64,000 nt of DNA from Streptomyces sp. ISL-94 (GTDB lineage: Bacteria > Actinomycetota > Actinomycetes > Streptomycetales > Streptomycetaceae): NCBI RefSeq assembly GCF_018614075.1, contig NZ_JAGGOZ010000013.1, positions 1-64,000 of the forward strand. Reading direction: 5' to 3'. The translations under genes and the position numbers were made by a program. Shown here in pieces: positions 1 through 64,000 of the stretch (position 1 is its first letter; each line of letters opens with the position of its first letter). The notes beneath the pieces were generated by a model, which was not told the origin of the DNA, searched no databases, and worked only from the letters and a program-made list of their open reading frames with translations.

Positions 1-119
1 ATCTCCAGACAGGACCTAGGGCCGCCTCCTTCGCCGCACGGCGCCTCCGCCGGGTGGGGGTGCACGACCGCGGCAGGGGCCGGCGTGCGGGGGTCAGGGC
101 GCAGAGGGGGCATGGGCCC

Positions 120-1808
120 TCAATGGAGCAGGGGCTGTTCGCCGCTTTCGGGCAGGACGGTGAAGCGCAGGCGGGAGGGGTGGGCGGAACCGGTGCGGAG
201 GATCTGCAGGCTGGGCCGGGGAGCCGTCGTCAGCCACGGGCTCTCCGTCGAGCCGGAGTTGGGCAGATGGTTCGGGAAGTCACTGCCGGCGATCATCAGC
301 GCGAGGCGGTGGCCCGGGCGTACCCGGTAGCCGGTGTGGCTCAGGGCGATCTCCACCTCACCGGGCCTGTCGGCCTGGAGGCAGCCGCGCACGATCAGGC
401 GCGCCGTGCCGTCCGGCGACAGGTCGAGGAGGCGGACGAACACGTCGAACGTGGGTGCCGTGCTCTCCACGTGGAGCACCGCGTGGACCGGTCCGGCCAG
501 GTCGAGCGGGGTGTCCGAGGCGGCGCTGGTGAAGACCAGCACGTCGTCCCGGTCGAGTGTGCGGCGCTCGTCCACGTGGTCGCGCAGCTGCATGAAGGTG
601 TCAGCCGCGGCCGACGGTACGAGATCGTCGGGGTCGTACCGCCACTGCGCGAACTCCGTTCCGGCGGCCGGGTGAGGGGCGAGCTTTCCACCCGGGACCG
701 TCCCGGCGGCGGCCGCCGGGTCGCCGAGGTACAGCTCGGTCTCGGTGGCCTGCGGCAGCGGCCACGTGTGCGCGGTGCGCCAGCCCACGTGGCCGAGCTT
801 CCAGCACACCCGGGGCAGTGACTCGGGCTGGGCAGTCCCCTTGAGGAAGACGTCGAAGAACTCGATCGCGGGACCGGTGTAGGCGTCCAGCATGCGTTCG
901 AGGGCGCCCTCGTCGGCCAGATGGTCGGCCTCGGTGGACACCGGGGCGTGCTCCAGGAAGTAGTTCTCGTGGTCGGTCGTGTCGGCGATCAGGTACTGTA
1001 CGGCGGCCCAACCGGGGCACTTGGCCAGCTCCGTGTAGTCGCGCATATGGGCGATGCCGAGGTTGTCGAACCAGCCCACGCAGTGCAGCACGGGTACGGG
1101 ACGAGCGTCGTAGGGGTGCGGGCCGTTGTACGGCGCGAGGGGGATGCCGCCGACGATGAGGTCGAAGCCGGCCGAGCGCTTCCCGATCGCTTCGAACGCC
1201 TCCTCGTAGGCGGCGACGATGGGCCGCCTTGTGAGATCGAGGTCGAACTCGTAGATGTCGTTGTCCGTCCACACCTGCGCCTGGTAGGTGGCCCCCTCCA
1301 GCCACAGGGGCTGCCGCCCGGAACCGGAGTCGTAGGTGGCGATGCCCGGGGCATTCGTGGTGCAGGTCACCCGGGGCACGATGGCGCGGAGCGCGGGGTG
1401 TTGGCTGGTGACCGCCGACCACTGGGTGAAGCCGTAGTACGAGTCGCCGAACATGCCCACGATCCCGTCGGACCAGGGCTGGCGGGCGATCCACTCGATG
1501 GTGTCGTAGCCGTCGTCGACCTCTCCGGTCCAGCCCAGCGTCCGGCCCTGTGAGCGGAACTTGCCGCGGACGTCCTGGACCACCACGGCGTAGCCGTGCG
1601 CGGTGAAGCGCTGCGCGATCTTGTCGAAGAACACATATCGGCTGTTCTTGTCATAGGGCAGTCGCGCCAGCACCACCGGCGCCGGACTGTTCGGATCGGC
1701 GCCGTAGACATCGGTGGCCAGCAGGACTCCGTCTCGCATGCGCACCATGTGCTGCTGCGCGTGGGGAGGAACCGGCTGCGGGCCGACGTGCAGGACGGCA
1801 AGGCTCAT
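120..1808 (-). CDS. CocE/NonD family (S15-like) hydrolase
   Basis: Predicted alpha/beta hydrolase of the CocE/NonD (X-Pro dipeptidyl-peptidase S15-like) family, 562 aa. Members hydrolyse esters or N-terminal acyl groups; the substrate here is unknown. The N-terminal part shows the family pattern: a VRMRDGVLLATDVY strand near residue 25, a VVQDVRGKFRSQG segment near 77-88, and the nucleophile elbow GDSYYG with Ser123. GWFD further on would supply the catalytic Asp. The C-terminal third reads like the jelly-roll domain of the family. No signal peptide is visible, so it is probably cytoplasmic. An in-frame ATG at 1865 exists, but ATG 1808 is chosen because GGAGGGCC lies just upstream. It is divergent from a TetR gene that probably controls it. 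Confidence 0.85.
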   Translation of the reverse strand: MSLAVLHVGPQPVPPHAQQHMVRMRDGVLLATDVYGADPNSPAPVVLARLPYDKNSRYVFFDKIAQRFTAHGYAVVVQDVRGKFRSQGRTLGWTGEVDDGYDTIEWIARQPWSDGIVGMFGDSYYGFTQWSAVTSQHPALRAIVPRVTCTTNAPGIATYDSGSGRQPLWLEGATYQAQVWTDNDIYEFDLDLTRRPIVAAYEEAFEAIGKRSAGFDLIVGGIPLAPYNGPHPYDARPVPVLHCVGWFDNLGIAHMRDYTELAKCPGWAAVQYLIADTTDHENYFLEHAPVSTEADHLADEGALERMLDAYTGPAIEFFDVFLKGTAQPESLPRVCWKLGHVGWRTAHTWPLPQATETELYLGDPAAAAGTVPGGKLAPHPAAGTEFAQWRYDPDDLVPSAAADTFMQLRDHVDERRTLDRDDVLVFTSAASDTPLDLAGPVHAVLHVESTAPTFDVFVRLLDLSPDGTARLIVRGCLQADRPGEVEIALSHTGYRVRPGHRLALMIAGSDFPNHLPNSGSTESPWLTTAPRPSLQILRTGSAHPSRLRFTVLPESGEQPLLH

Positions 1809-1842
1809 GAAGGCCCTCCAGGGGAGCAAACCTTTAGAAAAC

Positions 1843-1878
1843 AACGTGATATAACACCGTTGCATTCAAGTGCATTCA
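1843..1878. promoter_or_regulatory. Candidate TetR operator between CocE-type hydrolase and tetR
   Basis: The 102-bp divergent intergenic region holds an imperfect dyad, AACGTGATATAACACCGTT (1843-1861), followed by two copies of TGCATTCA (1861-1868 and 1871-1878) spaced 10 bp apart. This is the obvious place for the TetR-family product to bind and control both directions. It is inferred from position and symmetry only. Confidence 0.4.
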
Positions 1879-1910
1879 GCGTCAACCCCCACTGAGCTAG
1901 GTTTGCTTCC

Positions 1911-2477
1911 ATGCCGATCGACGTCGACGAAGTCCAGCGCCGCAAGGCAATCGCCCAAGCGACCCTCGCGGTCGCCGCCCGGGACGGCACGCACGCCATC
2001 ACCATCCGCGCCGTAGCCAAGGAACTCGGCGGATCCACGGCGATGGTCACCAACTACGTGCCCACCCGGACGGATCTGATCACCAACGCCGTCCGCGCGG
2101 CGGAGTCCCGGTGGCGGGACGACCTGGAAGCCCGCGTGGGCGACCTGACCGGGGCGGACTTGTTGCGGGCCACGGTGGAATGGCACCTCAGCACGGAACC
2201 CGAGGACCTGCTGCTCCGTGCGCTCTGGGTCGAGATGCTCTCGTCGGCGCACACCGACCCCAACGGGGTCGACCGTCGGGAGCCGCGCGCATCACGCCAG
2301 GAGTTCCTCGACCTGTCCACCGCCGCAGGAGTGCCGGACGCCGACCTCGCCGCCGACGTCCTCTCACTGCTGACCCGCGGCTACTACGTTTCCACCATGG
2401 AGGAGCCGACCTACTGGACCGCGGAGCGGGCCGGGCGCGTTGCCAAAGCGGTTGTGGACGCCCTCATCGGCGGCTGA
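1911..2477 (+). CDS. TetR/AcrR family transcriptional regulator
   Basis: A 188-aa TetR-type repressor. The N-terminal helix-turn-helix is visible at about residues 8-55 (AQATLAVAARDGTHAITIRA, then AKELGGSTAMVTNYVPTRTD). The rest is the variable ligand-binding and dimerisation domain, including a WHLSTEPEDLLLRALWVEM helix. The ATG start is 102 bp from the divergent CocE-type hydrolase start. TetR regulators usually act on the gene divergent to them, so this hydrolase is the likely target; the ligand is unknown. Upstream spacing is too short for another gene. Confidence 0.85.
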   Translation: MPIDVDEVQRRKAIAQATLAVAARDGTHAITIRAVAKELGGSTAMVTNYVPTRTDLITNAVRAAESRWRDDLEARVGDLTGADLLRATVEWHLSTEPEDLLLRALWVEMLSSAHTDPNGVDRREPRASRQEFLDLSTAAGVPDADLAADVLSLLTRGYYVSTMEEPTYWTAERAGRVAKAVVDALIGG

Positions 2478-2801
2478 GTGGGCGGGTGAACCTGTCCGCG
2501 GTGCCGGTGAACCGCTGTCGACGTGGCCCGGTCCCGTCCTCCGGCTTCCCGGCCGGGCCGCCCAGCCCTTCGCACCACCGCACCCTGCTGCGCCAGGGAC
2601 GTGCACGGGAGGAGCGAGTCACCGGAGCCTTCGCCCTTCACTTCGCCGAACCCGCTCCAGTTCCAGAACGTAACGCGAGATAACAGACCACATCTCACGC
2701 AATGTCACTCCGGATCGTTCCGGATGCCTTGCGCGACGCTCCCCCACTACCTTGTCGACGGCGCCCGTCAGACCGACCCGTCCGGAGCCCGGGGAGCAGC
2801 G
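2478..2801. other. Intergenic region upstream of the LuxR-SARP regulator
   Basis: 324 bp without a convincing gene. It contains an inverted repeat at 2674-2699 (arms CGCGAGAT and ATCTCACG, 10-bp spacer, one mismatch). A repeated TCCGGAT follows at 2710-2716 and 2720-2726, 10 bp apart. CTACCTT near 2748-2754 could be a -10 element about 50 nt before the regulator start. SARP targets usually carry direct heptamer repeats near the promoter, so the TCCGGAT pair may be an autoregulatory site; this is inference. Confidence 0.4.
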
Positions 2802-3917
2802 ATGCCGACGACCGCCACCACCGACCGCCCAACTGCCGCCGCGCTCGGGCATCAGGAGCGCAAGGTGCTCTCCGCGGTCGGCTGCGGCCTGCGCGACGAC
2901 GAGATCGCCGCCGCCCTCGCCATCCCCGAGGACGCGGTGGCCGAACACCTCGCGCGGATCCTCGCGAAGCTCGGTCTGCGCGACCGGGCCGCCGCCATCG
3001 TCCACGCCTTCGACTGCGGCCTGGTCGTCCCCGGACGGGGCCCCCGCACGCGGTCGGTGAGCCCGGTGCTGCGGACCGCCGCCGACCGAGCGGCCGGGCC
3101 GAAGGTACAGATCTCCGTGCTCGGACCCCTGCAGGCATGGCAGGGCGGGCGGCCCCTGAACCTCGGGCATCTGCGCCGGCAAGCCGTACTGGCGGCGCTG
3201 GCGCTGTGCGCGGGGCGGACCCTCAGCCGGCAGGAACTGCTCGACGACGTATGGGGGATGGAGCCGCCGGTCGCGAACGTGGTGCCGGTATACATCTACC
3301 GATTGCGCAAGGCCCTGCGCATCGGGGACAGTCCGGACTCGGTCATTGAGCACGCCCGGTGTGGATACCGGCTGGTCTCCGGCGCAGTCGACGTGGACGT
3401 GGCACGCATGGAGGAACTGGTCACCGACATCGGGACGGCCGATCGAGCGGGCGACCCGACCGAGGCGGTCCGCCTGTGTGCCCAGGCGCTGGAGCTGTTT
3501 CGCGGGGAGCTCCTGGCCGGTTTGCCCGGGCCGCTCGCCGAACTGGAGCGGATGCGGCTCACTGAGCGCAGGGTCGCCCTCATGCAGCGGAAGTTGGAGT
3601 GGCAGCTGCGGCTGGGCCAGGAATCGGAAGCAATCGCCGAGCTGGTCGCTCTGTCCGCGGCGCACCCCGTGAACGAGCCGTTGGCCGCGATGCTGATGCG
3701 GGCGCTGTACCGGAACGGCCGACAGGCCGACGCATTGACCGTGTTCGATCGCGCCCGCCGCCGTCTGGCCGACGAGTTGGGGGTTTCTCCGAGCCGGATG
3801 TTGCGGCGCACGCACCAGATGATTCTGCGCGGCGACGAAGCCGGCCTCGGCCTCACCCCCTTGGCCGGGTGGCCGCGGACACGTGAGCTGCCCGTGCCAC
3901 CGACAACGATCGTGTAG
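2802..3917 (+). CDS. Hybrid LuxR-type HTH / SARP (BTAD) transcriptional regulator
   Basis: 371 aa with an unusual layout. Residues about 17-75 look like a LuxR/NarL-type helix-turn-helix, with HQERKVLSAVGCGLRDDEIA followed by AILAKLGLRDR-like residues. A linker of about 25 residues leads to an OmpR-type winged helix (about 101-195, from VQISVLGPLQAWQGGRPLNL). A bacterial transcriptional activation domain follows (about 197-345), including RGELLAGLPGP and ADELGVSPS. The last two are the classic small-SARP arrangement; the first HTH is extra. SARPs activate secondary-metabolite or other cluster genes in actinobacteria. ATG 2802 is chosen for its GGGGAG site. It sits directly before a group of exported enzymes and may activate them; this is inferred from position. 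Confidence 0.85.
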   Translation: MPTTATTDRPTAAALGHQERKVLSAVGCGLRDDEIAAALAIPEDAVAEHLARILAKLGLRDRAAAIVHAFDCGLVVPGRGPRTRSVSPVLRTAADRAAGPKVQISVLGPLQAWQGGRPLNLGHLRRQAVLAALALCAGRTLSRQELLDDVWGMEPPVANVVPVYIYRLRKALRIGDSPDSVIEHARCGYRLVSGAVDVDVARMEELVTDIGTADRAGDPTEAVRLCAQALELFRGELLAGLPGPLAELERMRLTERRVALMQRKLEWQLRLGQESEAIAELVALSAAHPVNEPLAAMLMRALYRNGRQADALTVFDRARRRLADELGVSPSRMLRRTHQMILRGDEAGLGLTPLAGWPRTRELPVPPTTIV

Positions 3918-4059
3918 GTGCCCTCGCACCGAGCCGCTGCTTGCGCCGGGGACCCTTGTCCCCCCTGAAAACCCACAAGCCCCTCCCACCCCGTGGCAGC
4001 GCCGGCATCCTCCGCACATGGCGCTCCGCACACTTCACTTCACGACGGAAAGGCACACC

Positions 4060-5721
4060 ATGGCAAGACATGGCTTATACCGGGTGTACACCAGACTGGC
4101 CGTTGTCGCCGGTATATGGGCGTTGGCCATCGGGATGACCACCTCGGTTGCCATCGCCCAACCCGGGCCTGTTCCGAGCCCGGGCGATGACCGGTTCGGC
4201 GTCTCCCGCTATTTCAGTGGCCCCCAGGGGTTGGCCATTGCGACCGAGCCGTGTGATCCGGCCGGCCCGACGGCGACCGACGGCATCATGGCCGACCAGC
4301 TCAACCCACAGCTGCGCGCGAAGATGGCCGGCTACCTGAACGCCTACAAGGTGTCCTGCGCGCGGATGGTCACGCAGGCGGTGAAGGACCGGGGGCTCAA
4401 CCCCAGAGCCGCGACGATCGCCATCGCCACGATCATCGTGGAGAGCAGCATGAACAACTACTCCCAGGCCGTCGACTACACCAGCCTGGGCCTGTTCCAG
4501 CAGCAGGACTGGTGGGGTACCCGGGAAGAGCGTCTGAACCCGGCGCACGCCACCAACGCCTTCCTCGATGCGATGGAGCAGCAGTACCCGGGCGGCTCGT
4601 GGAACAACGAGGCGATCGGCGAGGTGTGCTGGCACGTCCAGCGACCGAGAGAGGACCTGCGCGGCCTGTACGCGATCGAGGCGGACGACGCGGCGCTCAT
4701 CGCCAACGCGCTGTGGTCCGGTATGGGCGGCGGCCCCAAGCACCCGTACGCCTCGGGCCGGGTGGTGTCCGGGCGGTCCGCGGACGGGCGGCTGGAGGCC
4801 TTTGCAGCTGGTGCCGATGGCGTGTACCACGCGTGGCAGACCGCAGTGAACGGCAGTTGGTCGCCATGGCGGTTCGAGGGCGGTCCGCGCAATGCGCAAC
4901 TGGCGGTAGCGTCCAATGCGGACGGCCGGCTGGAGTTGTTCGCGCTGTCGGACAGCACGTTCGATCACATGTGGCAGACCGGGCCCAGTGCGGGCTGGTC
5001 CGCCTGGGAGAACTTCGGCACCGGAGGGTACCGACTGGCGGCGGGCAGCAATGCCGACGGCCGTATCGAGGTGTTCGCATCCAATGCCAATGGTGTGTTC
5101 CACCGCTGGCAGACCGCGCCCAGCGGCGGTTGGGCCCACTGGGAAGGTGCCGGCGGCGGCCCGGCCAATGCACGACTTGCCGTCGAGAACACCCCCGACG
5201 GGCGACTCGAAGTGTTCGCGCTGTCGGACTCGACGTTCGAGCACCTGTATCAGACCGGCGTCAACGGCGGCTGGTCCGCCTGGGAGAACTTCGGCGGCGG
5301 CGGACACGCCGTCGCCGCCGGCTACAACCAGGACGGCAGGCTCGAGGTGTTCGCCTCCAACGCCCAAGGTGTGTTCCACCGCTGGCAGACCAGCCCGGCC
5401 TCGTGGTCGGAGTGGGCGGGCACCGGCGGGATCTCCAACGCCGAGCTGGCCACCTCGCGGTCGGTCGACGGCCGGGTCGAGGTGTTCGCGATCAATGCCG
5501 GCACCGCGAGCCACGCCTGGCAGACCGGCCCGAACGCGTCGTACTCGCAGTGGGAGACCTTCGGTGGCGGTGGCACCGGGATCGGGGCGGGCAACAACGC
5601 TGACGGTCGCATCGAAATCTTCGGTACCAGCCACGCCGGCATCTATCACAGGTGGCAGACCGGGTTCACCACATGGTCGGAATGGGGCTGGCTGAACGAT
5701 TCCGGGCCCGCGATCAACTAG
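4060..5721 (+). CDS. Secreted lysozyme-like protein with seven-repeat PLL-like lectin propeller
   Basis: 553-aa exported protein. A signal peptide occupies about residues 1-33. Residues about 75-225 form a lysozyme-like domain, recognised from IAIATIIVESSMNNYSQ with candidate catalytic Glu128 and the downstream SLGLFQQQ. This pattern occurs in actinobacterial and phage-tail transglycosylase or muramidase domains. From about residue 233 to the end there are seven repeats built on (A)DGR(L/I)EVFA, HxWQT and GWSxWE, matching the PLL-like (DUF346) seven-bladed propeller. PLL lectins bind fucose and O-methylated sugars, so this part probably targets the enzyme to a glycan. ATG 4060 follows GGAAAGG. 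Cleavage of peptidoglycan is inferred, not shown. Confidence 0.8.
   Translation: MARHGLYRVYTRLAVVAGIWALAIGMTTSVAIAQPGPVPSPGDDRFGVSRYFSGPQGLAIATEPCDPAGPTATDGIMADQLNPQLRAKMAGYLNAYKVSCARMVTQAVKDRGLNPRAATIAIATIIVESSMNNYSQAVDYTSLGLFQQQDWWGTREERLNPAHATNAFLDAMEQQYPGGSWNNEAIGEVCWHVQRPREDLRGLYAIEADDAALIANALWSGMGGGPKHPYASGRVVSGRSADGRLEAFAAGADGVYHAWQTAVNGSWSPWRFEGGPRNAQLAVASNADGRLELFALSDSTFDHMWQTGPSAGWSAWENFGTGGYRLAAGSNADGRIEVFASNANGVFHRWQTAPSGGWAHWEGAGGGPANARLAVENTPDGRLEVFALSDSTFEHLYQTGVNGGWSAWENFGGGGHAVAAGYNQDGRLEVFASNAQGVFHRWQTSPASWSEWAGTGGISNAELATSRSVDGRVEVFAINAGTASHAWQTGPNASYSQWETFGGGGTGIGAGNNADGRIEIFGTSHAGIYHRWQTGFTTWSEWGWLNDSGPAIN
4756..5700 (+). repeat. Seven propeller-blade repeats in the lysozyme-like protein
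   Basis: Seven coding repeats of about 135-150 bp. Each encodes xxDGR(L/I)E(V/L/I)F(A/G), a HxWQT-type strand and a GWSxWE turn. Odd and even blades alternate in spacing and in the FGGGG motif. The same unit recurs in the proteins at 9933-11444 and 11541-13571. Confidence 0.85.
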
Positions 5722-5764
5722 CCGCTTCGATCTGGATCCGATCCGGGAATGAGAGCTCCGGAGG

Positions 5765-5820
5765 GCGCCCGCCGCCGTCCCGCAGACCGCACCAGCGGCA
5801 GGCGGGACGACGGCGGGCGC
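5765..5820. terminator. Strong hairpin between convergent genes
   Basis: Arms at 5765-5783 and 5802-5820 pair over 19 bp with one mismatch around an 18-nt loop. The hairpin lies between the converging ends of the lysozyme-like gene (5721) and the acylase/esterase gene (5898). A bidirectional terminator is the simplest reading; there is no U-tract. Confidence 0.65.
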
Positions 5821-5842
5821 TTGACGTCGGGCGCTTGACGTC
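5815..5842. repeat. Tandem 14-bp direct repeat
   Basis: Two perfect adjacent copies of GGGCGCTTGACGTC (5815-5828 and 5829-5842), followed by a third GGG. The first copy overlaps the right arm of the hairpin. It is probably a slippage product, though TTGACGTC twice at 14-bp spacing could also be a protein-binding site. Confidence 0.6.
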
Positions 5843-5897
5843 GGGTACGGGGCGCGCCTGCTGAACAAGGGTGTGATGCGGCGCGGCCCTGGGGAAG

Positions 5898-8534
5898 TCA
5901 GGAGGCGAAGGCCCTTTCCAGCCTGGGAATCAGGTCCCGGAGATCCTCTTCCCAGCAGCCGGCGTTGTGGCCGCCGTTGCACTGGGTGCCCCAGCCGGAT
6001 CCGTCACCGTAGTTGACGTAGTAGTAGGGCATGCCCAGGACGTCCATACGGGCCTTGACGTTCTTGGCCGCGCCGGCGAGCCAGAACTCCATGTCGAGAG
6101 GCGAGCCGCCTCCGTCGCCCACGTAGAGGGAGACCCCGATTCCGGCGAGTCGGTCCATGTGCTGGGACGGGTCGACCTCGTTCCACCGCCAGTCGGCGTT
6201 GAACACCGGGTAGGGCGAGCCGAACAGGGCATCGCTGTCCACACCGGGCTTGTAGGGGGAGTCGTTGGGATCGCAGGCTCCGGATGCCGAGCCGCAGATC
6301 GCGCCCGCCGCATCAATGACGGAGGCGACGACGGCCATCCGCAGGTCCATGGAATCGGCCGACAGATCGATGTCTCCCGACAGGGACGCGGTCTGGCTGA
6401 ACAGGTCGGGACGGACCTGCGCGTAGCGGAAGGCCCCGAACCCGCCCATGGAGACACCGGCGACAGCCCTGGACTTCTTGGTGGCGATGGTCCGCAGGTT
6501 CGCGTCGATGAACGGAATCACCTGCTTGAGGTGGAAGTTCTCCCAGTTCTGGGCACCGAGCACCGTCTTCTGGTTGAGCCAGTTGGCGTACCAGCTCCGA
6601 GCGCCGCCGTCCGGGATGACGGTGATCATCTCGTCCGACATGCTCAGCGCCGGATAGGTCTGCTGGACCGGGTCGTCGGGCGAGCCGTGCAGGACCAGGA
6701 TGAGGCCGAAGGGGACGCTCTGGCACATCGTCACCGTGGCGTTGAGGCCCAGGTCGGCCGCCCTGCTGTTGTCGGCGAACAGCAACTGCCCCATGGTCTG
6801 CGGTGTGAAGCCCTTCCCCGGCAGGCCGTCGGTGCCGTTGATCCGGTTCTGCGCGGTCAGGATCAACTCCTGGGTCCGCAGCGACCGAGGCGCCGACATG
6901 TCGCCCATCACCCGGGGGAAGGACAGCGGCTGCTCGGGGTTGGCCAGCCAGGCGCTGTCGTTGGCGTTGCCCACGAAGTCGGACCGGATCAGGCGTGGCT
7001 GCTTGTGCGGGTCCAGCAGCCCCGGCGCGACCGCGTTCGGGTCATCGGGCCAGTCGCACGCGCTGCGCTTGCCGTCGAAGATGGAGATCGGCGGCACGTT
7101 GGGCAGCCGTAGCGACTGGTTGAACAGCAGTTTGCCCGTCTCGGTGAGGCATGACTGCGCGTGCTCGTCGGTGATGTTCGGGGTGGCCTGAATGTCCGCG
7201 TACAGCGCGTTGCCGTTGCGGTCGGAGGCGACGGTGTTGAAGAAGGGGACGCCCTGCGTGGTCTCCAGAGTGTTCACCACGTCGTTGACGTCATGTGCCT
7301 TGTCGAGGCGGAACCAGGTGTTCAACGCCCGCAGGTTGTCCATGTTCACGTCGCGTACCGCGTGCGCGCTGACCGCCCAGGGCAACGAAATGCCCTGGAT
7401 CGATGTGGTGATCGGGCCGTAACGGGTGGACCACAACGTCCTGGTGACCTTGCCGAGGGAGCCGTCCGCGTTCAGCACGTCTACACCGACCTGCTGCGAG
7501 GTCATCTTCTCCCAGGTGCCGTCCACCAGATAGCTGGTGGGGTTGAAGGGATCCACCTGTACGTCGAACAGCCCGAACGGAGCGACCGTGGCGACCGTGT
7601 GGCTCCAGGCGACGTCGTTGTTGTACCCGATGTTCACCGCGGGCAGTCCGAGCAGGCCGGCCCCGGAGACATTGACCTCTCCCGGGATCGTCAGCTGGCT
7701 CTGCCACATCCGGTTCTTTCCCTGCCACGGGAAGTGCGGGTTGGCCAGCAACATGCCGGTGCCGCCGGACACGCCCTGTGAACCGACCGCCAACGCGTTG
7801 CTGCCCATGCTCTGCTGACGGCTCACCGCCATCGCATCGCGGATCTCCGTCGCGGTCTTCGCCGGTGAGGACGCCGGCTGCGCGGCGGCCGACGCCCCCG
7901 GGGGTGCGGCGTTCACCTGACCGTCCAGCAGCGCATCGGCGCTGCCCATGATGATCTCGGCGTGTGCGTGCCGGTACACGTCCAGCTCAGTGATCGGCCG
8001 CACCCAGGCCGCACCGCGGCAGGCCGGGTCGGAGATGTTGTTCACGCCCGTCTCGGCCAGGTACCTGTTGTATCCCTGGACGTAGCCGCGAATGGCCTCT
8101 TTGACCTCCGGCTCCGGCCCGTTCGGGGCGGGCTGGCCGAGCAGCCGTTCCACCACCCGGTTGTCCTTGATCCGCTGGAAGTACAGGTCGCTGTTGAGAT
8201 TGGTGGTGCCGTTCTGGTTCTGGCCGGGGCTCGCCCTGCCATCGGGCCCCAGATAACGGGACCTCTGGGCATTGACCATCAGATAGGTGTCGGCCAAGGT
8301 GCAGACGTTGTCCTTGGCCGCCGCGTATCCGTAGCCCGTTCCCAGCCCCTCCCAGTTCGAGGCGATGATGTGCGGGATTCCGTACTCGGTGTAACGGATC
8401 GTCGGCTTGTCCGGCCCCGGTTCGGCGGCAGCCGACCGCGTGGCCGCTGACCCGGTGGCCGCCATCGTGCTCATCACCGCCACCGCGGCCGTGACCGCCA
8501 TGGGCAGCCTCGCTGTGAATCTCCTCCACGCCAT
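5898..8534 (-). CDS. Secreted acylase/esterase chimera (truncated penicillin acylase joined to Ag85-like esterase domain)
   Basis: 878 aa. After a signal peptide (about 1-35), residues to about 605 follow the penicillin acylase/aculeacin acylase (S45 Ntn-hydrolase) family: the conserved [20 protein letters not shown] start, a spacer peptide, then GSNALAVG with candidate nucleophile Ser245 after Gly244, and [11 protein letters not shown] later. The acylase match stops after NATVTMCQ. From [11 protein letters not shown] onward it is an Ag85/esterase-D-like alpha/beta hydrolase with GVSMGGFG (Ser695). The acylase lacks roughly its last 190 residues and the esterase lacks its first strands. ATG 8534 follows GAAGGA. 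Neither activity is assured; an in-frame deletion between two adjacent genes would explain the structure. Confidence 0.8.
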
Positions 8535-8874
8535 CGAGCCGTCCTTCCCCTGTGGCACAGGCCGTCGTGTGAACGCGGCAACGCTAAGGAGGACCGGTGA
8601 AATCTCGATGACGCCGCGGCACCCTCGCGCGCCATCGCCGCCCGGTGACCAGGCCCGCCGCTCCTGACCCGGACTGATCGGCAAGCCCCCCTAGCCGATG
8701 CGCTCCCGCCTGTCAGTCCGCAATCTTCCGGGGTCCCCCGGCCCCCACGCCGCTGCTACCTTCCAGACCGCCCGTTCGCACGGCCCGAGCCGACGGGCCG
8801 GCGCGGTCCGAAGCGGCGCGACGGCCTTCCGCTGCGTCGAGACACATCTTCTTACTCCCGTTCAGGAGGACACG
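8535..8874. other. Divergent promoter region of acylase/esterase and Tat esterase
   Basis: 340 bp without a convincing gene. It separates the divergently transcribed chimera and the Tat-exported esterase. GCTACCTTCC near 8756-8765 resembles the CTACCTT hexamer before the LuxR-SARP gene and could be a -10 element reading rightward. No clear operator dyad was found. Confidence 0.3.
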
Positions 8875-9864
8875 TTGAGCGCGCAGCACCCCACCCGCAG
8901 GAGCATTCTCAAGACCGCAGGAGGCCTCTCGGCCGCGGTGGCCCTGGGCGGCGCAGGCGTCCTCGCCGCCGCGTCCACCGCCTCCGCCGTCGGTGACGGC
9001 TTCGGCCTGCGCATCGTGGAGCGCGGCGAGGCGGACGCCCGCATGTGGTACTACCGGTTCCAGACCAGCGCAATCGGCTGGAATCCGGCCGTCAACGTGC
9101 TCCTCCCCGACGACTACCACTGGAGCGGACGCACGTACCCCGTGGTCTACCTCCTCCACGGAGGAGGCACGGACCAGGACTTCATCACGTTCGACCGCGA
9201 GCGCATCCGGGACTGGACCGCGGGCAAGCCGATCATCGTCGTGATGCCCGACGGCGGCCACGCGGGCTGGTACTCCAACCCCGTAAGCTCCAACGCCGGC
9301 CCGCGGAACTGGGAACAGTTCCACATCGCACAGCTGATCCCGTGGATCGATGCGAACTTCCGCACGTACGCGGAGTACGAAGGCCGTGCCGTGTCCGGTT
9401 TTTCGATGGGCGGCTTCGGCGCGCTGAAGTACGCCGCCAAGTACTACGGCCACTTCGCCTCGGTGAGCGCTCACTCCGGACCGGCCAGCCTGCGCCGGGA
9501 CAACGGCCTCGTGGTCCACTGGGCCAACGTTTCCTCCGCTGCCCTGGACCTGAACGGCGGCACGGTCTACGGGGCGCCGCTCTGGGACGAGGCCCGGGTG
9601 AACGCGGACAACCCGGTGCAGCGGATCGAGAGCTACCGCAACAAGCGGGTCTTCCTGGTCGCCGGCACCAGCCCCGATCCGATCAACTGGTTCGACACGG
9701 CCAACGAGACCCAGGTGCTCGCGGGACAGCGGGAGTTCCGCTCCCTCCTCGGCAACGCGGGGATCCCGCACGAGTGGTACGAGCTGCCCGGCGGGCACTT
9801 CATCCGCCACGACATGCTGCAGCGCGACATCGACGGCATCATCGACCGGCTGCGCAAGGCGTGA
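8875..9864 (+). CDS. Tat-exported Ag85/esterase-D-like alpha/beta hydrolase
   Basis: 329-aa secreted esterase. The N-terminus has a twin-arginine signal (TRRSILKTAGG followed by an Ala-rich stretch ending near ASTASA). The mature part has the fold signature of antigen 85/esterase D: NVLLPDDYHWSGRTYPVVYL leading to LHGGG, VMPDGGHAGWYSN, the nucleophile elbow GFSMGGFG and a C-terminal LPGGHFIRHDM with the probable catalytic His. The TTG at 8875 is chosen because AGGAGGA lies 4 nt upstream and the Tat motif begins 7 residues in. The mature domain is clearly homologous to the C-terminal part of the chimera on the other strand. It probably heads an operon with the M23 and GH43 genes (gaps of 68 and 96 bp). 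Confidence 0.85.
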   Translation: MSAQHPTRRSILKTAGGLSAAVALGGAGVLAAASTASAVGDGFGLRIVERGEADARMWYYRFQTSAIGWNPAVNVLLPDDYHWSGRTYPVVYLLHGGGTDQDFITFDRERIRDWTAGKPIIVVMPDGGHAGWYSNPVSSNAGPRNWEQFHIAQLIPWIDANFRTYAEYEGRAVSGFSMGGFGALKYAAKYYGHFASVSAHSGPASLRRDNGLVVHWANVSSAALDLNGGTVYGAPLWDEARVNADNPVQRIESYRNKRVFLVAGTSPDPINWFDTANETQVLAGQREFRSLLGNAGIPHEWYELPGGHFIRHDMLQRDIDGIIDRLRKA

Positions 9865-9932
9865 CCGCCGCCGCCCCTCGCACCCCACGTCCATCCCACT
9901 CACCCCGAGACCGCCAAGGGGAGGAGCGCCAC

Positions 9933-11444
9933 GTGCTTCCCGGACCATTGCGAACCGCACTGAACTGTGTTCTCGCGGCGGCAGCCGCCCTACTGCCGGC
10001 GCTGGCGGCCACGACTCCGGCTGCGGCCCGGACCGCCGATTTCGCCGCGGCGTGCCCGGCCGGCGGTTTCGTGTCCCAGCACTTCCACAGCGGCCACAAC
10101 GGCGTCGACATCGCCAACGACGTCGGGACGCCGATCTACGCCGTGGGCGACGGTGAGGTGACCATCTCCGGGTACACCGGCGACTACGGCCAGTGGATCC
10201 GCATCCTGCACCCCGACGGGAGGATCTCCGAGTACGGGCACATGTCCCGGCGGGACGTCTCCGTCGGCGACCGTGTCGTAGCCGGCCAGCAGATCGCACT
10301 GATGGGTGCCGAGGGCAACTCCACCGGCCCCCACCTGCATCTGCGGATCTGGGGAGACCAGTCCACCTCCTACGGCATCGACCCCGAGGCCTACCTCGCG
10401 GAGCGCGGCGTGGTGCTGCCCTGCACCCCGGGCAGCGGTCCACGGCCCAAGCAGCTGGTGTATCCGGCGGAGTCGGGCCGGGTGGTGTCGGCACGGTCGG
10501 CGGACGGTCGCCTTGAGGTGTTCGCCGCCGGTGCCGACGGCGTGCACCACGCCTGGCAGCAGGAAGCGAACGGCAGCTGGTCGGCCTGGGAGCCGCTCGG
10601 CGGACCGGGCAGCGCCGAGCTGGCCATCGCACCGAACGCGGACGGCCGCCTGGAGATGTTCGCCCTCAACGGGAGCACCTTCCAGCACCGCTGGCAACTG
10701 TCGCCCTCGGGTGGCTGGTCGAACTGGGAGACCTTCGGCGGCGGCGGCAAGGACACCGCGGCCGGCGTGAATGCCGACGGCCGCATCGAGGTCTACGCCT
10801 CCGGACCGGTCGGGCTCATGCACAGGTATCAAGTGGCCCCGAACGGCGGCTGGTCCGAGTGGGAGCCCACCGGCGGCGGCCCCGCCGACAGCCGTGTCGA
10901 GATGGAGAAGTCACCCGACGGACGCCTGGAGGTGTTCGCCCTGGGCGGCAGCACCTTCCAACACCAATACCAGACGGCTCCCAACGGCGGGTGGTCCCCG
11001 TGGGACACCTTCGGTGGTGGCGGCCATGACCTGACCGCCGACCACAACGCCGACGGCCGCCTGGAGGTCTTCGCCTCCGGCCCGGTGGGTGTGTTCCACA
11101 AATACCAGACCGGTCCCACCAGTTGGTCGCAGTGGGAACCGGCCGGCGGCCCCGCCGACTCGCAGCTCACCAGCGAACGCACCGCCGACGGCCGCGTCGA
11201 GGTCTTCGCCATGAACGGCAACACCGCCATGCACACCTGGCAAACCGCCGCCAACGCCCCCTACAGCGACTGGGCCGCCTTCGGCACCGGCGGCACCGAA
11301 GTCACCGCGACCACCAACGCCGACGGCCGCATCGAGATCTTCGGCACCAGCCAGGCCGGCACCTACCACACATGGCAGACCGGCTTCACGACCTGGTCAG
11401 ACTGGACCTGGGTCAACAACACCGCCGGCCCCGCCCTCAACTGA
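9933..11444 (+). CDS. Secreted M23 endopeptidase with seven-repeat PLL-like lectin propeller
   Basis: 503 aa. A signal peptide (about 1-33) precedes an M23/LytM domain (about 45-165) with all the expected zinc ligands: HNGVD (His55, Asp59) and GPHLHLR (His134, His136). M23 enzymes cut peptide cross-bridges of peptidoglycan. From about residue 181 the chain carries seven DGR(L/I)E(V/M/I)(F/Y)A repeats, very similar in wording and order to those of the lysozyme-like protein at 4060-5721. This makes a seven-bladed PLL-like (DUF346) glycan-binding propeller likely. The GTG start follows GGGGAGGAG. It lies 68 bp after the Tat esterase, probably in the same transcript. Substrate, self or foreign wall, cannot be told from sequence. 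Confidence 0.87.
   Translation: MLPGPLRTALNCVLAAAAALLPALAATTPAAARTADFAAACPAGGFVSQHFHSGHNGVDIANDVGTPIYAVGDGEVTISGYTGDYGQWIRILHPDGRISEYGHMSRRDVSVGDRVVAGQQIALMGAEGNSTGPHLHLRIWGDQSTSYGIDPEAYLAERGVVLPCTPGSGPRPKQLVYPAESGRVVSARSADGRLEVFAAGADGVHHAWQQEANGSWSAWEPLGGPGSAELAIAPNADGRLEMFALNGSTFQHRWQLSPSGGWSNWETFGGGGKDTAAGVNADGRIEVYASGPVGLMHRYQVAPNGGWSEWEPTGGGPADSRVEMEKSPDGRLEVFALGGSTFQHQYQTAPNGGWSPWDTFGGGGHDLTADHNADGRLEVFASGPVGVFHKYQTGPTSWSQWEPAGGPADSQLTSERTADGRVEVFAMNGNTAMHTWQTAANAPYSDWAAFGTGGTEVTATTNADGRIEIFGTSQAGTYHTWQTGFTTWSDWTWVNNTAGPALN
10476..11420 (+). repeat. Seven propeller-blade repeats in the M23 protein
   Basis: Seven coding repeats of about 135-150 bp with the same motifs and alternation as those at 4756-5700. 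The two arrays look like copies of one ancestral cassette, since even linker wording such as GRVVSxRSADGRLE is shared. Confidence 0.85.
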
Positions 11445-11540
11445 CCCGTCCCCGACCGCCCCGCACACCCGAGCCGTGGTCGGCCGTGCCCGTACGGCAC
11501 GGCCGACCGTACGGTCTGTCTGGAGAGACTGGAGAGACCC

Positions 11541-13571
11541 GTGCTTCCGATCAGCAGGCGGAACCTGTTGCGGGGTGCCGCCGGGGCGGGCGCGCTCCCG
11601 TTCCTGGGCGCCGGCCGGGCCGCGGCCGCGACCTTGGAGGACGCCCCGCCCCCTCAGTGGGTCGGCGCGGGACCCCTGGCGTACGTCTACGACCCGTCCA
11701 CCGCCGCCGGCCCTCGCTATCTCAACGACCACACCCTGATCAAGGCCCAGGGCCGCTGGCACATGTTCGGCATCGTCGGGGACAGCGCGCCGCGCGGCGA
11801 AGCCCCGGACAGCACGGCGGAGATCTCCTTCGCCCACGCCTCCGCGCCGAGCCCGCACGGGCCGTGGACCACCCACTCCGACGCGCTCACCGTCGACCCG
11901 TCCTATTTCGGCGAGGAACACCTGTGGGCGCCCCACGTCGTCGAGGCGGGCGGCAGGTTCTGGATGTTCTACGCCGCGGGCGGCGAGAGCGGTGCCGCGA
12001 TCAACCTCGCCACGTCGACCGACCTGTTCACCTGGACCCGCGAGCCGTCCGGCCCGCTGTTCCGGGGGCTCGCGGCCCGTGACCCGATGGTGCTGCGGGT
12101 CGGCGGCGAGTGGGTCATGTACTACACCGAACTCTCGGGCGCGGGCGGCCACCATGTCGTGGCCTGCCGGCGTTCCGCCGACCTCTTGCACTGGAGCGAT
12201 CCGGGCGTCGCGTTCACCGACGCGAGTACGGACGCGACCGTATCGGTCACCGAGTCGCCGTACGTCGTCGAACGGGACGGCTGGTACTACCTGTTCATCG
12301 GACCGCGGGGCGGCTACGAGGGCACCGACGTACTGGCGTCCCGGAACCCGTTCCAGTTCGGCCTCGCCGGATACGCGGGGCATGTGCCCGGGCACGCCGT
12401 CGAGGTGGTCGCCGACGGGGAGACGTGGCACGCCTGCGCCGCGGGCTGGTTCCGGCACGGGCTGTATGTGGCGCCCCTGTACTGGCGGGACACGCCACCG
12501 CCGTGGCAGAGCCCGGACAATCCGGTGGCCGGGCTCGACGTCGACGGCCGCCTCACCGTGTTCGCGCTCGACGCCTCTGACCGCTCGATGCTGCGGCGCG
12601 TGCAGCTCGACCCGTACACCGACACCTGGTCGGAGTGGGAGCCCTTCGGAGGGCCGGCCGGTGCGGTTCCCACGCTCGGCCGCACCACCGAGGGCAGGCT
12701 GGAGGTGTTCTCGCTCGCCCCGGGCGGCGTGAACCTGCACCACCGGGTGCAGCGGCCGGACAGCGGCTGGCAGGACTGGGCGGAATTCGGCGGCCCGGCC
12801 GGCGCCGCCCCGGCCGTCGCCCGCAACGCCGACGGCCGGCTGGAGGTCTTCGCCCTGAGCCCCGGCGGCGCCTCCGTCGCGCGGCGACGGCAGCGGTCAC
12901 CCGGCTCGCTGACCTGGGACCCGTGGGAGCCCGGCTTCGGTGGGGCCGCGGGCGCGCCACCGGTGGTCGCGGCCAACGCCGACGGCCGGCTGGAGGTGTT
13001 CGCCCTCTCGCCCGGCGGCTCCGGGATCCACCACCGGTGGCAGGAGGTCCCCGGCGGCCCCTGGACCGCTGCATGGCACCGGTTCGGCACCGCGGCAGGC
13101 GCCGCGCCGCGGGTGGCCAGGGACGGCAGCGGCCGCCTCACCGTCGCCGCGATCGGGCCGTCGGGCGTGGGAACCTTCTACCGGCGGCAGGCCGTGCCCA
13201 GCGGCGGCTGGGACGAGTGGCTGCCGATGTTCGGCTGGAGCGCCGCCGCCCCGGCGTTCGCCGCCAACGCCGACGGCCGGCTGGAGGCGTTCTCCCTGAC
13301 GCCCGGCGGCGCCCGGCTCAGCCACCGCTGGCAGGTCACTCCGGGCGGGAGCTCGGATCCCGGCGGGGAGTTCGGCGAGCCCGGCATCAGGCTCGCCGCC
13401 ACGCCCACGGCCGCGCTCGACTCCACCGGGCGGACGCACGTCTTCGCCGTCACCGCCGAGGGCCGGATACGGACCCGCGTCCAGGCCCAGCCGAATGGCG
13501 GATGGCGGCCGTGGACGGCTTTCGGCGATCGCGCGGTCGCGCCCCTGGTGTCGGGGAGTCCCGCTCTCTGA
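11541..13571 (+). CDS. Tat-exported GH43-like glycosidase with divergent seven-repeat propeller
   Basis: 676 aa. The N-terminus is a Tat signal (ISRRNLLRGAAGAG, Ala-rich to about residue 31). Residues about 45-325 resemble the five-bladed GH43/GH32-type catalytic fold, with candidate acids at Asp63 (LNDHT), Asp181 (AARDPMV) and Glu238 (TESPYV), the three positions expected for GH43. Target sugars of that family are often arabinan or xylan; the substrate here is open. The remaining part has seven repeats on DGRLxVFA with a longer LSPGG insertion, a more diverged version of the PLL-like propeller in the two neighbouring proteins. The GTG start is 96 bp after the M23 gene. Confidence 0.75.
   Translation: MLPISRRNLLRGAAGAGALPFLGAGRAAAATLEDAPPPQWVGAGPLAYVYDPSTAAGPRYLNDHTLIKAQGRWHMFGIVGDSAPRGEAPDSTAEISFAHASAPSPHGPWTTHSDALTVDPSYFGEEHLWAPHVVEAGGRFWMFYAAGGESGAAINLATSTDLFTWTREPSGPLFRGLAARDPMVLRVGGEWVMYYTELSGAGGHHVVACRRSADLLHWSDPGVAFTDASTDATVSVTESPYVVERDGWYYLFIGPRGGYEGTDVLASRNPFQFGLAGYAGHVPGHAVEVVADGETWHACAAGWFRHGLYVAPLYWRDTPPPWQSPDNPVAGLDVDGRLTVFALDASDRSMLRRVQLDPYTDTWSEWEPFGGPAGAVPTLGRTTEGRLEVFSLAPGGVNLHHRVQRPDSGWQDWAEFGGPAGAAPAVARNADGRLEVFALSPGGASVARRRQRSPGSLTWDPWEPGFGGAAGAPPVVAANADGRLEVFALSPGGSGIHHRWQEVPGGPWTAAWHRFGTAAGAAPRVARDGSGRLTVAAIGPSGVGTFYRRQAVPSGGWDEWLPMFGWSAAAPAFAANADGRLEAFSLTPGGARLSHRWQVTPGGSSDPGGEFGEPGIRLAATPTAALDSTGRTHVFAVTAEGRIRTRVQAQPNGGWRPWTAFGDRAVAPLVSGSPAL
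12531..13550 (+). repeat. Seven divergent propeller-blade repeats in the GH43-like protein
   Basis: Seven coding repeats of about 140-150 bp, each with an (A/D)xxGRLxVFALxPGG core. They are more divergent from each other than the arrays at 4756 and 10476, so this array is either older or under different constraint. Confidence 0.75.
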
Positions 13572-14069
13572 GCGCGCGGAGTCCGGATCTCGCCAAGTGA
13601 ACAGGGAAAACGGTGGTTCGATCGCGCCGCGAACCTCCCGAACCGCCGATCCGCCCCTCGGTACACGGTGACTTTCCCCACCTTGGCGGGCGCGGGACGA
13701 GGCATCCGCGCCCCGCGCAGGAGGGCAGGTTCCGCACCTTGGCCTTCGGCATCGGCAGGCCGTCTCCCCACACCCCGGCGTGAGATCTTCGGCCGAACCG
13801 CCCGGCAGGGGCCCGGAGAAGACCCCGAATCGCCACTCCTGCCGCAGAGTCGTCGTGACCTGGGCACGGCAAGGGGCGCCCTTGCGGGGGCGCGTCGCCG
13901 AGCGCCCCGCGGAGGACGGCTCCAGGAAGCCTCCTCGCGCCGCCGGCGCCGGCAGCCCGCCCCGTCGGCGGTCCCGGCCGAAGTGGCCGAAGTACGCCGG
14001 TGAACTCCCCTGAGAGATGAGTATCGTTCCGCTCGTCCGACCAATGCGACGCGTGGAACGGGGGGAGCG
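13572..14069. other. 498-bp gap with no gene seen
   Basis: Open frames cross this stretch on both strands, but they are Arg/Pro-rich shadows without a recognisable domain or ribosome-binding site. It marks the change from the secreted-enzyme group to the FHA/kinase pair. No repeat or RNA gene was recognised. Confidence 0.5.
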
Positions 14070-14879
14070 GTGAGCGGCGTAGTCGTCCATCTGCCGCAGG
14101 GAAGCGGTGGCTCCGACGGCGGCGAACCGGGCGGTGACGCGGTCACGTTACGGCTCGGCCCCGGCGAGGTGGCCCGCTTCGGACGGGGCTCCACGGCGAT
14201 CCCCGTCGAGCTGCGCCTCGCCGACGCGGCGATCTCCCGGCTCGCCGGGGAGATCCGCGTGACCGACGACCACTGGCAGCTGACGAACCACAGCACCACC
14301 CACAGTTATCTCGTGGAGAATCCGGAGGGAGCAGGGGAATACCTGAGGGTGTCGCCGCGACGGGTCGGGGCGCCCATCCCGTTCGAGTTCTCTCGCGTGG
14401 TACTGCCCACCCGCAGTGACATCGCCGTCTCCTTCCAGGTGTTCGCACCCGACCACGTCTATCTGGATCCCGAAGCCATGGGCGTCCCCTGGGGAAACCG
14501 CACGGTCACCGCGTACTCCCTGGACGAGACGGCCACATACTTCCTCGTCCTCGTCGCGCTCTGCGAACCGCGCCTGCGCGACCAGTCCCGCGTGGCGGTC
14601 CCCACCACTCCCCAGATCGTCGAGCGGCTCAGGCGGCACGTCACCTGCGGCACGCTGACCGCGCGGGCGATCAGCTCGCACATCGACTACCTCGCCGAGG
14701 AGAAGCTGCGCATCGGCGTCCTGGACACCAACGAACGCGGCAAGGGCGACCGCCGCAACGGCAAGCGGGAGGAGATCGTCGGGCTCGCACTGCGGTTCGG
14801 GCTCGTACGGGAAGAGCACCTCGCGCTGCTGCCGCCTCTGACGGGGGCCGGCCGGCGGGAGCGGCAGGCCGAGCGATGA
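14070..14879 (+). CDS. FHA-domain protein with C-terminal winged-helix-like region
   Basis: 269 aa. The first about 125 residues read as a forkhead-associated phosphothreonine-binding domain: LRLGPGEVARFGRGST, then RLAGEIRVTDDHWQLTNHS with the conserved N-H-S. The C-terminal part (about 140-250) is helical, with QIVERLRRHVTC and TARAISSHIDYLAEEKLRIG suggesting a winged-helix fold. It is cytoplasmic. The GTG start follows GGGGGAG. The next gene, a Ser/Thr kinase, starts inside its last codons with an ATGA overlap. The pair is therefore translationally coupled and this protein is probably a substrate or reader of that kinase. Confidence 0.8.
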   Translation: MSGVVVHLPQGSGGSDGGEPGGDAVTLRLGPGEVARFGRGSTAIPVELRLADAAISRLAGEIRVTDDHWQLTNHSTTHSYLVENPEGAGEYLRVSPRRVGAPIPFEFSRVVLPTRSDIAVSFQVFAPDHVYLDPEAMGVPWGNRTVTAYSLDETATYFLVLVALCEPRLRDQSRVAVPTTPQIVERLRRHVTCGTLTARAISSHIDYLAEEKLRIGVLDTNERGKGDRRNGKREEIVGLALRFGLVREEHLALLPPLTGAGRRERQAER

Positions 14880-16315
14880 CAGCGCAGCTCGGCCTGGGCC
14901 GCGCGGCGGAGTGCGACCGCACGGACCTGCTGCCGCCCGGCTACCAGGTGGGAGACTGGGTGGTCACCGAGCTGATCGGGTCCGGAGGCTGGTCCACGGT
15001 CTACGGGGCGTGGCCGGCCGACAGGAACCCGGAGCGGACCGGCGGGGCCCCCGCGGGCCGGCCTTCGGGCCCCTCCGACGTCGCGCTCAAGATCATGCCG
15101 ACTGCCGGGCTCGCGCCGCGCCAAGCGCGCAGAATCGTGGAATCCGCCCGCCGCGAGGTCGAACTCGGACGCAGGCTGGGGCATCCGCGGCTGATCGGTT
15201 TTCTGGAGACCTTCGTTCTCGCCGCGCCGGACCGGCCCTCCCTGGACGGCGCCATCGTGCTGGTCATGGAACGGGCCGCCGGCAGTCTGCGGGAGCTTGT
15301 CGACGCGGGAGTGCCCGTGGCCGATCGCAGCCGGCTGATCGCAGGAATCTGCGAGGGACTCGCCCATCTCCACCGGTCGGGCTGGGTCCACGCCGATCTC
15401 AAGCCGGAGAACGTCCTCCTGGGCACGGACCGCTCCGTGAAGCTCTCGGACTTCGGCCTCGCCACCGAGCTGACGGGGACGCACGGGTATGTGCCGCCCA
15501 TGGGCACCCTGGACTACCTCCCGCCCGAGCGCTGGAGGGCGCCCCTCGGGGAACTCGGCGTGCAGGTCCGGCCGAGTGCCGACATCTGGGCCCTGGGCAT
15601 CGTCATCCACGAGGTGTTCGCGTCCGGTGGCTCACCGTTCTCCGGCGCCACACCTGTGGCGCGGGGCGCCGCGGTCCAGGAGTACGGCGCGGGGCGTGCC
15701 CCGCTGCGCATGGACCACGCCCTGCCACCGTTCTGGCGCGCGCTGGCCGCCGACTGCCTCGCCCCGACGCACGCGGCGCGCGCCCCGCACACCGCCGATA
15801 GCCTGCTCGCCCGCATCTCCGCCCAGCAGCGGACGCCCGGGACGCGGACGGGAAGGCTGCGGGGCCGGGCCCGCGCCGCCGTCCTGGTCACCGCGCTCTG
15901 CGGGATCGCCGGGGCGGCCCTGGGCTCGGACGCGGTACGCGTGAACTCGTCCGCACCCCCCGGCGTTGCGGGCGAGACGGCGGGCACGATCCGGGTGTTC
16001 AACGCGGAGCGGGGCTGCCAGGAGCGGATCGACCGGGACCCGCAGTGCAGTCTGGGCCTGGCAATCGATCCCCTGAAGCCGTACGCCGCGGACAACGTCG
16101 TACCGACGCGGGTGTGGCACGGCGACGTCCTCGCCGCCGACTGCCAGGTGGCCGACGGGCAGCCCATCATCGACGAGGCGGACCTGCGGTCCACCCGCTG
16201 GTTCCGCGTCCGTCTCCCGCCCGGCTCTGCGCCCCCTGCGGCGTGGCTCCCCGCCGTACGCACCAAGGGACGGCCGACGCTGCCGGGGTGCCCGCACCCC
16301 GCGGCCGTGCCCTGA
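14876..16315 (+). CDS. Membrane-anchored Ser/Thr protein kinase
   Basis: 479 aa. The kinase domain spans about residues 24-310. It has a glycine loop (IGSGGWSTVYGA), Lys72 in VALK, the catalytic loop HADLKPENVLL (Asp174, with HAD rather than HRD), SDFG (Asp192) and PPE in place of APE. All residues needed for phosphotransfer are present. One transmembrane helix (about 334-352) separates it from a short extracytoplasmic part of about 125 residues with two Cys pairs and no known sensor domain. It overlaps the FHA-protein gene by 4 bp, so the two are coexpressed. The ligand of the outer domain is unknown. Confidence 0.85.
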   Translation: MTAQLGLGRAAECDRTDLLPPGYQVGDWVVTELIGSGGWSTVYGAWPADRNPERTGGAPAGRPSGPSDVALKIMPTAGLAPRQARRIVESARREVELGRRLGHPRLIGFLETFVLAAPDRPSLDGAIVLVMERAAGSLRELVDAGVPVADRSRLIAGICEGLAHLHRSGWVHADLKPENVLLGTDRSVKLSDFGLATELTGTHGYVPPMGTLDYLPPERWRAPLGELGVQVRPSADIWALGIVIHEVFASGGSPFSGATPVARGAAVQEYGAGRAPLRMDHALPPFWRALAADCLAPTHAARAPHTADSLLARISAQQRTPGTRTGRLRGRARAAVLVTALCGIAGAALGSDAVRVNSSAPPGVAGETAGTIRVFNAERGCQERIDRDPQCSLGLAIDPLKPYAADNVVPTRVWHGDVLAADCQVADGQPIIDEADLRSTRWFRVRLPPGSAPPAAWLPAVRTKGRPTLPGCPHPAAVP

Positions 16316-16443
16316 CGCGGGGCGTGCCCCTCCGGATCGTTCCGCTTGCCCGGGCCCGGGGCGCCCCCGGCCGGCTCGTGGGCCGCCCGTGCTCGGGCAC
16401 CGGGATGCCGGGGCCGCCCGGGCAGCGGCCCGTCGGCCGGAGT

Positions 16444-16752
16444 TCAGGCCCGGTCATCGTCGGCGGAGCCGTCCACGGCCAGGTTCCCCGGTGCCGAGCT
16501 GCACTTCGCAGGCCACGCGGGCGGCGGAGGCATCCGCCCCGAACTCGGCGGCCACCTCCGCGAGCGCCGAGGTGAAGCAGGCGGCGAAACCTGCCGCGAA
16601 CAGCTGCTCGGGGTTGGTGGTGCCGGGCACCTTCTTGCGCGGCGGGGCGAGGCGGACGTCCAGACGTCCGTCGTCCGTGCGGACGGATCCGGTACGGCCC
16701 CCGGCGGCATGTGCGGTCGTCCGTACAGGCTGCGGGTGAGTGGCACGGTCAT
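16444..16752 (-). pseudogene. Frameshifted, truncated organic hydroperoxide resistance (Ohr/OsmC) remnant
   Basis: Reading leftward from ATG 16752 gives MTVPLTRSLY, the usual Ohr start. Then the frame breaks near 16720: the continuation TTAHAAGGRTGSVRTDDGRL and the Ohr core NPEQLFAAGFAACFTSALAE lie in a different frame. The core contains the first redox Cys of the family (AACF). The match ends soon after CEVQLG, so about the last 60 residues, including the second catalytic Cys, are absent. Ohr detoxifies organic hydroperoxides; this copy cannot encode a complete enzyme. A sequencing error could explain the shift but not the missing C-terminus. Confidence 0.75.
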
Positions 16753-17213
16753 GGCGTTCGGCCCATCTTGCTCGACGAGGACGCTGTCCGGGTGCGGACA
16801 GCGGACGGCGCTGCTCGTGCAGTACCTCACGCGGCGTCGTGCAGCCGGGTACGGCGCATCTCGTCCGGGGCCTTGGATCCGGCCGCCGGACAATGCAGCA
16901 ACGGAGGCGGCCGGCAGTGGCCTCACCCGCGGTGACGCTCCTCACCCGCTGTCGGCCCCGCCGCTGCCCGGGGATGCGGGCCGGCGACCGAAGACCATCT
17001 CCTCCTGGCCCTCGGCGGCCAGTGCGGGGGCGAGGTCGCCGACGGCGTTCCCTGGCCCCTTTCTCTTGGATCAGGCGCGGACGAGGGTCGTCAACACGGC
17101 CCGGGGCTTATCGCGAGAAAGGTATTCCGAAGGAATACCGGCGGGAGTACGCTCTCAGGGATTCGCCTTCCGTGCACTGCGGCATCGCATCGCACAGAAA
17201 ACCGGGGGAAATG
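16753..17213. other. Intergenic region upstream of the lipoprotein gene
   Basis: 461 bp without a convincing gene. Its only clear structure is the perfect inverted repeat at 17121-17139. Upstream of that, the sequence reads through on several frames with no recognisable product. Confidence 0.4.
17121..17139. promoter_or_regulatory. Perfect 19-bp palindrome upstream of lipoprotein gene
   Basis: GGTATTCCGAAGGAATACC: perfect 8-bp arms around GAA, ending about 75 bp before the lipoprotein start. It is AT-richer than its surroundings. A repressor or activator operator is more likely than a terminator, because no gene ends just upstream. Confidence 0.5.
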
Positions 17214-17738
17214 ATGTCCATGGGGTTGCTGTTCAAGCGGACTACTCTCGCGGCGATCTGCGTGGCTGCGCTTGCCGGCGGGTGCGGAGAACCGAATCAG
17301 CGCGTTGAATCCGGGTCGTCCACGTCGACGGACGACCTAGACGATACCGGCCCCCAACCCGGGCCGGACCAGGATTCCCCGACACCTCCCGGCGTACGTC
17401 CGCCTGCCCCACCGCCCGTTCCCTCCACGCCGGTTCTCCCGCAGGGCTACGTCCCTCCCGTGCTGGTCGGCGAGTGGGACGGAGATGCCAAGGGCTCCGC
17501 GCAGCTCGACCGGATCGTCTTCACGGCCGACGGAAACGTCGTGCTCCGCTACAACAACCGCCGGGTCCTGACCGGACCCGCAGTCGTCGGGAATTCGTCC
17601 ATGATTTTTTATGTGCCGGGCGGCCCCATCACGTACTCGCAGTGGTCGGTAAGCGAATTTGACGGCGGTTACGGTTATACGTTCGAGAATCTCGTGCTCG
17701 ACGGAGTGAGTTACGTACGGCAGACCGGCGGCGGTTGA
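17214..17738 (+). CDS. Small secreted lipoprotein of unknown function
   Basis: About 174 aa. A short charged start and a hydrophobic run end in a lipobox (VAALAGGC), so the protein is probably acylated and held on the outer face of the membrane. A Pro/Ser/Asp-rich linker (about 30-80) leads to a compact C-terminal domain with LVGEWDGDAKGS, FTADGNVVLRYNN and a final SYVRQ strand, reminiscent of small beta-barrel domains. I do not recognise the family. ATGs at 17211, 17214 and 17220 share the GGGGGA site. Its promoter region holds the palindrome at 17121-17139. Confidence 0.7.
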   Translation: MSMGLLFKRTTLAAICVAALAGGCGEPNQRVESGSSTSTDDLDDTGPQPGPDQDSPTPPGVRPPAPPPVPSTPVLPQGYVPPVLVGEWDGDAKGSAQLDRIVFTADGNVVLRYNNRRVLTGPAVVGNSSMIFYVPGGPITYSQWSVSEFDGGYGYTFENLVLDGVSYVRQTGGG

Positions 17739-17777
17739 GCCGAGCGGGGGTGGTTTCTCTGTGCCGATTTCGCCGGT

Positions 17778-18623
17778 TCAGGGAAGGTTCACCAGAACGA
17801 CCCCGGCAGTGCCACAGGCCTGGTTGATTCGCTCTCCGTGTGTTTCGAACGCTGCTGAATCGCCTTCCAGAGCTGCTTTGAAGTGCTCCATGAAGGCAAG
17901 CGCGAGAGCTGGTTCCCCGCCCTGGACGGCCAGCTGACTGGCCCCGTCCAACCGGGTGTGCACCTCGGCGGACGTGAGCGCATCCAGCGAGCCCAGCAGC
18001 TCGTCGTACTGCCGGCAGGCGGAGCGGACCTCTTCGAGCCCGCCCGCCGGCGACCCGAAGGTCCGGTCGGTCTTGTCCGTGGTGCACGCGAACACCGTCA
18101 CGCTTCCGGCGAGGAGCAGCGCCGTCAGGCCGACCCGGCGTGCGGTGAGCCTGCCCTCGGACGCCGCCTCGGCCACGGGCCGCGGCGGGGACTCCGACCG
18201 GACACGGCGGCGTACGGCCAGGGCAACGGCCCCCACCGCGTCGGCCGGCTCCCCCTCCGCCGGGTCCCGGCGCCGCAGCATGCGTCGGACCAGGGCGCGT
18301 ACCGAGCCCGCACCCCGCTCCGTCGCCGTCAGCGCCAGGTGTGCGCACACGGTGACCAGCGCGGTTTCGACCATCGCCAGCACGATCGGAGTCGCTATGG
18401 CGATCAGCTCACCGCCCCCGAAGCCGAACCGCTCGTCCTTCGGTGTCGCGGCCGCCCGCTTGCGCGCCGCCTTCAACGCCTTGCAGGGATCCCGGAAGTA
18501 GGCCGAGCTCTCGGCGTGGAAGAGGACCAACTCGTGTGGAGCCACATGCTCCACCACCTCGCGGGCGATCTGCCTGACGAGGTCTTCCTCAACCACGTGC
18601 TGCTCCGTCTGCGATCGGCTCAC
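17778..18623 (-). CDS. Membrane protein of unknown function
   Basis: About 281 aa from a GTG with a weak GGGGGTGGG site. Residues about 80-110 (GGELIAIATPIVLAMVETAL) and about 170-190 (VGLTALLLAGSVTVFACTT) are hydrophobic and probably membrane-spanning. Between them lies a basic stretch. The last about 90 residues, after FACTT, are a soluble helical domain with HTRLDGASQLAVQGGEPALA. The Cys after the second helix could be a lipobox-like remnant. It converges with the lipoprotein gene 39 bp away. No family recognised. Confidence 0.65.
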   Translation of the reverse strand: MSRSQTEQHVVEEDLVRQIAREVVEHVAPHELVLFHAESSAYFRDPCKALKAARKRAAATPKDERFGFGGGELIAIATPIVLAMVETALVTVCAHLALTATERGAGSVRALVRRMLRRRDPAEGEPADAVGAVALAVRRRVRSESPPRPVAEAASEGRLTARRVGLTALLLAGSVTVFACTTDKTDRTFGSPAGGLEEVRSACRQYDELLGSLDALTSAEVHTRLDGASQLAVQGGEPALALAFMEHFKAALEGDSAAFETHGERINQACGTAGVVLVNLP

Positions 18624-19020
18624 GACCCACCCCCGGGTTGCACGGCTTACGCCGGACCGCCCCCTTCCGGCCGGGCCAACCCTACGCAGGACCCCGGAGG
18701 CGCACCAGGTCGTACAGGGCGCGCAAGGTGCATTCCGCGGCACCCGCGCCCCCCGCGCACGCCCCGGCCACCGCCAGAGGGCAGGGCCTCCACGGCAGAA
18801 GGAGAGGCGCCGATCGGCGCCGCGGGAGGCGACCGTGCAGACCCCTTGGAGGCGCCCGCCGCAGGCGAAAGAACCCGGACCGGGCTCCCCGGCATGACGT
18901 TCCTCTGCCGGAGGCGCACCCTGGCTTCCCTCCAGACTTCTCCCCACTCGTCAGTGAAGTCAGCAGCTGTCGTACATTTCAGGAGCTCGCAAACGTCTGA
19001 CGGTGAGGTCCGTGTCCAGC
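18624..19020. other. 397-bp gap with no gene seen
   Basis: This lies between the divergent membrane-protein and AraC-type regulator genes and should carry both promoters. Open frames across it are Arg/Pro/Ala-rich shadows. No operator dyad stood out. Confidence 0.4.
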
Positions 19021-20013
19021 ATGAGTACGCCCAGTCCGAGGAGTGGACGGGAAGGCCGGCGCGTTCTCTTTCGGGGAAGCGATGTCGAGGAGTTGCATGA
19101 GCTGATCAGCACTCAGTTCTCGCCGAATCGGATGTCGGTCCTGGACGATCAGCCGCTCGACGGCCGTTTCCGGTGCGTGCATGAGGGGCCCGTTGCGCTG
19201 TACGAACTCGGGTACGGTGCAGAGGTCGATGTCATGCCCCATGCGCCTTTGGACTTCTACAACGTTCACATCCCGCTCGCCGGTGACGGCACCCTCACCG
19301 TGAACAGGAAGGAACTTTCCTCCCCTCTCAGCATTGTGGGGCCGGGGCACGAGGTGTCGATGCGCTGGAATCGAGACAGCGTGAACCGCATCCTTATCAT
19401 CCGGCGCCAGACGGTCGACGAGGCTCTCGCCATCCGGCTGGGTGAACTGCCACCCAGCTCGCTGGCCTTCGATCCCGTCATCGACGACCGGGGGGCTCCG
19501 GTGCAGGCGTGGTTGGGGTTGGTGAGACAGTTCGCCGAGTTCGCTGACTCCGGACTGGCGGCACGTTCACCCCTGGTCCTGGGCCACTTCGAGCAGCTGC
19601 TGGTGAACGGGCTGCTGGACGTGCAGCCCCATGCGCTGAGCGAGAAGGTGGCCGGCCGTGGGTCCGCCGTCTTGCCCCGCACCATACGCGCCAAGGACTT
19701 TTGTGCCGATCACGCTCGCGAACCAATATCCGCAGCCGATATGGCACGGGCTGCCGGCGTCAGCGTTCGGAGCCTGCGCGAGGGCTTCCAAAGGCATCTG
19801 GCCACCACCCCTCTGGCGTATCTGCGCAGTGTCCGGTTGAACCTGGTGCGCCGCGACCTGCTGGCCGTCGCCGAGGGCCGGGCAGCGGGCAACGTCACCG
19901 ATGTGGCGCTCCGGTGGGGCTTCACCCACCTGGGGAGGTTCACCGGTTACTACCGCGCCACTTACGGGGAGACGCCCGCGCAGACCCTGCGCAACACCAA
20001 CTGCCCCGGATAG
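19021..20013 (+). CDS. AraC family transcriptional regulator
   Basis: 330 aa. The N-terminal about 200 residues match the AraC ligand-binding type that reads VDVMPHAPLDFYNVHIPLAG and GPGHEVSMRWNRDS. The C-terminal about 100 residues carry the two helix-turn-helix motifs: ISAADMARAAGVSVRSLREG, and the signature VTDVALRWGFTHLGRFTGYY ahead of YRATYGETPAQTLR. Starts at GTG 19003 and GTG 19012 are possible alternatives; ATG 19021 is preferred for the GAGGTCC upstream. No obvious target operon is adjacent, since both neighbours are on the other strand. Confidence 0.85.
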   Translation: MSTPSPRSGREGRRVLFRGSDVEELHELISTQFSPNRMSVLDDQPLDGRFRCVHEGPVALYELGYGAEVDVMPHAPLDFYNVHIPLAGDGTLTVNRKELSSPLSIVGPGHEVSMRWNRDSVNRILIIRRQTVDEALAIRLGELPPSSLAFDPVIDDRGAPVQAWLGLVRQFAEFADSGLAARSPLVLGHFEQLLVNGLLDVQPHALSEKVAGRGSAVLPRTIRAKDFCADHAREPISAADMARAAGVSVRSLREGFQRHLATTPLAYLRSVRLNLVRRDLLAVAEGRAAGNVTDVALRWGFTHLGRFTGYYRATYGETPAQTLRNTNCPG

Positions 20014-20178
20014 GCCGCCGTTCCGGGGAACCGACCAGGCACATGGTGCCTCACTCGCGGCCATCCGGGGAGGAGCGCCGCAACGACGAGTGACGCCTGT
20101 CCGAGTCGGCAGTTCATCGGGCAATCTGTGCTCTGCTCCAGATGCGGGATGACGCTGCCGCTCGCCTTCGGACCTTGC

Positions 20179-20631
20179 CTACTTCTTGATCTCGTTGATG
20201 CAGAGGACGAACTGCTTGCCCGAGCTGCGCCGTCCGCTGGTCCGTTCCTGGTAACCGATGTCCGACTTGCCCTCGCACTTGGCGGTGTCGAGCGTGTCGG
20301 GGATGACCTCGACGACGGTGTACGTGGCCTCGGCGGCCCCGCACTTCACGACCTGCAGGTCAGGAGCCGCCATCGACCCGTTGTTCTTGAGGCAGTCGCC
20401 CGCCTCCGCCTTGTCGGCATCGTCACGGCTCGCTACGTAGCCCACACCGCACATGATGAGAGCGACTACGACAACGATGCCCTTCAGGATCTTCTTGAAG
20501 CCGATGCCCCCATTGCGGGCGGGCTGCGTCGGCTGGGCTGACCACTGCTGCTGGGCCGGATACGGCTGCTGCTGTGCGTGCGGGTCAGGCTGGCCGTAGG
20601 GATTGGAGCCGTACTGCGGCGTCTGGGTCAT
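20179..20631 (-). CDS. LppU-like membrane-anchored protein
   Basis: 150 aa. A Gln/Pro/Tyr-rich cytoplasmic N-terminus (about 1-45) leads to one transmembrane helix (GIVVVVALIMCGVGYVAS, about 48-66). The extracellular C-terminal domain has conserved Cys residues (AGDCLKNNG, VVKCGAAEATY, KCEGKSD, LCINEIKK). This layout is common in Streptomyces proteins annotated as LppU-like; their function is not known. ATG 20631 follows GGGAGAG. The 165 bp beyond its stop separate it from the converging AraC gene and hold nothing obvious. Confidence 0.75.
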   Translation of the reverse strand: MTQTPQYGSNPYGQPDPHAQQQPYPAQQQWSAQPTQPARNGGIGFKKILKGIVVVVALIMCGVGYVASRDDADKAEAGDCLKNNGSMAAPDLQVVKCGAAEATYTVVEVIPDTLDTAKCEGKSDIGYQERTSGRRSSGKQFVLCINEIKK

Positions 20632-21514
20632 ATGGGTAGCTCTCCCGGGCGGTTGTACGTTCTATTGACGTGAGCACGCTATAACACCAGGTCATCGTCC
20701 TCCCAACGCAGCAGTGCGGCTGCGGTCGCGGTGCCTGTCACAGGTCCGGACATTGGCCGACGCCGATGAACCGCTTCACCCGCCAGTGCCGGCGGGCGAG
20801 GTTTCAGGACCGTCTCCTTGACGGCGGGTGTGGCGGCCGCCGTCGTGGCGTCAGCAGCAGACCCAGCGAGGTCACCGCGCACCTTGCCGGCGTCGTCCAG
20901 GCGCCCTGCGGCATACGGCATACGGTGCGGCAGGGGCAGCGGCAAGGGAGCCAGGTAGCCCTGGGTCTCGTACATTCCACCGATCCAGGCGATCCTGCAC
21001 ATGCTTTGCAATCGCATACCTCTCATGTCGGCCGCAGCACCTCCCGGGACTTCCCCGACTTCCCCGCAGGGATGCGCCTCTCCAGACTCCTCGGGTCTCG
21101 ATGACCGCGCTATCCGATTTCGGTGCGGGTCCCCGCCGTTTCCGGCTGGCCGGGAAGGGGGTTGGTGTGCTGACCGGCCGGTCGCGTCGACATCCCCTCC
21201 GAGCTGTACTCGCGCCGTGCGCCCCGTCGGCCCGCCGTCGGTGCCGGACGTCCGGATGGTGGACGCCTCCGGTGGAAAACAGCAGGCTTTCCGATTATTT
21301 CCGGCCAACAAGGCGCTGGTTCGACACGGTGGGTTGTGCCACCTCCGCCCACTTCATATGCCTGGGAGGCACGGTGCCCACCGGGCCCTCCCCTGTCTGA
21401 TTTGCATTGCTCTATGCGAAGTCAGGGGTGCGGACGAGGCGGTCGTCTGGATAAGTTCACGGCGCACCAAGCCAGGGGCGGATGGCCAGGCCCCTCTCAC
21501 ACAGGAGGCAACAA
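20632..21514. other. 883-bp gap with no convincing gene
   Basis: The longest non-coding stretch in the window. Open frames exist on both strands, including one leftward of about 210 codons ending at 20679, but they lack a domain, a ribosome-binding site or normal composition. The right end should hold the promoter of the small secreted protein at 21515. No tRNA, IS end or repeat was recognised. The stretch may be a decayed gene. Confidence 0.35.
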
Positions 21515-21916
21515 ATGAAGTTCAGGTCTACAGGCGTCCGAGCGGCAGCGGTCGCGCTGGGCGGCATCACCCTTGTGATGGGCATGCAGGGGCAGGCCAT
21601 GGCGGCATCGACCGTCACCATCTCTCATCCGGGTGGCTATGGTCAGTGGAACCCGGACCCCGCCGGTTCCATACCCGGTGACGCGATCAGGGCCTGCGAC
21701 AACGCTGCCGACGGCTGGGGCATCGAAGTCTGGCTGGACATCAACCGGAACGGCACCATCGACCGCATCGCCAGCACCCGCGGCCATGACTCCCCGTACT
21801 GCTCGCCTTGGGCGAGCGGCAACATCGCCGAAGGCACAGCGGTCGACGTGTACGTCCTGCGCCGCAAGGGCGACACCGTCGAGGAGCCCTTCACGGTGTA
21901 CCACGGCGTCGCCTGA
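21515..21916 (+). CDS. Small secreted protein of unknown function
   Basis: 133 aa with a clear signal peptide (MKFRSTGVRAAAVALGG to QAMA, cleavage near residue 29). The mature part of about 105 residues has two Cys (IRACDNAADGW and SPYCSPW) that could form a disulfide, and an Asp/Asn-rich loop, WLDINRNGTIDRI, resembling a calcium-binding loop. The start is well defined by AGGAGG 8 nt upstream. I do not recognise the family. It is followed on the same strand by a Tat-exported propeller protein 117 bp downstream. Confidence 0.75.
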   Translation: MKFRSTGVRAAAVALGGITLVMGMQGQAMAASTVTISHPGGYGQWNPDPAGSIPGDAIRACDNAADGWGIEVWLDINRNGTIDRIASTRGHDSPYCSPWASGNIAEGTAVDVYVLRRKGDTVEEPFTVYHGVA

Positions 21917-22033
21917 GTTCCATCCTGGAGTGCTTGACGGGGCAGGCCGGCCGCTGGTGCGGCGGCCTGCCCCCTCGGGCTCCTGATCCTGATCCGACCA
22001 CGCCACGCAGCACCCATTTATCGGAGGACGCCC

Positions 22034-23005
22034 ATGCCCCACGGATCGTTGAGTCGCCGAGGACTGCTTCGCGCGGGGAGCGGAATGGGTCTTGCCGCGC
22101 TCGGCCTGGGACTCGGAGCCGCACCCGCGTCGGCCGCGGTTCCGGTGTCGAAGCGCTTCGACCTGACCCAGCCGTCGTACGACCTGTTCCGCGGCAAGAC
22201 CCTGCGCGATGACACCGTGCAGCAGAGTTTCGCCTTCGACAACGTCAACCGGCGGCTCTTCCTCGCCCAGCGCCGCAACGGCACGGCCGAGACGGCCGGA
22301 GACCTGTGCATCACGCAGCTCGACTTCGCCGGCAACCAGCTCGGCTACATGTACCTGACCGGCTTCGGCCACGGCGTCGCCTTCGGCGCCCAGGGGGTCG
22401 GTACGTCCACATATCTGTGGACGGAAGTCGACGCCAACGGCAACGGCTACGGCGGCCGCCTCGCGCGCTTCCGGTTCACCAACGGCGTGACACTGACGAA
22501 CACCTCGTCTGCGCTCACCAAGTTCAAGCCGGTCGCGGCCGCCACCGAGCACACCTGTGCCATCGATCCCGTCCACAACCGCCTCGTGGTCCGTTACCAC
22601 CTGAACGGAGCCAAGCACATCGCCCTCTACGGCCTCACGGCCGCCGCGAACGGCGATTTCAGCAGCCCGCTCGCCGACTTCGCGCAGCCGACGCTCGGCT
22701 CACGCTCGTCCACGTTCCAGGGCTACACGGCCTACGGCAGTTACCTGTACCTCCTGACCGGAACCTCGTACGAAGCGAACGGCAACGTGGTCGACTCCGA
22801 GATCACGAGCGTCAATCTGAACACCGGCGCCATCAGCCAGGGCCCCGTGCTGACCAACGCCGGCTCCACCCTCACCTTCCGGGAGCCGGAGGGGCTGGCG
22901 GTCTATCAGACGGCGGACGGTGAGTCCCGCCTCTTCCTCGGCTTCGCCTCGGGCGCGGCCGGCGACCGGCGCTCCAACCTCTTCTACAAAAACGTCCTGG
23001 TCTGA
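22034..23005 (+). CDS. Tat-exported beta-propeller protein (P68 RBP/TagC-like)
   Basis: 323 aa. The Tat signal reads LSRRGLLRAGSGMG with cleavage after ASA near residue 34. The mature protein starts with SKRFDLTQPSYDLFRGKTLR and FAFDNVNRRLFLAQ, wording typical of the P68 receptor-binding/TagC-like propeller proteins that Streptomyces genomes often label teichoic-acid biosynthesis protein C or phage baseplate protein. The label does not imply either role. Repeated Trp/Gly-rich strands (YMYLTGFGHGVAFGAQG, YLWTEVDANGNGYGG) support a propeller. The start follows GGAGG. The substrate or partner is unknown. Confidence 0.7.
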   Translation: MPHGSLSRRGLLRAGSGMGLAALGLGLGAAPASAAVPVSKRFDLTQPSYDLFRGKTLRDDTVQQSFAFDNVNRRLFLAQRRNGTAETAGDLCITQLDFAGNQLGYMYLTGFGHGVAFGAQGVGTSTYLWTEVDANGNGYGGRLARFRFTNGVTLTNTSSALTKFKPVAAATEHTCAIDPVHNRLVVRYHLNGAKHIALYGLTAAANGDFSSPLADFAQPTLGSRSSTFQGYTAYGSYLYLLTGTSYEANGNVVDSEITSVNLNTGAISQGPVLTNAGSTLTFREPEGLAVYQTADGESRLFLGFASGAAGDRRSNLFYKNVLV

Positions 23006-23362
23006 CGGTGGGCACCGCCCCCATGCGCATGGACGCCCGGAAGCATCGGGAACCCGGGCTGCCACGCACGCGCCGTTGGGGTGGTGATCCACTTTTCCGA
23101 GTTCCACGCCCCGCGTGTGACCGAGCTGTTCCAGGCCTGGGAGCCGGTTCCGTGCGGCGACTGACCCCGGAGGAAACCGAGCCCCTCATACTCGACTGCG
23201 CACGCCGTCTCGCCGCCGAATCCGGTGGCGAGACGGCTCATGGGTTCCTGACGCAGACCCACTCATTGCCGAACGCCCCGACCGTCAGCGCGGCCGGCGC
23301 TTCGGTGGGACAGGCCCCGGAATGACATCGAGGCCGAGGTGTTCCTTGAGGAAAACTGCGGG
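23006..23362. other. Intergenic region with possible gene debris
   Basis: 357 bp between the propeller protein and the end of the pirin gene. One rightward frame around 23090-23165 reads HFSEFHAPRVTELFQAW before a stop, and another from 23152 reads RRLTPEETEPLILDCARRLA. These look protein-like but short and out of phase with each other, as in a decayed gene. I could not assign a family. Confidence 0.3.
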
Positions 23363-24328
23363 TCAGCGAACCCGACCGCGGGGTTTCAGGGCCACTGGCG
23401 GGAGCGCCGGGGCAGGGATCGGCGGGCCGTCGTAGCCCTTGACCTCACCGAACCGGGTGCCGGACATCCAATCCTCGCGGGTCTGGGCGATCTCCTCGTG
23501 GGACCGTCCGATCCAGTTCCAGAACATGACGATCTCCTCCTCGAACGGCTCGCCGCCCAGGAGCATCAGGCCCGCGTCGGAGGCTGCGCGCAAGGGGAGT
23601 TCGGTGCGGCCGCAGCCCAAGTAGAGCATCGAACCCGGGAGGACGGGGACGCCGTCGACGTGGGCTTCGCCCGACATCGACAGGACCGCGTACTCGAAGT
23701 CCGGGTCGAGCGGGAGACGGGCCTCGGTGCCCGCCGCCAGGGCCAGGTCGGCGCCGACGATCGGGGTGTACGCCGTGCCGGGCGAGGTGGCGGTGTCCAG
23801 GGTGCCCAGGATGACCGTCGCCGTCAGGCCCGGGGCCGTCACCTGCGGGAGCTCCGCGTGGTGTTGGAAGTGCGGATGCACGTCCCGGTGGGCGTCCGGG
23901 AGGGCCACCCACAGCTGGGCGCCGTGCAGGAAGCGGGCGTGCGGGCGCGGGCTCTCCTCGGAATGGCTGATGCCGCGGCCGGAGGTCATCAGGCCCAGCT
24001 CGCGCGGCCGGATCGTGGCGAGGCTGCCCTCGCTGTCGCGGTGCAGCACCTCGCCCTCGTGGAGCCAGCTCACCGTCTGCAGCCCGGTGTGGGGGTGGGG
24101 AGGGACCTGCATGCCCGGCTCGGCGGCGATGTCGTCCGGGCCGTAGTGGTCCACGAAGCACCAGGCGCCCACCATGCGGCGGCCCAGGTTCGGCAGGAGT
24201 CGGCGTACCTCGGTGGACTCCCCGAGCTGGACCGTGCGCGGGCTGAGGAGCTCGCGTACCGGTTCGGCCACGACGAAGCCGCGGCCGCCGCATGCGGAGA
24301 GGGCGGGCTGGCGATCGAGATTGCTCAT
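23363..24328 (-). CDS. Pirin family protein
   Basis: 321-aa bicupin of the pirin family. The N-terminal cupin has the metal-binding pattern: FVDHYGPDD, PPHPHTGLQTVSWL and SGRGISHSEES. Its two His in PHPHTG, the His in GISHSE and the following Glu are the usual iron ligands. The C-terminal cupin is shorter and metal-free in the family. Some pirins have quercetinase activity and others bind regulators; the role here is unknown. No Shine-Dalgarno is seen, but TAGGTT (24335-24340) ends 6 nt before the ATG, suggesting a leaderless transcript. It is divergent from the TPR gene. Confidence 0.85.
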   Translation of the reverse strand: MSNLDRQPALSACGGRGFVVAEPVRELLSPRTVQLGESTEVRRLLPNLGRRMVGAWCFVDHYGPDDIAAEPGMQVPPHPHTGLQTVSWLHEGEVLHRDSEGSLATIRPRELGLMTSGRGISHSEESPRPHARFLHGAQLWVALPDAHRDVHPHFQHHAELPQVTAPGLTATVILGTLDTATSPGTAYTPIVGADLALAAGTEARLPLDPDFEYAVLSMSGEAHVDGVPVLPGSMLYLGCGRTELPLRAASDAGLMLLGGEPFEEEIVMFWNWIGRSHEEIAQTREDWMSGTRFGEVKGYDGPPIPAPALPPVALKPRGRVR

Positions 24329-24425
24329 ACGGACAACCTAGTCCTGAGTGGGGTGGGCGCGTCGGGTGGAGTGTTCCCCGGTGTGCGGGTGTTCGAGCGG
24401 GGGACTTCACCACGGAAGGGACGCC

Positions 24426-24776
24426 CTGAACAGGCCGACGACGTACTTCGAGCACGGGACGGCAGCCGAGCGCTGGGCGCGGGCCCGGCTCTTCTTCGAC
24501 GCGAAGGAGTACGCGACGGCCGCCCGCATCCTGGAGCCCCTGGCAGGCGAGGTGCCCGAGCAGCCGGCACCCCGGCTGCTGCCGGCCCGCGCCTACTGCC
24601 ACTCGGCCCAGCTCTCCCGTGCCGAGCGGGAGCTGCGCGCGATCCTGGAGCGCCGGCCGGTGGAGGACTACGCGCAGCTGATGCCCGGTCGCAGTCTGGA
24701 GCGGCTCGGCAGGCCCGGCGAGGCCCGTCCGTACCTGCGCACGGCCGCCGCCATGGCCGGGGATTTCGCCGAGTAG
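24426..24776 (+). CDS. Tetratricopeptide repeat protein with apparent CTG start
   Basis: 116 aa made of about three TPR helical hairpins: ERWARARLFFDAKEYATAAR, then PAPRLLPARAYCHSAQLSRA and DYAQLMPGRSLERLGRPGEA. TPR proteins act as binding scaffolds; no partner is evident. The conserved N-terminus begins NRPTTYFEHGT, and the codon in the initiator position is CTG at 24426, 5 nt after GGAAGGG. In-frame ATG/GTG candidates lie well upstream without such a site, or too far inside. CTG starts are rare, so this is worth checking. Confidence 0.7.
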   Translation: MNRPTTYFEHGTAAERWARARLFFDAKEYATAARILEPLAGEVPEQPAPRLLPARAYCHSAQLSRAERELRAILERRPVEDYAQLMPGRSLERLGRPGEARPYLRTAAAMAGDFAE

Positions 24777-24869
24777 GGCCGCGGAGCAGGGCCGATCGGC
24801 CCCCGCGCGCAGGAACGCGGGCCCGTCCGTGCGGGGGCGGGGCTCCGGCTCGGTTAGCCTGGGTCGCAT

Positions 24870-26075
24870 ATGAACCGTCTGACCACGCCTTTCGGCTCCT
24901 ACGAGCTCACCCGCTTCCCCGAGGATCCGCGCGACCGGCTCCGCGCCTGGGACGCCGCCGACGAGTACCTGCTGCGCCACCTCGACTCCGGTACCGGGGA
25001 GCGCGGTCCGGTGGACCTGGCCGCCGCCTCCGGCCGGATCGCCGTGCTCGGGGACCGCTGGGGGACGCTGACGACGGCGCTCGCCGCGTACCACCCGACG
25101 CAGATCACCGACTCCGCCCTCTCCCGCTCCGCCACCGCGGCCAATCTGGACCGGGCCGGCATCGGGACGTCCAAGGCGACGGTGACGCTGCTGACCACGC
25201 AGGACCCGCCGCCCGAGCGGATCGACGTCCTGCTGGTGCGCGTCCCCAAGAGCCTGGCGCTGCTGGAGGACCAGCTGTACCGGCTGGCCCCGCACGTGCA
25301 CGCGGGCACCGTGGTCGTCGGCGCCGGCATGGTCAAGGAGATCCACACCTCCACGCTGCGGCTCTTCGAGAAGATCCTCGGCCCGACGAAGACCTCGCTC
25401 GCGGAGAAGAAGGCCCGGCTGATCTTCTGCACGCCGGGCACTCCCGGGGCCACCCGCCCCACCACCCCCGGGCCGTGGCCGCTGACGTACACAGTGGACG
25501 AGGACGCCGGCTCGGCCTCCGGGCTGACCGTCGTCAACCACGCCGGGATCTTCTGCGCCGACCGGCTCGACGTCGGCACCCGCTTCTTCCTGCAGAACCT
25601 GCCGACCAACACAGACGGCGCCCGGGTCGTGGACCTGGGCTGCGGCAACGGTGTCGTGGGCACGGCGGTCCAGGTGCACGATCCGGACGCCGAGGTCGTC
25701 TTCACGGACGAGTCCTACCAGGCGGTCGCCTCGGCGCGCGCGACGTACCGGGCGAACGTCCGCGAGGGCCGGCGGACCGCCGAGTTCTTCGTGGGCGACG
25801 GGGTGGCGATGCTGGATCCCGGCTCCGTCGACCTGGTGCTGTGCAATCCGCCGTTCCACTCCCACCAGGCCACGACGGACGCGACGGCGCTGCGGATGTT
25901 CGCGCAGTCGCGCAAGGTGCTGCGGCCCGGCGGTGAGTTGTGGATCGTCGCCAACCGGCACATGGGCTACCACACGCATCTGCGCCGGCTGTTCGGCAAC
26001 AGCGAAGTCGTCGCGAGCGAGCCCAAGTTCGTGGTCCTGCGGGCGGTCAAGCAGGACCGGCCGCGGCCGATGTGA
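24870..26075 (+). CDS. Class I SAM-dependent methyltransferase, RlmG/RsmC-like
   Basis: 401 aa. The C-terminal half is a Rossmann methyltransferase: VVDLGCGNGVVG (SAM loop, about residue 253) and VDLVLCNPPFHSH (about 325). The NPPFH motif marks N2-guanine rRNA methyltransferases of the RsmC/RlmG group. The N-terminal half is the degenerate duplicate domain seen in that group. The likely reaction is methylation of a guanine in 16S or 23S rRNA; which one cannot be told. There is no Shine-Dalgarno; TAGCCT (24855-24860) ends 9 nt before the ATG, suggesting a leaderless mRNA. Confidence 0.82.
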   Translation: MNRLTTPFGSYELTRFPEDPRDRLRAWDAADEYLLRHLDSGTGERGPVDLAAASGRIAVLGDRWGTLTTALAAYHPTQITDSALSRSATAANLDRAGIGTSKATVTLLTTQDPPPERIDVLLVRVPKSLALLEDQLYRLAPHVHAGTVVVGAGMVKEIHTSTLRLFEKILGPTKTSLAEKKARLIFCTPGTPGATRPTTPGPWPLTYTVDEDAGSASGLTVVNHAGIFCADRLDVGTRFFLQNLPTNTDGARVVDLGCGNGVVGTAVQVHDPDAEVVFTDESYQAVASARATYRANVREGRRTAEFFVGDGVAMLDPGSVDLVLCNPPFHSHQATTDATALRMFAQSRKVLRPGGELWIVANRHMGYHTHLRRLFGNSEVVASEPKFVVLRAVKQDRPRPM

Positions 26076-26129
26076 CCCCGCCTTCTCCAAACCCTATGTG
26101 ACCTGCCGGTACGTCCTACACTCGGCCGC

Positions 26130-26882
26130 GTGAGCAGCCAGGTGGAGGACGGGATCGGTGGCGGGCGCTACCGCCGCGAGGACGTGGCGCGGGCGGCCGG
26201 CGTGAAGGTGCGCAACCTGCGCTACTACCAGGAACGCGGGCTGCTGCCGCCGCCGCGCCGGGAGGGCCGGATCGCCTGGTACTCCGACGACCACCTGACC
26301 CGGCTGCGCCTGATCAGCGACCTGCTGGGGCGCGGCTACACGGTCAACGGCATCGCCGAGCTGCTGCACGCGTGGGAGGACGGCGGCGGCCTGTCACAAC
26401 TGCTGGGCCTGGAACGGGAGATGACCCGGGACTGGGTGCAGGAGGAGCCGGTCACGATGACCCGGGCCGAGCTGCGGGAGCTGTTCGGGCCGACGGCCAC
26501 GGCCGAGGACACCCGGCGCGCGGCGGAGCTCGGGTACGTGACGGTCGACGGGGACCTGGTCACGCATCCGAGCCGCAGGCTGCTGGAGGCGACGCTGACG
26601 CTGGTGCGGCAGGGGGTGCCGCTGGCCGAGATCCTGGATGCGGGGGACTTCGTACAGGTGCAGGCGGCCGCGCTCGCGGACCGGTTCGTCGGGCTGTTCC
26701 GGCGCCATGTGATCGGTACGCAAGGGCTGGAGCGACTTTCGGCCGCACAGCTCCAGCACATCACGGCGGCGGTGGCGGCGCTGAGGCCGGTGGCCGGTGA
26801 GGTGGTGGCCACGGAGTTCGCGCGGGCGATGGCGCGCCGGGTGGACGTGGAGGTCGCCGAACTGCTGCGTACGGAGCAGTAG
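26130..26882 (+). CDS. MerR family transcriptional regulator
   Basis: 250 aa. The N-terminal winged helix reads YRREDVARAAGVKVRNLRYY followed by QERGLLPPPRREGRIAWYSD, a textbook MerR DNA-binding domain at about 10-80. The long C-terminal effector region (about 90-250) lacks the metal-binding Cys cluster of metal sensors, so a small-molecule or protein signal is more likely. The GTG start has no Shine-Dalgarno, but TACACT (26117-26122) ends 7 nt before it, as in leaderless promoters. It sits 54 bp after the methyltransferase and 107 bp before the DUF6230 operon, which it could control. Confidence 0.85.
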   Translation: MSSQVEDGIGGGRYRREDVARAAGVKVRNLRYYQERGLLPPPRREGRIAWYSDDHLTRLRLISDLLGRGYTVNGIAELLHAWEDGGGLSQLLGLEREMTRDWVQEEPVTMTRAELRELFGPTATAEDTRRAAELGYVTVDGDLVTHPSRRLLEATLTLVRQGVPLAEILDAGDFVQVQAAALADRFVGLFRRHVIGTQGLERLSAAQLQHITAAVAALRPVAGEVVATEFARAMARRVDVEVAELLRTEQ

Positions 26883-26914
26883 GAGTCGGCCGAAAAGGTG
26901 CGCTCGCACAACCT

Positions 26915-26932
26915 TGCCAACCACCATTGGCA
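26915..26932. promoter_or_regulatory. Inverted repeat upstream of the DUF6230 operon
   Basis: TGCCAA-CCACCA-TTGGCA: perfect 6-bp arms with a 6-bp spacer, ending 57 bp before the DUF6230 start. It lies between the MerR gene and the operon and is a reasonable operator candidate for the MerR product or a global regulator. Confidence 0.45.
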
Positions 26933-26989
26933 CTCTTACATTCAACTCGTCGGTAACAACGGTGCACAGCCGAAATAAGGGACGATCTC

Positions 26990-28703
<1,714 letters not shown>

Positions 28704-28715
28704 ACCCCCACGCGT

Positions 28716-28755
28716 GCGGCCCGCCCCCCGGAGCGCGTCCGGGGCGGCGGGCCGC
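28716..28755. terminator. Hairpin after the DUF6230 operon
   Basis: GCGGCCCGCC-CCCCGGA pairs with TCCGGGGCGGCGGGCCGC around GCGCG, a 17-bp stem with one bulged base. It lies between the converging ends at 28703 and 28800, so it can serve both strands. Confidence 0.65.
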
Positions 28756-28799
28756 TCGGCTGCGCCAGACACCGTCTGGCCCGACCCGGACCGCAGCAG

Positions 28800-29567
28800 C
28801 TACCGGCGGGCGACGACCACCCGGTAATGGGTCGTCAGACGCCCGTCCCCGCCCAGGACATGGAAGGCGACGGCGGGCGGCTCGTCGAGGTGGACGTGGT
28901 GGTCGGGCCCCGTCTGGGTCTCCCACGGGAGCCGCAGGGTGGAGACCACGCCCGGCGCCACCAGCAGCGGCCGCCCCGCGAAGGTGGTCGCTGCCGCGGT
29001 GTGGGCGTGCCCGCACAGGAAGGCCGTGAGGTGGGGGTGGCGTTCGGCCAGCGCCGCCAGCCGCTCCTCGCCGAACTGCCGGATGTCGTCGACGTACGGG
29101 GTGTGCAGCGGGACCGGCGGGTGGTGGAAGGCGACCAGCACCGGGGTCTCCCGGGGCGTGTCGGCCAGTACGCCGTCCAGCCAGCCGAGCGTGGACTCCT
29201 CCAGCAGGCCGTGGTCCTCGCCGGGTACGGACGAGTCGCACACCGCGAGGACGAAGCCGTCCCCGCGCAGCACTTGGTCGACCGGCTGCGCGGACGCCGC
29301 GGCGCCCTCCCCCCGCATCCCCTGCCGGAAGGCGATCCGCTCGTCGTGGTTGCCGGGGCTGACGACCAACGGGTGCCGCGAGCGCAGCAGTTTGACGGCT
29401 TCCTCGTACTCGGCGGGGGCGCCGCGGTCGGCTATGTCCCCGCTCACCAGAACGGCGTCCAGGTCGTACGGAAGGCTGTCGAGGTACTCCATGACGGCGC
29501 GGGTGCGGTCGGCGGCCCGCGCGCCGCCGTCGAGATGGACATCGCTGAGGTGGGCGATCACGATCAC
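28800..29567 (-). CDS. Metallophosphoesterase (cyclic nucleotide phosphodiesterase-like)
   Basis: 255 aa with all calcineurin-type metal motifs in order: AHLSDVHLD near residue 5 (Asp, His), LVSGDIADRG near 40 (Asp), SPGNHDER near 72 (Asn, His), VAFHHPPV near 145 (His) and CGHAHTAA near 190 (two His). This is the class III phosphodiesterase (CpdA/Icc-like) layout, with a dimetal centre hydrolysing phosphodiesters; cyclic nucleotides are a possible substrate. GTG 29567 is preferred over GTG 29561 for the AAGGAG further upstream. It is divergent from the HAD gene. Confidence 0.87.
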   Translation of the reverse strand: MIVIAHLSDVHLDGGARAADRTRAVMEYLDSLPYDLDAVLVSGDIADRGAPAEYEEAVKLLRSRHPLVVSPGNHDERIAFRQGMRGEGAAASAQPVDQVLRGDGFVLAVCDSSVPGEDHGLLEESTLGWLDGVLADTPRETPVLVAFHHPPVPLHTPYVDDIRQFGEERLAALAERHPHLTAFLCGHAHTAAATTFAGRPLLVAPGVVSTLRLPWETQTGPDHHVHLDEPPAVAFHVLGGDGRLTTHYRVVVARR

Positions 29568-29598
29568 GAGCGGTGTACTCCTTCGTCTCTGGTCCAGA

Positions 29599-29612
29599 GA
29601 GGTGATCACCTC
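29599..29612. promoter_or_regulatory. 14-bp perfect palindrome before the metallophosphoesterase
   Basis: GAGGTGATCACCTC, a perfect dyad 32 bp upstream of GTG 29567. Position and symmetry suggest a repressor operator on the promoter of the metallophosphoesterase. The regulator is unknown. Confidence 0.45.
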
Positions 29613-29714
29613 ATTCAACAGGGTGCTCGCGCGGTGAGGGAGGCCCGGTGAAAGAGCCCCGTGCGCGCTCTCCCGGCGGATCCGGCCCAAAGGACGCACC
29701 CCTATGCTGCGGGG

Positions 29715-30365
29715 ATGATCAAGCCGATTGAACTCGTGATATTCGACTGCGACGGTGTGCTGGTCGACAGCGAACGCATCGCGGTACGCGTCCAAGTCGC
29801 CCTGGGAGCGGAGTTGGGGTGGCCGCTCACCGAGCAGGAGATCATCGACCGGTTCATCGGGCGGTCGGGCACCTCCATCCGCGAGCAGGTGGGCGCCCGG
29901 CTCGGCGACGTGACCGCCGCCCTCTGGTGGGAGCGGTTCGAGCAGCTGCACCGCGAGGCCGTCGATGCCGGCCTGGCCCCCGTCGAGGGGCTGCCCGAGG
30001 CACTCGACGCGATCACCCTGCCGACCTGCGTGGCCTCCAGCGGCTCCCACGAGAAGATGCGCCACACCCTGGGCCACACCGGCCTCTACGCACGCTTCGC
30101 GGGCCGCATCCACAGTGCCGCCGAGGTCCGCCGCGGCAAGCCCGCCCCGGACCTGTTCCTGCACGCCGCACGGCAGATGGGCGTCGACCCGGCGGCGTGT
30201 GCGGTGGTCGAGGACAGCCTGCCCGGTGTCCAGGCCGCCCGCGCCGCCGGCATGCGGGCCTTCGGCTACGCCGGCGGGCTGACCCCGGCCGAGCGGCTCG
30301 AAGGCGCCGGCACCGTCGTGTTCCGCGACATGCGCGAGCTGCCGGCCCTCCTCGCCGCAGCCTGA
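29715..30365 (+). CDS. HAD family phosphatase (beta-phosphoglucomutase-like)
   Basis: 216 aa of HAD subfamily IA. Motif I is FDCDGVLVDSE (nucleophile Asp and acid/base Asp), motif II lies in VASSGSHEKM, motif III uses Lys in RRGKPAPDLF, and motif IV is VVEDSLPGVQAARAAGM. The helical cap (about 25-85) is of the beta-phosphoglucomutase/phosphatase type. The substrate is probably a small phosphorylated sugar or similar metabolite. There is no Shine-Dalgarno; TATGCT (29703-29708) ends 6 nt before ATG, suggesting a leaderless mRNA. It converges with the flavoprotein gene 22 bp away. Confidence 0.87.
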   Translation: MIKPIELVIFDCDGVLVDSERIAVRVQVALGAELGWPLTEQEIIDRFIGRSGTSIREQVGARLGDVTAALWWERFEQLHREAVDAGLAPVEGLPEALDAITLPTCVASSGSHEKMRHTLGHTGLYARFAGRIHSAAEVRRGKPAPDLFLHAARQMGVDPAACAVVEDSLPGVQAARAAGMRAFGYAGGLTPAERLEGAGTVVFRDMRELPALLAAA

Positions 30366-30387
30366 CGGCCACACGGCGGCCGTCGGC

Positions 30388-31842
30388 CTACCCCCGGTAC
30401 TCCTCCAGCAGGCGCAGCCAGATCTCGCTGATCGTGGGGAAGGCGGGAACCGCGTGCCACAGCCGCGCGATCGGGACCTCCGCCGCGACGGCGACGGTGG
30501 CCGAGTGGAGCAGTTCGGCGGCGCCCGGGCCCACGAAGGTGGCGCCGAGGAGGACCTCGCGGTCCAGGTCGACGACCATCCGGGCCCGGCCGCGGTAGCC
30601 GTCGGCGTACAGCCCGGCGCCCGAGACCTTGGACAGGTCGTAGTCGACGGCGCGCACCCGGTGGCCGGCCCGTTCCGCCTCGGCCAGGCCGAGGCCGACG
30701 GCGGCCGCCTCCGGGTCGGTGAAGACCACCTGCGGGAGGGCCAGGGTGTCGGCGGTCGCCGCGTGCGCGCCCCAGCGGCCGCTGTCGGCTTCGGCCCCCG
30801 ACGAGGCGCCGCCGGCCGCGCGGGCGGCCGCGCGGGCGGCGATGGCGGCGCCCGCGATCCGGGCCTGGTACTTGCCCTGGTGAGTGAGGAGCGCGCGGTG
30901 GTTGACGTCCCCGACGGCGTACAGCCAGTCGTGCCCCGGCACCCGGCAGCTCTCGTCGACCCCGATCCACTCGCCCGGGGCGAGCCCCAGCGTGTCCAGC
31001 CCGATGTCCTCGGTCCGCGGCGCCCGGCCCGTCGCCATCAGCAGCTCGTCGCCGACCAGGGTCTCGCCGCCCTCCAGCACCACGGTGACGGGCCCGGTCG
31101 AGCCGTCCCGTACGACCGCCTCGACCGCCGCTCCCGTACGCACCACCGCGCCGGCCTCGCGCAGCGCGTCGGCGACCAGCTCGCCCGCGAAGGGCTCCAT
31201 GCGCGGCAGCAGCCGGGAGCCGCGGACGAGTACGGTGACCTGAGATCCGAGGCCCTGCCAAGCGGTCGCCATCTCGGCGGCCACCACCGAGCCGCCCACG
31301 ATCAGCAGTCTGCCGGGGACCTCCTGGGCGGAGGTCGCCTCCCGGCTGGTCCACGGGCGGGCCCCGGTGATGCCGGGCAGTGCGGGGATCACGGCCCGCG
31401 AGCCGGTGGCGACCACCACCGCGTGCCGGGCGGACAGCACGTGGTGCTCGCCCTCGGGGCTGGTCACGGAGACCTTGCGGATCCCGTAGAGCCGGCCGTG
31501 GCCGCGGTACAGGTGGGCGCCGATCGAGTCGAGCCAGTCGGCCTGGCCGTCGTCCTTCCAGCTGCCGGTCCAGTAGTCGCGGTGCGCGAACACCGCCGCC
31601 GGGTCCAGCGGACCCCGGGCGGCGGCCGCCAGTCCCGGCACCCGGCGGGCATCGGCCCGGGCCAGCACGGGGCGCAGCAGGGCCTTGCTCGGGACGCAGG
31701 CCCAGTAGGAGCACTCGCCGCCCACGAGCTCGCTCTCCACCAGGGCCGTGCTCAGCCCGGCGGCGCGGGTCCGGTCGGCGATGTTCTCGCCGGCCGGCCC
31801 CCCACCGAGCACCACGACGTCGTACTCCACGGCTTCGGTCAT
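30388..31842 (-). CDS. Flavin-dependent disulfide-reductase family protein lacking the C-terminal catalytic His
   Basis: 484 aa of the pyridine nucleotide-disulfide oxidoreductase family. FAD-binding GGGPAGENIA lies near residue 15. The redox pair is in GGECSYWACVPSKALL (Cys-x4-Cys, about 45-50), NAD(P) binding uses a GGSVVAAEMATAW-type helix (about 180), and AVGDVNHRALLTH is the second FAD motif. Classic lipoamide dehydrogenases and glutathione reductases end with HPTxSE, where His is the acid-base. Here the same place reads AFPTISE, so that His is replaced by Phe. A quinone or other non-disulfide acceptor is therefore possible. GTG 31857 is an alternative start. Confidence 0.82.
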   Translation of the reverse strand: MTEAVEYDVVVLGGGPAGENIADRTRAAGLSTALVESELVGGECSYWACVPSKALLRPVLARADARRVPGLAAAARGPLDPAAVFAHRDYWTGSWKDDGQADWLDSIGAHLYRGHGRLYGIRKVSVTSPEGEHHVLSARHAVVVATGSRAVIPALPGITGARPWTSREATSAQEVPGRLLIVGGSVVAAEMATAWQGLGSQVTVLVRGSRLLPRMEPFAGELVADALREAGAVVRTGAAVEAVVRDGSTGPVTVVLEGGETLVGDELLMATGRAPRTEDIGLDTLGLAPGEWIGVDESCRVPGHDWLYAVGDVNHRALLTHQGKYQARIAGAAIAARAAARAAGGASSGAEADSGRWGAHAATADTLALPQVVFTDPEAAAVGLGLAEAERAGHRVRAVDYDLSKVSGAGLYADGYRGRARMVVDLDREVLLGATFVGPGAAELLHSATVAVAAEVPIARLWHAVPAFPTISEIWLRLLEEYRG

Positions 31843-31883
31843 ACGGGCCAGTGTCACCGCCCGGCCGCGCCCGCGTCACGCAC

Positions 31884-32288
31884 TCAGGCCTCCGGCGTGC
31901 CGGGCTCCGAGCCCGACTCCCCCGCGGCCTGCTGTCCGGCGGCGATCTTCGCGCGCACCTCGTCCATGTCGAGCGCCCGGGCCTGCCCGATCAGGTCGGT
32001 CAGCGCCGCCTCCGGCAGCGCGCCGGGCTGGGCGAAGATGGCCACCTGGTCCCGGACGATCATCAGGGTCGGGATCGAGGTGATCTGGAAGGCCCCGGCC
32101 AGCTCCTGCTGCGCCTCGGTGTCGACCTTCGCGAAGACCAGGTCGGGATGGGCCTGCGACGCCCTTTCGAAGACGGGCGCGAACTGCAGGCACGGCCGGC
32201 ACCAGCCCGCCCAGAAGTCGATCAGCACGAACGGGTTCTCGCTGACCGTCTGGTCGAAGTTTTCCTTGGTGAGCTCGACTGTAGCCAC
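31884..32288 (-). CDS. Thioredoxin
   Basis: 134 aa. The thioredoxin fold is complete: VELTKENFDQTV, then DFWAGWCRPCLQFAP with the redox centre WCRPC (about residues 32-36), VDTEAQQELAGAF and the cis-Pro loop ITSIPTLMI. The active-site dipeptide is Arg-Pro rather than the commoner Gly-Pro, which would shift redox potential. An extra acidic/Ser/Gly tail of about 25 residues follows the fold. GTG 32288 is chosen for AGGAGGT upstream. It lies between the flavoprotein and dehydrogenase genes on the same strand and may share their transcript. Confidence 0.87.
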   Translation of the reverse strand: MATVELTKENFDQTVSENPFVLIDFWAGWCRPCLQFAPVFERASQAHPDLVFAKVDTEAQQELAGAFQITSIPTLMIVRDQVAIFAQPGALPEAALTDLIGQARALDMDEVRAKIAAGQQAAGESGSEPGTPEA

Positions 32289-32344
32289 GGTGTCCAGACC
32301 TCCTGATAGAGCCGTCTGCTCCTTGAACGATCGGCCTGGCCCCA

Positions 32345-33808
32345 TCATTCCGAGGCGGGCCGGACGGCCTGGAACGGGTGGCCGGCGGGAGTGGTGCGGG
32401 CCGTGGTCCAGCGCAGTTCCGTGAAGGCGTCCAGGTTCGCCTCGCCGCCGAAGCGGGCGCCCGTGCCGGAGGCGCCGACCCCGCCGAAGGGGGCCACCGC
32501 CTCGTCGTTGACGGTCTGGTCGTTGATGTGCGCGATCCCGGTCGGGATCCGCTCGGCCAGGTCCAGCCCGCGCCCCGCGTCACGCGTCACGATCCCGAGG
32601 GAGAGCCCGTACGGGCCCGCCGAGGCGAGCTCGACCGCCTCCTCCTCCGTCGCGAAGGACCGTACGGGCGCGACCGGGCCGAAGACCTCCTCCGCATAGG
32701 CGGGGGTGTCGTCGGCGACTTCCGCCAGCACGGTCGGGCGGTAGAAGAGGTCCCGGTGGGTGCCGCCCGCGACGAGTTTGGCGCCCTGCCCGGTGCTCGC
32801 CTGCACCAGGGCGTGTACGCGCTCCAGCTGGTCGCGGTCGATCAGCGGGCCCAGGTGGACCTGCTCGCGGTACGGGTCCCCCACCGCCAGCTCCTCGGCC
32901 CGCGCGGCGAGCCGTTCCACGTACTCGTCGTACAGCGAGGCGTGCACGAGGTGGCGTCCGGCGGTCATGCAGATCTGGCCCTGGTGGAAGAAGGAGCCCC
33001 AGGAGGCCTGGGCGACGGCGGCCTCGACATCGGCGTCGCGGAGCACGACGAGCGCGGAGTTGCCGCCCAATTCCAGGTGTGCACGCGTGAGGTGACGGCC
33101 CGCCAGCTCGCCGACCATACGCCCGGTGGCGGTGGAACCGGTGAAGGACACCACCCGGACGCGCGGGTCGGCGACCACCGCGGCCCCGGTCCCGGCGCCC
33201 CCGGGCAGGACGTGCAGCAGCCCGCCCGGCAGCCCGGCGGCGGCGAAGACCGCGGCGAGGGCTAGCCCGCCGCTGACGGCGGTCCGGCGGTCCGGCTTGA
33301 GCAGCACCGCGTTGCCGAGCGCCAGGGCCGGCGCGACCGAGCGGATCGACAGGATCAGCGGGGCGTTGAACGGGGCCACGACTCCGACCACCCCGGCCGG
33401 CACCCGGCGGGTGAAGGACAGCCGGGGCGCCTCGCTGGGCAGCACCTGCCCGGTCGGGCGCGAGGCCAGCGCTGCGGCCTCGTAGCACTCCTGCGCGGCG
33501 ACGTGCAGCTCGAAGGCGGCCTTGCCGGGTATCGAGCCGGACTCCCGCACCAGCCACTCGCCCAGCTCGTCGGCGTGCGCCGCGAACAGGTCCCCGGCGC
33601 GGCGCAGCACGGCCGCCCGCTCGATGTGGGTGGCACGCGCCCAGTCGCGCTGGGCGGCCTCGGCCCGTACGGCGGCCTCCGTGACGTCGGCGGGCGCGGC
33701 CAGGTCGATGGTGGCGAGGGTACGGCCGGTGGCGGGTTCGACGACCGGGGCGGCGCCGCCGGTGAGGGTGGGTCCGTCCTGCCAGAGCGTCGGGTCGAGG
33801 AGCGGCAT
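32345..33808 (-). CDS. Aldehyde dehydrogenase, benzaldehyde/vanillin type
   Basis: 487-aa NAD(P)-dependent aldehyde dehydrogenase. Key residues: Asn in VVAPFNAPL (oxyanion hole), Lys in VLLKPDRRT (cofactor), the FTGSTATGR loop, the general base Glu in HLELGGNSAL, and the catalytic Cys in HQGQICMTAGRH. The wording (RRVPAGVVGVVAPFNAPLIL, FFHQGQICM) is closest to benzaldehyde/vanillin dehydrogenases, which oxidise aromatic aldehydes to acids. The adjacent thiolase on the same strand fits catabolism of aromatic acids. ATG 33808 follows GGAGGCC. Confidence 0.85.
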   Translation of the reverse strand: MPLLDPTLWQDGPTLTGGAAPVVEPATGRTLATIDLAAPADVTEAAVRAEAAQRDWARATHIERAAVLRRAGDLFAAHADELGEWLVRESGSIPGKAAFELHVAAQECYEAAALASRPTGQVLPSEAPRLSFTRRVPAGVVGVVAPFNAPLILSIRSVAPALALGNAVLLKPDRRTAVSGGLALAAVFAAAGLPGGLLHVLPGGAGTGAAVVADPRVRVVSFTGSTATGRMVGELAGRHLTRAHLELGGNSALVVLRDADVEAAVAQASWGSFFHQGQICMTAGRHLVHASLYDEYVERLAARAEELAVGDPYREQVHLGPLIDRDQLERVHALVQASTGQGAKLVAGGTHRDLFYRPTVLAEVADDTPAYAEEVFGPVAPVRSFATEEEAVELASAGPYGLSLGIVTRDAGRGLDLAERIPTGIAHINDQTVNDEAVAPFGGVGASGTGARFGGEANLDAFTELRWTTARTTPAGHPFQAVRPASE

Positions 33809-33894
33809 GGCGCGGGGCCTCCGGGTGGGGATGGGCGTGGCGGGGGGCGGCAGCATGCGCCATCGTGCCAGACCGAAGGCTCCACTTCTGTTCA

Positions 33895-33900
33895 GTTATA
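33895..33900 (-). promoter_or_regulatory. Candidate -10 element for the aldehyde dehydrogenase
   Basis: TATAAC on the minus strand, about 87 nt upstream of ATG 33808, in an AT-rich patch that stands out in the 178-bp gap after the thiolase gene. No good -35 is paired with it, so an activated promoter is possible. Confidence 0.3.
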
Positions 33901-33986
33901 GGGCAGTTGACAAGCGACAGTGACCGGAAACGATCGACGCCTCCCCGTTCGCTGCCGCTCGCACCCAACCCGCCGAGGAGGCGGGC

Positions 33987-35186
33987 TCAGCGCTCCAGGA
34001 CGAGCGCGATGCCCTGCCCGACGCCGATGCACAGCGCCGCCATGCCGGTCCCGGAACCCGCCGCGGCCAGCTGGTGCGCGACCGCCCCGGCCAGCCGGGC
34101 CCCGGAGGCACCGAGCGGGTGGCCGATCGCGATGGCGCCGCCGCGCGGGTTGACCACGGCCGGGTCGAGCTCCGGCCATGCGGCCAGGCAGCCCAACGCC
34201 TGTGCGGCAAAAGCCTCGTTGAGCTCGAAGGCGGCCAGGTCGCCGAGCGAGCGCCCGGCCTTGGCCAGCGCCCGCTCGACGGCGTCCACCGGGCCCAGGC
34301 CGAACAGCTGCGGCTCGATGCCGGTGACGGCCGAGGCGCTGATCCGGGCGAGAGGCTCCCGGCCGGTGGCCGCCAGCCCCGCCTCGTCGGTGAGCAGCAG
34401 GGCGGCGGCGCCGTCGTTGAGCGGGGAGGCGTTGCCGGCCGTCACCGTGCCGCTGCCGTCCGTCCGGAAGGCGGGCTTGAGGCGGGCCAGCGCCTCGGGG
34501 GTGGATCCCTCGCGGATGCACTCGTCGCGCACCAGGTCCACCCCGGCGTACGGCACGACCTCGTCGTCGTACAGCCCCGCCGCCCAGGCGGCCGCCGCCT
34601 TCCGGTGGCTCTCCAGGGCGAAGGCGTCCTGCGCCTCGCGCGTGATCCCGTGCTTGTCGGCGACGAGTTCGGCGCCCTCGCCGAGCGAGCCGGTCCACTC
34701 CGCGGGCATGCGCGGGTTGGTCATCCGCCAGCCGAGGGTGGTGGACCACATCTGCTGGTGGCCCGCGGGGAAGGCCCGTTCGGGCTTCTGCACCACCCAG
34801 GGGGCGCGGCTCATCGACTCGACGCCGCCCGCGATGGCGACGGAGGCGTCGCCGAGGGCGATGGCGCGGGCCGCCTGGATCACGGCTTCCAGGCCGGAGC
34901 CGCAGAGCCGGTTGACGGTGGCCCCGGGGACGCTCACCGGCAGTCCGGCCAGCAGCACGGCCATGCGGGCCACGTCGCGGTTGTCCTCGCCCGCGCCGTT
35001 GGCGTCGCCGAAGACCACGTCGTCGATGCGCGCGGGATCGAGGTCCGGCGTACGGTCCACCAGCGCGCGCACCACGTGCGCGGCGAGGTCGTCCGGCCGG
35101 ACCCCGGCGAAGGCACCGCCGAACTTGCCGATCGGGGTGCGGACGGCGTCGACGACGTAGACGTCGCGGACGGTGCGGATGCTCAT
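33987..35186 (-). CDS. Acetyl-CoA acetyltransferase / beta-ketoadipyl-CoA-type thiolase
   Basis: 399 aa of thiolase family II. The nucleophile Cys is in NRLCGSGLEAV (about residue 90), the catalytic His in GHPLGASGAR and the second Cys in CIGVGQG. The N-terminal AVRTPIGKFGGAFAGVRPDD and the NPRGGAIAIGHPLG wording fit both acetoacetyl-CoA thiolases and PcaF. Next to the benzaldehyde-type dehydrogenase, a beta-ketoadipate role is attractive, but no other pca gene is present here. The ATG follows AGGAGAG. It could instead serve in fatty-acid or polyhydroxyalkanoate metabolism. Confidence 0.87.
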   Translation of the reverse strand: MSIRTVRDVYVVDAVRTPIGKFGGAFAGVRPDDLAAHVVRALVDRTPDLDPARIDDVVFGDANGAGEDNRDVARMAVLLAGLPVSVPGATVNRLCGSGLEAVIQAARAIALGDASVAIAGGVESMSRAPWVVQKPERAFPAGHQQMWSTTLGWRMTNPRMPAEWTGSLGEGAELVADKHGITREAQDAFALESHRKAAAAWAAGLYDDEVVPYAGVDLVRDECIREGSTPEALARLKPAFRTDGSGTVTAGNASPLNDGAAALLLTDEAGLAATGREPLARISASAVTGIEPQLFGLGPVDAVERALAKAGRSLGDLAAFELNEAFAAQALGCLAAWPELDPAVVNPRGGAIAIGHPLGASGARLAGAVAHQLAAAGSGTGMAALCIGVGQGIALVLER

Positions 35187-35389
35187 GGGTCTCTCCTGGG
35201 CGGATCCGTACGGGCGGTGGCGCATCGGTGCCGGTGTGTGCACCGGGAGACGCCGCCGGGCGCGCCTGGTGGGGCGCGCCCGCAGTCTCCGTCCGCACGT
35301 CACCGCCTGTCAACGGCCCCCTGGCGGCGGCGACCCGGGTCGCGGCGCTCAGGGCCCGGCCGGGCCGGCCGCGGGTTGGCGAGCCGGGG

Positions 35390-35421
35390 CCGGCCGAGTC
35401 GCGGCCCGGCCGAGTCGCGGC
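35390..35421. repeat. Tandem 16-bp direct repeat
   Basis: Two adjacent perfect copies of CCGGCCGAGTCGCGGC (35390-35405 and 35406-35421) just beyond the stop of the LacI-type gene. It is probably a slippage duplication; each copy can also form part of a GC-rich hairpin. Confidence 0.6.
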
Positions 35422-35439
35422 GCGGCCGCCCCGCCGTCG

Positions 35440-36486
35440 TCAGGTCGACTCGCGCCCGATGGCCGCGGCCGCCATCAGGTCGTACCGCTCCGTGGCCTCC
35501 GAGGGCTCGCGCACCGCGTGGTCCACCAGCGACGCCAAGTGGTCGCCGGTCGGCAGCTCGATCTGCACCGTGCTCAGCCGCGGCCGCAGCAGCCGTCCGA
35601 GGAGCAGGTCGTCGGCGCCGATGACGGCGACGTCCTCGGGGACGCGCAGCCCCTCGTCCTGCAAGGCCCGCATCAGCAGCATCGCGTACTCGTCGTTGTA
35701 CGCGAAGACCGCGTCCAGCCCGAGCCCGCGCCAGCGGGCCGCGAGCGCCGCGGCCGAGTCCTCGGAGTAGGCCATGGGGAGGGCCTCCACCTCGGCGCCG
35801 GCCACCGAGCGGGCACCCGCCAGCCGGGGCGCGGAGAACAGCTCCAGCCCCTCCTCCTCGGGCACGACCACGCCGATCCGCCGCCGGCCGCGCTCGACCA
35901 GGTGGGCGGCGGCCCGTGCGCCGACCTCCTCCTGGTTCATGACCAGCGCGTGTGCCCCCGGCACGCCGACCGGGCCCATGGTGATCACTGCGCGGGCCCC
36001 GGCCCGCTTGAGTGTGGCGACGTTGCGCGCGGAGAGCGTGATCTCGCCGAGGGAGATCACCGCCACCGGACGCAGCTCCGCCCAGGCGCGGGCGGCCTCG
36101 TCGCCGGTGAGCCCGAGGCTCCCGTACTGGACCACCGTGTAGTCGAGGCGGCGCAGGGCCCGTTCGAGTTCGTTGAGGAAGCCGCTGTACAGCGGCCCGA
36201 TCGGCACGTGGGAGGTGGGCAGCAGCACGATACGGGTGTGCCCGGCGCGCAGGCTGCGGGCGGCCGCGTGCGGGACGTACCCGAGCTCCTCGGCGGCCTC
36301 GCGGACCTTGCGGCGGGTCGGCTCGCTGATGCGGACGGCTTTCGCGTTGTTCAGCACGTACGAGACCGTGGCGCGCGAAACGCCCGCGAGACGGGCCACG
36401 TCGGCGCTGGTGGGCACCGGGGGCGGCGGCGCGGCGGTCCCGGAGGCCCGTGTCGGCGGCTTCGGTGTTTTCGATGACTGAGACAT
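35440..36486 (-). CDS. LacI family transcriptional regulator
   Basis: 348 aa. A Pro/Ala-rich leader of about 25 residues precedes the LacI headpiece (TSADVARLAGVSRATVSYVL, hinge helix AAARSLRAGHT). The periplasmic-binding-like core follows (LPTSHVPIGPLYSGFLNELE, AVFAYNDEYAMLLMRAL, DVAVIGADD). The ligand is probably a sugar or related small molecule. The gene is divergent from an MFS transporter, with a large dyad in between. This is the standard layout for LacI-controlled uptake. The start has only a weak ribosome site. Confidence 0.87.
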   Translation of the reverse strand: MSQSSKTPKPPTRASGTAAPPPPVPTSADVARLAGVSRATVSYVLNNAKAVRISEPTRRKVREAAEELGYVPHAAARSLRAGHTRIVLLPTSHVPIGPLYSGFLNELERALRRLDYTVVQYGSLGLTGDEAARAWAELRPVAVISLGEITLSARNVATLKRAGARAVITMGPVGVPGAHALVMNQEEVGARAAAHLVERGRRRIGVVVPEEEGLELFSAPRLAGARSVAGAEVEALPMAYSEDSAAALAARWRGLGLDAVFAYNDEYAMLLMRALQDEGLRVPEDVAVIGADDLLLGRLLRPRLSTVQIELPTGDHLASLVDHAVREPSEATERYDLMAAAAIGREST

Positions 36487-36555
36487 TGCCGTGGCATCTT
36501 TCCAGACCGGTTGCGCCCGGGGGCTAGCGGATGGCGTGAAACGAGTGCTACACAG

Positions 36556-36586
36556 TGGTTACACGATTCATTGACACGTGTAACCA
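36556..36586. promoter_or_regulatory. Candidate LacI-family operator
   Basis: Perfect 9-bp inverted repeat: TGGTTACAC (36556-36564) and GTGTAACCA (36578-36586), with a 13-bp spacer, so half-site centres are 22 bp apart, two helical turns. The spacer contains TTGACA (36571-36576), a good -35 for the rightward MFS gene. It lies between lacI-type and MFS genes and very likely mediates repression. Confidence 0.6.
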
Positions 36587-36768
36587 GGGTGTCACGTCCC
36601 CACATCGGGTGTGTCACCCCACGTGTCCCGCCGTGCCGCCGCCCTGTCGCGCTCCGTCGCACCCCCGCCGTCGCGACGGGGCGGCGCGCACCCCTCGCAT
36701 CAGTCACCCACCTCCCGTACGTCCCCGCAGGTACCCCTCATCCGCACGCACCCGCCCAGGAGGGCACC

Positions 36769-38025
36769 GTGGCCCTTTCCTCCCCCGGCACCGGCAACGC
36801 CACCGCCGCCACCACCGACGCATCCGCGCCGTCCGGCCCCGGACGCGGGCTGCTCCCGCTGCTGCTGGTCGGAAATTCCGCGATGTACGCGCTCTACGTG
36901 GGCGTCGCCGGCGTCCTGCTCGCGCTCCAGGTGGAAGACATCGACCCCGCGAACAAGGTGTCGAACTTCGGCCTGATCGCAGGGGTCTCGGCGATCTTCG
37001 CGACGGTCTTCAACCCCGTCGCAGGCGCGCTGTCCGACCGCAGCGGACGGCGCAACCCCTGGATCCTCGGCGGCGGCCTCGCCGCCGTACCGGCGATGTT
37101 CCTGCTCGGCTTCGCCGACACGATCCTGCTGATCACGATCGCCTGGTGCCTCGGCCAGGCCGTCATGAACATCTACCAGGCCGCCATCACCTCCGTCGTG
37201 CCCGACCGGGTGCCGATGAGCGCCCGCGGCAAGGCCTCGGCCGCGGTCGGCCTGGGCCTGCCGTTCGGCTCCACGCTGGGCGCGCTGATCGGTGCGGCCT
37301 TCTCCGAGGACTACCGCACCGGCTACCTCGTCTTCGGCGCGCTCGTCGCGGGGGCCGCGGTCCTCTTCACCGCCTGCACCCGCGAACAGCGACTCCCGGC
37401 CCGCGCGCCCCTGCCCGTCAAGGCCCAGCTCGCCGCCTTCGCGAGCGCGCTGCGCGACCACGACTTCCGCTGGGCCTTCATCGGGCGGGCGCTCCTGATC
37501 CTCGGCTACTTCGCCGTGAGCGGGTACCAGCTGTACATCCTTCAGGACCACACCGTGCTGCCCGACGGCATGGAGCCGGAGGCCGCGGTCGCGGTGATGA
37601 TGCCTCTGACCAGCGTGGCGATGGTCGTCTCCACGGTCCTGGGCGGCTATCTCTCCGACCGATTCGACCGCCGCAAGCTCTTCGTCGGCGCGTCCGCCCT
37701 GCTGTCCGCGGTGGCGCTGGTGATCCCGGCCGTGTCGACCGGCTGGACCGCGATGCTGGCCTTCTCGGCCGTCAACGGGCTCGCGTTCGGCTGCTACATG
37801 GCCGTGGACACGGCGCTCGTGACGATGGTGCTCCCCAAGGCCGAGGACGCGGCCCGGGACATGGGCGTGCTCAACATCGCCAACGCCGGGCCGCAGATCA
37901 TCGCGCCGTTCATCGCCTCGGTCATCGTCTCGCTCAGCGGCGGATACACCGCCCTGTTCGTCGTCGCGGCCGTACTGGCGGTGGCGGGCGCCCTGGCCGT
38001 GATGCCGATCCGCAGCGTGCGCTGA
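36769..38025 (+). CDS. MFS transporter
   Basis: 418 aa with about twelve hydrophobic helices. The loop between helices 2 and 3 shows the MFS motif as GALSDRSGRRNPW, repeated in the second half as GGYLSDRFDRRKLF. The first half has NIYQAAITSVVPDRVP, a wording shared with sugar/drug transporters of the MFS type. The GTG start follows AGGAGGG. The gene is divergent from a LacI-type regulator with a dyad between them and is followed by an alpha/beta hydrolase 86 bp later. Uptake of a carbohydrate or glycoside is therefore plausible; the substrate is not defined. Confidence 0.85.
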   Translation: MALSSPGTGNATAATTDASAPSGPGRGLLPLLLVGNSAMYALYVGVAGVLLALQVEDIDPANKVSNFGLIAGVSAIFATVFNPVAGALSDRSGRRNPWILGGGLAAVPAMFLLGFADTILLITIAWCLGQAVMNIYQAAITSVVPDRVPMSARGKASAAVGLGLPFGSTLGALIGAAFSEDYRTGYLVFGALVAGAAVLFTACTREQRLPARAPLPVKAQLAAFASALRDHDFRWAFIGRALLILGYFAVSGYQLYILQDHTVLPDGMEPEAAVAVMMPLTSVAMVVSTVLGGYLSDRFDRRKLFVGASALLSAVALVIPAVSTGWTAMLAFSAVNGLAFGCYMAVDTALVTMVLPKAEDAARDMGVLNIANAGPQIIAPFIASVIVSLSGGYTALFVVAAVLAVAGALAVMPIRSVR

Positions 38026-38111
38026 CGCGCGACGCCGCCTTCGATCCCTCCCCGCCGAACAGTCCCACCGACGACTCAGACGGCACAGACAGCACAGAGA
38101 AGGGCACCACC

Positions 38112-38807
38112 GTGCAGCTGCACACCCACACCTGGGGCGAGGGCGACCGCATCGCCCTGCTGATCCACGGCATCATGGCGGACCACCGGACCTGGCGCCG
38201 GGTCGGTCCCGCCCTCGCCGACCGCGGCTACCGCGTCATCGCCGTGGACCTGCGGGGCCACGGGGCCAGCGGCCGCGGTGAGTACGGCCCGCAGCTGTAC
38301 GCCGACGACGTGGCCGACACGCTGCCCGCCGGTGCCGAGCTCGCCATCGGCCACTCCCTGGGCGGTCTGACCCTGTCGCTCGCGGTGGACCGGCTGAAGC
38401 CGAAGCGGGCGGTGTTCTCCGACCCGGCCTGGTACCTCGCCGCTCCCGCCGAGGGCTTCGGGCCGGAGCTGTTCGCGCAGTTCAAGACGGCGCCCAAGGA
38501 GCAGATCCAGGCGATGAACCCGCGCTGGGAGGAGGCGGACGTCGACATCGAGCTGGAGACTCTGGCGGTGTGGGACGAGGCGACGGCACTGGGCCTCGCC
38601 CCGCTGATGGGATCGGATCTGATGCCGGCCGCGCCGGCGGTCCCCTCGCTGGTGCAGCTCGCCGATCCGAGCCACCTGATCACGCGGGAGCGGGCGGAGA
38701 TCCTCAAGGGCCGCGGTTTCGAGGTGCGTTCGGTCGCCGGGGCCGGACACACCATCCACCGCGACGACTTCGACGGGTTCATGTCCTCTCTGGAGGGCTG
38801 GATCTAG
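38112..38807 (+). CDS. Alpha/beta hydrolase
   Basis: 231 aa. The fold is clear: LLIHGIMADHRTW (oxyanion loop), VIAVDLRGHGASG, the nucleophile elbow GHSLGG (Ser near 79), and GAGHTIHRDD near the end with the catalytic His. It has the length and layout of small esterases or C-C hydrolases. It lies 86 bp after the MFS gene on the same strand, so the pair probably forms an operon under the LacI-type regulator, with the hydrolase acting on the imported compound. The GTG start has GAAGGG upstream. Confidence 0.85.
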   Translation: MQLHTHTWGEGDRIALLIHGIMADHRTWRRVGPALADRGYRVIAVDLRGHGASGRGEYGPQLYADDVADTLPAGAELAIGHSLGGLTLSLAVDRLKPKRAVFSDPAWYLAAPAEGFGPELFAQFKTAPKEQIQAMNPRWEEADVDIELETLAVWDEATALGLAPLMGSDLMPAAPAVPSLVQLADPSHLITRERAEILKGRGFEVRSVAGAGHTIHRDDFDGFMSSLEGWI

Positions 38808-38875
38808 TCACGCGCGGCCACTCCCCACTACGGTCTCCCTACTGAGCGGTAACCGGTCATGGGGGAGTGGTCGCG

Positions 38876-40312
38876 GTGTCGGATTCTTCAGTGCAGGCAA
38901 CAGCACCGGCGGCCGTGGCCGGTACCGACGACCCCTCCGGCCTGGTCGAGATGGCGGCCGCGCTCGCCGAAGGCCTCGTATCGTCACGGCAGTTGACGCA
39001 ACGGTCCCTGCGCCGGATCGCGGCCGCGCAGCCGGAGCTCAACGCCTTCCGTACCGTACGGGCCGAGGCCGCTCTGGCGGAGGCGGACGCGGCGGACCGG
39101 CGGCTGGCCGCCGGGGAGCGGCGGCCGCTGCTGGGCGTTCCGCTCGCCGTCAAGGACGACATGGACGTGACCGGCGAGCCGACCGCCTTCGGCTGCGCGG
39201 GTGACTTCGCCGCGAAGACCGCCGACAGTGAGGCGGTACGCAGGCTGCGCGCGGCCGGCGCCGTGATCGTCGGCAAGACCCAGACCCCGGAGCTGGGGCA
39301 GTGGCCCTTCACCGAGGGCGACGCCTTCGGCGAGACCCGCAATCCATGGAACCCCGCCTACACGCCCGGCGGTTCCTCGGGCGGCTCCGCGGCCGCGGTG
39401 GCTGCGGGGCTGGTCCCGGCGGCGCTCGGGTCGGACGGAGCGGGCTCGGTACGGATCCCCGCGGCCTGGACCCACCTGGTAGGCGTGAAGCCGCAGCGCG
39501 GGCGGATCTCCACCTGGCCGGAGCCGGAGTCGTTCCACGGGCTCACGGTCAACGGCGTACTGGCCCGCACGGTCGCCGACGCTGCGCTCCTGCTGGACGC
39601 CGCGAGCGGCCCGCATCCCGAGGATCTGCACCGGCCGGCCCGCATCTCGGCCGTCGAGGCGGCCGGACGCGCCCCGCGCAGGCTGCGGATCGCCCTCTCC
39701 TTCGCGATGCCCTTCACGGCGACACCCAAGTCCCTGGATCCGGAGGTCCGTTCGGCGGTGGAGCGGCTGGCCGGGCGGCTGGAGTCGCTGGGCCACGAGG
39801 TGGTCCCGGAGGACCCCCGCTACGGCCCGATCGGCCTGACCTTCGTCCCCCGCGCGACCACGGGCGTACGGGACTGGGCGTCCCGGGTGCCGGACCGGGC
39901 GCTGCTGGACCCGCGCACGCACGAGGCCGTACGGACGGGCCGGATCCTGGGCGGCCTGCCGCTGCGGATCTCCCGCCGGGCGGAGTCGGTGCTGCGGCGG
40001 CGGGTCGGCGAGATCTTCGGCCGCTTCGACGTGGTCCTGACCCCGACGACGGCCACTCCCCCGCTGCGGATCGGCGCGCTGACCGGCCTGGGGGCGATGG
40101 CCACGGACCGGGCGATGATCACCGCCTGCCCGTACGCCTGGATGTGGAACGTCCTGGGCTGGCCCGGGGTGAACATTCCGGCGGGATTCACGGCATCCGG
40201 ACTCCCGCTGGGCGCCCAGCTGTTGGGTCCTGGCGAGGCGGAGCCGACGCTGCTGGCCCTGGCCGCACAGGTGGAGGCAGCGGAGGGCTGGGCGACGAAG
40301 CGGCCGGGCTGA
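38876..40312 (+). CDS. Amidase (amidase signature family)
   Basis: 478 aa of the amidase signature family. The Ser-cisSer-Lys triad is visible: Lys in GVPLAVKDDMDV (about 95), then GGSSGGSAAAVAAGLVPAAL with the cis-Ser, and the nucleophile Ser in GSDGAGSVRIPA (about 185). Members hydrolyse aliphatic or aryl amides; no GatB/GatC neighbours are present, so it is not the tRNA amidotransferase subunit. GTG 38876 is preferred over GTG 38867 because GGGGGAG gives correct spacing. A role with the preceding hydrolase is possible; the 68-bp gap could hold its own promoter. Confidence 0.85.
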   Translation: MSDSSVQATAPAAVAGTDDPSGLVEMAAALAEGLVSSRQLTQRSLRRIAAAQPELNAFRTVRAEAALAEADAADRRLAAGERRPLLGVPLAVKDDMDVTGEPTAFGCAGDFAAKTADSEAVRRLRAAGAVIVGKTQTPELGQWPFTEGDAFGETRNPWNPAYTPGGSSGGSAAAVAAGLVPAALGSDGAGSVRIPAAWTHLVGVKPQRGRISTWPEPESFHGLTVNGVLARTVADAALLLDAASGPHPEDLHRPARISAVEAAGRAPRRLRIALSFAMPFTATPKSLDPEVRSAVERLAGRLESLGHEVVPEDPRYGPIGLTFVPRATTGVRDWASRVPDRALLDPRTHEAVRTGRILGGLPLRISRRAESVLRRRVGEIFGRFDVVLTPTTATPPLRIGALTGLGAMATDRAMITACPYAWMWNVLGWPGVNIPAGFTASGLPLGAQLLGPGEAEPTLLALAAQVEAAEGWATKRPG

Positions 40313-40380
40313 GGTCCCGTACCGAGGCCTGGGGGTGAAGTTCCGGGAGGAGGCCAGGTGTTGCTCCGCGGACGCGGCCG

Positions 40381-40566
40381 TCAGCTGCTGATCAGGTGCA
40401 CCGGGTCCCCGAGCCGGACCCGTCCCGGGCGGGCGACCGCGGCCAGGGCGTCCAGCCGGGTGTCGTGCGCCCGCGCGAGGGCGCGCAGGATCAGCGGAGA
40501 GTGCGGCAGGCCGGGCTGAGCCTCGTTGGTCATCACACACCGCTCGCTGGAGCGCTCGAACCACAC
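40381..40566 (-). pseudogene. C-terminal stub of a MOSC-domain protein
   Basis: 61 codons reading SSERCVMTNEAQPGLPHSPL, then RALARAHDTRL and PGRVRLGDPVHL. This matches the end of YcbX-type MOSC domains, including the Cys of the conserved RCVM motif that carries the cofactor-derived sulfur. The upstream N-terminal about 150-200 residues of such proteins are missing, replaced by the promoter of the divergent PemK-like gene. It is best read as a truncated gene, although a short ORF remains open. Confidence 0.6.
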
Positions 40567-40637
40567 CCCCGACAGACCGCCCCGGGTCCAGGGCCGGATT
40601 CCGCCTGCCGGGGCCCGGAGCCAGTAACCTCACCCGG

Positions 40638-41102
40638 ATGACGGCACTTTCCCACCACGGCAACCACCCCCTCGACCAGCCCGGCCGCGACGGGGCCACC
40701 GCAACCACCGAGGCCGATCCGCACGCCATCGGCCCGGTGCGGACCGAGTACGCACCCGACCACGACGGGGATCCCGACCCCGGGGAAATCGTCTGGACCT
40801 GGGTCCCGTACGAGGAGAACGACGGCCGCGGCAAGGATCGCCCCGTACTGGTGGTGGCGCGGGAGGCGGGCGGGAGCACGCTGCTCGCCGTCCAGCTGTC
40901 GAGCAAGCGCCACGACACCGACCGGGAGTGGGTGCCGATCGGCTCCGGCCCCTGGGACGCGGCGGGACGGGAGTCCTGGGTGAATCTGGACCGGGTGCTG
41001 CGCGTGCACGAGTCGGGCATGCGCCGCGAGGCGTGCGCACTGGACCGCGCCCGCTTCCGCCTGGTGACCGACCGGCTCCGGCTCCGCTACGGCTGGCACT
41101 GA
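40638..41102 (+). CDS. PemK/MazF-like toxin-family protein without antitoxin gene
   Basis: 154 aa. After about 45 variable residues, the PemK/MazF fold begins with PGEIVWTWVPYEENDGRGKD and RPVLVVAREAG, and continues with AVQLSSKRHDTD and SWVNLDRVLRV. The Asp/Arg pattern follows type II toxin RNases, but the long acidic N-terminus and WVPYEEN wording define a Streptomyces subgroup whose activity is not established. No antitoxin-like ORF is adjacent. There is no Shine-Dalgarno; TAACCT (40625-40630) ends 7 nt before ATG, suggesting a leaderless mRNA. Confidence 0.75.
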   Translation: MTALSHHGNHPLDQPGRDGATATTEADPHAIGPVRTEYAPDHDGDPDPGEIVWTWVPYEENDGRGKDRPVLVVAREAGGSTLLAVQLSSKRHDTDREWVPIGSGPWDAAGRESWVNLDRVLRVHESGMRREACALDRARFRLVTDRLRLRYGWH

Positions 41103-41270
41103 CCCGTCCGCACCGCCCGGCGCCGCCGCTCGCGCACGCGGGGACGCCGTAGCTCCCCGGCGGCGGCCCCCCGTGCGGGGCTCGAGCGGGCCCGGCTGCG
41201 GCCCGGGAGGGGGCGCGGCCCGGGCGGATTCGGGAGGACCGGGTTCGGAAGGCCCGGCTCGGGCGGGCGC

Positions 41271-42107
41271 TCAGGCCGGGAAGGCGCGGTCGAAGGGCTC
41301 GCGGGTGCGCGGGTCGCGGTCCAGGATGCCGAACACGACCCGCTCGAAGACGTCCGCGAAGCGGCCCGACAGGAGCGCCCGGAAGGCCTCCGCCACGTCC
41401 GCCGGGTCGTTCTGGAACACCCCGCAGCCCCAGGCCCCCAGCACCAGCCGCTGGTACCCGGCCAGCGCCGCCACCTCCAGGACGCGTTCCCCGCGCCGCA
41501 GCAGCGCCCCCGGTATCCCGGACGCCCGCTGCGGCTCCTGCCGCCGGATCGTGCCCGCGTTCGGCGCCGGGGAGGTGAGGAAACCGGCCCGGAAGGGCGT
41601 CTCCAGCAGCGCGCCCCGGTCATCCCGGAAAACGGGCACCCCGGGCGAGTGAATCACCCGGTCGGTGTAGAAGGTGCTGCGCTCCGCGCGGTGGACCTCG
41701 TCGTACTCCGGAGCCTCCAGCAGCGTCTCGTACAGCGCCGAGGCGCGGCACAGGGCCTCCTCCTGGGCCTTGGCCCCGCGGACGTAGCCGCCCCCCGGAT
41801 TCCGGGCCGATGCGAAGTTCAGCACGGCCACCCGGGCCGTCCCCGCGGGCTGGTCCAAGCCCTCGACCGCCAGCCTGCGCACCGCGACCGTGCTGCTCTC
41901 GCCCGTCACCTCGAAGGCCGTCCGGGCGGCCCCACCGATGAGCCCTTCGTCTGGAATGACCTGGTTTGGTCCATATATCCTGGTTCCCGCCTTGGCCTCC
42001 GCCAGGGCGGCGGCCAGGGAGACCTGCCGTCCCGACCGCGTCCGGTAGCCACCAGCCGCCAGGATGTCCGAGTTCTCCCGCGCGATCTCACGCAATCTAC
42101 TGCTCAC
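41271..42107 (-). CDS. Bacterial-type poly(ADP-ribose) glycohydrolase (TIGR02452 family)
   Basis: 278 aa. It carries the PARG signature: NPGGGYVRGAKAQEEALC, with GGG at about 105-107 and the catalytic QEE at about 115-117. AVLNFASARNPGG before it and LGAWGCGVFQNDP later complete the macrodomain-type ADP-ribose pocket. PARG removes poly(ADP-ribose) or ADP-ribose from proteins. GTG 42107 is chosen because GGAGGAGGGCG lies just upstream. It is divergent from egtA with only 107 bp between them, so the two may share a control region, linking ADP-ribose and thiol-redox metabolism by position. Confidence 0.83.
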   Translation of the reverse strand: MSSRLREIARENSDILAAGGYRTRSGRQVSLAAALAEAKAGTRIYGPNQVIPDEGLIGGAARTAFEVTGESSTVAVRRLAVEGLDQPAGTARVAVLNFASARNPGGGYVRGAKAQEEALCRASALYETLLEAPEYDEVHRAERSTFYTDRVIHSPGVPVFRDDRGALLETPFRAGFLTSPAPNAGTIRRQEPQRASGIPGALLRRGERVLEVAALAGYQRLVLGAWGCGVFQNDPADVAEAFRALLSGRFADVFERVVFGILDRDPRTREPFDRAFPA

Positions 42108-42175
42108 ACCGCCCTCCTCCGTACTCGGATCTCCGGCGGCAAAGGCATTGTTGACCGGGAGACGGGTAAGCACGG

Positions 42176-42185
42176 GTGACGTCAC
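42176..42185. promoter_or_regulatory. GTGACGTCAC palindrome between PARG and egtA
   Basis: Perfect 10-bp palindrome 30 bp upstream of ATG 42215, within the 107-bp divergent control region. TTGACC at 42151-42156 may be a -35 reading toward egtA. An operator role is inferred. The first GTG of the palindrome is also an alternative egtA start. Confidence 0.35.
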
Positions 42186-42214
42186 GGCCGACGACGGGAG
42201 ACGAGGACCCGCTC

Positions 42215-43600
42215 ATGTCACAGGCACAGGACCCACCCGAACCATCCATCACCGAGACCCAGGCCGAGGATCTGATCCACGGCATCTGCTTCAAGACCGG
42301 CCCGCCCCGCCTCCTCGGAGCGGAGCTCGAATGGCTGGTCGTGGACGCCGAACGACCCGAGGAGCCCCTCTCGTCCGAGCGGCTGCGCGCCGCGCACGCC
42401 GCCGCCCGGGCCCTGCCCCTGCACTCCCGGGTGACCGTGGAGCCCGGCGGCCAGCTGGAACTCAGCTCGGCCCCCGCCGGCTCCCTCACCCGCTGCGTGG
42501 ACGGGCTGCAGGCCGATCTCACCGCCGTACGGGCCGCCCTCGCCGCCCAGGGCATGGTCCTGCGCGGCGAGGGCCAGGATCGGCGCCGCCCGTACCGCCG
42601 GCTGCTGGCCAGCCCGCGCTACGACGCGATGGAGGCCTACTTCGACCGCACCGGCCCGGCCGGGCGCTCCATGATGCGCGGCTCTGCCTCCGTGCAGGTC
42701 TGCGTGGACGCCGGGCACGAGGAGCCCGGCGCGCTCGGCCACGGCCGGCGCTGGCGGCTGGCCCACCTGCTGGGCGCGGTCCTGGTGGCCGCCTTCGCCA
42801 ACTCCCCCGCCGACGAGGGCCCGTACGCCGGTTGGCGCAGTGCCCGCCAGGGTAACTGGGCGGACATCGACAGCCGCCGCGCCCTCGCCCCGCCGCTGGA
42901 CGCCGCGCCGCGCGGCGGCTGGACCCGGCAGGCGCTGGACACCGAGGTGATGTGCGTACGGTCGTACGACGGCGGGACGTGGGCGGGCCCCCGGGGGATG
43001 ACCTTCCGCGACTGGCTGCGCGGGAGCGGCCCGGCCGCCGGGGGCGGGCTGCGGCCCCCCACCGCGGAGGACCTGGACTACCACCTGACCACGCTGTTCC
43101 CGCCGGTCCGGCCGCGCGGCCACCTGGAGCTGCGGATGATCGACGCACAGCCCGGCGACGACGGCTGGCTGGTCCCGGTCGCCGTCGTGCACGCGCTGTT
43201 CGACGATCCGGAGGCCGCCGAGACCGCGTACCGCGTGGCCAAGGCGCTGGCCGACACGTACGGGACCCGGCCCGCGCCCCGCAATCCGCTCTGGCGGTCG
43301 GCGGCCCGGCACGGGCCGGCCGATCCAGAGCTCCGGGCGGCCGCCAAGGCCTGCTTCCTGGCCGCCGGCGAGGCGCTGCCGCGCCTCGGCGCGAGCGCCC
43401 ACGTCCGGGACACGGTCGGCGCCTTCACCGAGCGGTACGTCCTGCGCGGCCGCTGCCCGGCCGACGACCCGCCCGTCCAGCGGCCCGACCAGCGGCCCGA
43501 CCGGCGACCCGAGCGGCGCCCTGACCAGCTGCCCGACCACCACGCCCGCCGCCACTCCCCATCCCACCGCCCGGCCACCGGGAAGGAGGCCCGCCCGTGA
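42215..43600 (+). CDS. egtA: Ergothioneine biosynthesis glutamate-cysteine ligase EgtA
   Basis: 461 aa of the GCS2 ATP-grasp-related glutamate-cysteine ligase family. LLGAELEWLVVD (Glu ligands), VTVEPGGQLELSSAPAGS and HLELRMIDAQP are the typical active-site strands. It makes gamma-glutamylcysteine, the thiol donor for EgtB. The gene heads egtABCD, with coupled overlaps. ATG 42215 is preferred; GTG 42176 is an alternative. The last about 40 residues are a low-complexity Arg/Pro/Asp/His tail from five 12-bp DNA repeats (43478-43537) and are not part of the catalytic domain. Confidence 0.88.
   Translation: MSQAQDPPEPSITETQAEDLIHGICFKTGPPRLLGAELEWLVVDAERPEEPLSSERLRAAHAAARALPLHSRVTVEPGGQLELSSAPAGSLTRCVDGLQADLTAVRAALAAQGMVLRGEGQDRRRPYRRLLASPRYDAMEAYFDRTGPAGRSMMRGSASVQVCVDAGHEEPGALGHGRRWRLAHLLGAVLVAAFANSPADEGPYAGWRSARQGNWADIDSRRALAPPLDAAPRGGWTRQALDTEVMCVRSYDGGTWAGPRGMTFRDWLRGSGPAAGGGLRPPTAEDLDYHLTTLFPPVRPRGHLELRMIDAQPGDDGWLVPVAVVHALFDDPEAAETAYRVAKALADTYGTRPAPRNPLWRSAARHGPADPELRAAAKACFLAAGEALPRLGASAHVRDTVGAFTERYVLRGRCPADDPPVQRPDQRPDRRPERRPDQLPDHHARRHSPSHRPATGKEARP
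43478..43537 (+). repeat. Five 12-bp tandem repeats in the 3' end of egtA
   Basis: Imperfect tandem units of CAGCGGCCCGAC, two perfect and three variant, encoding QRPD/RRPE-type tetrapeptides at the EgtA C-terminus. The copy number probably varies between strains. Confidence 0.7.
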
Positions 43601-44901
43601 CCACCGGATCCCAGCCCGGCCTGCGGGAACGGGCGGCCGCCGCCCTGACCGCCGCGCGCGCCCGTACCGCCGTGCTCACCGACACCGTGACCGATGAGGA
43701 CCTCACCGCGCAGCACTCCCCCCTCATGTCCCCGCTGGTCTGGGACTTGGCGCACATCGGGAACCAGGAGGAGCTCTGGCTGCTGCGCCGCGTCGCCGGG
43801 CGCGACTTCATGCGCCCCGAGATCAACTCCCTCTACGACGCCTTCCAGCACTCCCGCTCCGAGCGGCCGAACCTCCCCCTGCTCGGGCCCGCCGAGGCCC
43901 GCCGGTACGCGGCCGAAGTGCGCGGCCGGGTCTTCGACCTGCTGGAGCACACGCCGCTGGAGGGCAGTGCGCTCCTCGACGACGGCTTCGCCTTCGGCCT
44001 GATCGCCCAGCACGAACAGCAGCACGACGAGACCATGTTGATCACCCATCAGCTCCGACGGGGCCCAGCCGTGCTGACCGCCCCGGACCCGGACGCGCCG
44101 TACGACCCGCCACCCGCAGCCGAAGCCCTCGTCCCCGGCGGCCCGTTCACCATGGGCACCTCCACCGAGCCGTGGTCGCTGGACAATGAGCGGCCGGCCC
44201 ACACCCGGGAGACGGCGCCGTTCTGGATCGACGCGGCGCCGGTGACGAACGGCGCGTACCTGGCCTTCATCGCCGACGGCGGCTACCAGGACGAGCGCTG
44301 GTGGGCGGCGGCGGGCTGGGAGCAGATCCGCCAACACGGCATCGGGGCACCCCTGTTCTGGCACCGGGAGGCCGGCCAGTGGCTGCGCCGCCGCTTCGGG
44401 GTGACCGAGCCGGTGCCCGACACGGAGCCGGTGGTGCACGTCAGCTGGTACGAGGCCGACGCCTACGCCCGCTGGGCGGGACGCCGGCTGCCCACGGAGG
44501 CGGAGTGGGAGAAGGCCGCCCGGCACGATCCGGCGAGCGGCCGCTCGACCCGCTACCCGTGGGGCGACGCCGACCCGACCCCGGCGCACGCCAATCTGGG
44601 CCAGCGCCACCTGCGCCCGGCCCGCGCGGGCAGCTATCCGGCCGGCGCCTCCCCGCTGGGGGTGCGCCAGCTCATCGGCGACGTGTGGGAGTGGACGGCC
44701 TCCGATTTCCTGCCGTATCCGGGATTCCGGGCCTTCCCGTACCGCGAGTACTCGGAGGTGTTCTTCGGTCCGGAGCACAAGGTCCTGCGCGGCGGTTCCT
44801 TCGCGGTGGACCCGGTGGCCTGCCGGGGCACCTTCCGCAACTGGGACCTGCCCGTCCGGCGGCAGATCTTCTCCGGCTTCCGCACCGCGAGGGACGTCTG
44901 A
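43597..44901 (+). CDS. egtB: Ergothioneine biosynthesis sulfoxide synthase EgtB
   Basis: 434-aa non-haem iron enzyme that joins gamma-glutamylcysteine to hercynine with O2. The N-terminal DinB-like domain supplies the iron ligands: His53 in HIGNQEELW, and His139 and His143 in HEQQHDET, the same spacing as in characterised EgtB. The C-terminal FGE-sulfatase domain is seen in PGGPFTMGT, DVWEWTASDF and the final FRTARDV. The GTG start overlaps egtA by 4 bp (GTGA). All expected active-site motifs are present. Confidence 0.93.
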   Translation: MTTGSQPGLRERAAAALTAARARTAVLTDTVTDEDLTAQHSPLMSPLVWDLAHIGNQEELWLLRRVAGRDFMRPEINSLYDAFQHSRSERPNLPLLGPAEARRYAAEVRGRVFDLLEHTPLEGSALLDDGFAFGLIAQHEQQHDETMLITHQLRRGPAVLTAPDPDAPYDPPPAAEALVPGGPFTMGTSTEPWSLDNERPAHTRETAPFWIDAAPVTNGAYLAFIADGGYQDERWWAAAGWEQIRQHGIGAPLFWHREAGQWLRRRFGVTEPVPDTEPVVHVSWYEADAYARWAGRRLPTEAEWEKAARHDPASGRSTRYPWGDADPTPAHANLGQRHLRPARAGSYPAGASPLGVRQLIGDVWEWTASDFLPYPGFRAFPYREYSEVFFGPEHKVLRGGSFAVDPVACRGTFRNWDLPVRRQIFSGFRTARDV

Positions 44902-45677
44902 TGTGCCGTCATCTCGCTTACCTGGGAGCGGAGATACCCCTGGGAAGGCTGCTGAGCGAGCCCAAGCACTCGCTGGTGCGCCAGGCCTGGGAGCCCCGCC
45001 GCCAGCGCAGCGGCACCGTCAACGCCGACGGCTTCGGGGTCGGCTGGTACGCGGAGGGCGATCCCGTTCCCGCGCGCTACCGCCGGTCCGGGCCCATCTG
45101 GGCGGACCTGGCCTTCACCGATCTCGCCCGTGTGGTCCGCAGCGGCGCCGCGCTGGCCGCCGTACGCGATGGCACGCGGCCGGGCGCCGACGGGGAGGCC
45201 GCGGCGGCGCCGTTCGCGGACGGGCCGTGGCTGTTCAGCCACAACGGCTCGGTGCGGGACTGGCCGGACTCGGCGGCTCCGCTCGCGCTCGGCCTGCCGC
45301 CCGAGGAACTGCTCCAGCTGGCCGCGCGCACGGATTCGGCGCTGGTCTGGGCGCTGGTCCTGCACCGGCTGCGCTCGGGGGACGCTCCCGGCACGGCGCT
45401 GGCCGAGACGGTCAGGGAACTGGCCGAGGCGGCCCCCGGCTCCCGGCTGAACCTGCTGCTGACGGACGGCGTCACGATCGCCGCTACGGCCTGGGGCGAT
45501 TCGCTCTGGTACCTGGCCGACGCGGAGGCGCACCGCGTGGTGGTGGCGTCCGAGCCCTACGACGACGATGCCCGCTGGTGTGAAGTTCCCGACCTGACCC
45601 TGCTGACCGCCACCCGTACCCGGGTCGACCTGACCCCGCTCAAGGAGACCCCGCTGAGGGAGAAGGAGCGCCAGTGA
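44901..45677 (+). CDS. egtC: Ergothioneine biosynthesis glutamine amidotransferase-like hydrolase EgtC
   Basis: 258 aa of class II glutamine amidotransferases. Cys2 after the initiator Met (MCRHLAYLG) is the N-terminal nucleophile, and NADGFGVGWY and FSHNGSVRDW form the substrate pocket. EgtC removes the glutamate from gamma-glutamyl-hercynylcysteine sulfoxide. The start follows the egtB stop directly, sharing a base (TGATG), so translation is coupled. Confidence 0.93.
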   Translation: MCRHLAYLGAEIPLGRLLSEPKHSLVRQAWEPRRQRSGTVNADGFGVGWYAEGDPVPARYRRSGPIWADLAFTDLARVVRSGAALAAVRDGTRPGADGEAAAAPFADGPWLFSHNGSVRDWPDSAAPLALGLPPEELLQLAARTDSALVWALVLHRLRSGDAPGTALAETVRELAEAAPGSRLNLLLTDGVTIAATAWGDSLWYLADAEAHRVVVASEPYDDDARWCEVPDLTLLTATRTRVDLTPLKETPLREKERQ

Positions 45678-46717
45678 GTGACTTCCAGTTGACCCGGACC
45701 CTCGACGAGCACGCCGCCGAGACCGCGCTGCGCGCGGACGTACTGCACGGGATGACGCACACCCCCAAGGTGCTGCCCCCCAAGTGGTTCTACGACGCGC
45801 GGGGCAGTGAACTCTTCGAGCAGATCACCCGGTTGCCCGAGTACTACCCCACGCGCGCGGAGCGGGAGATCCTGCTGGAGCGGGCGCAGGAGATCGCCTC
45901 GGTGAGCGGGGCGCGGACGCTGGTGGAGCTGGGGTCCGGTTCCTCGGAGAAGACCCGGCACCTGATCGAGGCGCTGCCCGCGCTGGACACCTACATCCCG
46001 GTGGACGTGAGCGAGAGCGCCCTGCGCGGCGCGGCGCAGACCCTGCTGGCGGCGCATCCCGGGCTGCGGGTGCACGCGCTGCTGGCCGACTTCACCGGCG
46101 CCCTGCGCCTGCCGGAGTCCCCCGGGCCCCGGCTGGTGGTGTTCCTTGGCGGCACGATCGGGAATCTGCTGCCGCCGGAGCGGGCGGTCTTCCTGGCGTC
46201 CGTACGGGCGATGCTGTCGCCCGGGGACGCGCTGCTGATCGGCACGGACCTGGTCAAGGACGAGGCCGTGCTGGTGGCGGCGTACGACGACGCGCAGGGC
46301 GTGACGGCCGAGTTCAACAAGAACGTGCTGGCCGTCATCGACCGGGAGCTGGGCGCGGACTTCCACACCGCCGACTTCGCGCACGCGGCGGTGTGGAACC
46401 GGGAGCAGGAGTGGATCGAGATGCGGCTGCGGGCCCGGTCGGAGGTGCTGGTGAAGATCCGGGCGCTGGATCTGGTGGTGCCGTTCGAGGCGGGCGAGGA
46501 GATCCTGACGGAGATCTCCGCGAAGTTCCGTCAGGAGGGCTTGCGCAAGGAACTGGCTGCCGCCGGGCTGGAGTTGACCCAATGGTGGACGGATGCCGCG
46601 GGCCGCTTCGCGCTGTCGCTCTCGGTCGCCGACGGCGACGGCGACGGCGGCGGGGGCGTGGGCGGGGGCGTCGGCGTGGGCGTGGGCGACGATGACGACG
46701 CCGACCCGGCGGCCTGA
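45674..46717 (+). CDS. egtD: L-histidine N-alpha-methyltransferase EgtD with low-complexity tail
   Basis: 347 aa. EgtD trimethylates histidine to hercynine using SAM. Family motifs are PPKWFYDARGSELFEQITRL, the SAM loop ELGSGSSEKT and VFLGGTIGNL; the domain normally ends at about WWTDAAGRFALSLS. A further about 30 residues, GDGDGGGGVGGGVGVGVG then Asp-rich, follow here. GTG 45674 overlaps egtC by 4 bp. The 3' end overlaps the converging acyltransferase gene by 187 bp. No egtE (the C-S lyase) is present in this window, so the last step must be encoded elsewhere. Confidence 0.92.
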   Translation: MSDFQLTRTLDEHAAETALRADVLHGMTHTPKVLPPKWFYDARGSELFEQITRLPEYYPTRAEREILLERAQEIASVSGARTLVELGSGSSEKTRHLIEALPALDTYIPVDVSESALRGAAQTLLAAHPGLRVHALLADFTGALRLPESPGPRLVVFLGGTIGNLLPPERAVFLASVRAMLSPGDALLIGTDLVKDEAVLVAAYDDAQGVTAEFNKNVLAVIDRELGADFHTADFAHAAVWNREQEWIEMRLRARSEVLVKIRALDLVVPFEAGEEILTEISAKFRQEGLRKELAAAGLELTQWWTDAAGRFALSLSVADGDGDGGGGVGGGVGVGVGDDDDADPAA

Positions 46718-47538
46718 GCGGGGATGCCGGGCAGCGGTGGTGAGGTGACGGCCGTGGCGACGGCCTCCTGAGCCGCGGCCGCGAGGTCCCGCCGGTCCGC
46801 GTACCGGCCCGGCGGGATCCGCGGCAGCAGTCTGACCTCGGCCCGCACCCCGCGGGCCCGGGCGATCCGCCAGAGCGAGGCGGTCAGCGGGTCGTCCCCG
46901 ACGAAGGCCGGCTCCCCGGCCGTGTCCCCCTCGTCCCGCAGGTAGGCGAGGCACACGGGCTGTACGGGGACCCGCGCGTCCAGAGCCGACTGGAAGGCGG
47001 CCCGGCGGAAGGTGCCCCGGGCGCGCCCGCACCAGGTGGAGCCCTCGGGGAAGACGGTGACCCGGTCGCCGGCCAGCAGCACGCGGGTGACGGCCGCGAC
47101 GGTGTCGGGCAGGGCGCGGAGCCGGTCGCGTTCGATGAACAGGGTCCCGGCCCGCCCGGCGAGCCGGCCGAGGACCGGCCAGGCCCGGATGTCGCTCTTG
47201 GCCAGCATCCGGCAGGGCAGGACGGCGGCGACGAGCGGGATGTCCAGCCAGGAGATGTGGTTGGCGACGACGAGGCGGCCGCCGTCGGGGCCGGGGCCCC
47301 CGTGCACGGTGATCCGTATCCCGAAGGCCCGAACCAGCGCCGCCGACCAGGCCCGCACCACCGCGTGGCGGGGGCGGGCCGGCAGCAGCCGGACCGGCGG
47401 GGCGCCCAGGATCCCGGCGAGGAGCAGGGAGACGGCGGCGGCGAGCCGGAGCACCGCGCGCGGGATGCTCGCGGTGCCCCCCTCGTGGCCGGCGCAGGCC
47501 TCGGGGGTGCAGGGCGAGGTGGGCAGCCATACGCTCAT
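46531..47538 (-). CDS. 1-acyl-sn-glycerol-3-phosphate acyltransferase family (OlsA-like)
   Basis: 335 aa. The PlsC domain is clear: a hydrophobic N-terminal helix (AVLRLAAAVSLLLAGILG), the catalytic NHISWLD (H-x4-D, about 110), a middle motif near FIERDR, FPEGSTWCG, and VPVQPVCLAYL. It acylates a lyso-lipid at the membrane. Upstream it overlaps an OlsB-like gene by 4 bp, so the likely task is the second acylation in ornithine-lipid synthesis. The C-terminal about 60 residues are a Ser/Pro/Thr tail read antisense to the 3' end of egtD, not part of the fold. ATG 47538 is the coupled start. Confidence 0.83.
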   Translation of the reverse strand: MSVWLPTSPCTPEACAGHEGGTASIPRAVLRLAAAVSLLLAGILGAPPVRLLPARPRHAVVRAWSAALVRAFGIRITVHGGPGPDGGRLVVANHISWLDIPLVAAVLPCRMLAKSDIRAWPVLGRLAGRAGTLFIERDRLRALPDTVAAVTRVLLAGDRVTVFPEGSTWCGRARGTFRRAAFQSALDARVPVQPVCLAYLRDEGDTAGEPAFVGDDPLTASLWRIARARGVRAEVRLLPRIPPGRYADRRDLAAAAQEAVATAVTSPPLPGIPAQAAGSASSSSPTPTPTPPPTPPPPSPSPSATESDSAKRPAASVHHWVNSSPAAASSLRKPS

Positions 47539-48386
47539 GCGCCCGGGGCGAGCGAGAGGAAGTGCTTGAGGTAGCGCGGGTTCGTGCGGCGCAGGGAGAG
47601 CAGCACGTACAGGTCCGCGCAGCCGAACCCCGCGTCGAGGGCGGGCTCTCCGCAGACCCATGCGCCGAGGCGCAGGTAGCCGCGCAGCAGCGGGGGCAGC
47701 TCCATGCGGGCGGGGAAGGCGATGCCCGCGGGGTTCCAGAGCAGGTGCGGGGTGACCCGGTACTCCTTGGGGGCGAGGGCGCGGGCCAGGGCGGCCTCGC
47801 GGGTGGCGGCGGCCAGCAGCCCGCCGTCGGCGAGCGGTATCGAGCAGCAGCCGGAGAGCCAGTTGTGCCCGGAGCGGTCCATGTAGCGGGCGAGGCCGGC
47901 CCAGACGAGGGCGATGACGGCGCCGTTGCGGTGGTCGGGGTGGACGCAGGAGCGGCCGGCCTCGACGAGTCCGGGGCGGATGGGGGCGAGGGCCGAGAGG
48001 TCGAACTCGCCCTCGGCGTAGAGGCGTCCGGCGACGGCGGCGCGCTCGGGGGGCAGCAGCCGGTAGGTGCCGACGACCTGCTCGGTCTCCTCCTCGACGA
48101 CGAGGAGGTGGTCGCAGTACGCGTCGAAGGCGTCCGAGTCGAGGCCGGGCTCGGGCCCGTCCAGGCGGGCGCCCAGCTCACCGGCGAAGACCTGGTGGCG
48201 CAGGCGCTGGGCGGCGCGCACCTCGGCCTCGTCGCGGGCGAGGCGGACGGCGTAGCGGGGGCCCGGGGCGGGGGCGGCAGCGGGGGCCTGGACCGGGACC
48301 TGGACCGGGACCGCGGGGGTGGCGACCGGGGCGGTGGGGAGAACGGGGGACGGGGACGGGGACAGGGACAGGGGTGCGATGGTCAT
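47535..48386 (-). CDS. GNAT-type N-acyltransferase (OlsB-like)
   Basis: 283 aa. A Pro/Val/Ala low-complexity N-terminus of about 40 residues comes from short DNA repeats. The domain itself runs from RYAVRLARDEAEVRAAQRLR, QVFAGELGARLDG, VVGTYRLLPPERA, to EAGRSCVHPDHRNGAVIALV and a C-terminal PPLLRGYLRLGAWV. This is the hemolysin-like/OlsB acyltransferase group, which transfers an acyl chain from acyl carrier protein to ornithine. With the OlsA-like partner overlapping at ATGA, an ornithine-lipid operon is likely. ATG 48386 follows AGGAG. Confidence 0.8.
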   Translation of the reverse strand: MTIAPLSLSPSPSPVLPTAPVATPAVPVQVPVQAPAAAPAPGPRYAVRLARDEAEVRAAQRLRHQVFAGELGARLDGPEPGLDSDAFDAYCDHLLVVEEETEQVVGTYRLLPPERAAVAGRLYAEGEFDLSALAPIRPGLVEAGRSCVHPDHRNGAVIALVWAGLARYMDRSGHNWLSGCCSIPLADGGLLAAATREAALARALAPKEYRVTPHLLWNPAGIAFPARMELPPLLRGYLRLGAWVCGEPALDAGFGCADLYVLLSLRRTNPRYLKHFLSLAPGA

Positions 48387-48551
48387 GGCGGCTCCTGAAC
48401 CGGGCACGGTGGGCCAGGCCGGCAGGTGTGTGGCCTGGCTCCCTTACTTCTTCCGTGACCGGCTGGATTCGACATGACCGCTCAGCGGCCCTCGGATGTG
48501 CGGACGCTGAACAAGACGCCGCCCCCCGGGTCCGGCGCGGGCCGGCCCGGC

Positions 48552-49814
48552 TCAGCGGTCGGAGCTGAGCACCTTGCTGATCGTCTCGGAGGCTGTGCCT
48601 GCCGCCTGCTTGGGGTCCTGGCCGGTGAGGACGGCCGTCATGAAGGGCTTGATCGGGTTCTTGGCCTCGATCTCGGCCCAGCGCGCGGAGTTCGGGGTGG
48701 CCCGGCCCTGGGCGGCTCCGGGGACCATGCTGGTGGCGCCCTCGTTGCCTTCGACGACGTGGGCGAGGCTGGTCTTGTTCGGTACGTAGCTCATCGTGCG
48801 GGCGAGTTCGGTCTGCCACTTCTCGCTGACCAGTGCGGTGATCACGTCGACCGCGTGCTTGCGCTGCTTCGTGCGCTCCGGGATGATCAGGTCGGAGCCG
48901 CCGGTCAGCACGGAGCCGACCTTGTCGGAGGTCTTGCCGGGGATCGGGAAGAAGCCCAGCTTGCCCTTGAGGGTGGGGTTGGCCTCCTCGATCGCGGCGG
49001 CCTGCCCGGGCGGGGCGATGATCTGGGCGACCCGGCCGCGGGCGAAGACCTCGGACTGCGGCGGCGTCTCCTCGTCGGCGTCCTTGGGGCCGTCGCCGAG
49101 GCCCTGGAGCTGTTTGTAGAAGTCCATGCCGGCCAGGGCCTTCTCGTCGTCCAGGGTGCCGGTCCAACGGCCGCCGGTCTCGACGGCGAGTTCGCCGCCC
49201 TCGTCCCAGATGAAGCCGGCGAGGACGTACCAGTTCTGACCGGCGAGGTAGATGCCCTGCTGGTCGCCCTTGTCGAGCTTCTGGGTGGTCTGGATCCACT
49301 CGGCGCGGCTCTTGGGCACCGACTTGATCCCGGCGCTCGCGAAGAGGTCCTTGTTGTAGATCACGACCCGGTTCGCGGCGTACCACGGCACGCCGTACTG
49401 GGCGCCGTTGACGCTTCCCGGGTCGGAAAGGCCCCTGAGCCAGTCCTTGTTGCCCCACTGGCGCAGGCCTTCGAGGGTCAGTTCGGAGAGGCCGCCGGTC
49501 TCGATGTACTGGGCCACCTGGGTGTTGCCGACCTCGATGACGTCCGCGCCCTCCTTGCCGGTGCCCTTCAGCACGGCGTTGACCTTCTCGCCGATGCCCG
49601 TCCATTCCTGGATCCTGACCTCCAGGTCGACGCCGGGGTGCTCCTTCTCGAAGGTGTCGGTGAACTTGTCGGTGAAGTCCTCCGAGGCGCTGCCCTTCAT
49701 CAGCCAGAGCGTCACCTTCTGCGTACCTCCGCCCTGGCCGGCCAACTGGCTGCATCCCGTCAGGGTGGTCGCGGCCGCGAGTGCGGTGCACACGGCGAGG
49801 AAGCGCATCTTCAC
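48552..49814 (-). CDS. Sugar ABC transporter substrate-binding lipoprotein (DasA/NgcE-like)
   Basis: 420 aa. The signal ends in a lipobox (TTLTGC), so it is membrane-anchored outside the cell. The mature protein has the type I sugar-binding fold: KVTLWLMKGSASEDF, VDLEVRIQEWTGIGEKV, ADVIEVGNTQVAQYIETGGL and YGVPWYAANRVVIYN. The EWxGIGEKV and EVGNTQV wording is close to the chitobiose/GlcNAc binders DasA and NgcE. No permease or ATPase genes follow, so it must work with components encoded elsewhere. GTG 49814 is chosen for AGAAGG. A DasR-like site lies 40 bp upstream. Confidence 0.85.
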   Translation of the reverse strand: MKMRFLAVCTALAAATTLTGCSQLAGQGGGTQKVTLWLMKGSASEDFTDKFTDTFEKEHPGVDLEVRIQEWTGIGEKVNAVLKGTGKEGADVIEVGNTQVAQYIETGGLSELTLEGLRQWGNKDWLRGLSDPGSVNGAQYGVPWYAANRVVIYNKDLFASAGIKSVPKSRAEWIQTTQKLDKGDQQGIYLAGQNWYVLAGFIWDEGGELAVETGGRWTGTLDDEKALAGMDFYKQLQGLGDGPKDADEETPPQSEVFARGRVAQIIAPPGQAAAIEEANPTLKGKLGFFPIPGKTSDKVGSVLTGGSDLIIPERTKQRKHAVDVITALVSEKWQTELARTMSYVPNKTSLAHVVEGNEGATSMVPGAAQGRATPNSARWAEIEAKNPIKPFMTAVLTGQDPKQAAGTASETISKVLSSDR

Positions 49815-49854
49815 GAAGGTCACCTTCTGGTGGGTCGATGTCAGATGGCTTGAA

Positions 49855-49870
49855 ATTGGCATAGACCAAT
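49855..49870. promoter_or_regulatory. Candidate DasR-responsive element (dre) before the sugar-binding protein gene
   Basis: ATTGGCATAGACCAAT; on the coding strand ATTGGTCTATGCCAAT. It matches the DasR consensus ACTGGTCTAGACCAGT at 12 of 16 positions and keeps the dyad. TTGACC just upstream (49874-49879, minus strand) would place it inside the promoter. GlcNAc-type control of this gene is thus likely. Confidence 0.6.
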
Positions 49871-49980
49871 GGGCCGGTCAAGGGACTTTCGCTCCGGATT
49901 GTTCACGCAAAGCTCGCGGAGCCGGACTTACTGGGGCACCGTAGAACCTGGCCCTAGCCACCCACTGTCGGGAGACCCCC

Positions 49981-50196
49981 ATGTCCAATCACACGTACCG
50001 GGTGACCGAGATCGTCGGCACCTCCCACGAGGGCATCGATCAGGCCATCCGCAACGGGATCGCCCGGGCAGGGCAGACCGTGCGGAACCTGGACTGGTTC
50101 GAGGTCGTCCAGGTGCGCGGGCACATCGAGAACGGCGAGATCGCCCACTACCAGGTGGGGCTCAAGGTCGGCTTCCGCCTCGACGGCGAGGACTGA
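49981..50196 (+). CDS. Dodecin family flavin-binding protein
   Basis: 71 aa, the usual length. TYRVTEIVGTSHEGIDQAIR, then TVRNLDWFEVVQVRGHIENG and YQVGLKVGFRLD give the dodecin beta-alpha-beta-beta fold; Trp in LDWFEV stacks on the flavin. Dodecins form dodecamers that store riboflavin or FMN. The start has GGGAGA upstream. It is divergent from the sugar-binding lipoprotein gene, 166 bp apart. No flavin gene is adjacent. Confidence 0.92.
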   Translation: MSNHTYRVTEIVGTSHEGIDQAIRNGIARAGQTVRNLDWFEVVQVRGHIENGEIAHYQVGLKVGFRLDGED

Positions 50197-50246
50197 GCCG
50201 GTCCCCGCCGCTCCCATCCGGGGTCGCCCGTCCCCCGGCGCCGCGC

Positions 50247-50744
50247 TCAGGTCCGGCCTTCATTCTCCTGGGCGTCCTTGAGCTCGGGTGCCTCCGCCGC
50301 CCAGTCCGCGAGGACCACCCGGAAGCCCGCCGCGCGCGCCGCCTGGACGACCAGCTCGTCGTCGTCCACGAACATGCGCACCTCCCGGCCCCGGGCGATC
50401 CGCTGGAGCACCTCCAGCTTGGTCGTCCGGGCCGGCCGCCGGTCCTGGTTCCCGCGCATCCACACCCGGCCCTCGGGCAGACCGTGCCGGGCGAGCCAGT
50501 CCACCGTGTCCGCGCGGCACCGCTCCGGGCGGCCGGTCAGGTAGACCACCTCGCAGTCGGCCGCGCTCTCCACCGCCACCGCCAGCGCCACCCCGCGCCC
50601 GAGCGGCGGATCGGCGGGGGCCGCACCGAAGAAGCCGGCCCAGTCGCGCGGGCGGCGCTCCAGGAAGTGCTGGCGGTGACCGGTGTCCGCGAGGGTGTTG
50701 TCGATGTCGAAGAGTGCCAGCGGCCGGCGCGTGTTCTCGCTCAT
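50247..50744 (-). CDS. HAD-superfamily phosphatase (polynucleotide kinase 3'-phosphatase-like)
   Basis: 165 aa. Motif I is LFDIDNTLADTGHR (nucleophile Asp and acid/base Asp), motif II is VVYLTGRPERC, a Lys follows in TTKLEVLQRI, and motif IV is MFVDDDELVVQAARAAG. The wording resembles the stand-alone phosphatase domain of T4-type polynucleotide kinases and LNS2-like proteins. The substrate is unknown. No Shine-Dalgarno; TAGGGT (50751-50756, minus strand) ends 6 nt before ATG, so the mRNA is probably leaderless. Confidence 0.82.
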   Translation of the reverse strand: MSENTRRPLALFDIDNTLADTGHRQHFLERRPRDWAGFFGAAPADPPLGRGVALAVAVESAADCEVVYLTGRPERCRADTVDWLARHGLPEGRVWMRGNQDRRPARTTKLEVLQRIARGREVRMFVDDDELVVQAARAAGFRVVLADWAAEAPELKDAQENEGRT

Positions 50745-50818
50745 CCGGCAACCCTAGACGGCCTGGGCACAGGGGCACGGGCCGGGAATCCTGACGGCCC
50801 CCGGACGTTGAGACGTGT

Positions 50819-51808
50819 GTGATCCGAACACTCTCGATACTCGACCGGTCCCGCACCCGCGAGGGGTACGGGGCCCCGCAGGCCCTGCGCGACACCGTGG
50901 AGCTGGCCCGCGTGGCCGAGGAGCTCGGCTACCACCGGTTCTGGGTGTCGGAGCACCACAGCGTGCCCGGGGTCGCCGGCTCCGCACCCACCGTGCTGGC
51001 CGCCGCCGTGGCCGGGGCGACCCGGCGGATCCGGGTCGGCACGGGCGGGGTCATGCTGCCCAACCACCAGCCGCTGGTGGTCGCGGAGCAGTTCGGGGTC
51101 CTGGAGGCGCTGTTCCCCGGGCGGATCGACATGGGGCTCGGCCGTTCGGTCGGCTTCACCAACGGGATCCGGCGGGCCCTGGGCCGTGACACCGGCGACG
51201 CCGACCGGTTCGAGGAGCAGCTGGACGAGCTGCTGGGCTGGCTCGACGGAAGCCAGCAGGCCCATCCGGAGGTGCACGCCCGACCCGCCGAGGGGCTGCG
51301 GATACCGGCCTACGTACTGGCCACCGGCGAGGGGGCCGGGATCGCCGCCCGGGCCGGGCTGCCGCTGGTGGTGGGGGACCTGCGGGCCCGCGGCAGGGTC
51401 ATCGAGGTGGTGGGGACGTACCGCGAGGAGTTCCGGCCTTCGGCGTGGGGCGCGGAGCCGTACGTCGTGGTCTCCGGGACGGTGGCGGTGGCCGGCACGC
51501 CGGAGGAGGCCCGGCGCATCCTGGTCCCGGAGGCGTGGTCCCTCGCCTATTCGCGCACCCGCGGCAGCTTCCCGCCGCTCCGCCCGGCCGAGGAAATCGA
51601 GGCCCTGACCATGACCCCCAAGGAGCGGGAGCTGTACGAGGGCGCGCTGGCCGGGCACATCCACGGCACCGGGGAGCAGGTCGCGGCCGAACTGGCCGAG
51701 GTGGCCGGGCTCACCGGGGCGGACGAGCTGCTGGTCACCACCTCCACCTACGACCGGACGGCGCTGCTCGACTCCTACCGCAGGCTGGCGCGGATCACGG
51801 GCCTCTAA
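50819..51808 (+). CDS. LLM class flavin-dependent oxidoreductase (MsnO8-like)
   Basis: 329 aa of the bacterial-luciferase-like monooxygenase superfamily. LSILDRSRT opens the chain, followed by AEELGYHRFWVSEHHSVPGV, ATRRIRVGTGGVMLPNHQPL and PGRIDMGLGRSVGFTNG. The SEHHSVPG and VMLPNHQP wording is that of the MsnO8 subgroup. It would use FMNH2 or F420; the substrate is unknown. The GTG start has no good ribosome site. The TAA stop lies within the probable -10 element of the following UvrA-like gene. Confidence 0.85.
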   Translation: MIRTLSILDRSRTREGYGAPQALRDTVELARVAEELGYHRFWVSEHHSVPGVAGSAPTVLAAAVAGATRRIRVGTGGVMLPNHQPLVVAEQFGVLEALFPGRIDMGLGRSVGFTNGIRRALGRDTGDADRFEEQLDELLGWLDGSQQAHPEVHARPAEGLRIPAYVLATGEGAGIAARAGLPLVVGDLRARGRVIEVVGTYREEFRPSAWGAEPYVVVSGTVAVAGTPEEARRILVPEAWSLAYSRTRGSFPPLRPAEEIEALTMTPKERELYEGALAGHIHGTGEQVAAELAEVAGLTGADELLVTTSTYDRTALLDSYRRLARITGL

Positions 51809-51811
51809 ACT
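51806..51811 (+). promoter_or_regulatory. Leaderless -10 element overlapping upstream stop codon
   Basis: TAAACT ends 7 nt before ATG 51819, the spacing of leaderless promoters. Its first three bases are the TAA stop of the flavin oxidoreductase gene. The UvrA-like gene has no Shine-Dalgarno. Confidence 0.55.
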
Positions 51812-51818
51812 GGGGCGA

Positions 51819-54245
51819 ATGCACCACTCCCCGGATCGCCGCGCCGCCGAGCCCTCCCCAGCCCACGACCTCTTCGTACGGGTCCGGGGCGCCCGGGAGC
51901 ACAACCTGCGCGGCGTGGACGTGGACATCCCGCGCGACGCGCTGACCGTGTTCACCGGCGTCTCCGGCTCCGGGAAGAGCTCGCTCGCCTTCGGCACGCT
52001 CTACGCCGAGGCCCAGCGCCGGTACTTCGAGTCCGTGGCCCCGTACGCCCGCCGCCTCATCCACCAGATCGGCGCGCCGAAGGTGGACTCCGTGACCGGG
52101 CTGCCGCCCGCCGTCTCCCTGGAGCAGCGCCGCTCCTCCCCCGGCTCGCGCTCCTCCGTCGGCACGGTGACCCTGCTGTCCAACTCCCTGCGGATGCTGT
52201 ACTCCCGGGCCGGCACCCATCCCCCGGGAGCGCAGCGGCTCGACTCCGACGCCTTCTCCCCCAACACCACGGCGGGGGCTTGCCCTTCGTGCCACGGACT
52301 GGGCCGGATCCACCGCACCAGCGAGGAACTCCTCGTACCGGACGCCGGGCTGTCGATCCGTCAGGGGGCCATCGCCGCGTGGCCGGGCGCCTGGCAGGGC
52401 AAGAACCTGCGGGACATCCTGGAGGCGCTGGGCCATGACGTGGACCGGCCGTGGCGGGAGCTGCCGGCGAAGGACCGCGAGTGGATCCTGTTCACCGAGG
52501 AGCAGCCGGTGGTCACCGTGCACCCGGTGCGGGAGGCAGAGCGGATCCAACGGCCCTACCAGGGCACCTACATGAGCGCCCACCGCTACGTGATGCGGAC
52601 CTTCGCGGACAGCAAGAGCGCCACCCTGCGGGCCCGCGCCGAGAGGTTCCTCGCCGATGCGCCGTGCCCGGCGTGCGAGGGGCGGCGGCTGCGGCCTGAG
52701 GCGCTGGCCGTGACCTTCGCGGGCCGCGGCATCGCCGAGCTGGCGGCACTGCCGCTGACCGGCCTGGACGGCGTACTCGCCGCAGCGCGTCCGGACGGGG
52801 AGGCGGCGCGGGTGCTCGCCGAGGACCTGCGCTCCCGTATCGGGCCCGTCGTAGAGCTCGGGCTCGGCTACCTGAGCCTGGACCGCACCGCGCCCACCCT
52901 GTCCGCGGGCGAGCTCCAGCGGCTGCGGCTGGCCACCCAGCTGCGGTCGGGGCTGTTCGGGGTGGTGTACGTCCTGGACGAGCCGTCGGCGGGGCTGCAC
53001 CCGGCGGACACCGAGGCGCTGCTCGGCGTACTGGACCGGCTGAAGGAGGCGGGGAACACGGTCTTCGTCGTGGAGCACCACCTGGACGTGGTGCGGCATG
53101 CGGACTGGCTGGTGGACGTGGGGCCGCTGGCCGGGGAGCACGGCGGGCGGGTGCTGTACAGCGGTCCGCCGCAAGGGCTGGCCGGCGTAGCGGAGTCGGC
53201 GACAGCGCGGCACCTCTTCACGGGGGGCGAGGTGCCTGCGCGGACGAGGCCGGTACGGAAGGCGACGGGGGCGGTGCGGCTCAGCGGCGTCGACCGGCAC
53301 AACCTGCGGGATGTGGACGCCGAGTTCCCGCTCGGGGTGTTCACGGCGGTGACCGGGGTGTCCGGGTCGGGGAAGTCCACGCTGGTGGGCCAGGTACTGG
53401 CGCGGGAGGTGGGCGAGCGGCTCACGGAGCCCGACTTTCCGGTACGGCGGCTGGTGGAGGTGGACCAGAAGCCGATCGGCCGGACGCCGCGCTCCAACCT
53501 GGCCACGTACACGGGTCTGTTCGACGTGGTGCGGCGGCTGTTCACGGCGGCGCCGGAGGCGCGGGCGCGCGGCTGGAAGGCGGGCCGGTTCTCCTTCAAC
53601 GTGGCGGGCGGCCGGTGCGAGACCTGCCAGGGCGAGGGTTTCGTCTCGGTGGAGCTGCTGTTCCTGCCCCGTACCTACGCCCCGTGCCCGGAGTGCGGAG
53701 GTGCCCGCTACAACGCCGAGACCCTGGAGGTCCGGTACGCCGGGCTGAACATCGCGGAGGTGCTGGGCCTGACGGTGGAGTCGGCGGCCGGCTTCTTCGC
53801 GGAGGTCCCGGCGGCGGCGCGCAGCCTGCGGGCGCTGGAGGAGATCGGGCTGGGATATCTGCGGCTGGGGCAGCCGGCGACCGAGCTGTCGGGCGGCGAG
53901 GCTCAGCGGATCAAGCTGGCCGCGGAGCTCCAGAGGCTGCGCCGGGACCACACGCTGTACCTGCTGGACGAGCCGACGGCCGGGCTGCATCCGGCCGATG
54001 TGCGGGTGCTGCTGCGGCAGTTGCACGGGCTGGTGGACGCCGGGCACTCGGTGGTGGTCGTGGAGCACGACATGGAGGTGGTGGCGGGCGCGGACTGGGT
54101 CCTGGACCTGGGGCCGGGCGGGGGCGCGGAGGGCGGCCGGATCGTCGCGGCGGGTACCCCGGAGGAGGTGGCGCACGCCGAGGGCAGCCGTACGGCGGGG
54201 TATCTCGCGCGGGCCGTCGAAGCCGGCCGGGAGGAGGACGGATAG
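51819..54245 (+). CDS. UvrA-like ABC ATPase (drug-resistance/UvrA2 type)
   Basis: 808 aa, shorter than UvrA (about 940-1000). It has two ABC halves, each with the UvrA arrangement: Walker A GVSGSGKSSLAF (about residue 47), zinc Cys in ACPSCHGLGRI and CPACEGRRL, signature LSAGELQRLRLA; then GVSGSGKSTLVGQ (about 510), CETCQGEGF and CPECGGARYNAETLEVRY, and LSGGEAQRIKLAAEL. The region between Walker A and signature in the first half appears shortened, which would remove the UvrB-binding domain. Such paralogues (DrrC, UvrA2) are linked to drug or DNA-adduct tolerance. The start is leaderless with TAAACT upstream. Confidence 0.87.
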   Translation: MHHSPDRRAAEPSPAHDLFVRVRGAREHNLRGVDVDIPRDALTVFTGVSGSGKSSLAFGTLYAEAQRRYFESVAPYARRLIHQIGAPKVDSVTGLPPAVSLEQRRSSPGSRSSVGTVTLLSNSLRMLYSRAGTHPPGAQRLDSDAFSPNTTAGACPSCHGLGRIHRTSEELLVPDAGLSIRQGAIAAWPGAWQGKNLRDILEALGHDVDRPWRELPAKDREWILFTEEQPVVTVHPVREAERIQRPYQGTYMSAHRYVMRTFADSKSATLRARAERFLADAPCPACEGRRLRPEALAVTFAGRGIAELAALPLTGLDGVLAAARPDGEAARVLAEDLRSRIGPVVELGLGYLSLDRTAPTLSAGELQRLRLATQLRSGLFGVVYVLDEPSAGLHPADTEALLGVLDRLKEAGNTVFVVEHHLDVVRHADWLVDVGPLAGEHGGRVLYSGPPQGLAGVAESATARHLFTGGEVPARTRPVRKATGAVRLSGVDRHNLRDVDAEFPLGVFTAVTGVSGSGKSTLVGQVLAREVGERLTEPDFPVRRLVEVDQKPIGRTPRSNLATYTGLFDVVRRLFTAAPEARARGWKAGRFSFNVAGGRCETCQGEGFVSVELLFLPRTYAPCPECGGARYNAETLEVRYAGLNIAEVLGLTVESAAGFFAEVPAAARSLRALEEIGLGYLRLGQPATELSGGEAQRIKLAAELQRLRRDHTLYLLDEPTAGLHPADVRVLLRQLHGLVDAGHSVVVVEHDMEVVAGADWVLDLGPGGGAEGGRIVAAGTPEEVAHAEGSRTAGYLARAVEAGREEDG

Positions 54246-54248
54246 GCT
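54243..54248 (+). promoter_or_regulatory. Leaderless -10 element overlapping upstream stop codon
   Basis: TAGGCT ends 6 nt before ATG 54255; its TAG is the stop codon of the UvrA-like gene. This is a second case of a stop codon serving as a -10 within 2.5 kb. Confidence 0.5.
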
Positions 54249-54254
54249 GCCCGG

Positions 54255-54647
54255 ATGTTCTGGAGACGCCTGGGGGACCCGGCCCCGGCGGCGGGCGAGA
54301 CCGCCGCCGCTCAGGGGGAGAGCGCCGCGCTTCCCGTGGAGGAAGCCGCACCGGAGCCGATCGATCCGGCGGCGCCGGTCGCGCGCCTCCCCGTGACGAA
54401 CAGCGGGCAGGAGCGGTTGACGCTCATTCTCGAACCGTGGGCCTGGGACGAATGTGTGGAGCCGGGCGAAACGGTGACGGTCGTGACCGTCGGCACCCCC
54501 GGCAGCGACCGGCCCTGGTCGGGCACCACCGTGCCCAACGAGCCCTTTCAGCTGGACCACCACCCGGACACGCTGGTGGTCTGGGCGAACGGCGATCTGA
54601 CGATCATCGAGGACGCGTCCGGGAACGAACTGATCCGCTGGCCCTGA
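54255..54647 (+). CDS. Conserved hypothetical protein
   Basis: 130 aa. The N-terminal about 45 residues are Ala/Pro/Glu-rich. The C-terminal domain has LTLILEPWAWDECVEPGETV, TVVTVGTPGSDRPW and VVWANGDLTIIEDASGNEL, reading as a small all-beta domain with a single Cys. No family is recognised; no export signal is seen. It starts 9 bp after the UvrA-like gene without a Shine-Dalgarno, and ends only 3 bp from the converging histidine phosphatase gene. Confidence 0.7.
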   Translation: MFWRRLGDPAPAAGETAAAQGESAALPVEEAAPEPIDPAAPVARLPVTNSGQERLTLILEPWAWDECVEPGETVTVVTVGTPGSDRPWSGTTVPNEPFQLDHHPDTLVVWANGDLTIIEDASGNELIRWP

Positions 54648-54650
54648 GGC

Positions 54651-55304
54651 TCAGGCGTCACCCGGCAGAAGGTGCTGCGGCAGTTCGCGGAAGCTCCACT
54701 GCCCCTGGCGGCGGGTGAACTGCCAGACGAGGTCGTAGCGGTCGGGCCAGGCCGCGGGGACGCCGAGGACGTGGTGGACTCCGAGGGCGCCGACCAGGCG
54801 GGGGATGCCGGTGTGCTCCCAGCAGACGAGTACGGGCATGGGCGCGGCCAGCACGGCGTGGGCGAGGGCCGGTTCGGCGCCGAGGCCGAACTCGGTGCGG
54901 ACGGGGGTGTGCAGGGCGGCGGCCAGCGCCGCCACGGTCTGCTTGCACCGCGCGGGGGCTGCGCCGCCCTTGCCGCCGGCCGCGAAGACTGCGGCGGGGC
55001 GGGGCAGCGAGGAGCCGCGGGCGGGCGGAAAGATCCGCGGCAGCTCTTCGGCCCGGCGCCAGCCGCGCCCGGCGAGCGAGCCGGGGTCGTCCTCGCCCTC
55101 CTCGTCCCAGCCGGTGTCACCGGCGTACGGCTTCTCCGCGTGCCGGATCACCATGACCAGCGCGTCCGCGGGGCCGTTCTGCGGGCCACGGGCCGCGGGG
55201 CGGGGATTCTCCTGCGCCGAGCAGCCGGCCGCCGCGAGGGGGGCGAGGGCTGCCGCCAGCACGCTGCGGCGGCGCGGTCCGGACCCTGCGGAGGCATGTG
55301 GCAT
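54651..55304 (-). CDS. Histidine phosphatase family lipoprotein
   Basis: 217 aa. The N-terminus has a basic stretch RRRSVLAAALAP and a lipobox-like LAAAGC, so the protein is probably exported and lipid-anchored, perhaps via Tat. The catalytic domain starts at ALVMVIRHAEKP, where RHAE carries the phosphorylated His; later CWEHTGIPRL supplies the second His. Between them are CKQTVAALAAAL and the acid region. Substrate unknown. ATG 55304 is preferred; GTG/ATG alternatives upstream lack support. Its stop lies 3 bp from that of the hypothetical protein on the other strand. Confidence 0.78.
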   Translation of the reverse strand: MPHASAGSGPRRRSVLAAALAPLAAAGCSAQENPRPAARGPQNGPADALVMVIRHAEKPYAGDTGWDEEGEDDPGSLAGRGWRRAEELPRIFPPARGSSLPRPAAVFAAGGKGGAAPARCKQTVAALAAALHTPVRTEFGLGAEPALAHAVLAAPMPVLVCWEHTGIPRLVGALGVHHVLGVPAAWPDRYDLVWQFTRRQGQWSFRELPQHLLPGDA

Positions 55305-55651
55305 GCGGCCACTGTTCCGCACGCGCCGCAGAGCGCCGGGGCGCGGCGCGGCGTACGGCCCGTACGAGCGCCCGGTCGGCGGATCGGGTCAGCCGATCGG
55401 CCCAGGCGGCGGGCCTGGGGCCGGGACGCCCGTACGGGAATTCGGGGTGGGGAGTACGCCCGGCCGGGTCCGCCGGGTCGGGCGGCCCGGTTCGGGCTCG
55501 GTTGGCCGGGCCGGGCTCGGTTGGCCAGACCGGGCTCGGGCGGCCGGGGCGCCCGCGCCGGGGTCCGGCGGCCGGGCGCTCGTACGGGCGGCCCGGGCCG
55601 GGGACTGCCGGGACCGCCGGGGCCCGCAGGGACCGCCGGGGCCCGCCGCGG
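55305..55651. other. G-rich intergenic region downstream of sdhB
   Basis: 347 bp between the end of sdhB and the start of the histidine phosphatase gene. It is a mosaic of short direct repeats: GGGCTCGGTTGGCC occurs twice around 55494-55526, and an 18-bp unit is duplicated at 55610-55646. No gene is seen. The repeats can fold into GC-rich hairpins and may help terminate sdh transcription. Confidence 0.45.
55610..55646. repeat. 18-bp tandem repeat downstream of sdhB
   Basis: Two perfect copies of GGGACCGCCGGGGCCCGC (55610-55627, 55629-55646), 1 bp apart, ending 5 bp before the sdhB stop. Each contains a self-pairing CCGGGGCCC-type core. Confidence 0.6.
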
Positions 55652-56388
55652 TCAGCCCTTGCGGACCGCCCTCAGCCACTCCTTGTTCATGGCGGCGATC
55701 GACGGCAGCGGGATGCCCTTCGGGCAGGCCGTTGCGCATTCGCCGGTCAGGGTGCAGCCGCCGAAGCCCTCCTCGTCCATCCTGGCCACCATGTCCAGCA
55801 CGCGGCTCTCGCGCTCGGGCGAGCCCTGCGGGAGGACGCCCAGGTGGTTGACCTTGGCGGAGGTGAAGAGCATCGCCGAGCCGTTCGGGCAGGCCGCCAC
55901 GCACGCACCGCAGCCGATGCACTCGGCGTGCTCGAAGGCGTGGTCGGCGTCGGCCTTGGGCACGGCGGTGGCGTGCGCCTCGGGCGCGGCCCCGGTCGGC
56001 GCGGTGATGTAGCCGCCTGCCTGGATGATGCGGTCGAAGGCGCCGCGGTCGACCACGAGGTCCTTGACCACCGGGAAGGCCGAGGCGCGCCACGGCTCGA
56101 CGTCGATGGTGTCGCCGTCGGCGAAGGACCGCATGTGGAGCTGGCAGGTGGTGGTGCGCTCCGGTCCGTGGGCGTCGCCGTTGATGACGAGGCTGCACGC
56201 GCCGCAGATGCCCTCGCGGCAGTCGTGGTCGAAGGCGACCGGGTCCTCGCCGCGGACGATGAGGTCCTCGTTGAGGGTGTCGAGCATCTCCAGGAAGGAC
56301 ATGTCCTTCGAGATTCCGTCGACCTCGTAGGTGGCCATGGCGCCGGGGGCGTCGGGGTTGTGCTGGCGCCAGACGCGCAGGGTGAGCT

Positions 56389-56392
<4 letters not shown>
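55652..56392 (-). CDS. sdhB: Succinate dehydrogenase iron-sulfur subunit
   Basis: 246 aa. Cys motifs for the three clusters are present: [15 protein letters not shown] plus a Cys in TTTCQLHM for [2Fe-2S], then [15 protein letters not shown] and [17 protein letters not shown] for the two C-terminal clusters. It passes electrons from SdhA to the quinone site in SdhC. ATG 56392 overlaps the sdhA stop (ATGA). The operon order is sdhC-sdhA-sdhB with no SdhD, as in the three-subunit type. Confidence 0.93.
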
Positions 56393-58353
<1,961 letters not shown>

Positions 58354-58355
58354 GG

Positions 58356-59060
58356 TCAGTTCACCACTCCGGTCATGACGGCCACGGGGACGGAGACGAA
58401 GCCCGCGAAGAGGACGAGGGCCAGGGCGTTGGCCAGGAACTTCAGCGTCCGCTCGCGCCGGGCGTTGCCCGCGCCGAGGGTCTGGGCCGCGCTCCAGAAG
58501 CCGTGCCGTACGTGCAGGCCGAGGGCGGCCATCGCCACGATGTAGACGGTGTTCCCGTACCAGGTGGAGAAGGTGGCGAGGACGTTCTCGTACGGGTGGC
58601 CCGCCCAGGCGCGCTCGTTCACGGTGAGCGTGGTGAGGTCCAGCAGGTGCCAGACGATGAAGAGGGCGAGGATGATGCCGCCCCAGCGCATGGTGCGGGT
58701 GGCGTAGCTCGCGCGGCGGCGCTTGTGGGCGTACTTCACCGGGCGGGCGAGCCGGCCGCGGCGGCTGAGCTGGTACGCGGACACGGCGTGTGCGACGACC
58801 GCGGCGAGGAGCACCACGCGGACGATCCACAGGGCCCACTCGTGGTGGAGGAAGGGCGAGCCGAGGGTGCGCAGCCAGTGGGCGTAGCCGTTGAACTCGT
58901 CCGCCCCGAAGAAGATCTTGAGGTTGCCGAGCATGTGCACGACCAGGTAGCCGAGCATGATCAGGCCGGAGACGGCCATCACGGTCTTCTTGCCGAGGGA
59001 GGAGTCCCAGATCGTGCGCGTGGTGGACGGCCGTCGACCCGTCCGCGTTGCCAAAGCCAT
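58356..59060 (-). CDS. sdhC: Succinate dehydrogenase cytochrome b subunit
   Basis: 234 aa with five hydrophobic helices (for example [39 protein letters not shown] and [15 protein letters not shown]). His in [22 protein letters not shown] and VWHLLDL are candidate haem ligands, consistent with a di-haem, single-polypeptide membrane anchor. It binds quinone and anchors SdhAB. First gene of the operon; the ribosome site is weak. A LysR gene is divergent across 93 bp. Confidence 0.9.
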
Positions 59061-59118
59061 GCCATTGACCGTAAGGACCAAAGTCCCGACAGGTCCAAGA
59101 CATGATGGAGCTGATCTC

Positions 59119-59135
59119 GATAGGGGATGCCTATC
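59119..59135. promoter_or_regulatory. LysR-type binding site between sdhC and lysR
   Basis: GATAGGGGATGCCTATC: perfect 6-bp arms with a 5-bp centre, containing a T-N11-A box (ATAG...CTAT), as LysR-family regulators prefer. It lies 59 bp from sdhC and 19 bp from the lysR start and overlaps the probable lysR -35/-10 region (TATCCT at 59142-59147), suggesting autoregulation. Confidence 0.55.
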
Positions 59136-59153
59136 AGGCCGTATCCTGGGGGG

Positions 59154-60032
59154 ATGCAGTTCCAGCAGCTTCTGTACTTCGTGGCCGTCGCCGAGACCCG
59201 GCACTTCACCCGGGCCGCGGAGCGGGTCCATGTGGCACAGCCCTCGCTCTCCCAGCAGATCAAGGCGCTCGAGCGGGAACTGGGGGCCGAGCTCTTCAGC
59301 CGGGCGCGGGGCAACATCGCGCTGACCGACGCGGGTGAGGCGCTGCTTCCGCTGGCCCGCCGGATCCTGGCGGACGCGGACACGGCGCGACTGGAGGTGC
59401 AGGAGCTGGCGCAATTGCGCCGCGGGCGGGTCCGGCTGGGTGCCACGCCGAGCGTCTGCACGGGCCTGCTGCCGGACGTGCTGCGCGCCTTCCACGCCGC
59501 GCATCCGGGCATCGAGCTGCTGATCGAGGAGAGCGGCTCGCTCGACCTCGTGCGGGAGCTGGCGCGCGGGGCGCTGGACCTGGCGCTGATCGCGCTGCCG
59601 CTGCCGCCCTCGGCTCCGGCGCTGACCACGGTGGAGCTGCTGACGGAGGACCTCGTGGTGGTCTCCTCGGCGGAGCGGCCGGCGCCGGGCGGGGGCGGGG
59701 AGCTGACCATCTCCGGGCTGCGCGACGAGCCGATGGTGATGTTCCGGCACGGATACGACCTGCGGGAGCTGACCGTGGCGGCCTGCCGCGCGGAGGGCTT
59801 CGAGCCGGTGTTCACGGTGGAGGGCGGCGAGATGGACGCCGTCCTCGGTTTCGTACGGGCGGGGCTGGGCGTCGCGGTGGTCCCGGCGATGGTGGTGGAC
59901 CGGGCCGGCCCCGGGCTGCGGGCGACCCGCCTCTCCGGCTCCCCGCTGCGCCGCACGATCGCCCTGGCCCACCGTACGGACGTCGCTCCCCCACGTGCGG
60001 CGCGCGAGCTGAAGCGGATGCTGGTGGGCTGA
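59154..60032 (+). CDS. LysR family transcriptional regulator
   Basis: 292 aa. The N-terminal winged helix reads LLYFVAVAETRHFTRAAERV and AQPSLSQQIKALERELGAEL, followed by the linker helix and a periplasmic-binding-like effector domain (VRLGATPSVCTGLLPDVLRA, VFTVEGGEMDAVLGFVRAGL). It is divergent from sdhCAB with a palindromic T-N11-A site between, so control of succinate dehydrogenase is likely. There is no Shine-Dalgarno; TATCCT ends 6 nt before ATG. The effector is unknown. Confidence 0.87.
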   Translation: MQFQQLLYFVAVAETRHFTRAAERVHVAQPSLSQQIKALERELGAELFSRARGNIALTDAGEALLPLARRILADADTARLEVQELAQLRRGRVRLGATPSVCTGLLPDVLRAFHAAHPGIELLIEESGSLDLVRELARGALDLALIALPLPPSAPALTTVELLTEDLVVVSSAERPAPGGGGELTISGLRDEPMVMFRHGYDLRELTVAACRAEGFEPVFTVEGGEMDAVLGFVRAGLGVAVVPAMVVDRAGPGLRATRLSGSPLRRTIALAHRTDVAPPRAARELKRMLVG

Positions 60033-60044
60033 CCCGCCCGGCGG

Positions 60045-60689
60045 TCAGGCCGTGCGTATGGGCAGGACCCGGTCGAGCCCGTCGGCGAGCATCCCGAACG
60101 CCGTGTCGGCGTCGGCGACGGCCGCCGGGTGGGCCTCGTCGGCGCTCTGGCCGGCCTCGAGCCGGCGCCAGTTCACCCGGCCCAGCTCGTGCCGCACGGC
60201 CACCAGGTGCAGCGCCGCGAGCCGGGCGGTGAGCGGCGGCGCGGACTCCGACTCGAGGGCCGCGGCGAGGAGTTCGACCTCGCGGGCGCTGTAGAGGGCG
60301 ATACGGGACTCCAGGCTCGCGGTGGAGTAGAGCAGCCGCTGGAAAGCGAGGACCTCGGGGTGGCTGCAGAGCCCGGTGATCGGGTCCCGCCGGCCGAGGG
60401 CCTCCACGAAGTGCGCGTGCAGGGCACCGACGGGGCCCTGGCCCTCGGGCCGGTCGCGCACGATCCGCGCCGCTTCGTCCTGATGGTCGGCGAAGCGGTC
60501 CAGCACCAGATCCTCCTTGCTGGGGAAGTACCGGAACAGGGTGGGTTTGGAGACTTCGGCCGCGGCGGCGACATCCGCCACCGATACGGCATCGAAGCCC
60601 CGCTCCAGGAAGAGTTCCAGCGCCGTGGCCGCCAGCAGGCGACGCGTACGGAGCTTCTTGTTCTCGCGCAGACCCGTCGTGTTGTCCAT
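60045..60689 (-). CDS. TetR family transcriptional regulator
   Basis: 214 aa. The N-terminal HTH is typical: KKLRTRRLLAATALELFLER, GFDAVSVADVAAAAEVSKPT and LFRYFPSKEDLV. The C-terminal ligand domain is about 160 residues with several His/Arg near the pocket. It is divergent from a FAD monooxygenase gene with two dyads between them, so it probably represses that enzyme and itself, responding to an aromatic compound; the inducer is inferred. Confidence 0.87.
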   Translation of the reverse strand: MDNTTGLRENKKLRTRRLLAATALELFLERGFDAVSVADVAAAAEVSKPTLFRYFPSKEDLVLDRFADHQDEAARIVRDRPEGQGPVGALHAHFVEALGRRDPITGLCSHPEVLAFQRLLYSTASLESRIALYSAREVELLAAALESESAPPLTARLAALHLVAVRHELGRVNWRRLEAGQSADEAHPAAVADADTAFGMLADGLDRVLPIRTA

Positions 60690-60703
60690 GCCTCACACCC
60701 TAC

Positions 60704-60738
60704 CACAATTTTGTGACCGAGTTATTTTTTTAACCGGG
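60704..60738. promoter_or_regulatory. Two dyads between tetR and FAD monooxygenase
   Basis: CACAATTTTGTG (60704-60715) has 5-bp perfect arms around TT. Arms CCGAGTTA and TAACCGGG (60717-60738) match at 6 of 8 positions around six Ts. The region is strikingly AT-rich for this genome. Either or both are likely operators for the TetR product. Confidence 0.55.
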
Positions 60739-60796
60739 TTGCTTTTTCTCGGCGGAGCCGCTTTCCTTGAGTCACAACGCGACGAGAGGACTTCCG

Positions 60797-61864
60797 ATGA
60801 CCGACGTACTGATCGTGGGCTCCGGCCCCACGGGCCTGACCCTGGCCTGCGACCTCGCCCTGCGCGGCGTCGCCGTGCGGATCCTCGAGCGGCGCTCGGG
60901 CCCGCACCGCGAGTCCCGGGGCAAAGGACTCGACCGGGGCAGCTTGGAGGTCTTCGCCCGGCTCGGCACCGCCGAGCGGATCTCCGCCACCGGCACCCGG
61001 GGACTGGTGCTGCGCAAGTACTTCGACGGCGCACCCGTCAAGGACACGCCCGCCGGCGACGGCCTCGTCATCGGCCAGTGGCAGGTCGAGGAGGTCCTCC
61101 GCGAGCGGCTTGCCGGCCTCGGGGTCGCCGTCGAGTACGGGCTCCAGGTCGTCGGGATCGACCAGGACGAGACCGGGGTCACCGCGCGGCTGGCGGACGG
61201 CCGTTCCGTCCGCGCCCGTTACGCCGCCGGATGCGACGGCGGCCACAGCACCGTCCGCAAGGTCCTCGGAATCCCCTTCGAAGGACACACGGCGGAGACG
61301 GAGGTGATGACCCTCGGGGACGTGAAGGCGCCCGGACTGGGCCGTGGCTACTGGCACCAGTGGTTCACCTCGGACGGCGGCGGGATCCTGCTCTGCCCGA
61401 TACCGGGAACCGAGATCTTCCAGCTCCAGGCCTCGCGGGAACTGGACGAGCGGGGAGAGCCGCTGCCGCCCTCCCTGGAGGGCTTCCAGCGGCTCTTCGA
61501 CCGGCACGCCCGGATGCCGGGGATCCGGCTGGCGGAGCCGACGTGGCTGTCGGCCTGGCGGCTCAACGTCCGTATGGCCGCCCGGATACACGAGGGCCGG
61601 GCCTTCCTCGCCGGGGACGCGGCGCACGTCCACCCCATCGCAGGCGGGCTGGGCATGAACACCGGAATCCGGGACGCGGCAGCCCTCGGCCGGACCCTGG
61701 CTGCCGCCCTCTCCGGGTCCGCGGGGGAGGACGTACTCGACGGTTACGAGGCGGAGCGCCTGCCAGTGGCCGCCGAGCTGCTGGCCGACACCTCCCGGCG
61801 GATGGAGCGGGTTCTGGCAGCGGTCCGTGAGCCGGGTACCGGGACGGAGGCGGGCCTGGAGTGA
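60797..61864 (+). CDS. FAD-dependent aromatic monooxygenase (PHBH/RdmE-like)
   Basis: 355 aa. The N-terminal Rossmann motif is VLIVGSGPTGLTLACDLALR, followed by the RGKGLDRGSLEVFARLG segment. The DG motif is YAAGCDGGHSTVRKVLGI and the second FAD motif is FLAGDAAHVHPIAGGLGMNT. This is the class A flavoprotein hydroxylase layout, acting on phenols or polyketides with NAD(P)H and O2. It is somewhat short, lacking the C-terminal thioredoxin-like domain of phenol hydroxylases. The start follows GAGAGGA. Likely repressed by the divergent TetR. Confidence 0.87.
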   Translation: MTDVLIVGSGPTGLTLACDLALRGVAVRILERRSGPHRESRGKGLDRGSLEVFARLGTAERISATGTRGLVLRKYFDGAPVKDTPAGDGLVIGQWQVEEVLRERLAGLGVAVEYGLQVVGIDQDETGVTARLADGRSVRARYAAGCDGGHSTVRKVLGIPFEGHTAETEVMTLGDVKAPGLGRGYWHQWFTSDGGGILLCPIPGTEIFQLQASRELDERGEPLPPSLEGFQRLFDRHARMPGIRLAEPTWLSAWRLNVRMAARIHEGRAFLAGDAAHVHPIAGGLGMNTGIRDAAALGRTLAAALSGSAGEDVLDGYEAERLPVAAELLADTSRRMERVLAAVREPGTGTEAGLE

Positions 61865-61952
61865 GCGGCGGGCCTTGACGGAGGCGGTCCCCGGACCGAG
61901 CGGCGGGCCGCCCGCCGTGCCGGCGGCGAGCGGCCTGCGCCGGGCTTCCCCG

Positions 61953-64000
61953 TCAGGAGGCGGTGGGAACCGCGTCCGAGAGGGAGAGGGTGTGGATGCG
62001 GTCAGGGGCGCCGGGGCGGGCGTAGTACCAGCCCTGGGCGGTGTCGCAGCCGAGGTCGCGCAGCTGGGCGGCCTGGGCGCCGGTCTCCACGCCCTCGACG
62101 GTGACGGCGAGTTCGAGGCTGTGGGCCAGGGCGACGATCCCCTCCACGATCTTGACGTCGACCGGGTTGGCCGGGCTCTGCTGCATCCCCTGGGTGAAGG
62201 AGCGGTCCAGCTTCAGGACGCTGACGGGGAGGCGGCGCAGGTTGGCGAGGTTCGAGTAGCCGGTGCCGAAGTCGTCGAGCGCGATGTCCACACCCAGGGC
62301 GGCGAGGCGGCGCAGCGGTTCGAGGAGTTCGTCGTCGGCGCCTATCAACGCCGATTCGGTGACCTCCAGGCACAGCGCGCCCGGGGCGAGGCCCGACTTC
62401 TCCAGCACGGCGACCGTGTCGGCGACCAGGCCGGGGTGGTGCAGCTGGGTCGGCGAGAGGTTGACGTTGATCCGCAGGGAGGAACCACCGTGCTGGCGCT
62501 GCCAATTGCGGGCCTGGCGGACGGCCTCCTCCAGGACCCAGCGGCCGAGCGGCACGATCAGCCCGGTGCGTTCCGCGAGCGGAATAAAGCGGTCCGGTCC
62601 GAGGACCCCGTACTGCGGGTGCGACCAGCGCACCAGCGCCTCGGCGCCGTGCACGCTGCCGTCGTGCATGTGGACCAGCGGCTGGTACTCGATGAAGAAC
62701 TCGCCGCGCTCCAGTGCCGCCGGCAGGGCGTTGGTCAGCCCGTGCCGGGTGATGGCCCGAGCGTCGGCCTCGGCGTCGGCGAATTCGAAGCGGTTGCCGC
62801 CGGCCGCCTTGGCCCGGTACATCGTGATGTCGGCGCTGCGCAGCACCTCGGCCGGGGTGCGTTCGCGGGCCGGACCCTCCACGATGCCGATGCTGCCCCG
62901 CACCGTCAGCTCACGTCCCTCCAGCCGGATCGGCGTGGACAGGGCGGACAGGATGCGGACCGCGAGATCGGCCGCCTTCTGCTCGGTGTCGGAGCCGGTG
63001 GTCAGGGCGACGAACTCGTCGCCGCCGAGCCGGGCGACCACCTCGCCGGGGCCGGTCGCGCAGCTTTGCAGCCGGTCGGCGACCTCCACCAGGAGTCGGT
63101 CCCCCGCCGAGTGGCCGAGGCTGTCGTTGACCGTCTTGAACCCGTCGAGATCCAGGTAGCACAGGCCGAAGCGGCTGCCTCCCGCCCCGCTCAGGGCCTT
63201 CTCCAGCCGTTCGAAGAAGAGCGTCCGGTTGGGCAGGCCGGTCAGGGCGTCATGGGTGGCCTCGTAGCGCAGGCGCAGGTTCAGCAGCCGGCGTTCGGTG
63301 GTGTCCTCCATCAGGGCCAGCTGGTACTGCGGCACGCCCTCGGCGTCACGGAGCAGCGACACCGTCAGGTTGGTCCACAGCACGGTCCCGTCGTGGCGGT
63401 AGTACGGCTTCTCCACGCGGTAGCTCTCCCGCTCGCCGCGCACGAGTTCGCCGTACATCCGCCAGACGTGCGGGGTGTCGTCGGGGTGTCCCCACTCGCT
63501 GACCTTGCGGCTCCGGACGTGTCCCTCCAGGCCGCCGAACATCTGCAGCAGCGCGTCGTTGACCTCCAGGATGTTGCCTTCGAGGTCGGCGATGCCGATC
63601 CCGATGGCCGCCCCCTCGAAGACCGCCCGAAAGCGCTCCTCGCTCGCGTGCAGGGCCTGCTGGGCATTGCTGCGGGCGGTGAGGGCGGAGCGGGCGATGG
63701 CCTCCTGCTCCTTGAGGGTGCGCTCGCGCAGGGCGCGGGCGAACCCCGCGGCGATCCCGTGCTGGAGCCGGGCGCAGCGGGCCCGGTACTCCTCGGTGCC
63801 CTGCGCGCCGGAACCGCAGTAGAGCACCAGGTACGACTCGACCACGCCGAGGGTGCCGGCCAGGGCCTCGGGGTCGGTGCAGTGCACGGCGACGAGCTCG
63901 GCGCCGACCCGCTGGCCGGCGACGGCGTCGAAGGGCCGCGCGTGCAGGGCCTCGACGAGGGTCCGGGTGAGCGGCACCAGGTGCCGCTCGAACTCGGTCC
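61953..64000 (-). CDS. PAS-GGDEF-EAL cyclic-di-GMP protein (5' end beyond window)
   Basis: At least 682 codons; the frame is still open at the window edge, so the start lies outside. In order: an N-terminal regulatory region, a PAS domain with PAC (FRAVFEGAAIGIGIADLEG, YYRHDGTVLW), a GGDEF domain (DALTGLPNR, CYLDLDGFKTVND, then RLGGDEF intact) and an EAL domain (GAEALVRW, NLSPTQL, LEVTESAL, DDFGTGYSNL, KLDRSFTQG). Both catalytic motifs are intact, so it could make and degrade c-di-GMP, which controls development in Streptomyces. The N-terminus has no membrane segment in the part seen. Confidence 0.88.
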   Translation of the reverse strand, partial: TEFERHLVPLTRTLVEALHARPFDAVAGQRVGAELVAVHCTDPEALAGTLGVVESYLVLYCGSGAQGTEEYRARCARLQHGIAAGFARALRERTLKEQEAIARSALTARSNAQQALHASEERFRAVFEGAAIGIGIADLEGNILEVNDALLQMFGGLEGHVRSRKVSEWGHPDDTPHVWRMYGELVRGERESYRVEKPYYRHDGTVLWTNLTVSLLRDAEGVPQYQLALMEDTTERRLLNLRLRYEATHDALTGLPNRTLFFERLEKALSGAGGSRFGLCYLDLDGFKTVNDSLGHSAGDRLLVEVADRLQSCATGPGEVVARLGGDEFVALTTGSDTEQKAADLAVRILSALSTPIRLEGRELTVRGSIGIVEGPARERTPAEVLRSADITMYRAKAAGGNRFEFADAEADARAITRHGLTNALPAALERGEFFIEYQPLVHMHDGSVHGAEALVRWSHPQYGVLGPDRFIPLAERTGLIVPLGRWVLEEAVRQARNWQRQHGGSSLRINVNLSPTQLHHPGLVADTVAVLEKSGLAPGALCLEVTESALIGADDELLEPLRRLAALGVDIALDDFGTGYSNLANLRRLPVSVLKLDRSFTQGMQQSPANPVDVKIVEGIVALAHSLELAVTVEGVETGAQAAQLRDLGCDTAQGWYYARPGAPDRIHTLSLSDAVPTAS

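Follow-up and report, generated by a model that had tools for sequence, protein, structure and literature searches.

The window, a 64,000-nt stretch of DNA from Streptomyces sp. ISL-94, contains a locus that is probably (at about 60%) a co-regulated, secreted, lectin-targeted envelope-lysis cluster, modular in build and belonging to a kind found in Actinomycetes. A seven-bladed PLL propeller would form the C-terminus of at least two exported enzymes that cleave peptidoglycan, a GH184-like muramidase and an M23 endopeptidase, and would tether them multivalently to carbohydrate by way of polar sites between its blades. Cleavage of lipids and polysaccharides would come from an acylase, two esterases and a GH43-like glycosidase. 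The SARP regulator encoded in the cluster would probably activate the muramidase (or NlpC-like) gene and the acylase gene together, by way of promoters with direct repeats. The target would most likely be the envelope of other bacteria, rather than the growing wall of the producer. Computation supports directly the gene anatomy, the propeller fold, the conservation and clustering of the genes, the swapping of modules and the operator sequence; the binding of sugars, the enzyme activities, the control by SARP and the target are inferred.

Gene layout and catalytic domains

The SARP-type regulator (2523..3917, + strand) has GerE, Trans_reg_C and BTAD domains (Pfam 2.1e-8, 1.2e-12 and 2.8e-41) and is a candidate regulator of the cluster. 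Genes at 120-1865 and 1911-2477 of the window had no counterpart in the 55 loci compared (E<=1e-15, half coverage), and for that reason were excluded from the cluster. The first propeller gene, LYS (4060..5721, + strand), encodes a GH184-like muramidase domain (~4237-4726) followed by a PLL propeller (4741-5718). The second encodes an M23 endopeptidase (9933..11444, + strand; M23 domain 10092-10361, Pfam Peptidase_M23 6.7e-29; propeller 10458-11441), and the third a GH43-like glycosidase, predicted to be exported (11541..13571, + strand; catalytic domain ~11679-12494), with a divergent PLL propeller (12507-13568). The three are not contiguous. Between the first and the second are a minus-strand frame (5898..8684), in which an Ag85/PS1-kind esterase (5898-6704) and a PvdQ-like acylase (~6744-8402) are joined, and EST (8698..9864, + strand), which encodes a CE1-type esterase, also predicted to be exported (Pfam Esterase 2e-50). 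EST is probably in one operon with the M23 and GH43 genes. TAT_signal matches to EST (0.0012) and to the GH43-like protein (6e-4) are under the Pfam cut-off. Two further plus-strand genes are conserved neighbours: 14070..14879, in 29 of the 55 loci, encodes a putative FHA protein of 269 aa that matches no Pfam family at 1e-5, and 14876..16315, in 28 of the 55, encodes a serine/threonine protein kinase (Pkinase 7.4e-32).

The catalytic profile of LYS matches the solved GH184 muramidases (8b2h 2.7e-15, 8b2e 8.4e-7), and its E128 and D139, both invariant in 31 rows, align with Glu125 and Asp150 of TtGH184 (PMC10394673). The sequence-only reading had called this domain lysozyme-like; the muramidase type stands, and on the 8b2h match the description can be sharpened to GH184-like. 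In a fold search with the whole LYS model the match list was occupied by propellers, so the GH184 assignment rests on the sequence profile. The M23 domain has HxxxD and HxH motifs, which we take to be its metal ligands. The GH43 domain has a five-bladed core (Pfam Glyco_hydro_43 3.7e-14) in which D63, D181 and E238, presumably the Asp/Asp/Glu catalytic triad of GH43, are invariant in 25 rows. We are unsure of its exact glycoside hydrolase family: the best profile matches are 5mt2 (6e-12) and then endo-L-arabinanases (4e-10), there are weak additional matches to GH130 and GH32, and in a related sub-type (L011) the GH32 score is better than that of GH43.

The PDB sequences nearest to EST are feruloyl esterases (2.9e-17). 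The acylase part matches 5c9i at 5.5e-112 and the NCBIfam PvdQ model at 4.9e-134, yet it is under the cut-off of that model. For the esterase at 5898-6704, protein PS1 ranks first (1.1e-13), followed by esterase 8z91 (5.5e-11), Cmt1 (1.3e-8) and Ag85B (3.7e-6); the ordinary esterases 8z91 and 5vol are ahead of Cmt1, and feruloyl esterases are ahead of Ag85. In three relatives (L006, L008 and L014) the acylase and the esterase are in separate frames.

The propellers and their sugar sites

Each of the three ORFs has exactly seven C-terminal repeats of 40-50 residues with a DGR-type motif at the start, the first beginning at residue 241 of 553 in LYS, 190 of 503 in M23 and 334 of 676 in GH43. Photorhabdus PLL/PHL lectins were matched in phmmer searches of PDB sequences at 1.2e-58, 2e-55 and 1.6e-40, respectively. 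AlphaFold models of LYS (residues 230-553; PLL4, VIA Z 39.2, rmsd 1.9, 318 aligned) and GH43 (residues 322-669; VIA Z 42.9, rmsd 1.9, 332 aligned) both give a PLL-type propeller, so that the assignment is by sequence and model for these two and by sequence for M23. The earlier claim of seven-repeat PLL-like propellers on three exported hydrolases is thus borne out, but the Pfam family DUF346/PF03984 that it named matches none of the three proteins at E<=1. Pfam FG-GAP_3 does match where DUF346 fails, and the PLL assignment is upheld by both sequence and fold. A single-sequence search of the strain's own 7.37 Mb genome found no fourth propeller gene (E<=1e-3, all 23 candidates scored), and a 14-row profile at E<=1e-25 returned the same three genes only, among the best 5 or 8 of 69 candidates.

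The LYS and M23 arrays are colinear paralogues with 64% identity, which agrees with the suggestion that one array was copied from the other, but the duplication is old. In a tree from which one short M23 row (L010) had been removed, the two arrays are in separate supported clades, each beside its orthologues in further Streptomyces (the nearest at 90% and 89%), and the longest identical DNA run between the two window arrays is 17 bp; a recent copy is ruled out on both counts. More recent copying of propellers has occurred in the family between other gene pairs, and homogenised propellers are frequent between adjacent genes. Homogenised propellers next to unrelated catalytic domains clearly exemplify concerted evolution of a single module. 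The GH43 array has a deep branch of its own and is ~36% identical to the LYS array.

Transfer of the specificity for fucose and O-methylated sugars to these propellers is unsupported: the first Trp of the hydrophobic site, mapped from residue numbers in PMC5584973, is missing in 21 of 21 blades (0/7 in each array). This Trp is kept in blade 1 of some Catenulispora-like relatives. The polar site – Arg/Glu/Trp with Gln/Trp of the next blade – is complete, by eye, in 5/7 blades of LYS, 4/7 of M23 and 2/7 of GH43 (the last counted in the window array only). Its five residues are mostly invariant across the 31 LYS rows, and the motif may be partly structural. D-Gal is bound in the polar sites of PHL in crystals, and PLL3 has millimolar affinity for D-Gal and D-Glc, according to PMC5584973 and PMC6943638. 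Binding of the same glycan, proposed earlier for all three propellers, is plausible for LYS and M23. For the GH43 propeller, with its divergent array and few complete polar sites, it is unsupported, and this propeller may have another ligand.

Recurrence, module swapping and the operator

The gene set recurs in many Streptomyces genomes alongside a PvdQ-like acylase, two esterases and a SARP regulator. Of the outcomes that the sequence-only reading had named as refuting it, neither the lack of a propeller nor genes that never co-occur was seen. With the best 8 candidates per genome considered, at least 35 of the 246 Streptomyces genomes searched (ISL-94 included) have a propeller match at E<=1e-25, and 24 have one above 300 bits; 20 of these 24 have at least two, always on a single contig and inside 15 kb. 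The partners of 106 propeller ORFs were LYS (30), GH43-like (28), M23 (25), NlpC-like (14), SLT_3 (7) and GH25 (1) domains, with one unclassified; 77 are peptidoglycan-hydrolase-like, in a tally drawn from loci found with P0001 and so biased to LYS. The NlpC-like label is motif-based, and two such domains scanned against Pfam gave 0.0061 (under the cut-off) and no match.

In Catenulispora-like genomes, the propeller is found on DUF2961/GH172, GH76 and Rv2525c-like domains, and one such locus (L088) has a comparable parts list with different peptidoglycan hydrolases. In two closely related genomes, G042 and G039, a GH183 gene neighbours a GH25-PLL gene; of five genomes with an over-cut-off GH183, only these two have it next to a propeller gene. 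No GH172, and no GH183 over the cut-off, was found in five Streptomyces genomes: G000 has no match to either, and two of the other four (G004, G012, G015 and G035) have sub-cut-off GH183 matches. GH183 and/or GH172, taken as the mark of a D-arabinan locus, were found in Catenulispora-like relatives only. Such a cluster is not described in the literature searched (titles and abstract openings, with subscription papers thinly covered).

A SARP homologue is present in 28 of the 55 loci, five of the 28 being distant (31-53% identity). In 19 of the 28 its gene is beside the muramidase gene, 16 times upstream on the same strand and three times divergent. A SARP-like operator/promoter was first found in relatives and then placed in the window before the acylase, at 8580..8611 on the minus strand. 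It has a pair of direct repeats, 11 bp apart, that lie seven bases 5' of a -10-like hexamer, a geometry that fits the published SARP operator rule of 8 bases before the -10 (PMC10936776). With a PWM built from fifteen of the operator sequences, the window site scores 39.7, against a maximum of 14.1 in six shuffles and 16.5 for the next window site, at 17584. It is the sole match in its own genome at <=3 mismatches, with a pattern partly derived from that site.

Across 50 loci there are 46 sites scoring >=30, all on the right strand and 80-255 bases 5' of a coding match: 17 are before LYS, 7 before NlpC-like genes and 22 before the acylase (one truncated). The operator is present in all 21 loci that retain half or more of the acylase, and of the 34 loci with LYS just 17 have it in front of that gene. 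None was found before EST, M23 or GH43, none in Pseudonocardiaceae loci, and none scoring >=30 in the 22 other fetched loci (L085-L108 minus L093 and L094), Catenulispora-like ones included. Co-regulation is therefore indicated for half the cluster, in part of Streptomyces. The window's copy is partly degenerate – the acylase is truncated and fused to the esterase, and no operator is in front of the muramidase gene. The upstream regions of the window LYS and acylase have one 9-mer in common, against 2.6 expected in shuffles.

Likely target and known systems

The proposal of the sequence-only reading that the enzymes jointly attack an envelope or a foreign wall is strengthened, chiefly by evidence from outside 4060-13571. 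The propeller common to three of the enzymes, which relatives join to other predicted envelope-breaking enzymes, suggests a weapon or a feeding kit against other bacteria. A narrower form of this is possible but rather doubtful: a SARP-triggered extracellular attack on the mycolyl-arabinogalactan-peptidoglycan envelope of neighbouring mycolic-acid bacteria. The Ag85/PS1-kind esterase and the acylase would act on lipids, the GH43 enzyme on galactan or arabinan, and the GH184 and M23 enzymes on peptidoglycan, while the propellers would be a shared envelope-glycan anchor, matched by gene conversion. The want of over-cut-off GH183 and GH172 in the five Streptomyces genomes counts against it for Streptomyces, and the interleaving of ordinary esterases with mycoloyltransferases in the matches makes it slightly less probable.

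There is a modest chance that the enzymes are non-specific scavengers, digesting dead bacterial debris in soil with lectins for sugars common to many walls. Several wall polymers are apparently covered, and the polar-site binding of D-Gal and the millimolar affinities of the Photorhabdus lectins would suit such a role, but the dedicated operator and the repeated homogenisation of adjacent propellers suggest selection for matched specificity. Remodelling of the producer's own wall in growth or sporulation, with the propellers tethering autolysins to a polymer of that wall, is unlikely. M23, NlpC/P60 and SLT enzymes are common Streptomyces autolysins, and the kinase gene is conserved in 28 of the 55 loci. 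Against this, the patchy distribution over Streptomyces genomes (at least 35 of 246) indicates that the cluster is not core morphogenesis, and among the partners there are an acylase and an Ag85/PS1-kind esterase, with GH172 and GH76 in other genomes. The absence of the first fucose-site Trp would also fit propellers that are protein-binding or oligomerisation scaffolds of PLL fold with no lectin role, and other uses of propellers are widespread; the mostly invariant polar residues and the sites still complete in most LYS and M23 blades make this improbable. Activity of the GH43 and CE1 enzymes on arabinoxylan or arabinan, with propellers that bind hemicellulose, would fit the endo-L-arabinanase and feruloyl esterase matches but is very improbable given the peptidoglycan-hydrolase-like partners (a sample biased to LYS) and an acylase that is out of keeping with a plant substrate.

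In this probable envelope-lysis cluster, a fold best known from free-standing Photorhabdus lectins is a swappable tail that nine kinds of hydrolase domain share, the majority apparently aimed at bacterial walls, with an operator common to part of the cluster. The cluster provides modules that are candidates for wall binding, along with well-defined parts for experiments on how actinomycetes attack other bacteria. That nature has assembled a set of enzymes against mycolic-acid walls is a further idea that can be put to the test.

Like Photorhabdus PLL/PHL, named PropLec7A in PMC7778903, the window arrays have seven W-motif blades (E 1e-40 to 1e-58, VIA Z 39-43) and partly retain the polar-site residues. 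Those are free-standing lectins, whereas the window propeller is the C-terminal tail of secreted hydrolases, with loops of different length and without the first fucose-site Trp. The GH184 muramidases share the profile match and the conserved Glu125 and Asp150 with LYS, in which the stretch from Glu to Asp is shorter; bacterial members are said, in PMC10394673, to be without a cell-wall-binding domain, whereas the window's GH184-like domain has a PLL propeller as a candidate. D-arabinan loci for mycobacterial arabinogalactan, as described in PMC10115798 and PMC10509167, include GH172, GH183 and GH116, with GH43_31 on galactan. The likeness is in the GH172 and GH76 propeller fusions of L085 and L086 and in the GH183 genes of G042 and G039, and the five Streptomyces genomes differ. 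The acylase is similar to PvdQ-like acylases but is within a wall-hydrolase cluster, where the window copy is truncated and shares its frame with an esterase. SARP-regulated antibiotic clusters likewise have a SARP gene in the cluster and direct repeats spaced by 11 bp, but here secreted hydrolases would be controlled, rather than a biosynthetic pathway.

The three propeller-tailed hydrolases

Three proteins encoded in the window, a GH184-like muramidase (LYS, 4060–5721, +), an M23 peptidase (9933–11444, +) and a GH43-like protein (11541–13571, +), each end in exactly seven C-terminal repeats of 40–50 residues when cut at the DGR-type motif. A sequence search against the PDB matched all three to the Photorhabdus seven-bladed propeller lectins PLL and PHL (LYS 1.2e-58, M23 2e-55, GH43 1.6e-40). 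AlphaFold models of the LYS protein (31-row alignment, mean pLDDT 80.8) and the GH43 protein (25 rows, mean pLDDT 80.5) both contain a complete PLL-type propeller, at residues 230–553 (VIA Z 39.2) and 322–669 (VIA Z 42.9). The sequence-only reading had pictured three propeller-tailed exported hydrolases with shared repeats, and that core is right; its DUF346 label is not, since Pfam DUF346 has no match in any of the three proteins, and FG-GAP_3 is the family that matches them.

No fourth gene with the module was found in the source genome by single-sequence search (E≤1e-3), and no further propeller gene at E≤1e-25 with a 14-row profile among the best 5 or 8 of 69 candidates, which were scored. 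The window also encodes a propeller protein of another kind with a signal-like start (22034–23002, +; Pfam Phage_RBD_prop 1.7e-24, the phage five-bladed receptor-binding platform).

For the N-terminal domain of LYS, Pfam gives no significant family, and a 12-row profile hits the solved GH184 muramidases 8b2h (2.7e-15) and 8b2e (8.4e-7). The catalytic Glu of the T. terrestris GH184 enzyme is Glu125, with Asp150 also named (PMC10394673); E128 and D139 of LYS align with these, and both are invariant in 31 rows. In two other loci (L054, L060) a LYS-related domain is fused to M23. The second window protein belongs to the M23 peptidases (Pfam 6.7e-29) and the third is GH43-like (Pfam 3.7e-14), with D63, D181 and E238, which we take to be the GH43 catalytic triad, invariant in 25 rows. 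A substrate for the GH43 domain cannot be read from its sequence.

In PHL, each Gal site combines three residues of one blade (Arg and Glu from DGRxE, Trp from HxW) with two of the next (Gln and the first WSxW Trp); the fucose/O-methyl sites are made up of Thr, the second WSxW Trp and a further Trp (PMC5584973). These positions were mapped by residue spacing on the PLL sequence, a mapping that is approximate because the window's loops differ in length. On this approximate mapping, complete polar motifs are present in 5 of 7 LYS blades, 4 of 7 M23 blades and 2 of 7 GH43 blades, and none of the 21 has the first Trp of the fucose site; some relatives (L088, L089, L091, L092) keep it in blade 1. 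The missing Trp speaks against the fucose-type specificity of the sequence-only reading, and the glycan that it proposed as common to all three propellers is not supported, with only two complete motifs in the GH43 array. The polar residues are mostly invariant in the 31 LYS rows, conservation that may be partly structural.

Recurrence and propeller exchange in other genomes

A scan of genome contigs with the query P0001 gave 78 loci. Fifty-five loci were checked, 44 of the 78 (L006–L048, L053) and 11 further stretches (L085–L095); these are not all independent, as L048 and L091 are apparently one contig. The muramidase domain was found in 34 of the 55, M23 in 29, GH43 in 34, the acylase described below in 21 and the SARP regulator in 28. 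Counts for the PS1-kind esterase (29) and the CE1-type esterase EST (37) are inflated because the two cross-match. Next to the hydrolase genes, at 14070–16315 (+), are a 269-aa protein with no Pfam hit and a serine/threonine kinase, present in about half of the loci (29/55 and 28/55). In L053 the muramidase and M23/GH43 propeller genes match only in short parts, as if shortened by deletion, and the acylase and esterase match at full length.

Within the window's genus, taken to be Streptomyces as are its nearest named loci, at least 35 of 246 genomes (own included) have a propeller match at E≤1e-25 and at least 24 have one above 300 bits; both are lower bounds, with the best 8 candidates per genome scored. 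Twenty of these 24 have two or more matches, and all of them sit in a 15-kb stretch of a single contig. Of the other four, G499 has a neighbouring pair plus a third match on a different contig, the two matches of G475 lie on different contigs, and G593 and G572 have a single match. A stop codon lies inside the propeller matches of G505 and G572. Of 396 genomes sampled evenly over the phylum, 10 have a propeller match.

The 106 propeller ORFs in L006–L053 carry LYS (30), GH43-like (28), M23 (25), NlpC-like (14), SLT_3 (7), GH25 (1) and unclassified (1) partners, a tally in which LYS is over-represented because the loci were found with P0001. Pfam backs the SLT_3 (5e-36) and GH25 (6e-33) labels, and weakly the NlpC/P60 label (0.0061 in one of two proteins scanned, no match in the other).

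A maximum-likelihood tree of 108 propellers (the 106 ORFs minus one short row, plus the window's three) has a GH43-type group, an M23/SLT-type group (95/95) and a LYS/NlpC/GH25-type group (96/89). The window's LYS and M23 arrays fall in different clades; their 64% identity stems from an old duplication, not from the recent copying suggested earlier.

Eight loci have two adjacent genes that differ in catalytic domain and whose propellers are sisters in the tree: M23 and SLT in L043, L044 and L045; LYS and NlpC-like in L023, L032, L033 and L036; GH25 and NlpC-like in L048. Support is 92/95 for L032, and the other seven are starred. Of the 12 neighbouring pairs compared, nine have an identical DNA run of 86–377 bp in common (28, 35 and 42 bp in the remaining three). 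Control runs were 23–33 in cross-genome paralogues (n=5 pairs), 17–24 between LYS and M23 in one genome (n=3 pairs) and 84 in one orthologue pair at 94.6% identity, so that runs near 90 are unremarkable in pairs more than 91% identical. More telling are L023 (377 bp, 85.8% identity overall), L045 (264 bp) and L011 (123 bp, 86.9%). L023 and L011 are mosaic, with windows of 92–100% identity adjoining windows of 58–93%. Near-identical propeller DNA in mosaic tracts, in neighbouring genes with unrelated catalytic domains, was seen in L023, L011, L045, L043 and L044. Gene conversion limited to the propeller module accounts for this pattern, with mis-assembly a possible alternative source of identical tracts.

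The acylase–esterase gene and a candidate operator

A SARP regulator gene (2523–3917, +; BTAD 2.8e-41) lies upstream of the muramidase gene. EST (8698–9864, +) and a divergent gene (5898–8684, −) lie between the LYS and M23 genes; EST, M23 and GH43 come one after another on the plus strand, 68 and 96 bases apart. The divergent gene encodes in one frame a PvdQ-like acylase (5.5e-112 to 5c9i) and a PS1-kind esterase. The best solved match of the esterase part is protein PS1 (1.1e-13), then the ordinary esterases 8z91 (5.5e-11) and 5vol (5.2e-9), then Cmt1 (1.3e-8, over nearly the full length), followed by feruloyl esterases and Ag85B (3.7e-6). PS1 and Cmt1 are corynebacterial mycoloyltransferases. 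Farther along, 42176–46714 (+) holds probable ergothioneine biosynthesis genes, with Pfam matches to GCS2 (3.7e-60), FGE-sulfatase with DinB_2 and histidine-specific methyltransferase (8e-114).

In L006, L008 and L014 the acylase (835–847 residues, stop to stop) and the esterase are separate frames, and the gap between the matched parts is ca. 0.97 kb in L006 versus ca. 30 bases in the window. The window gene thus resembles a fusion that arose through deletion, with assembly error the alternative: ca. 0.95 kb between the two parts seems to be absent, and with it the C-terminal part of the acylase.

Alignment of relatives revealed a conserved block before the muramidase gene, TCATCGG-N4-TCATCGG or close to it, followed by seven bases and a −10-like hexamer. 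SARP activators are described as binding direct repeats that lie 11 bp apart, the 3' one 8 bp from the −10 (PMC10936776; PMC5930380). A matrix built from 15 examples and applied to 50 loci found 46 sites scoring ≥30, all on the right strand and 80–255 bases upstream of the coding match. Of these, 17 precede LYS, 7 NlpC-like genes and 22 the acylase. Each of the 21 loci that keep half or more of the acylase has the operator, and the 22nd acylase site precedes a truncated one. Six shuffles of the window reached at most 14.1, and the next-best site in the window scores 16.5. No site ≥30 was found in the 22 other loci scanned, or before 17 of the 34 LYS genes. The window's site, at 8611 (−) before the acylase, is the only match in its own genome at ≤3 mismatches; the window's muramidase gene has no operator upstream.

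Catenulispora-like relatives and comparison with known systems

Catenulispora-like genomes (all but G042 assigned only by the genus or family label that they share with it) have related propellers, 32–36% identical to the window's first. Their partners include DUF2961/GH172 (L085 1.6e-55, L086) and GH76 (L085 6e-46, L086). Rv2525c-like domains occur with propellers in L085, L086, L087 and L098, with NlpC-like propeller proteins alongside, and a GDSL esterase gene lies among the propeller genes of L085 and L086. In G042 and in G039, the one GH183 (DUF4185) gene found is the same-strand neighbour of a GH25-PLL gene; in G041, G043 and G046, which also have GH183 over the cut-off, it is not. Among GH172 enzymes are D-arabinofuranosidases, besides D-fructofuranosidases; these arabinofuranosidases and the endo-D-arabinanases of GH183 take part in breaking down the mycobacterial wall (PMC10115798, PMC10509167). 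In the five genomes tested from the window's genus, GH172 gave no match and GH183 none over the cut-off, which counts against a mycolic-acid target for Streptomyces. L088 (G046) resembles the window in its parts but has other peptidoglycan hydrolases: GH43 (58%) without a propeller, NlpC-PLL, EST (71%), GH25-PLL, a penicillin acylase and a PS1-kind esterase (52%). Its SARP is of another build (BTAD, NB-ARC and TPR, 33% identity).

The best-supported reading is a SARP-controlled, secreted, lectin-anchored cluster of envelope hydrolases used on other bacteria. A possible target is mycolic-acid bacteria, an attractive idea in view of the PS1-kind esterase, the Catenulispora links and the co-aggregation of actinomycetes with such bacteria (PMC9068768). 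No description of the part combination, the operator link or the homogenised lectin module was found in the literature searched. The single parts are of known kinds. Bacterial GH184 members are described in PMC10394673 as having no cell-wall-binding domain, whereas the GH184-like protein of the window carries a propeller.
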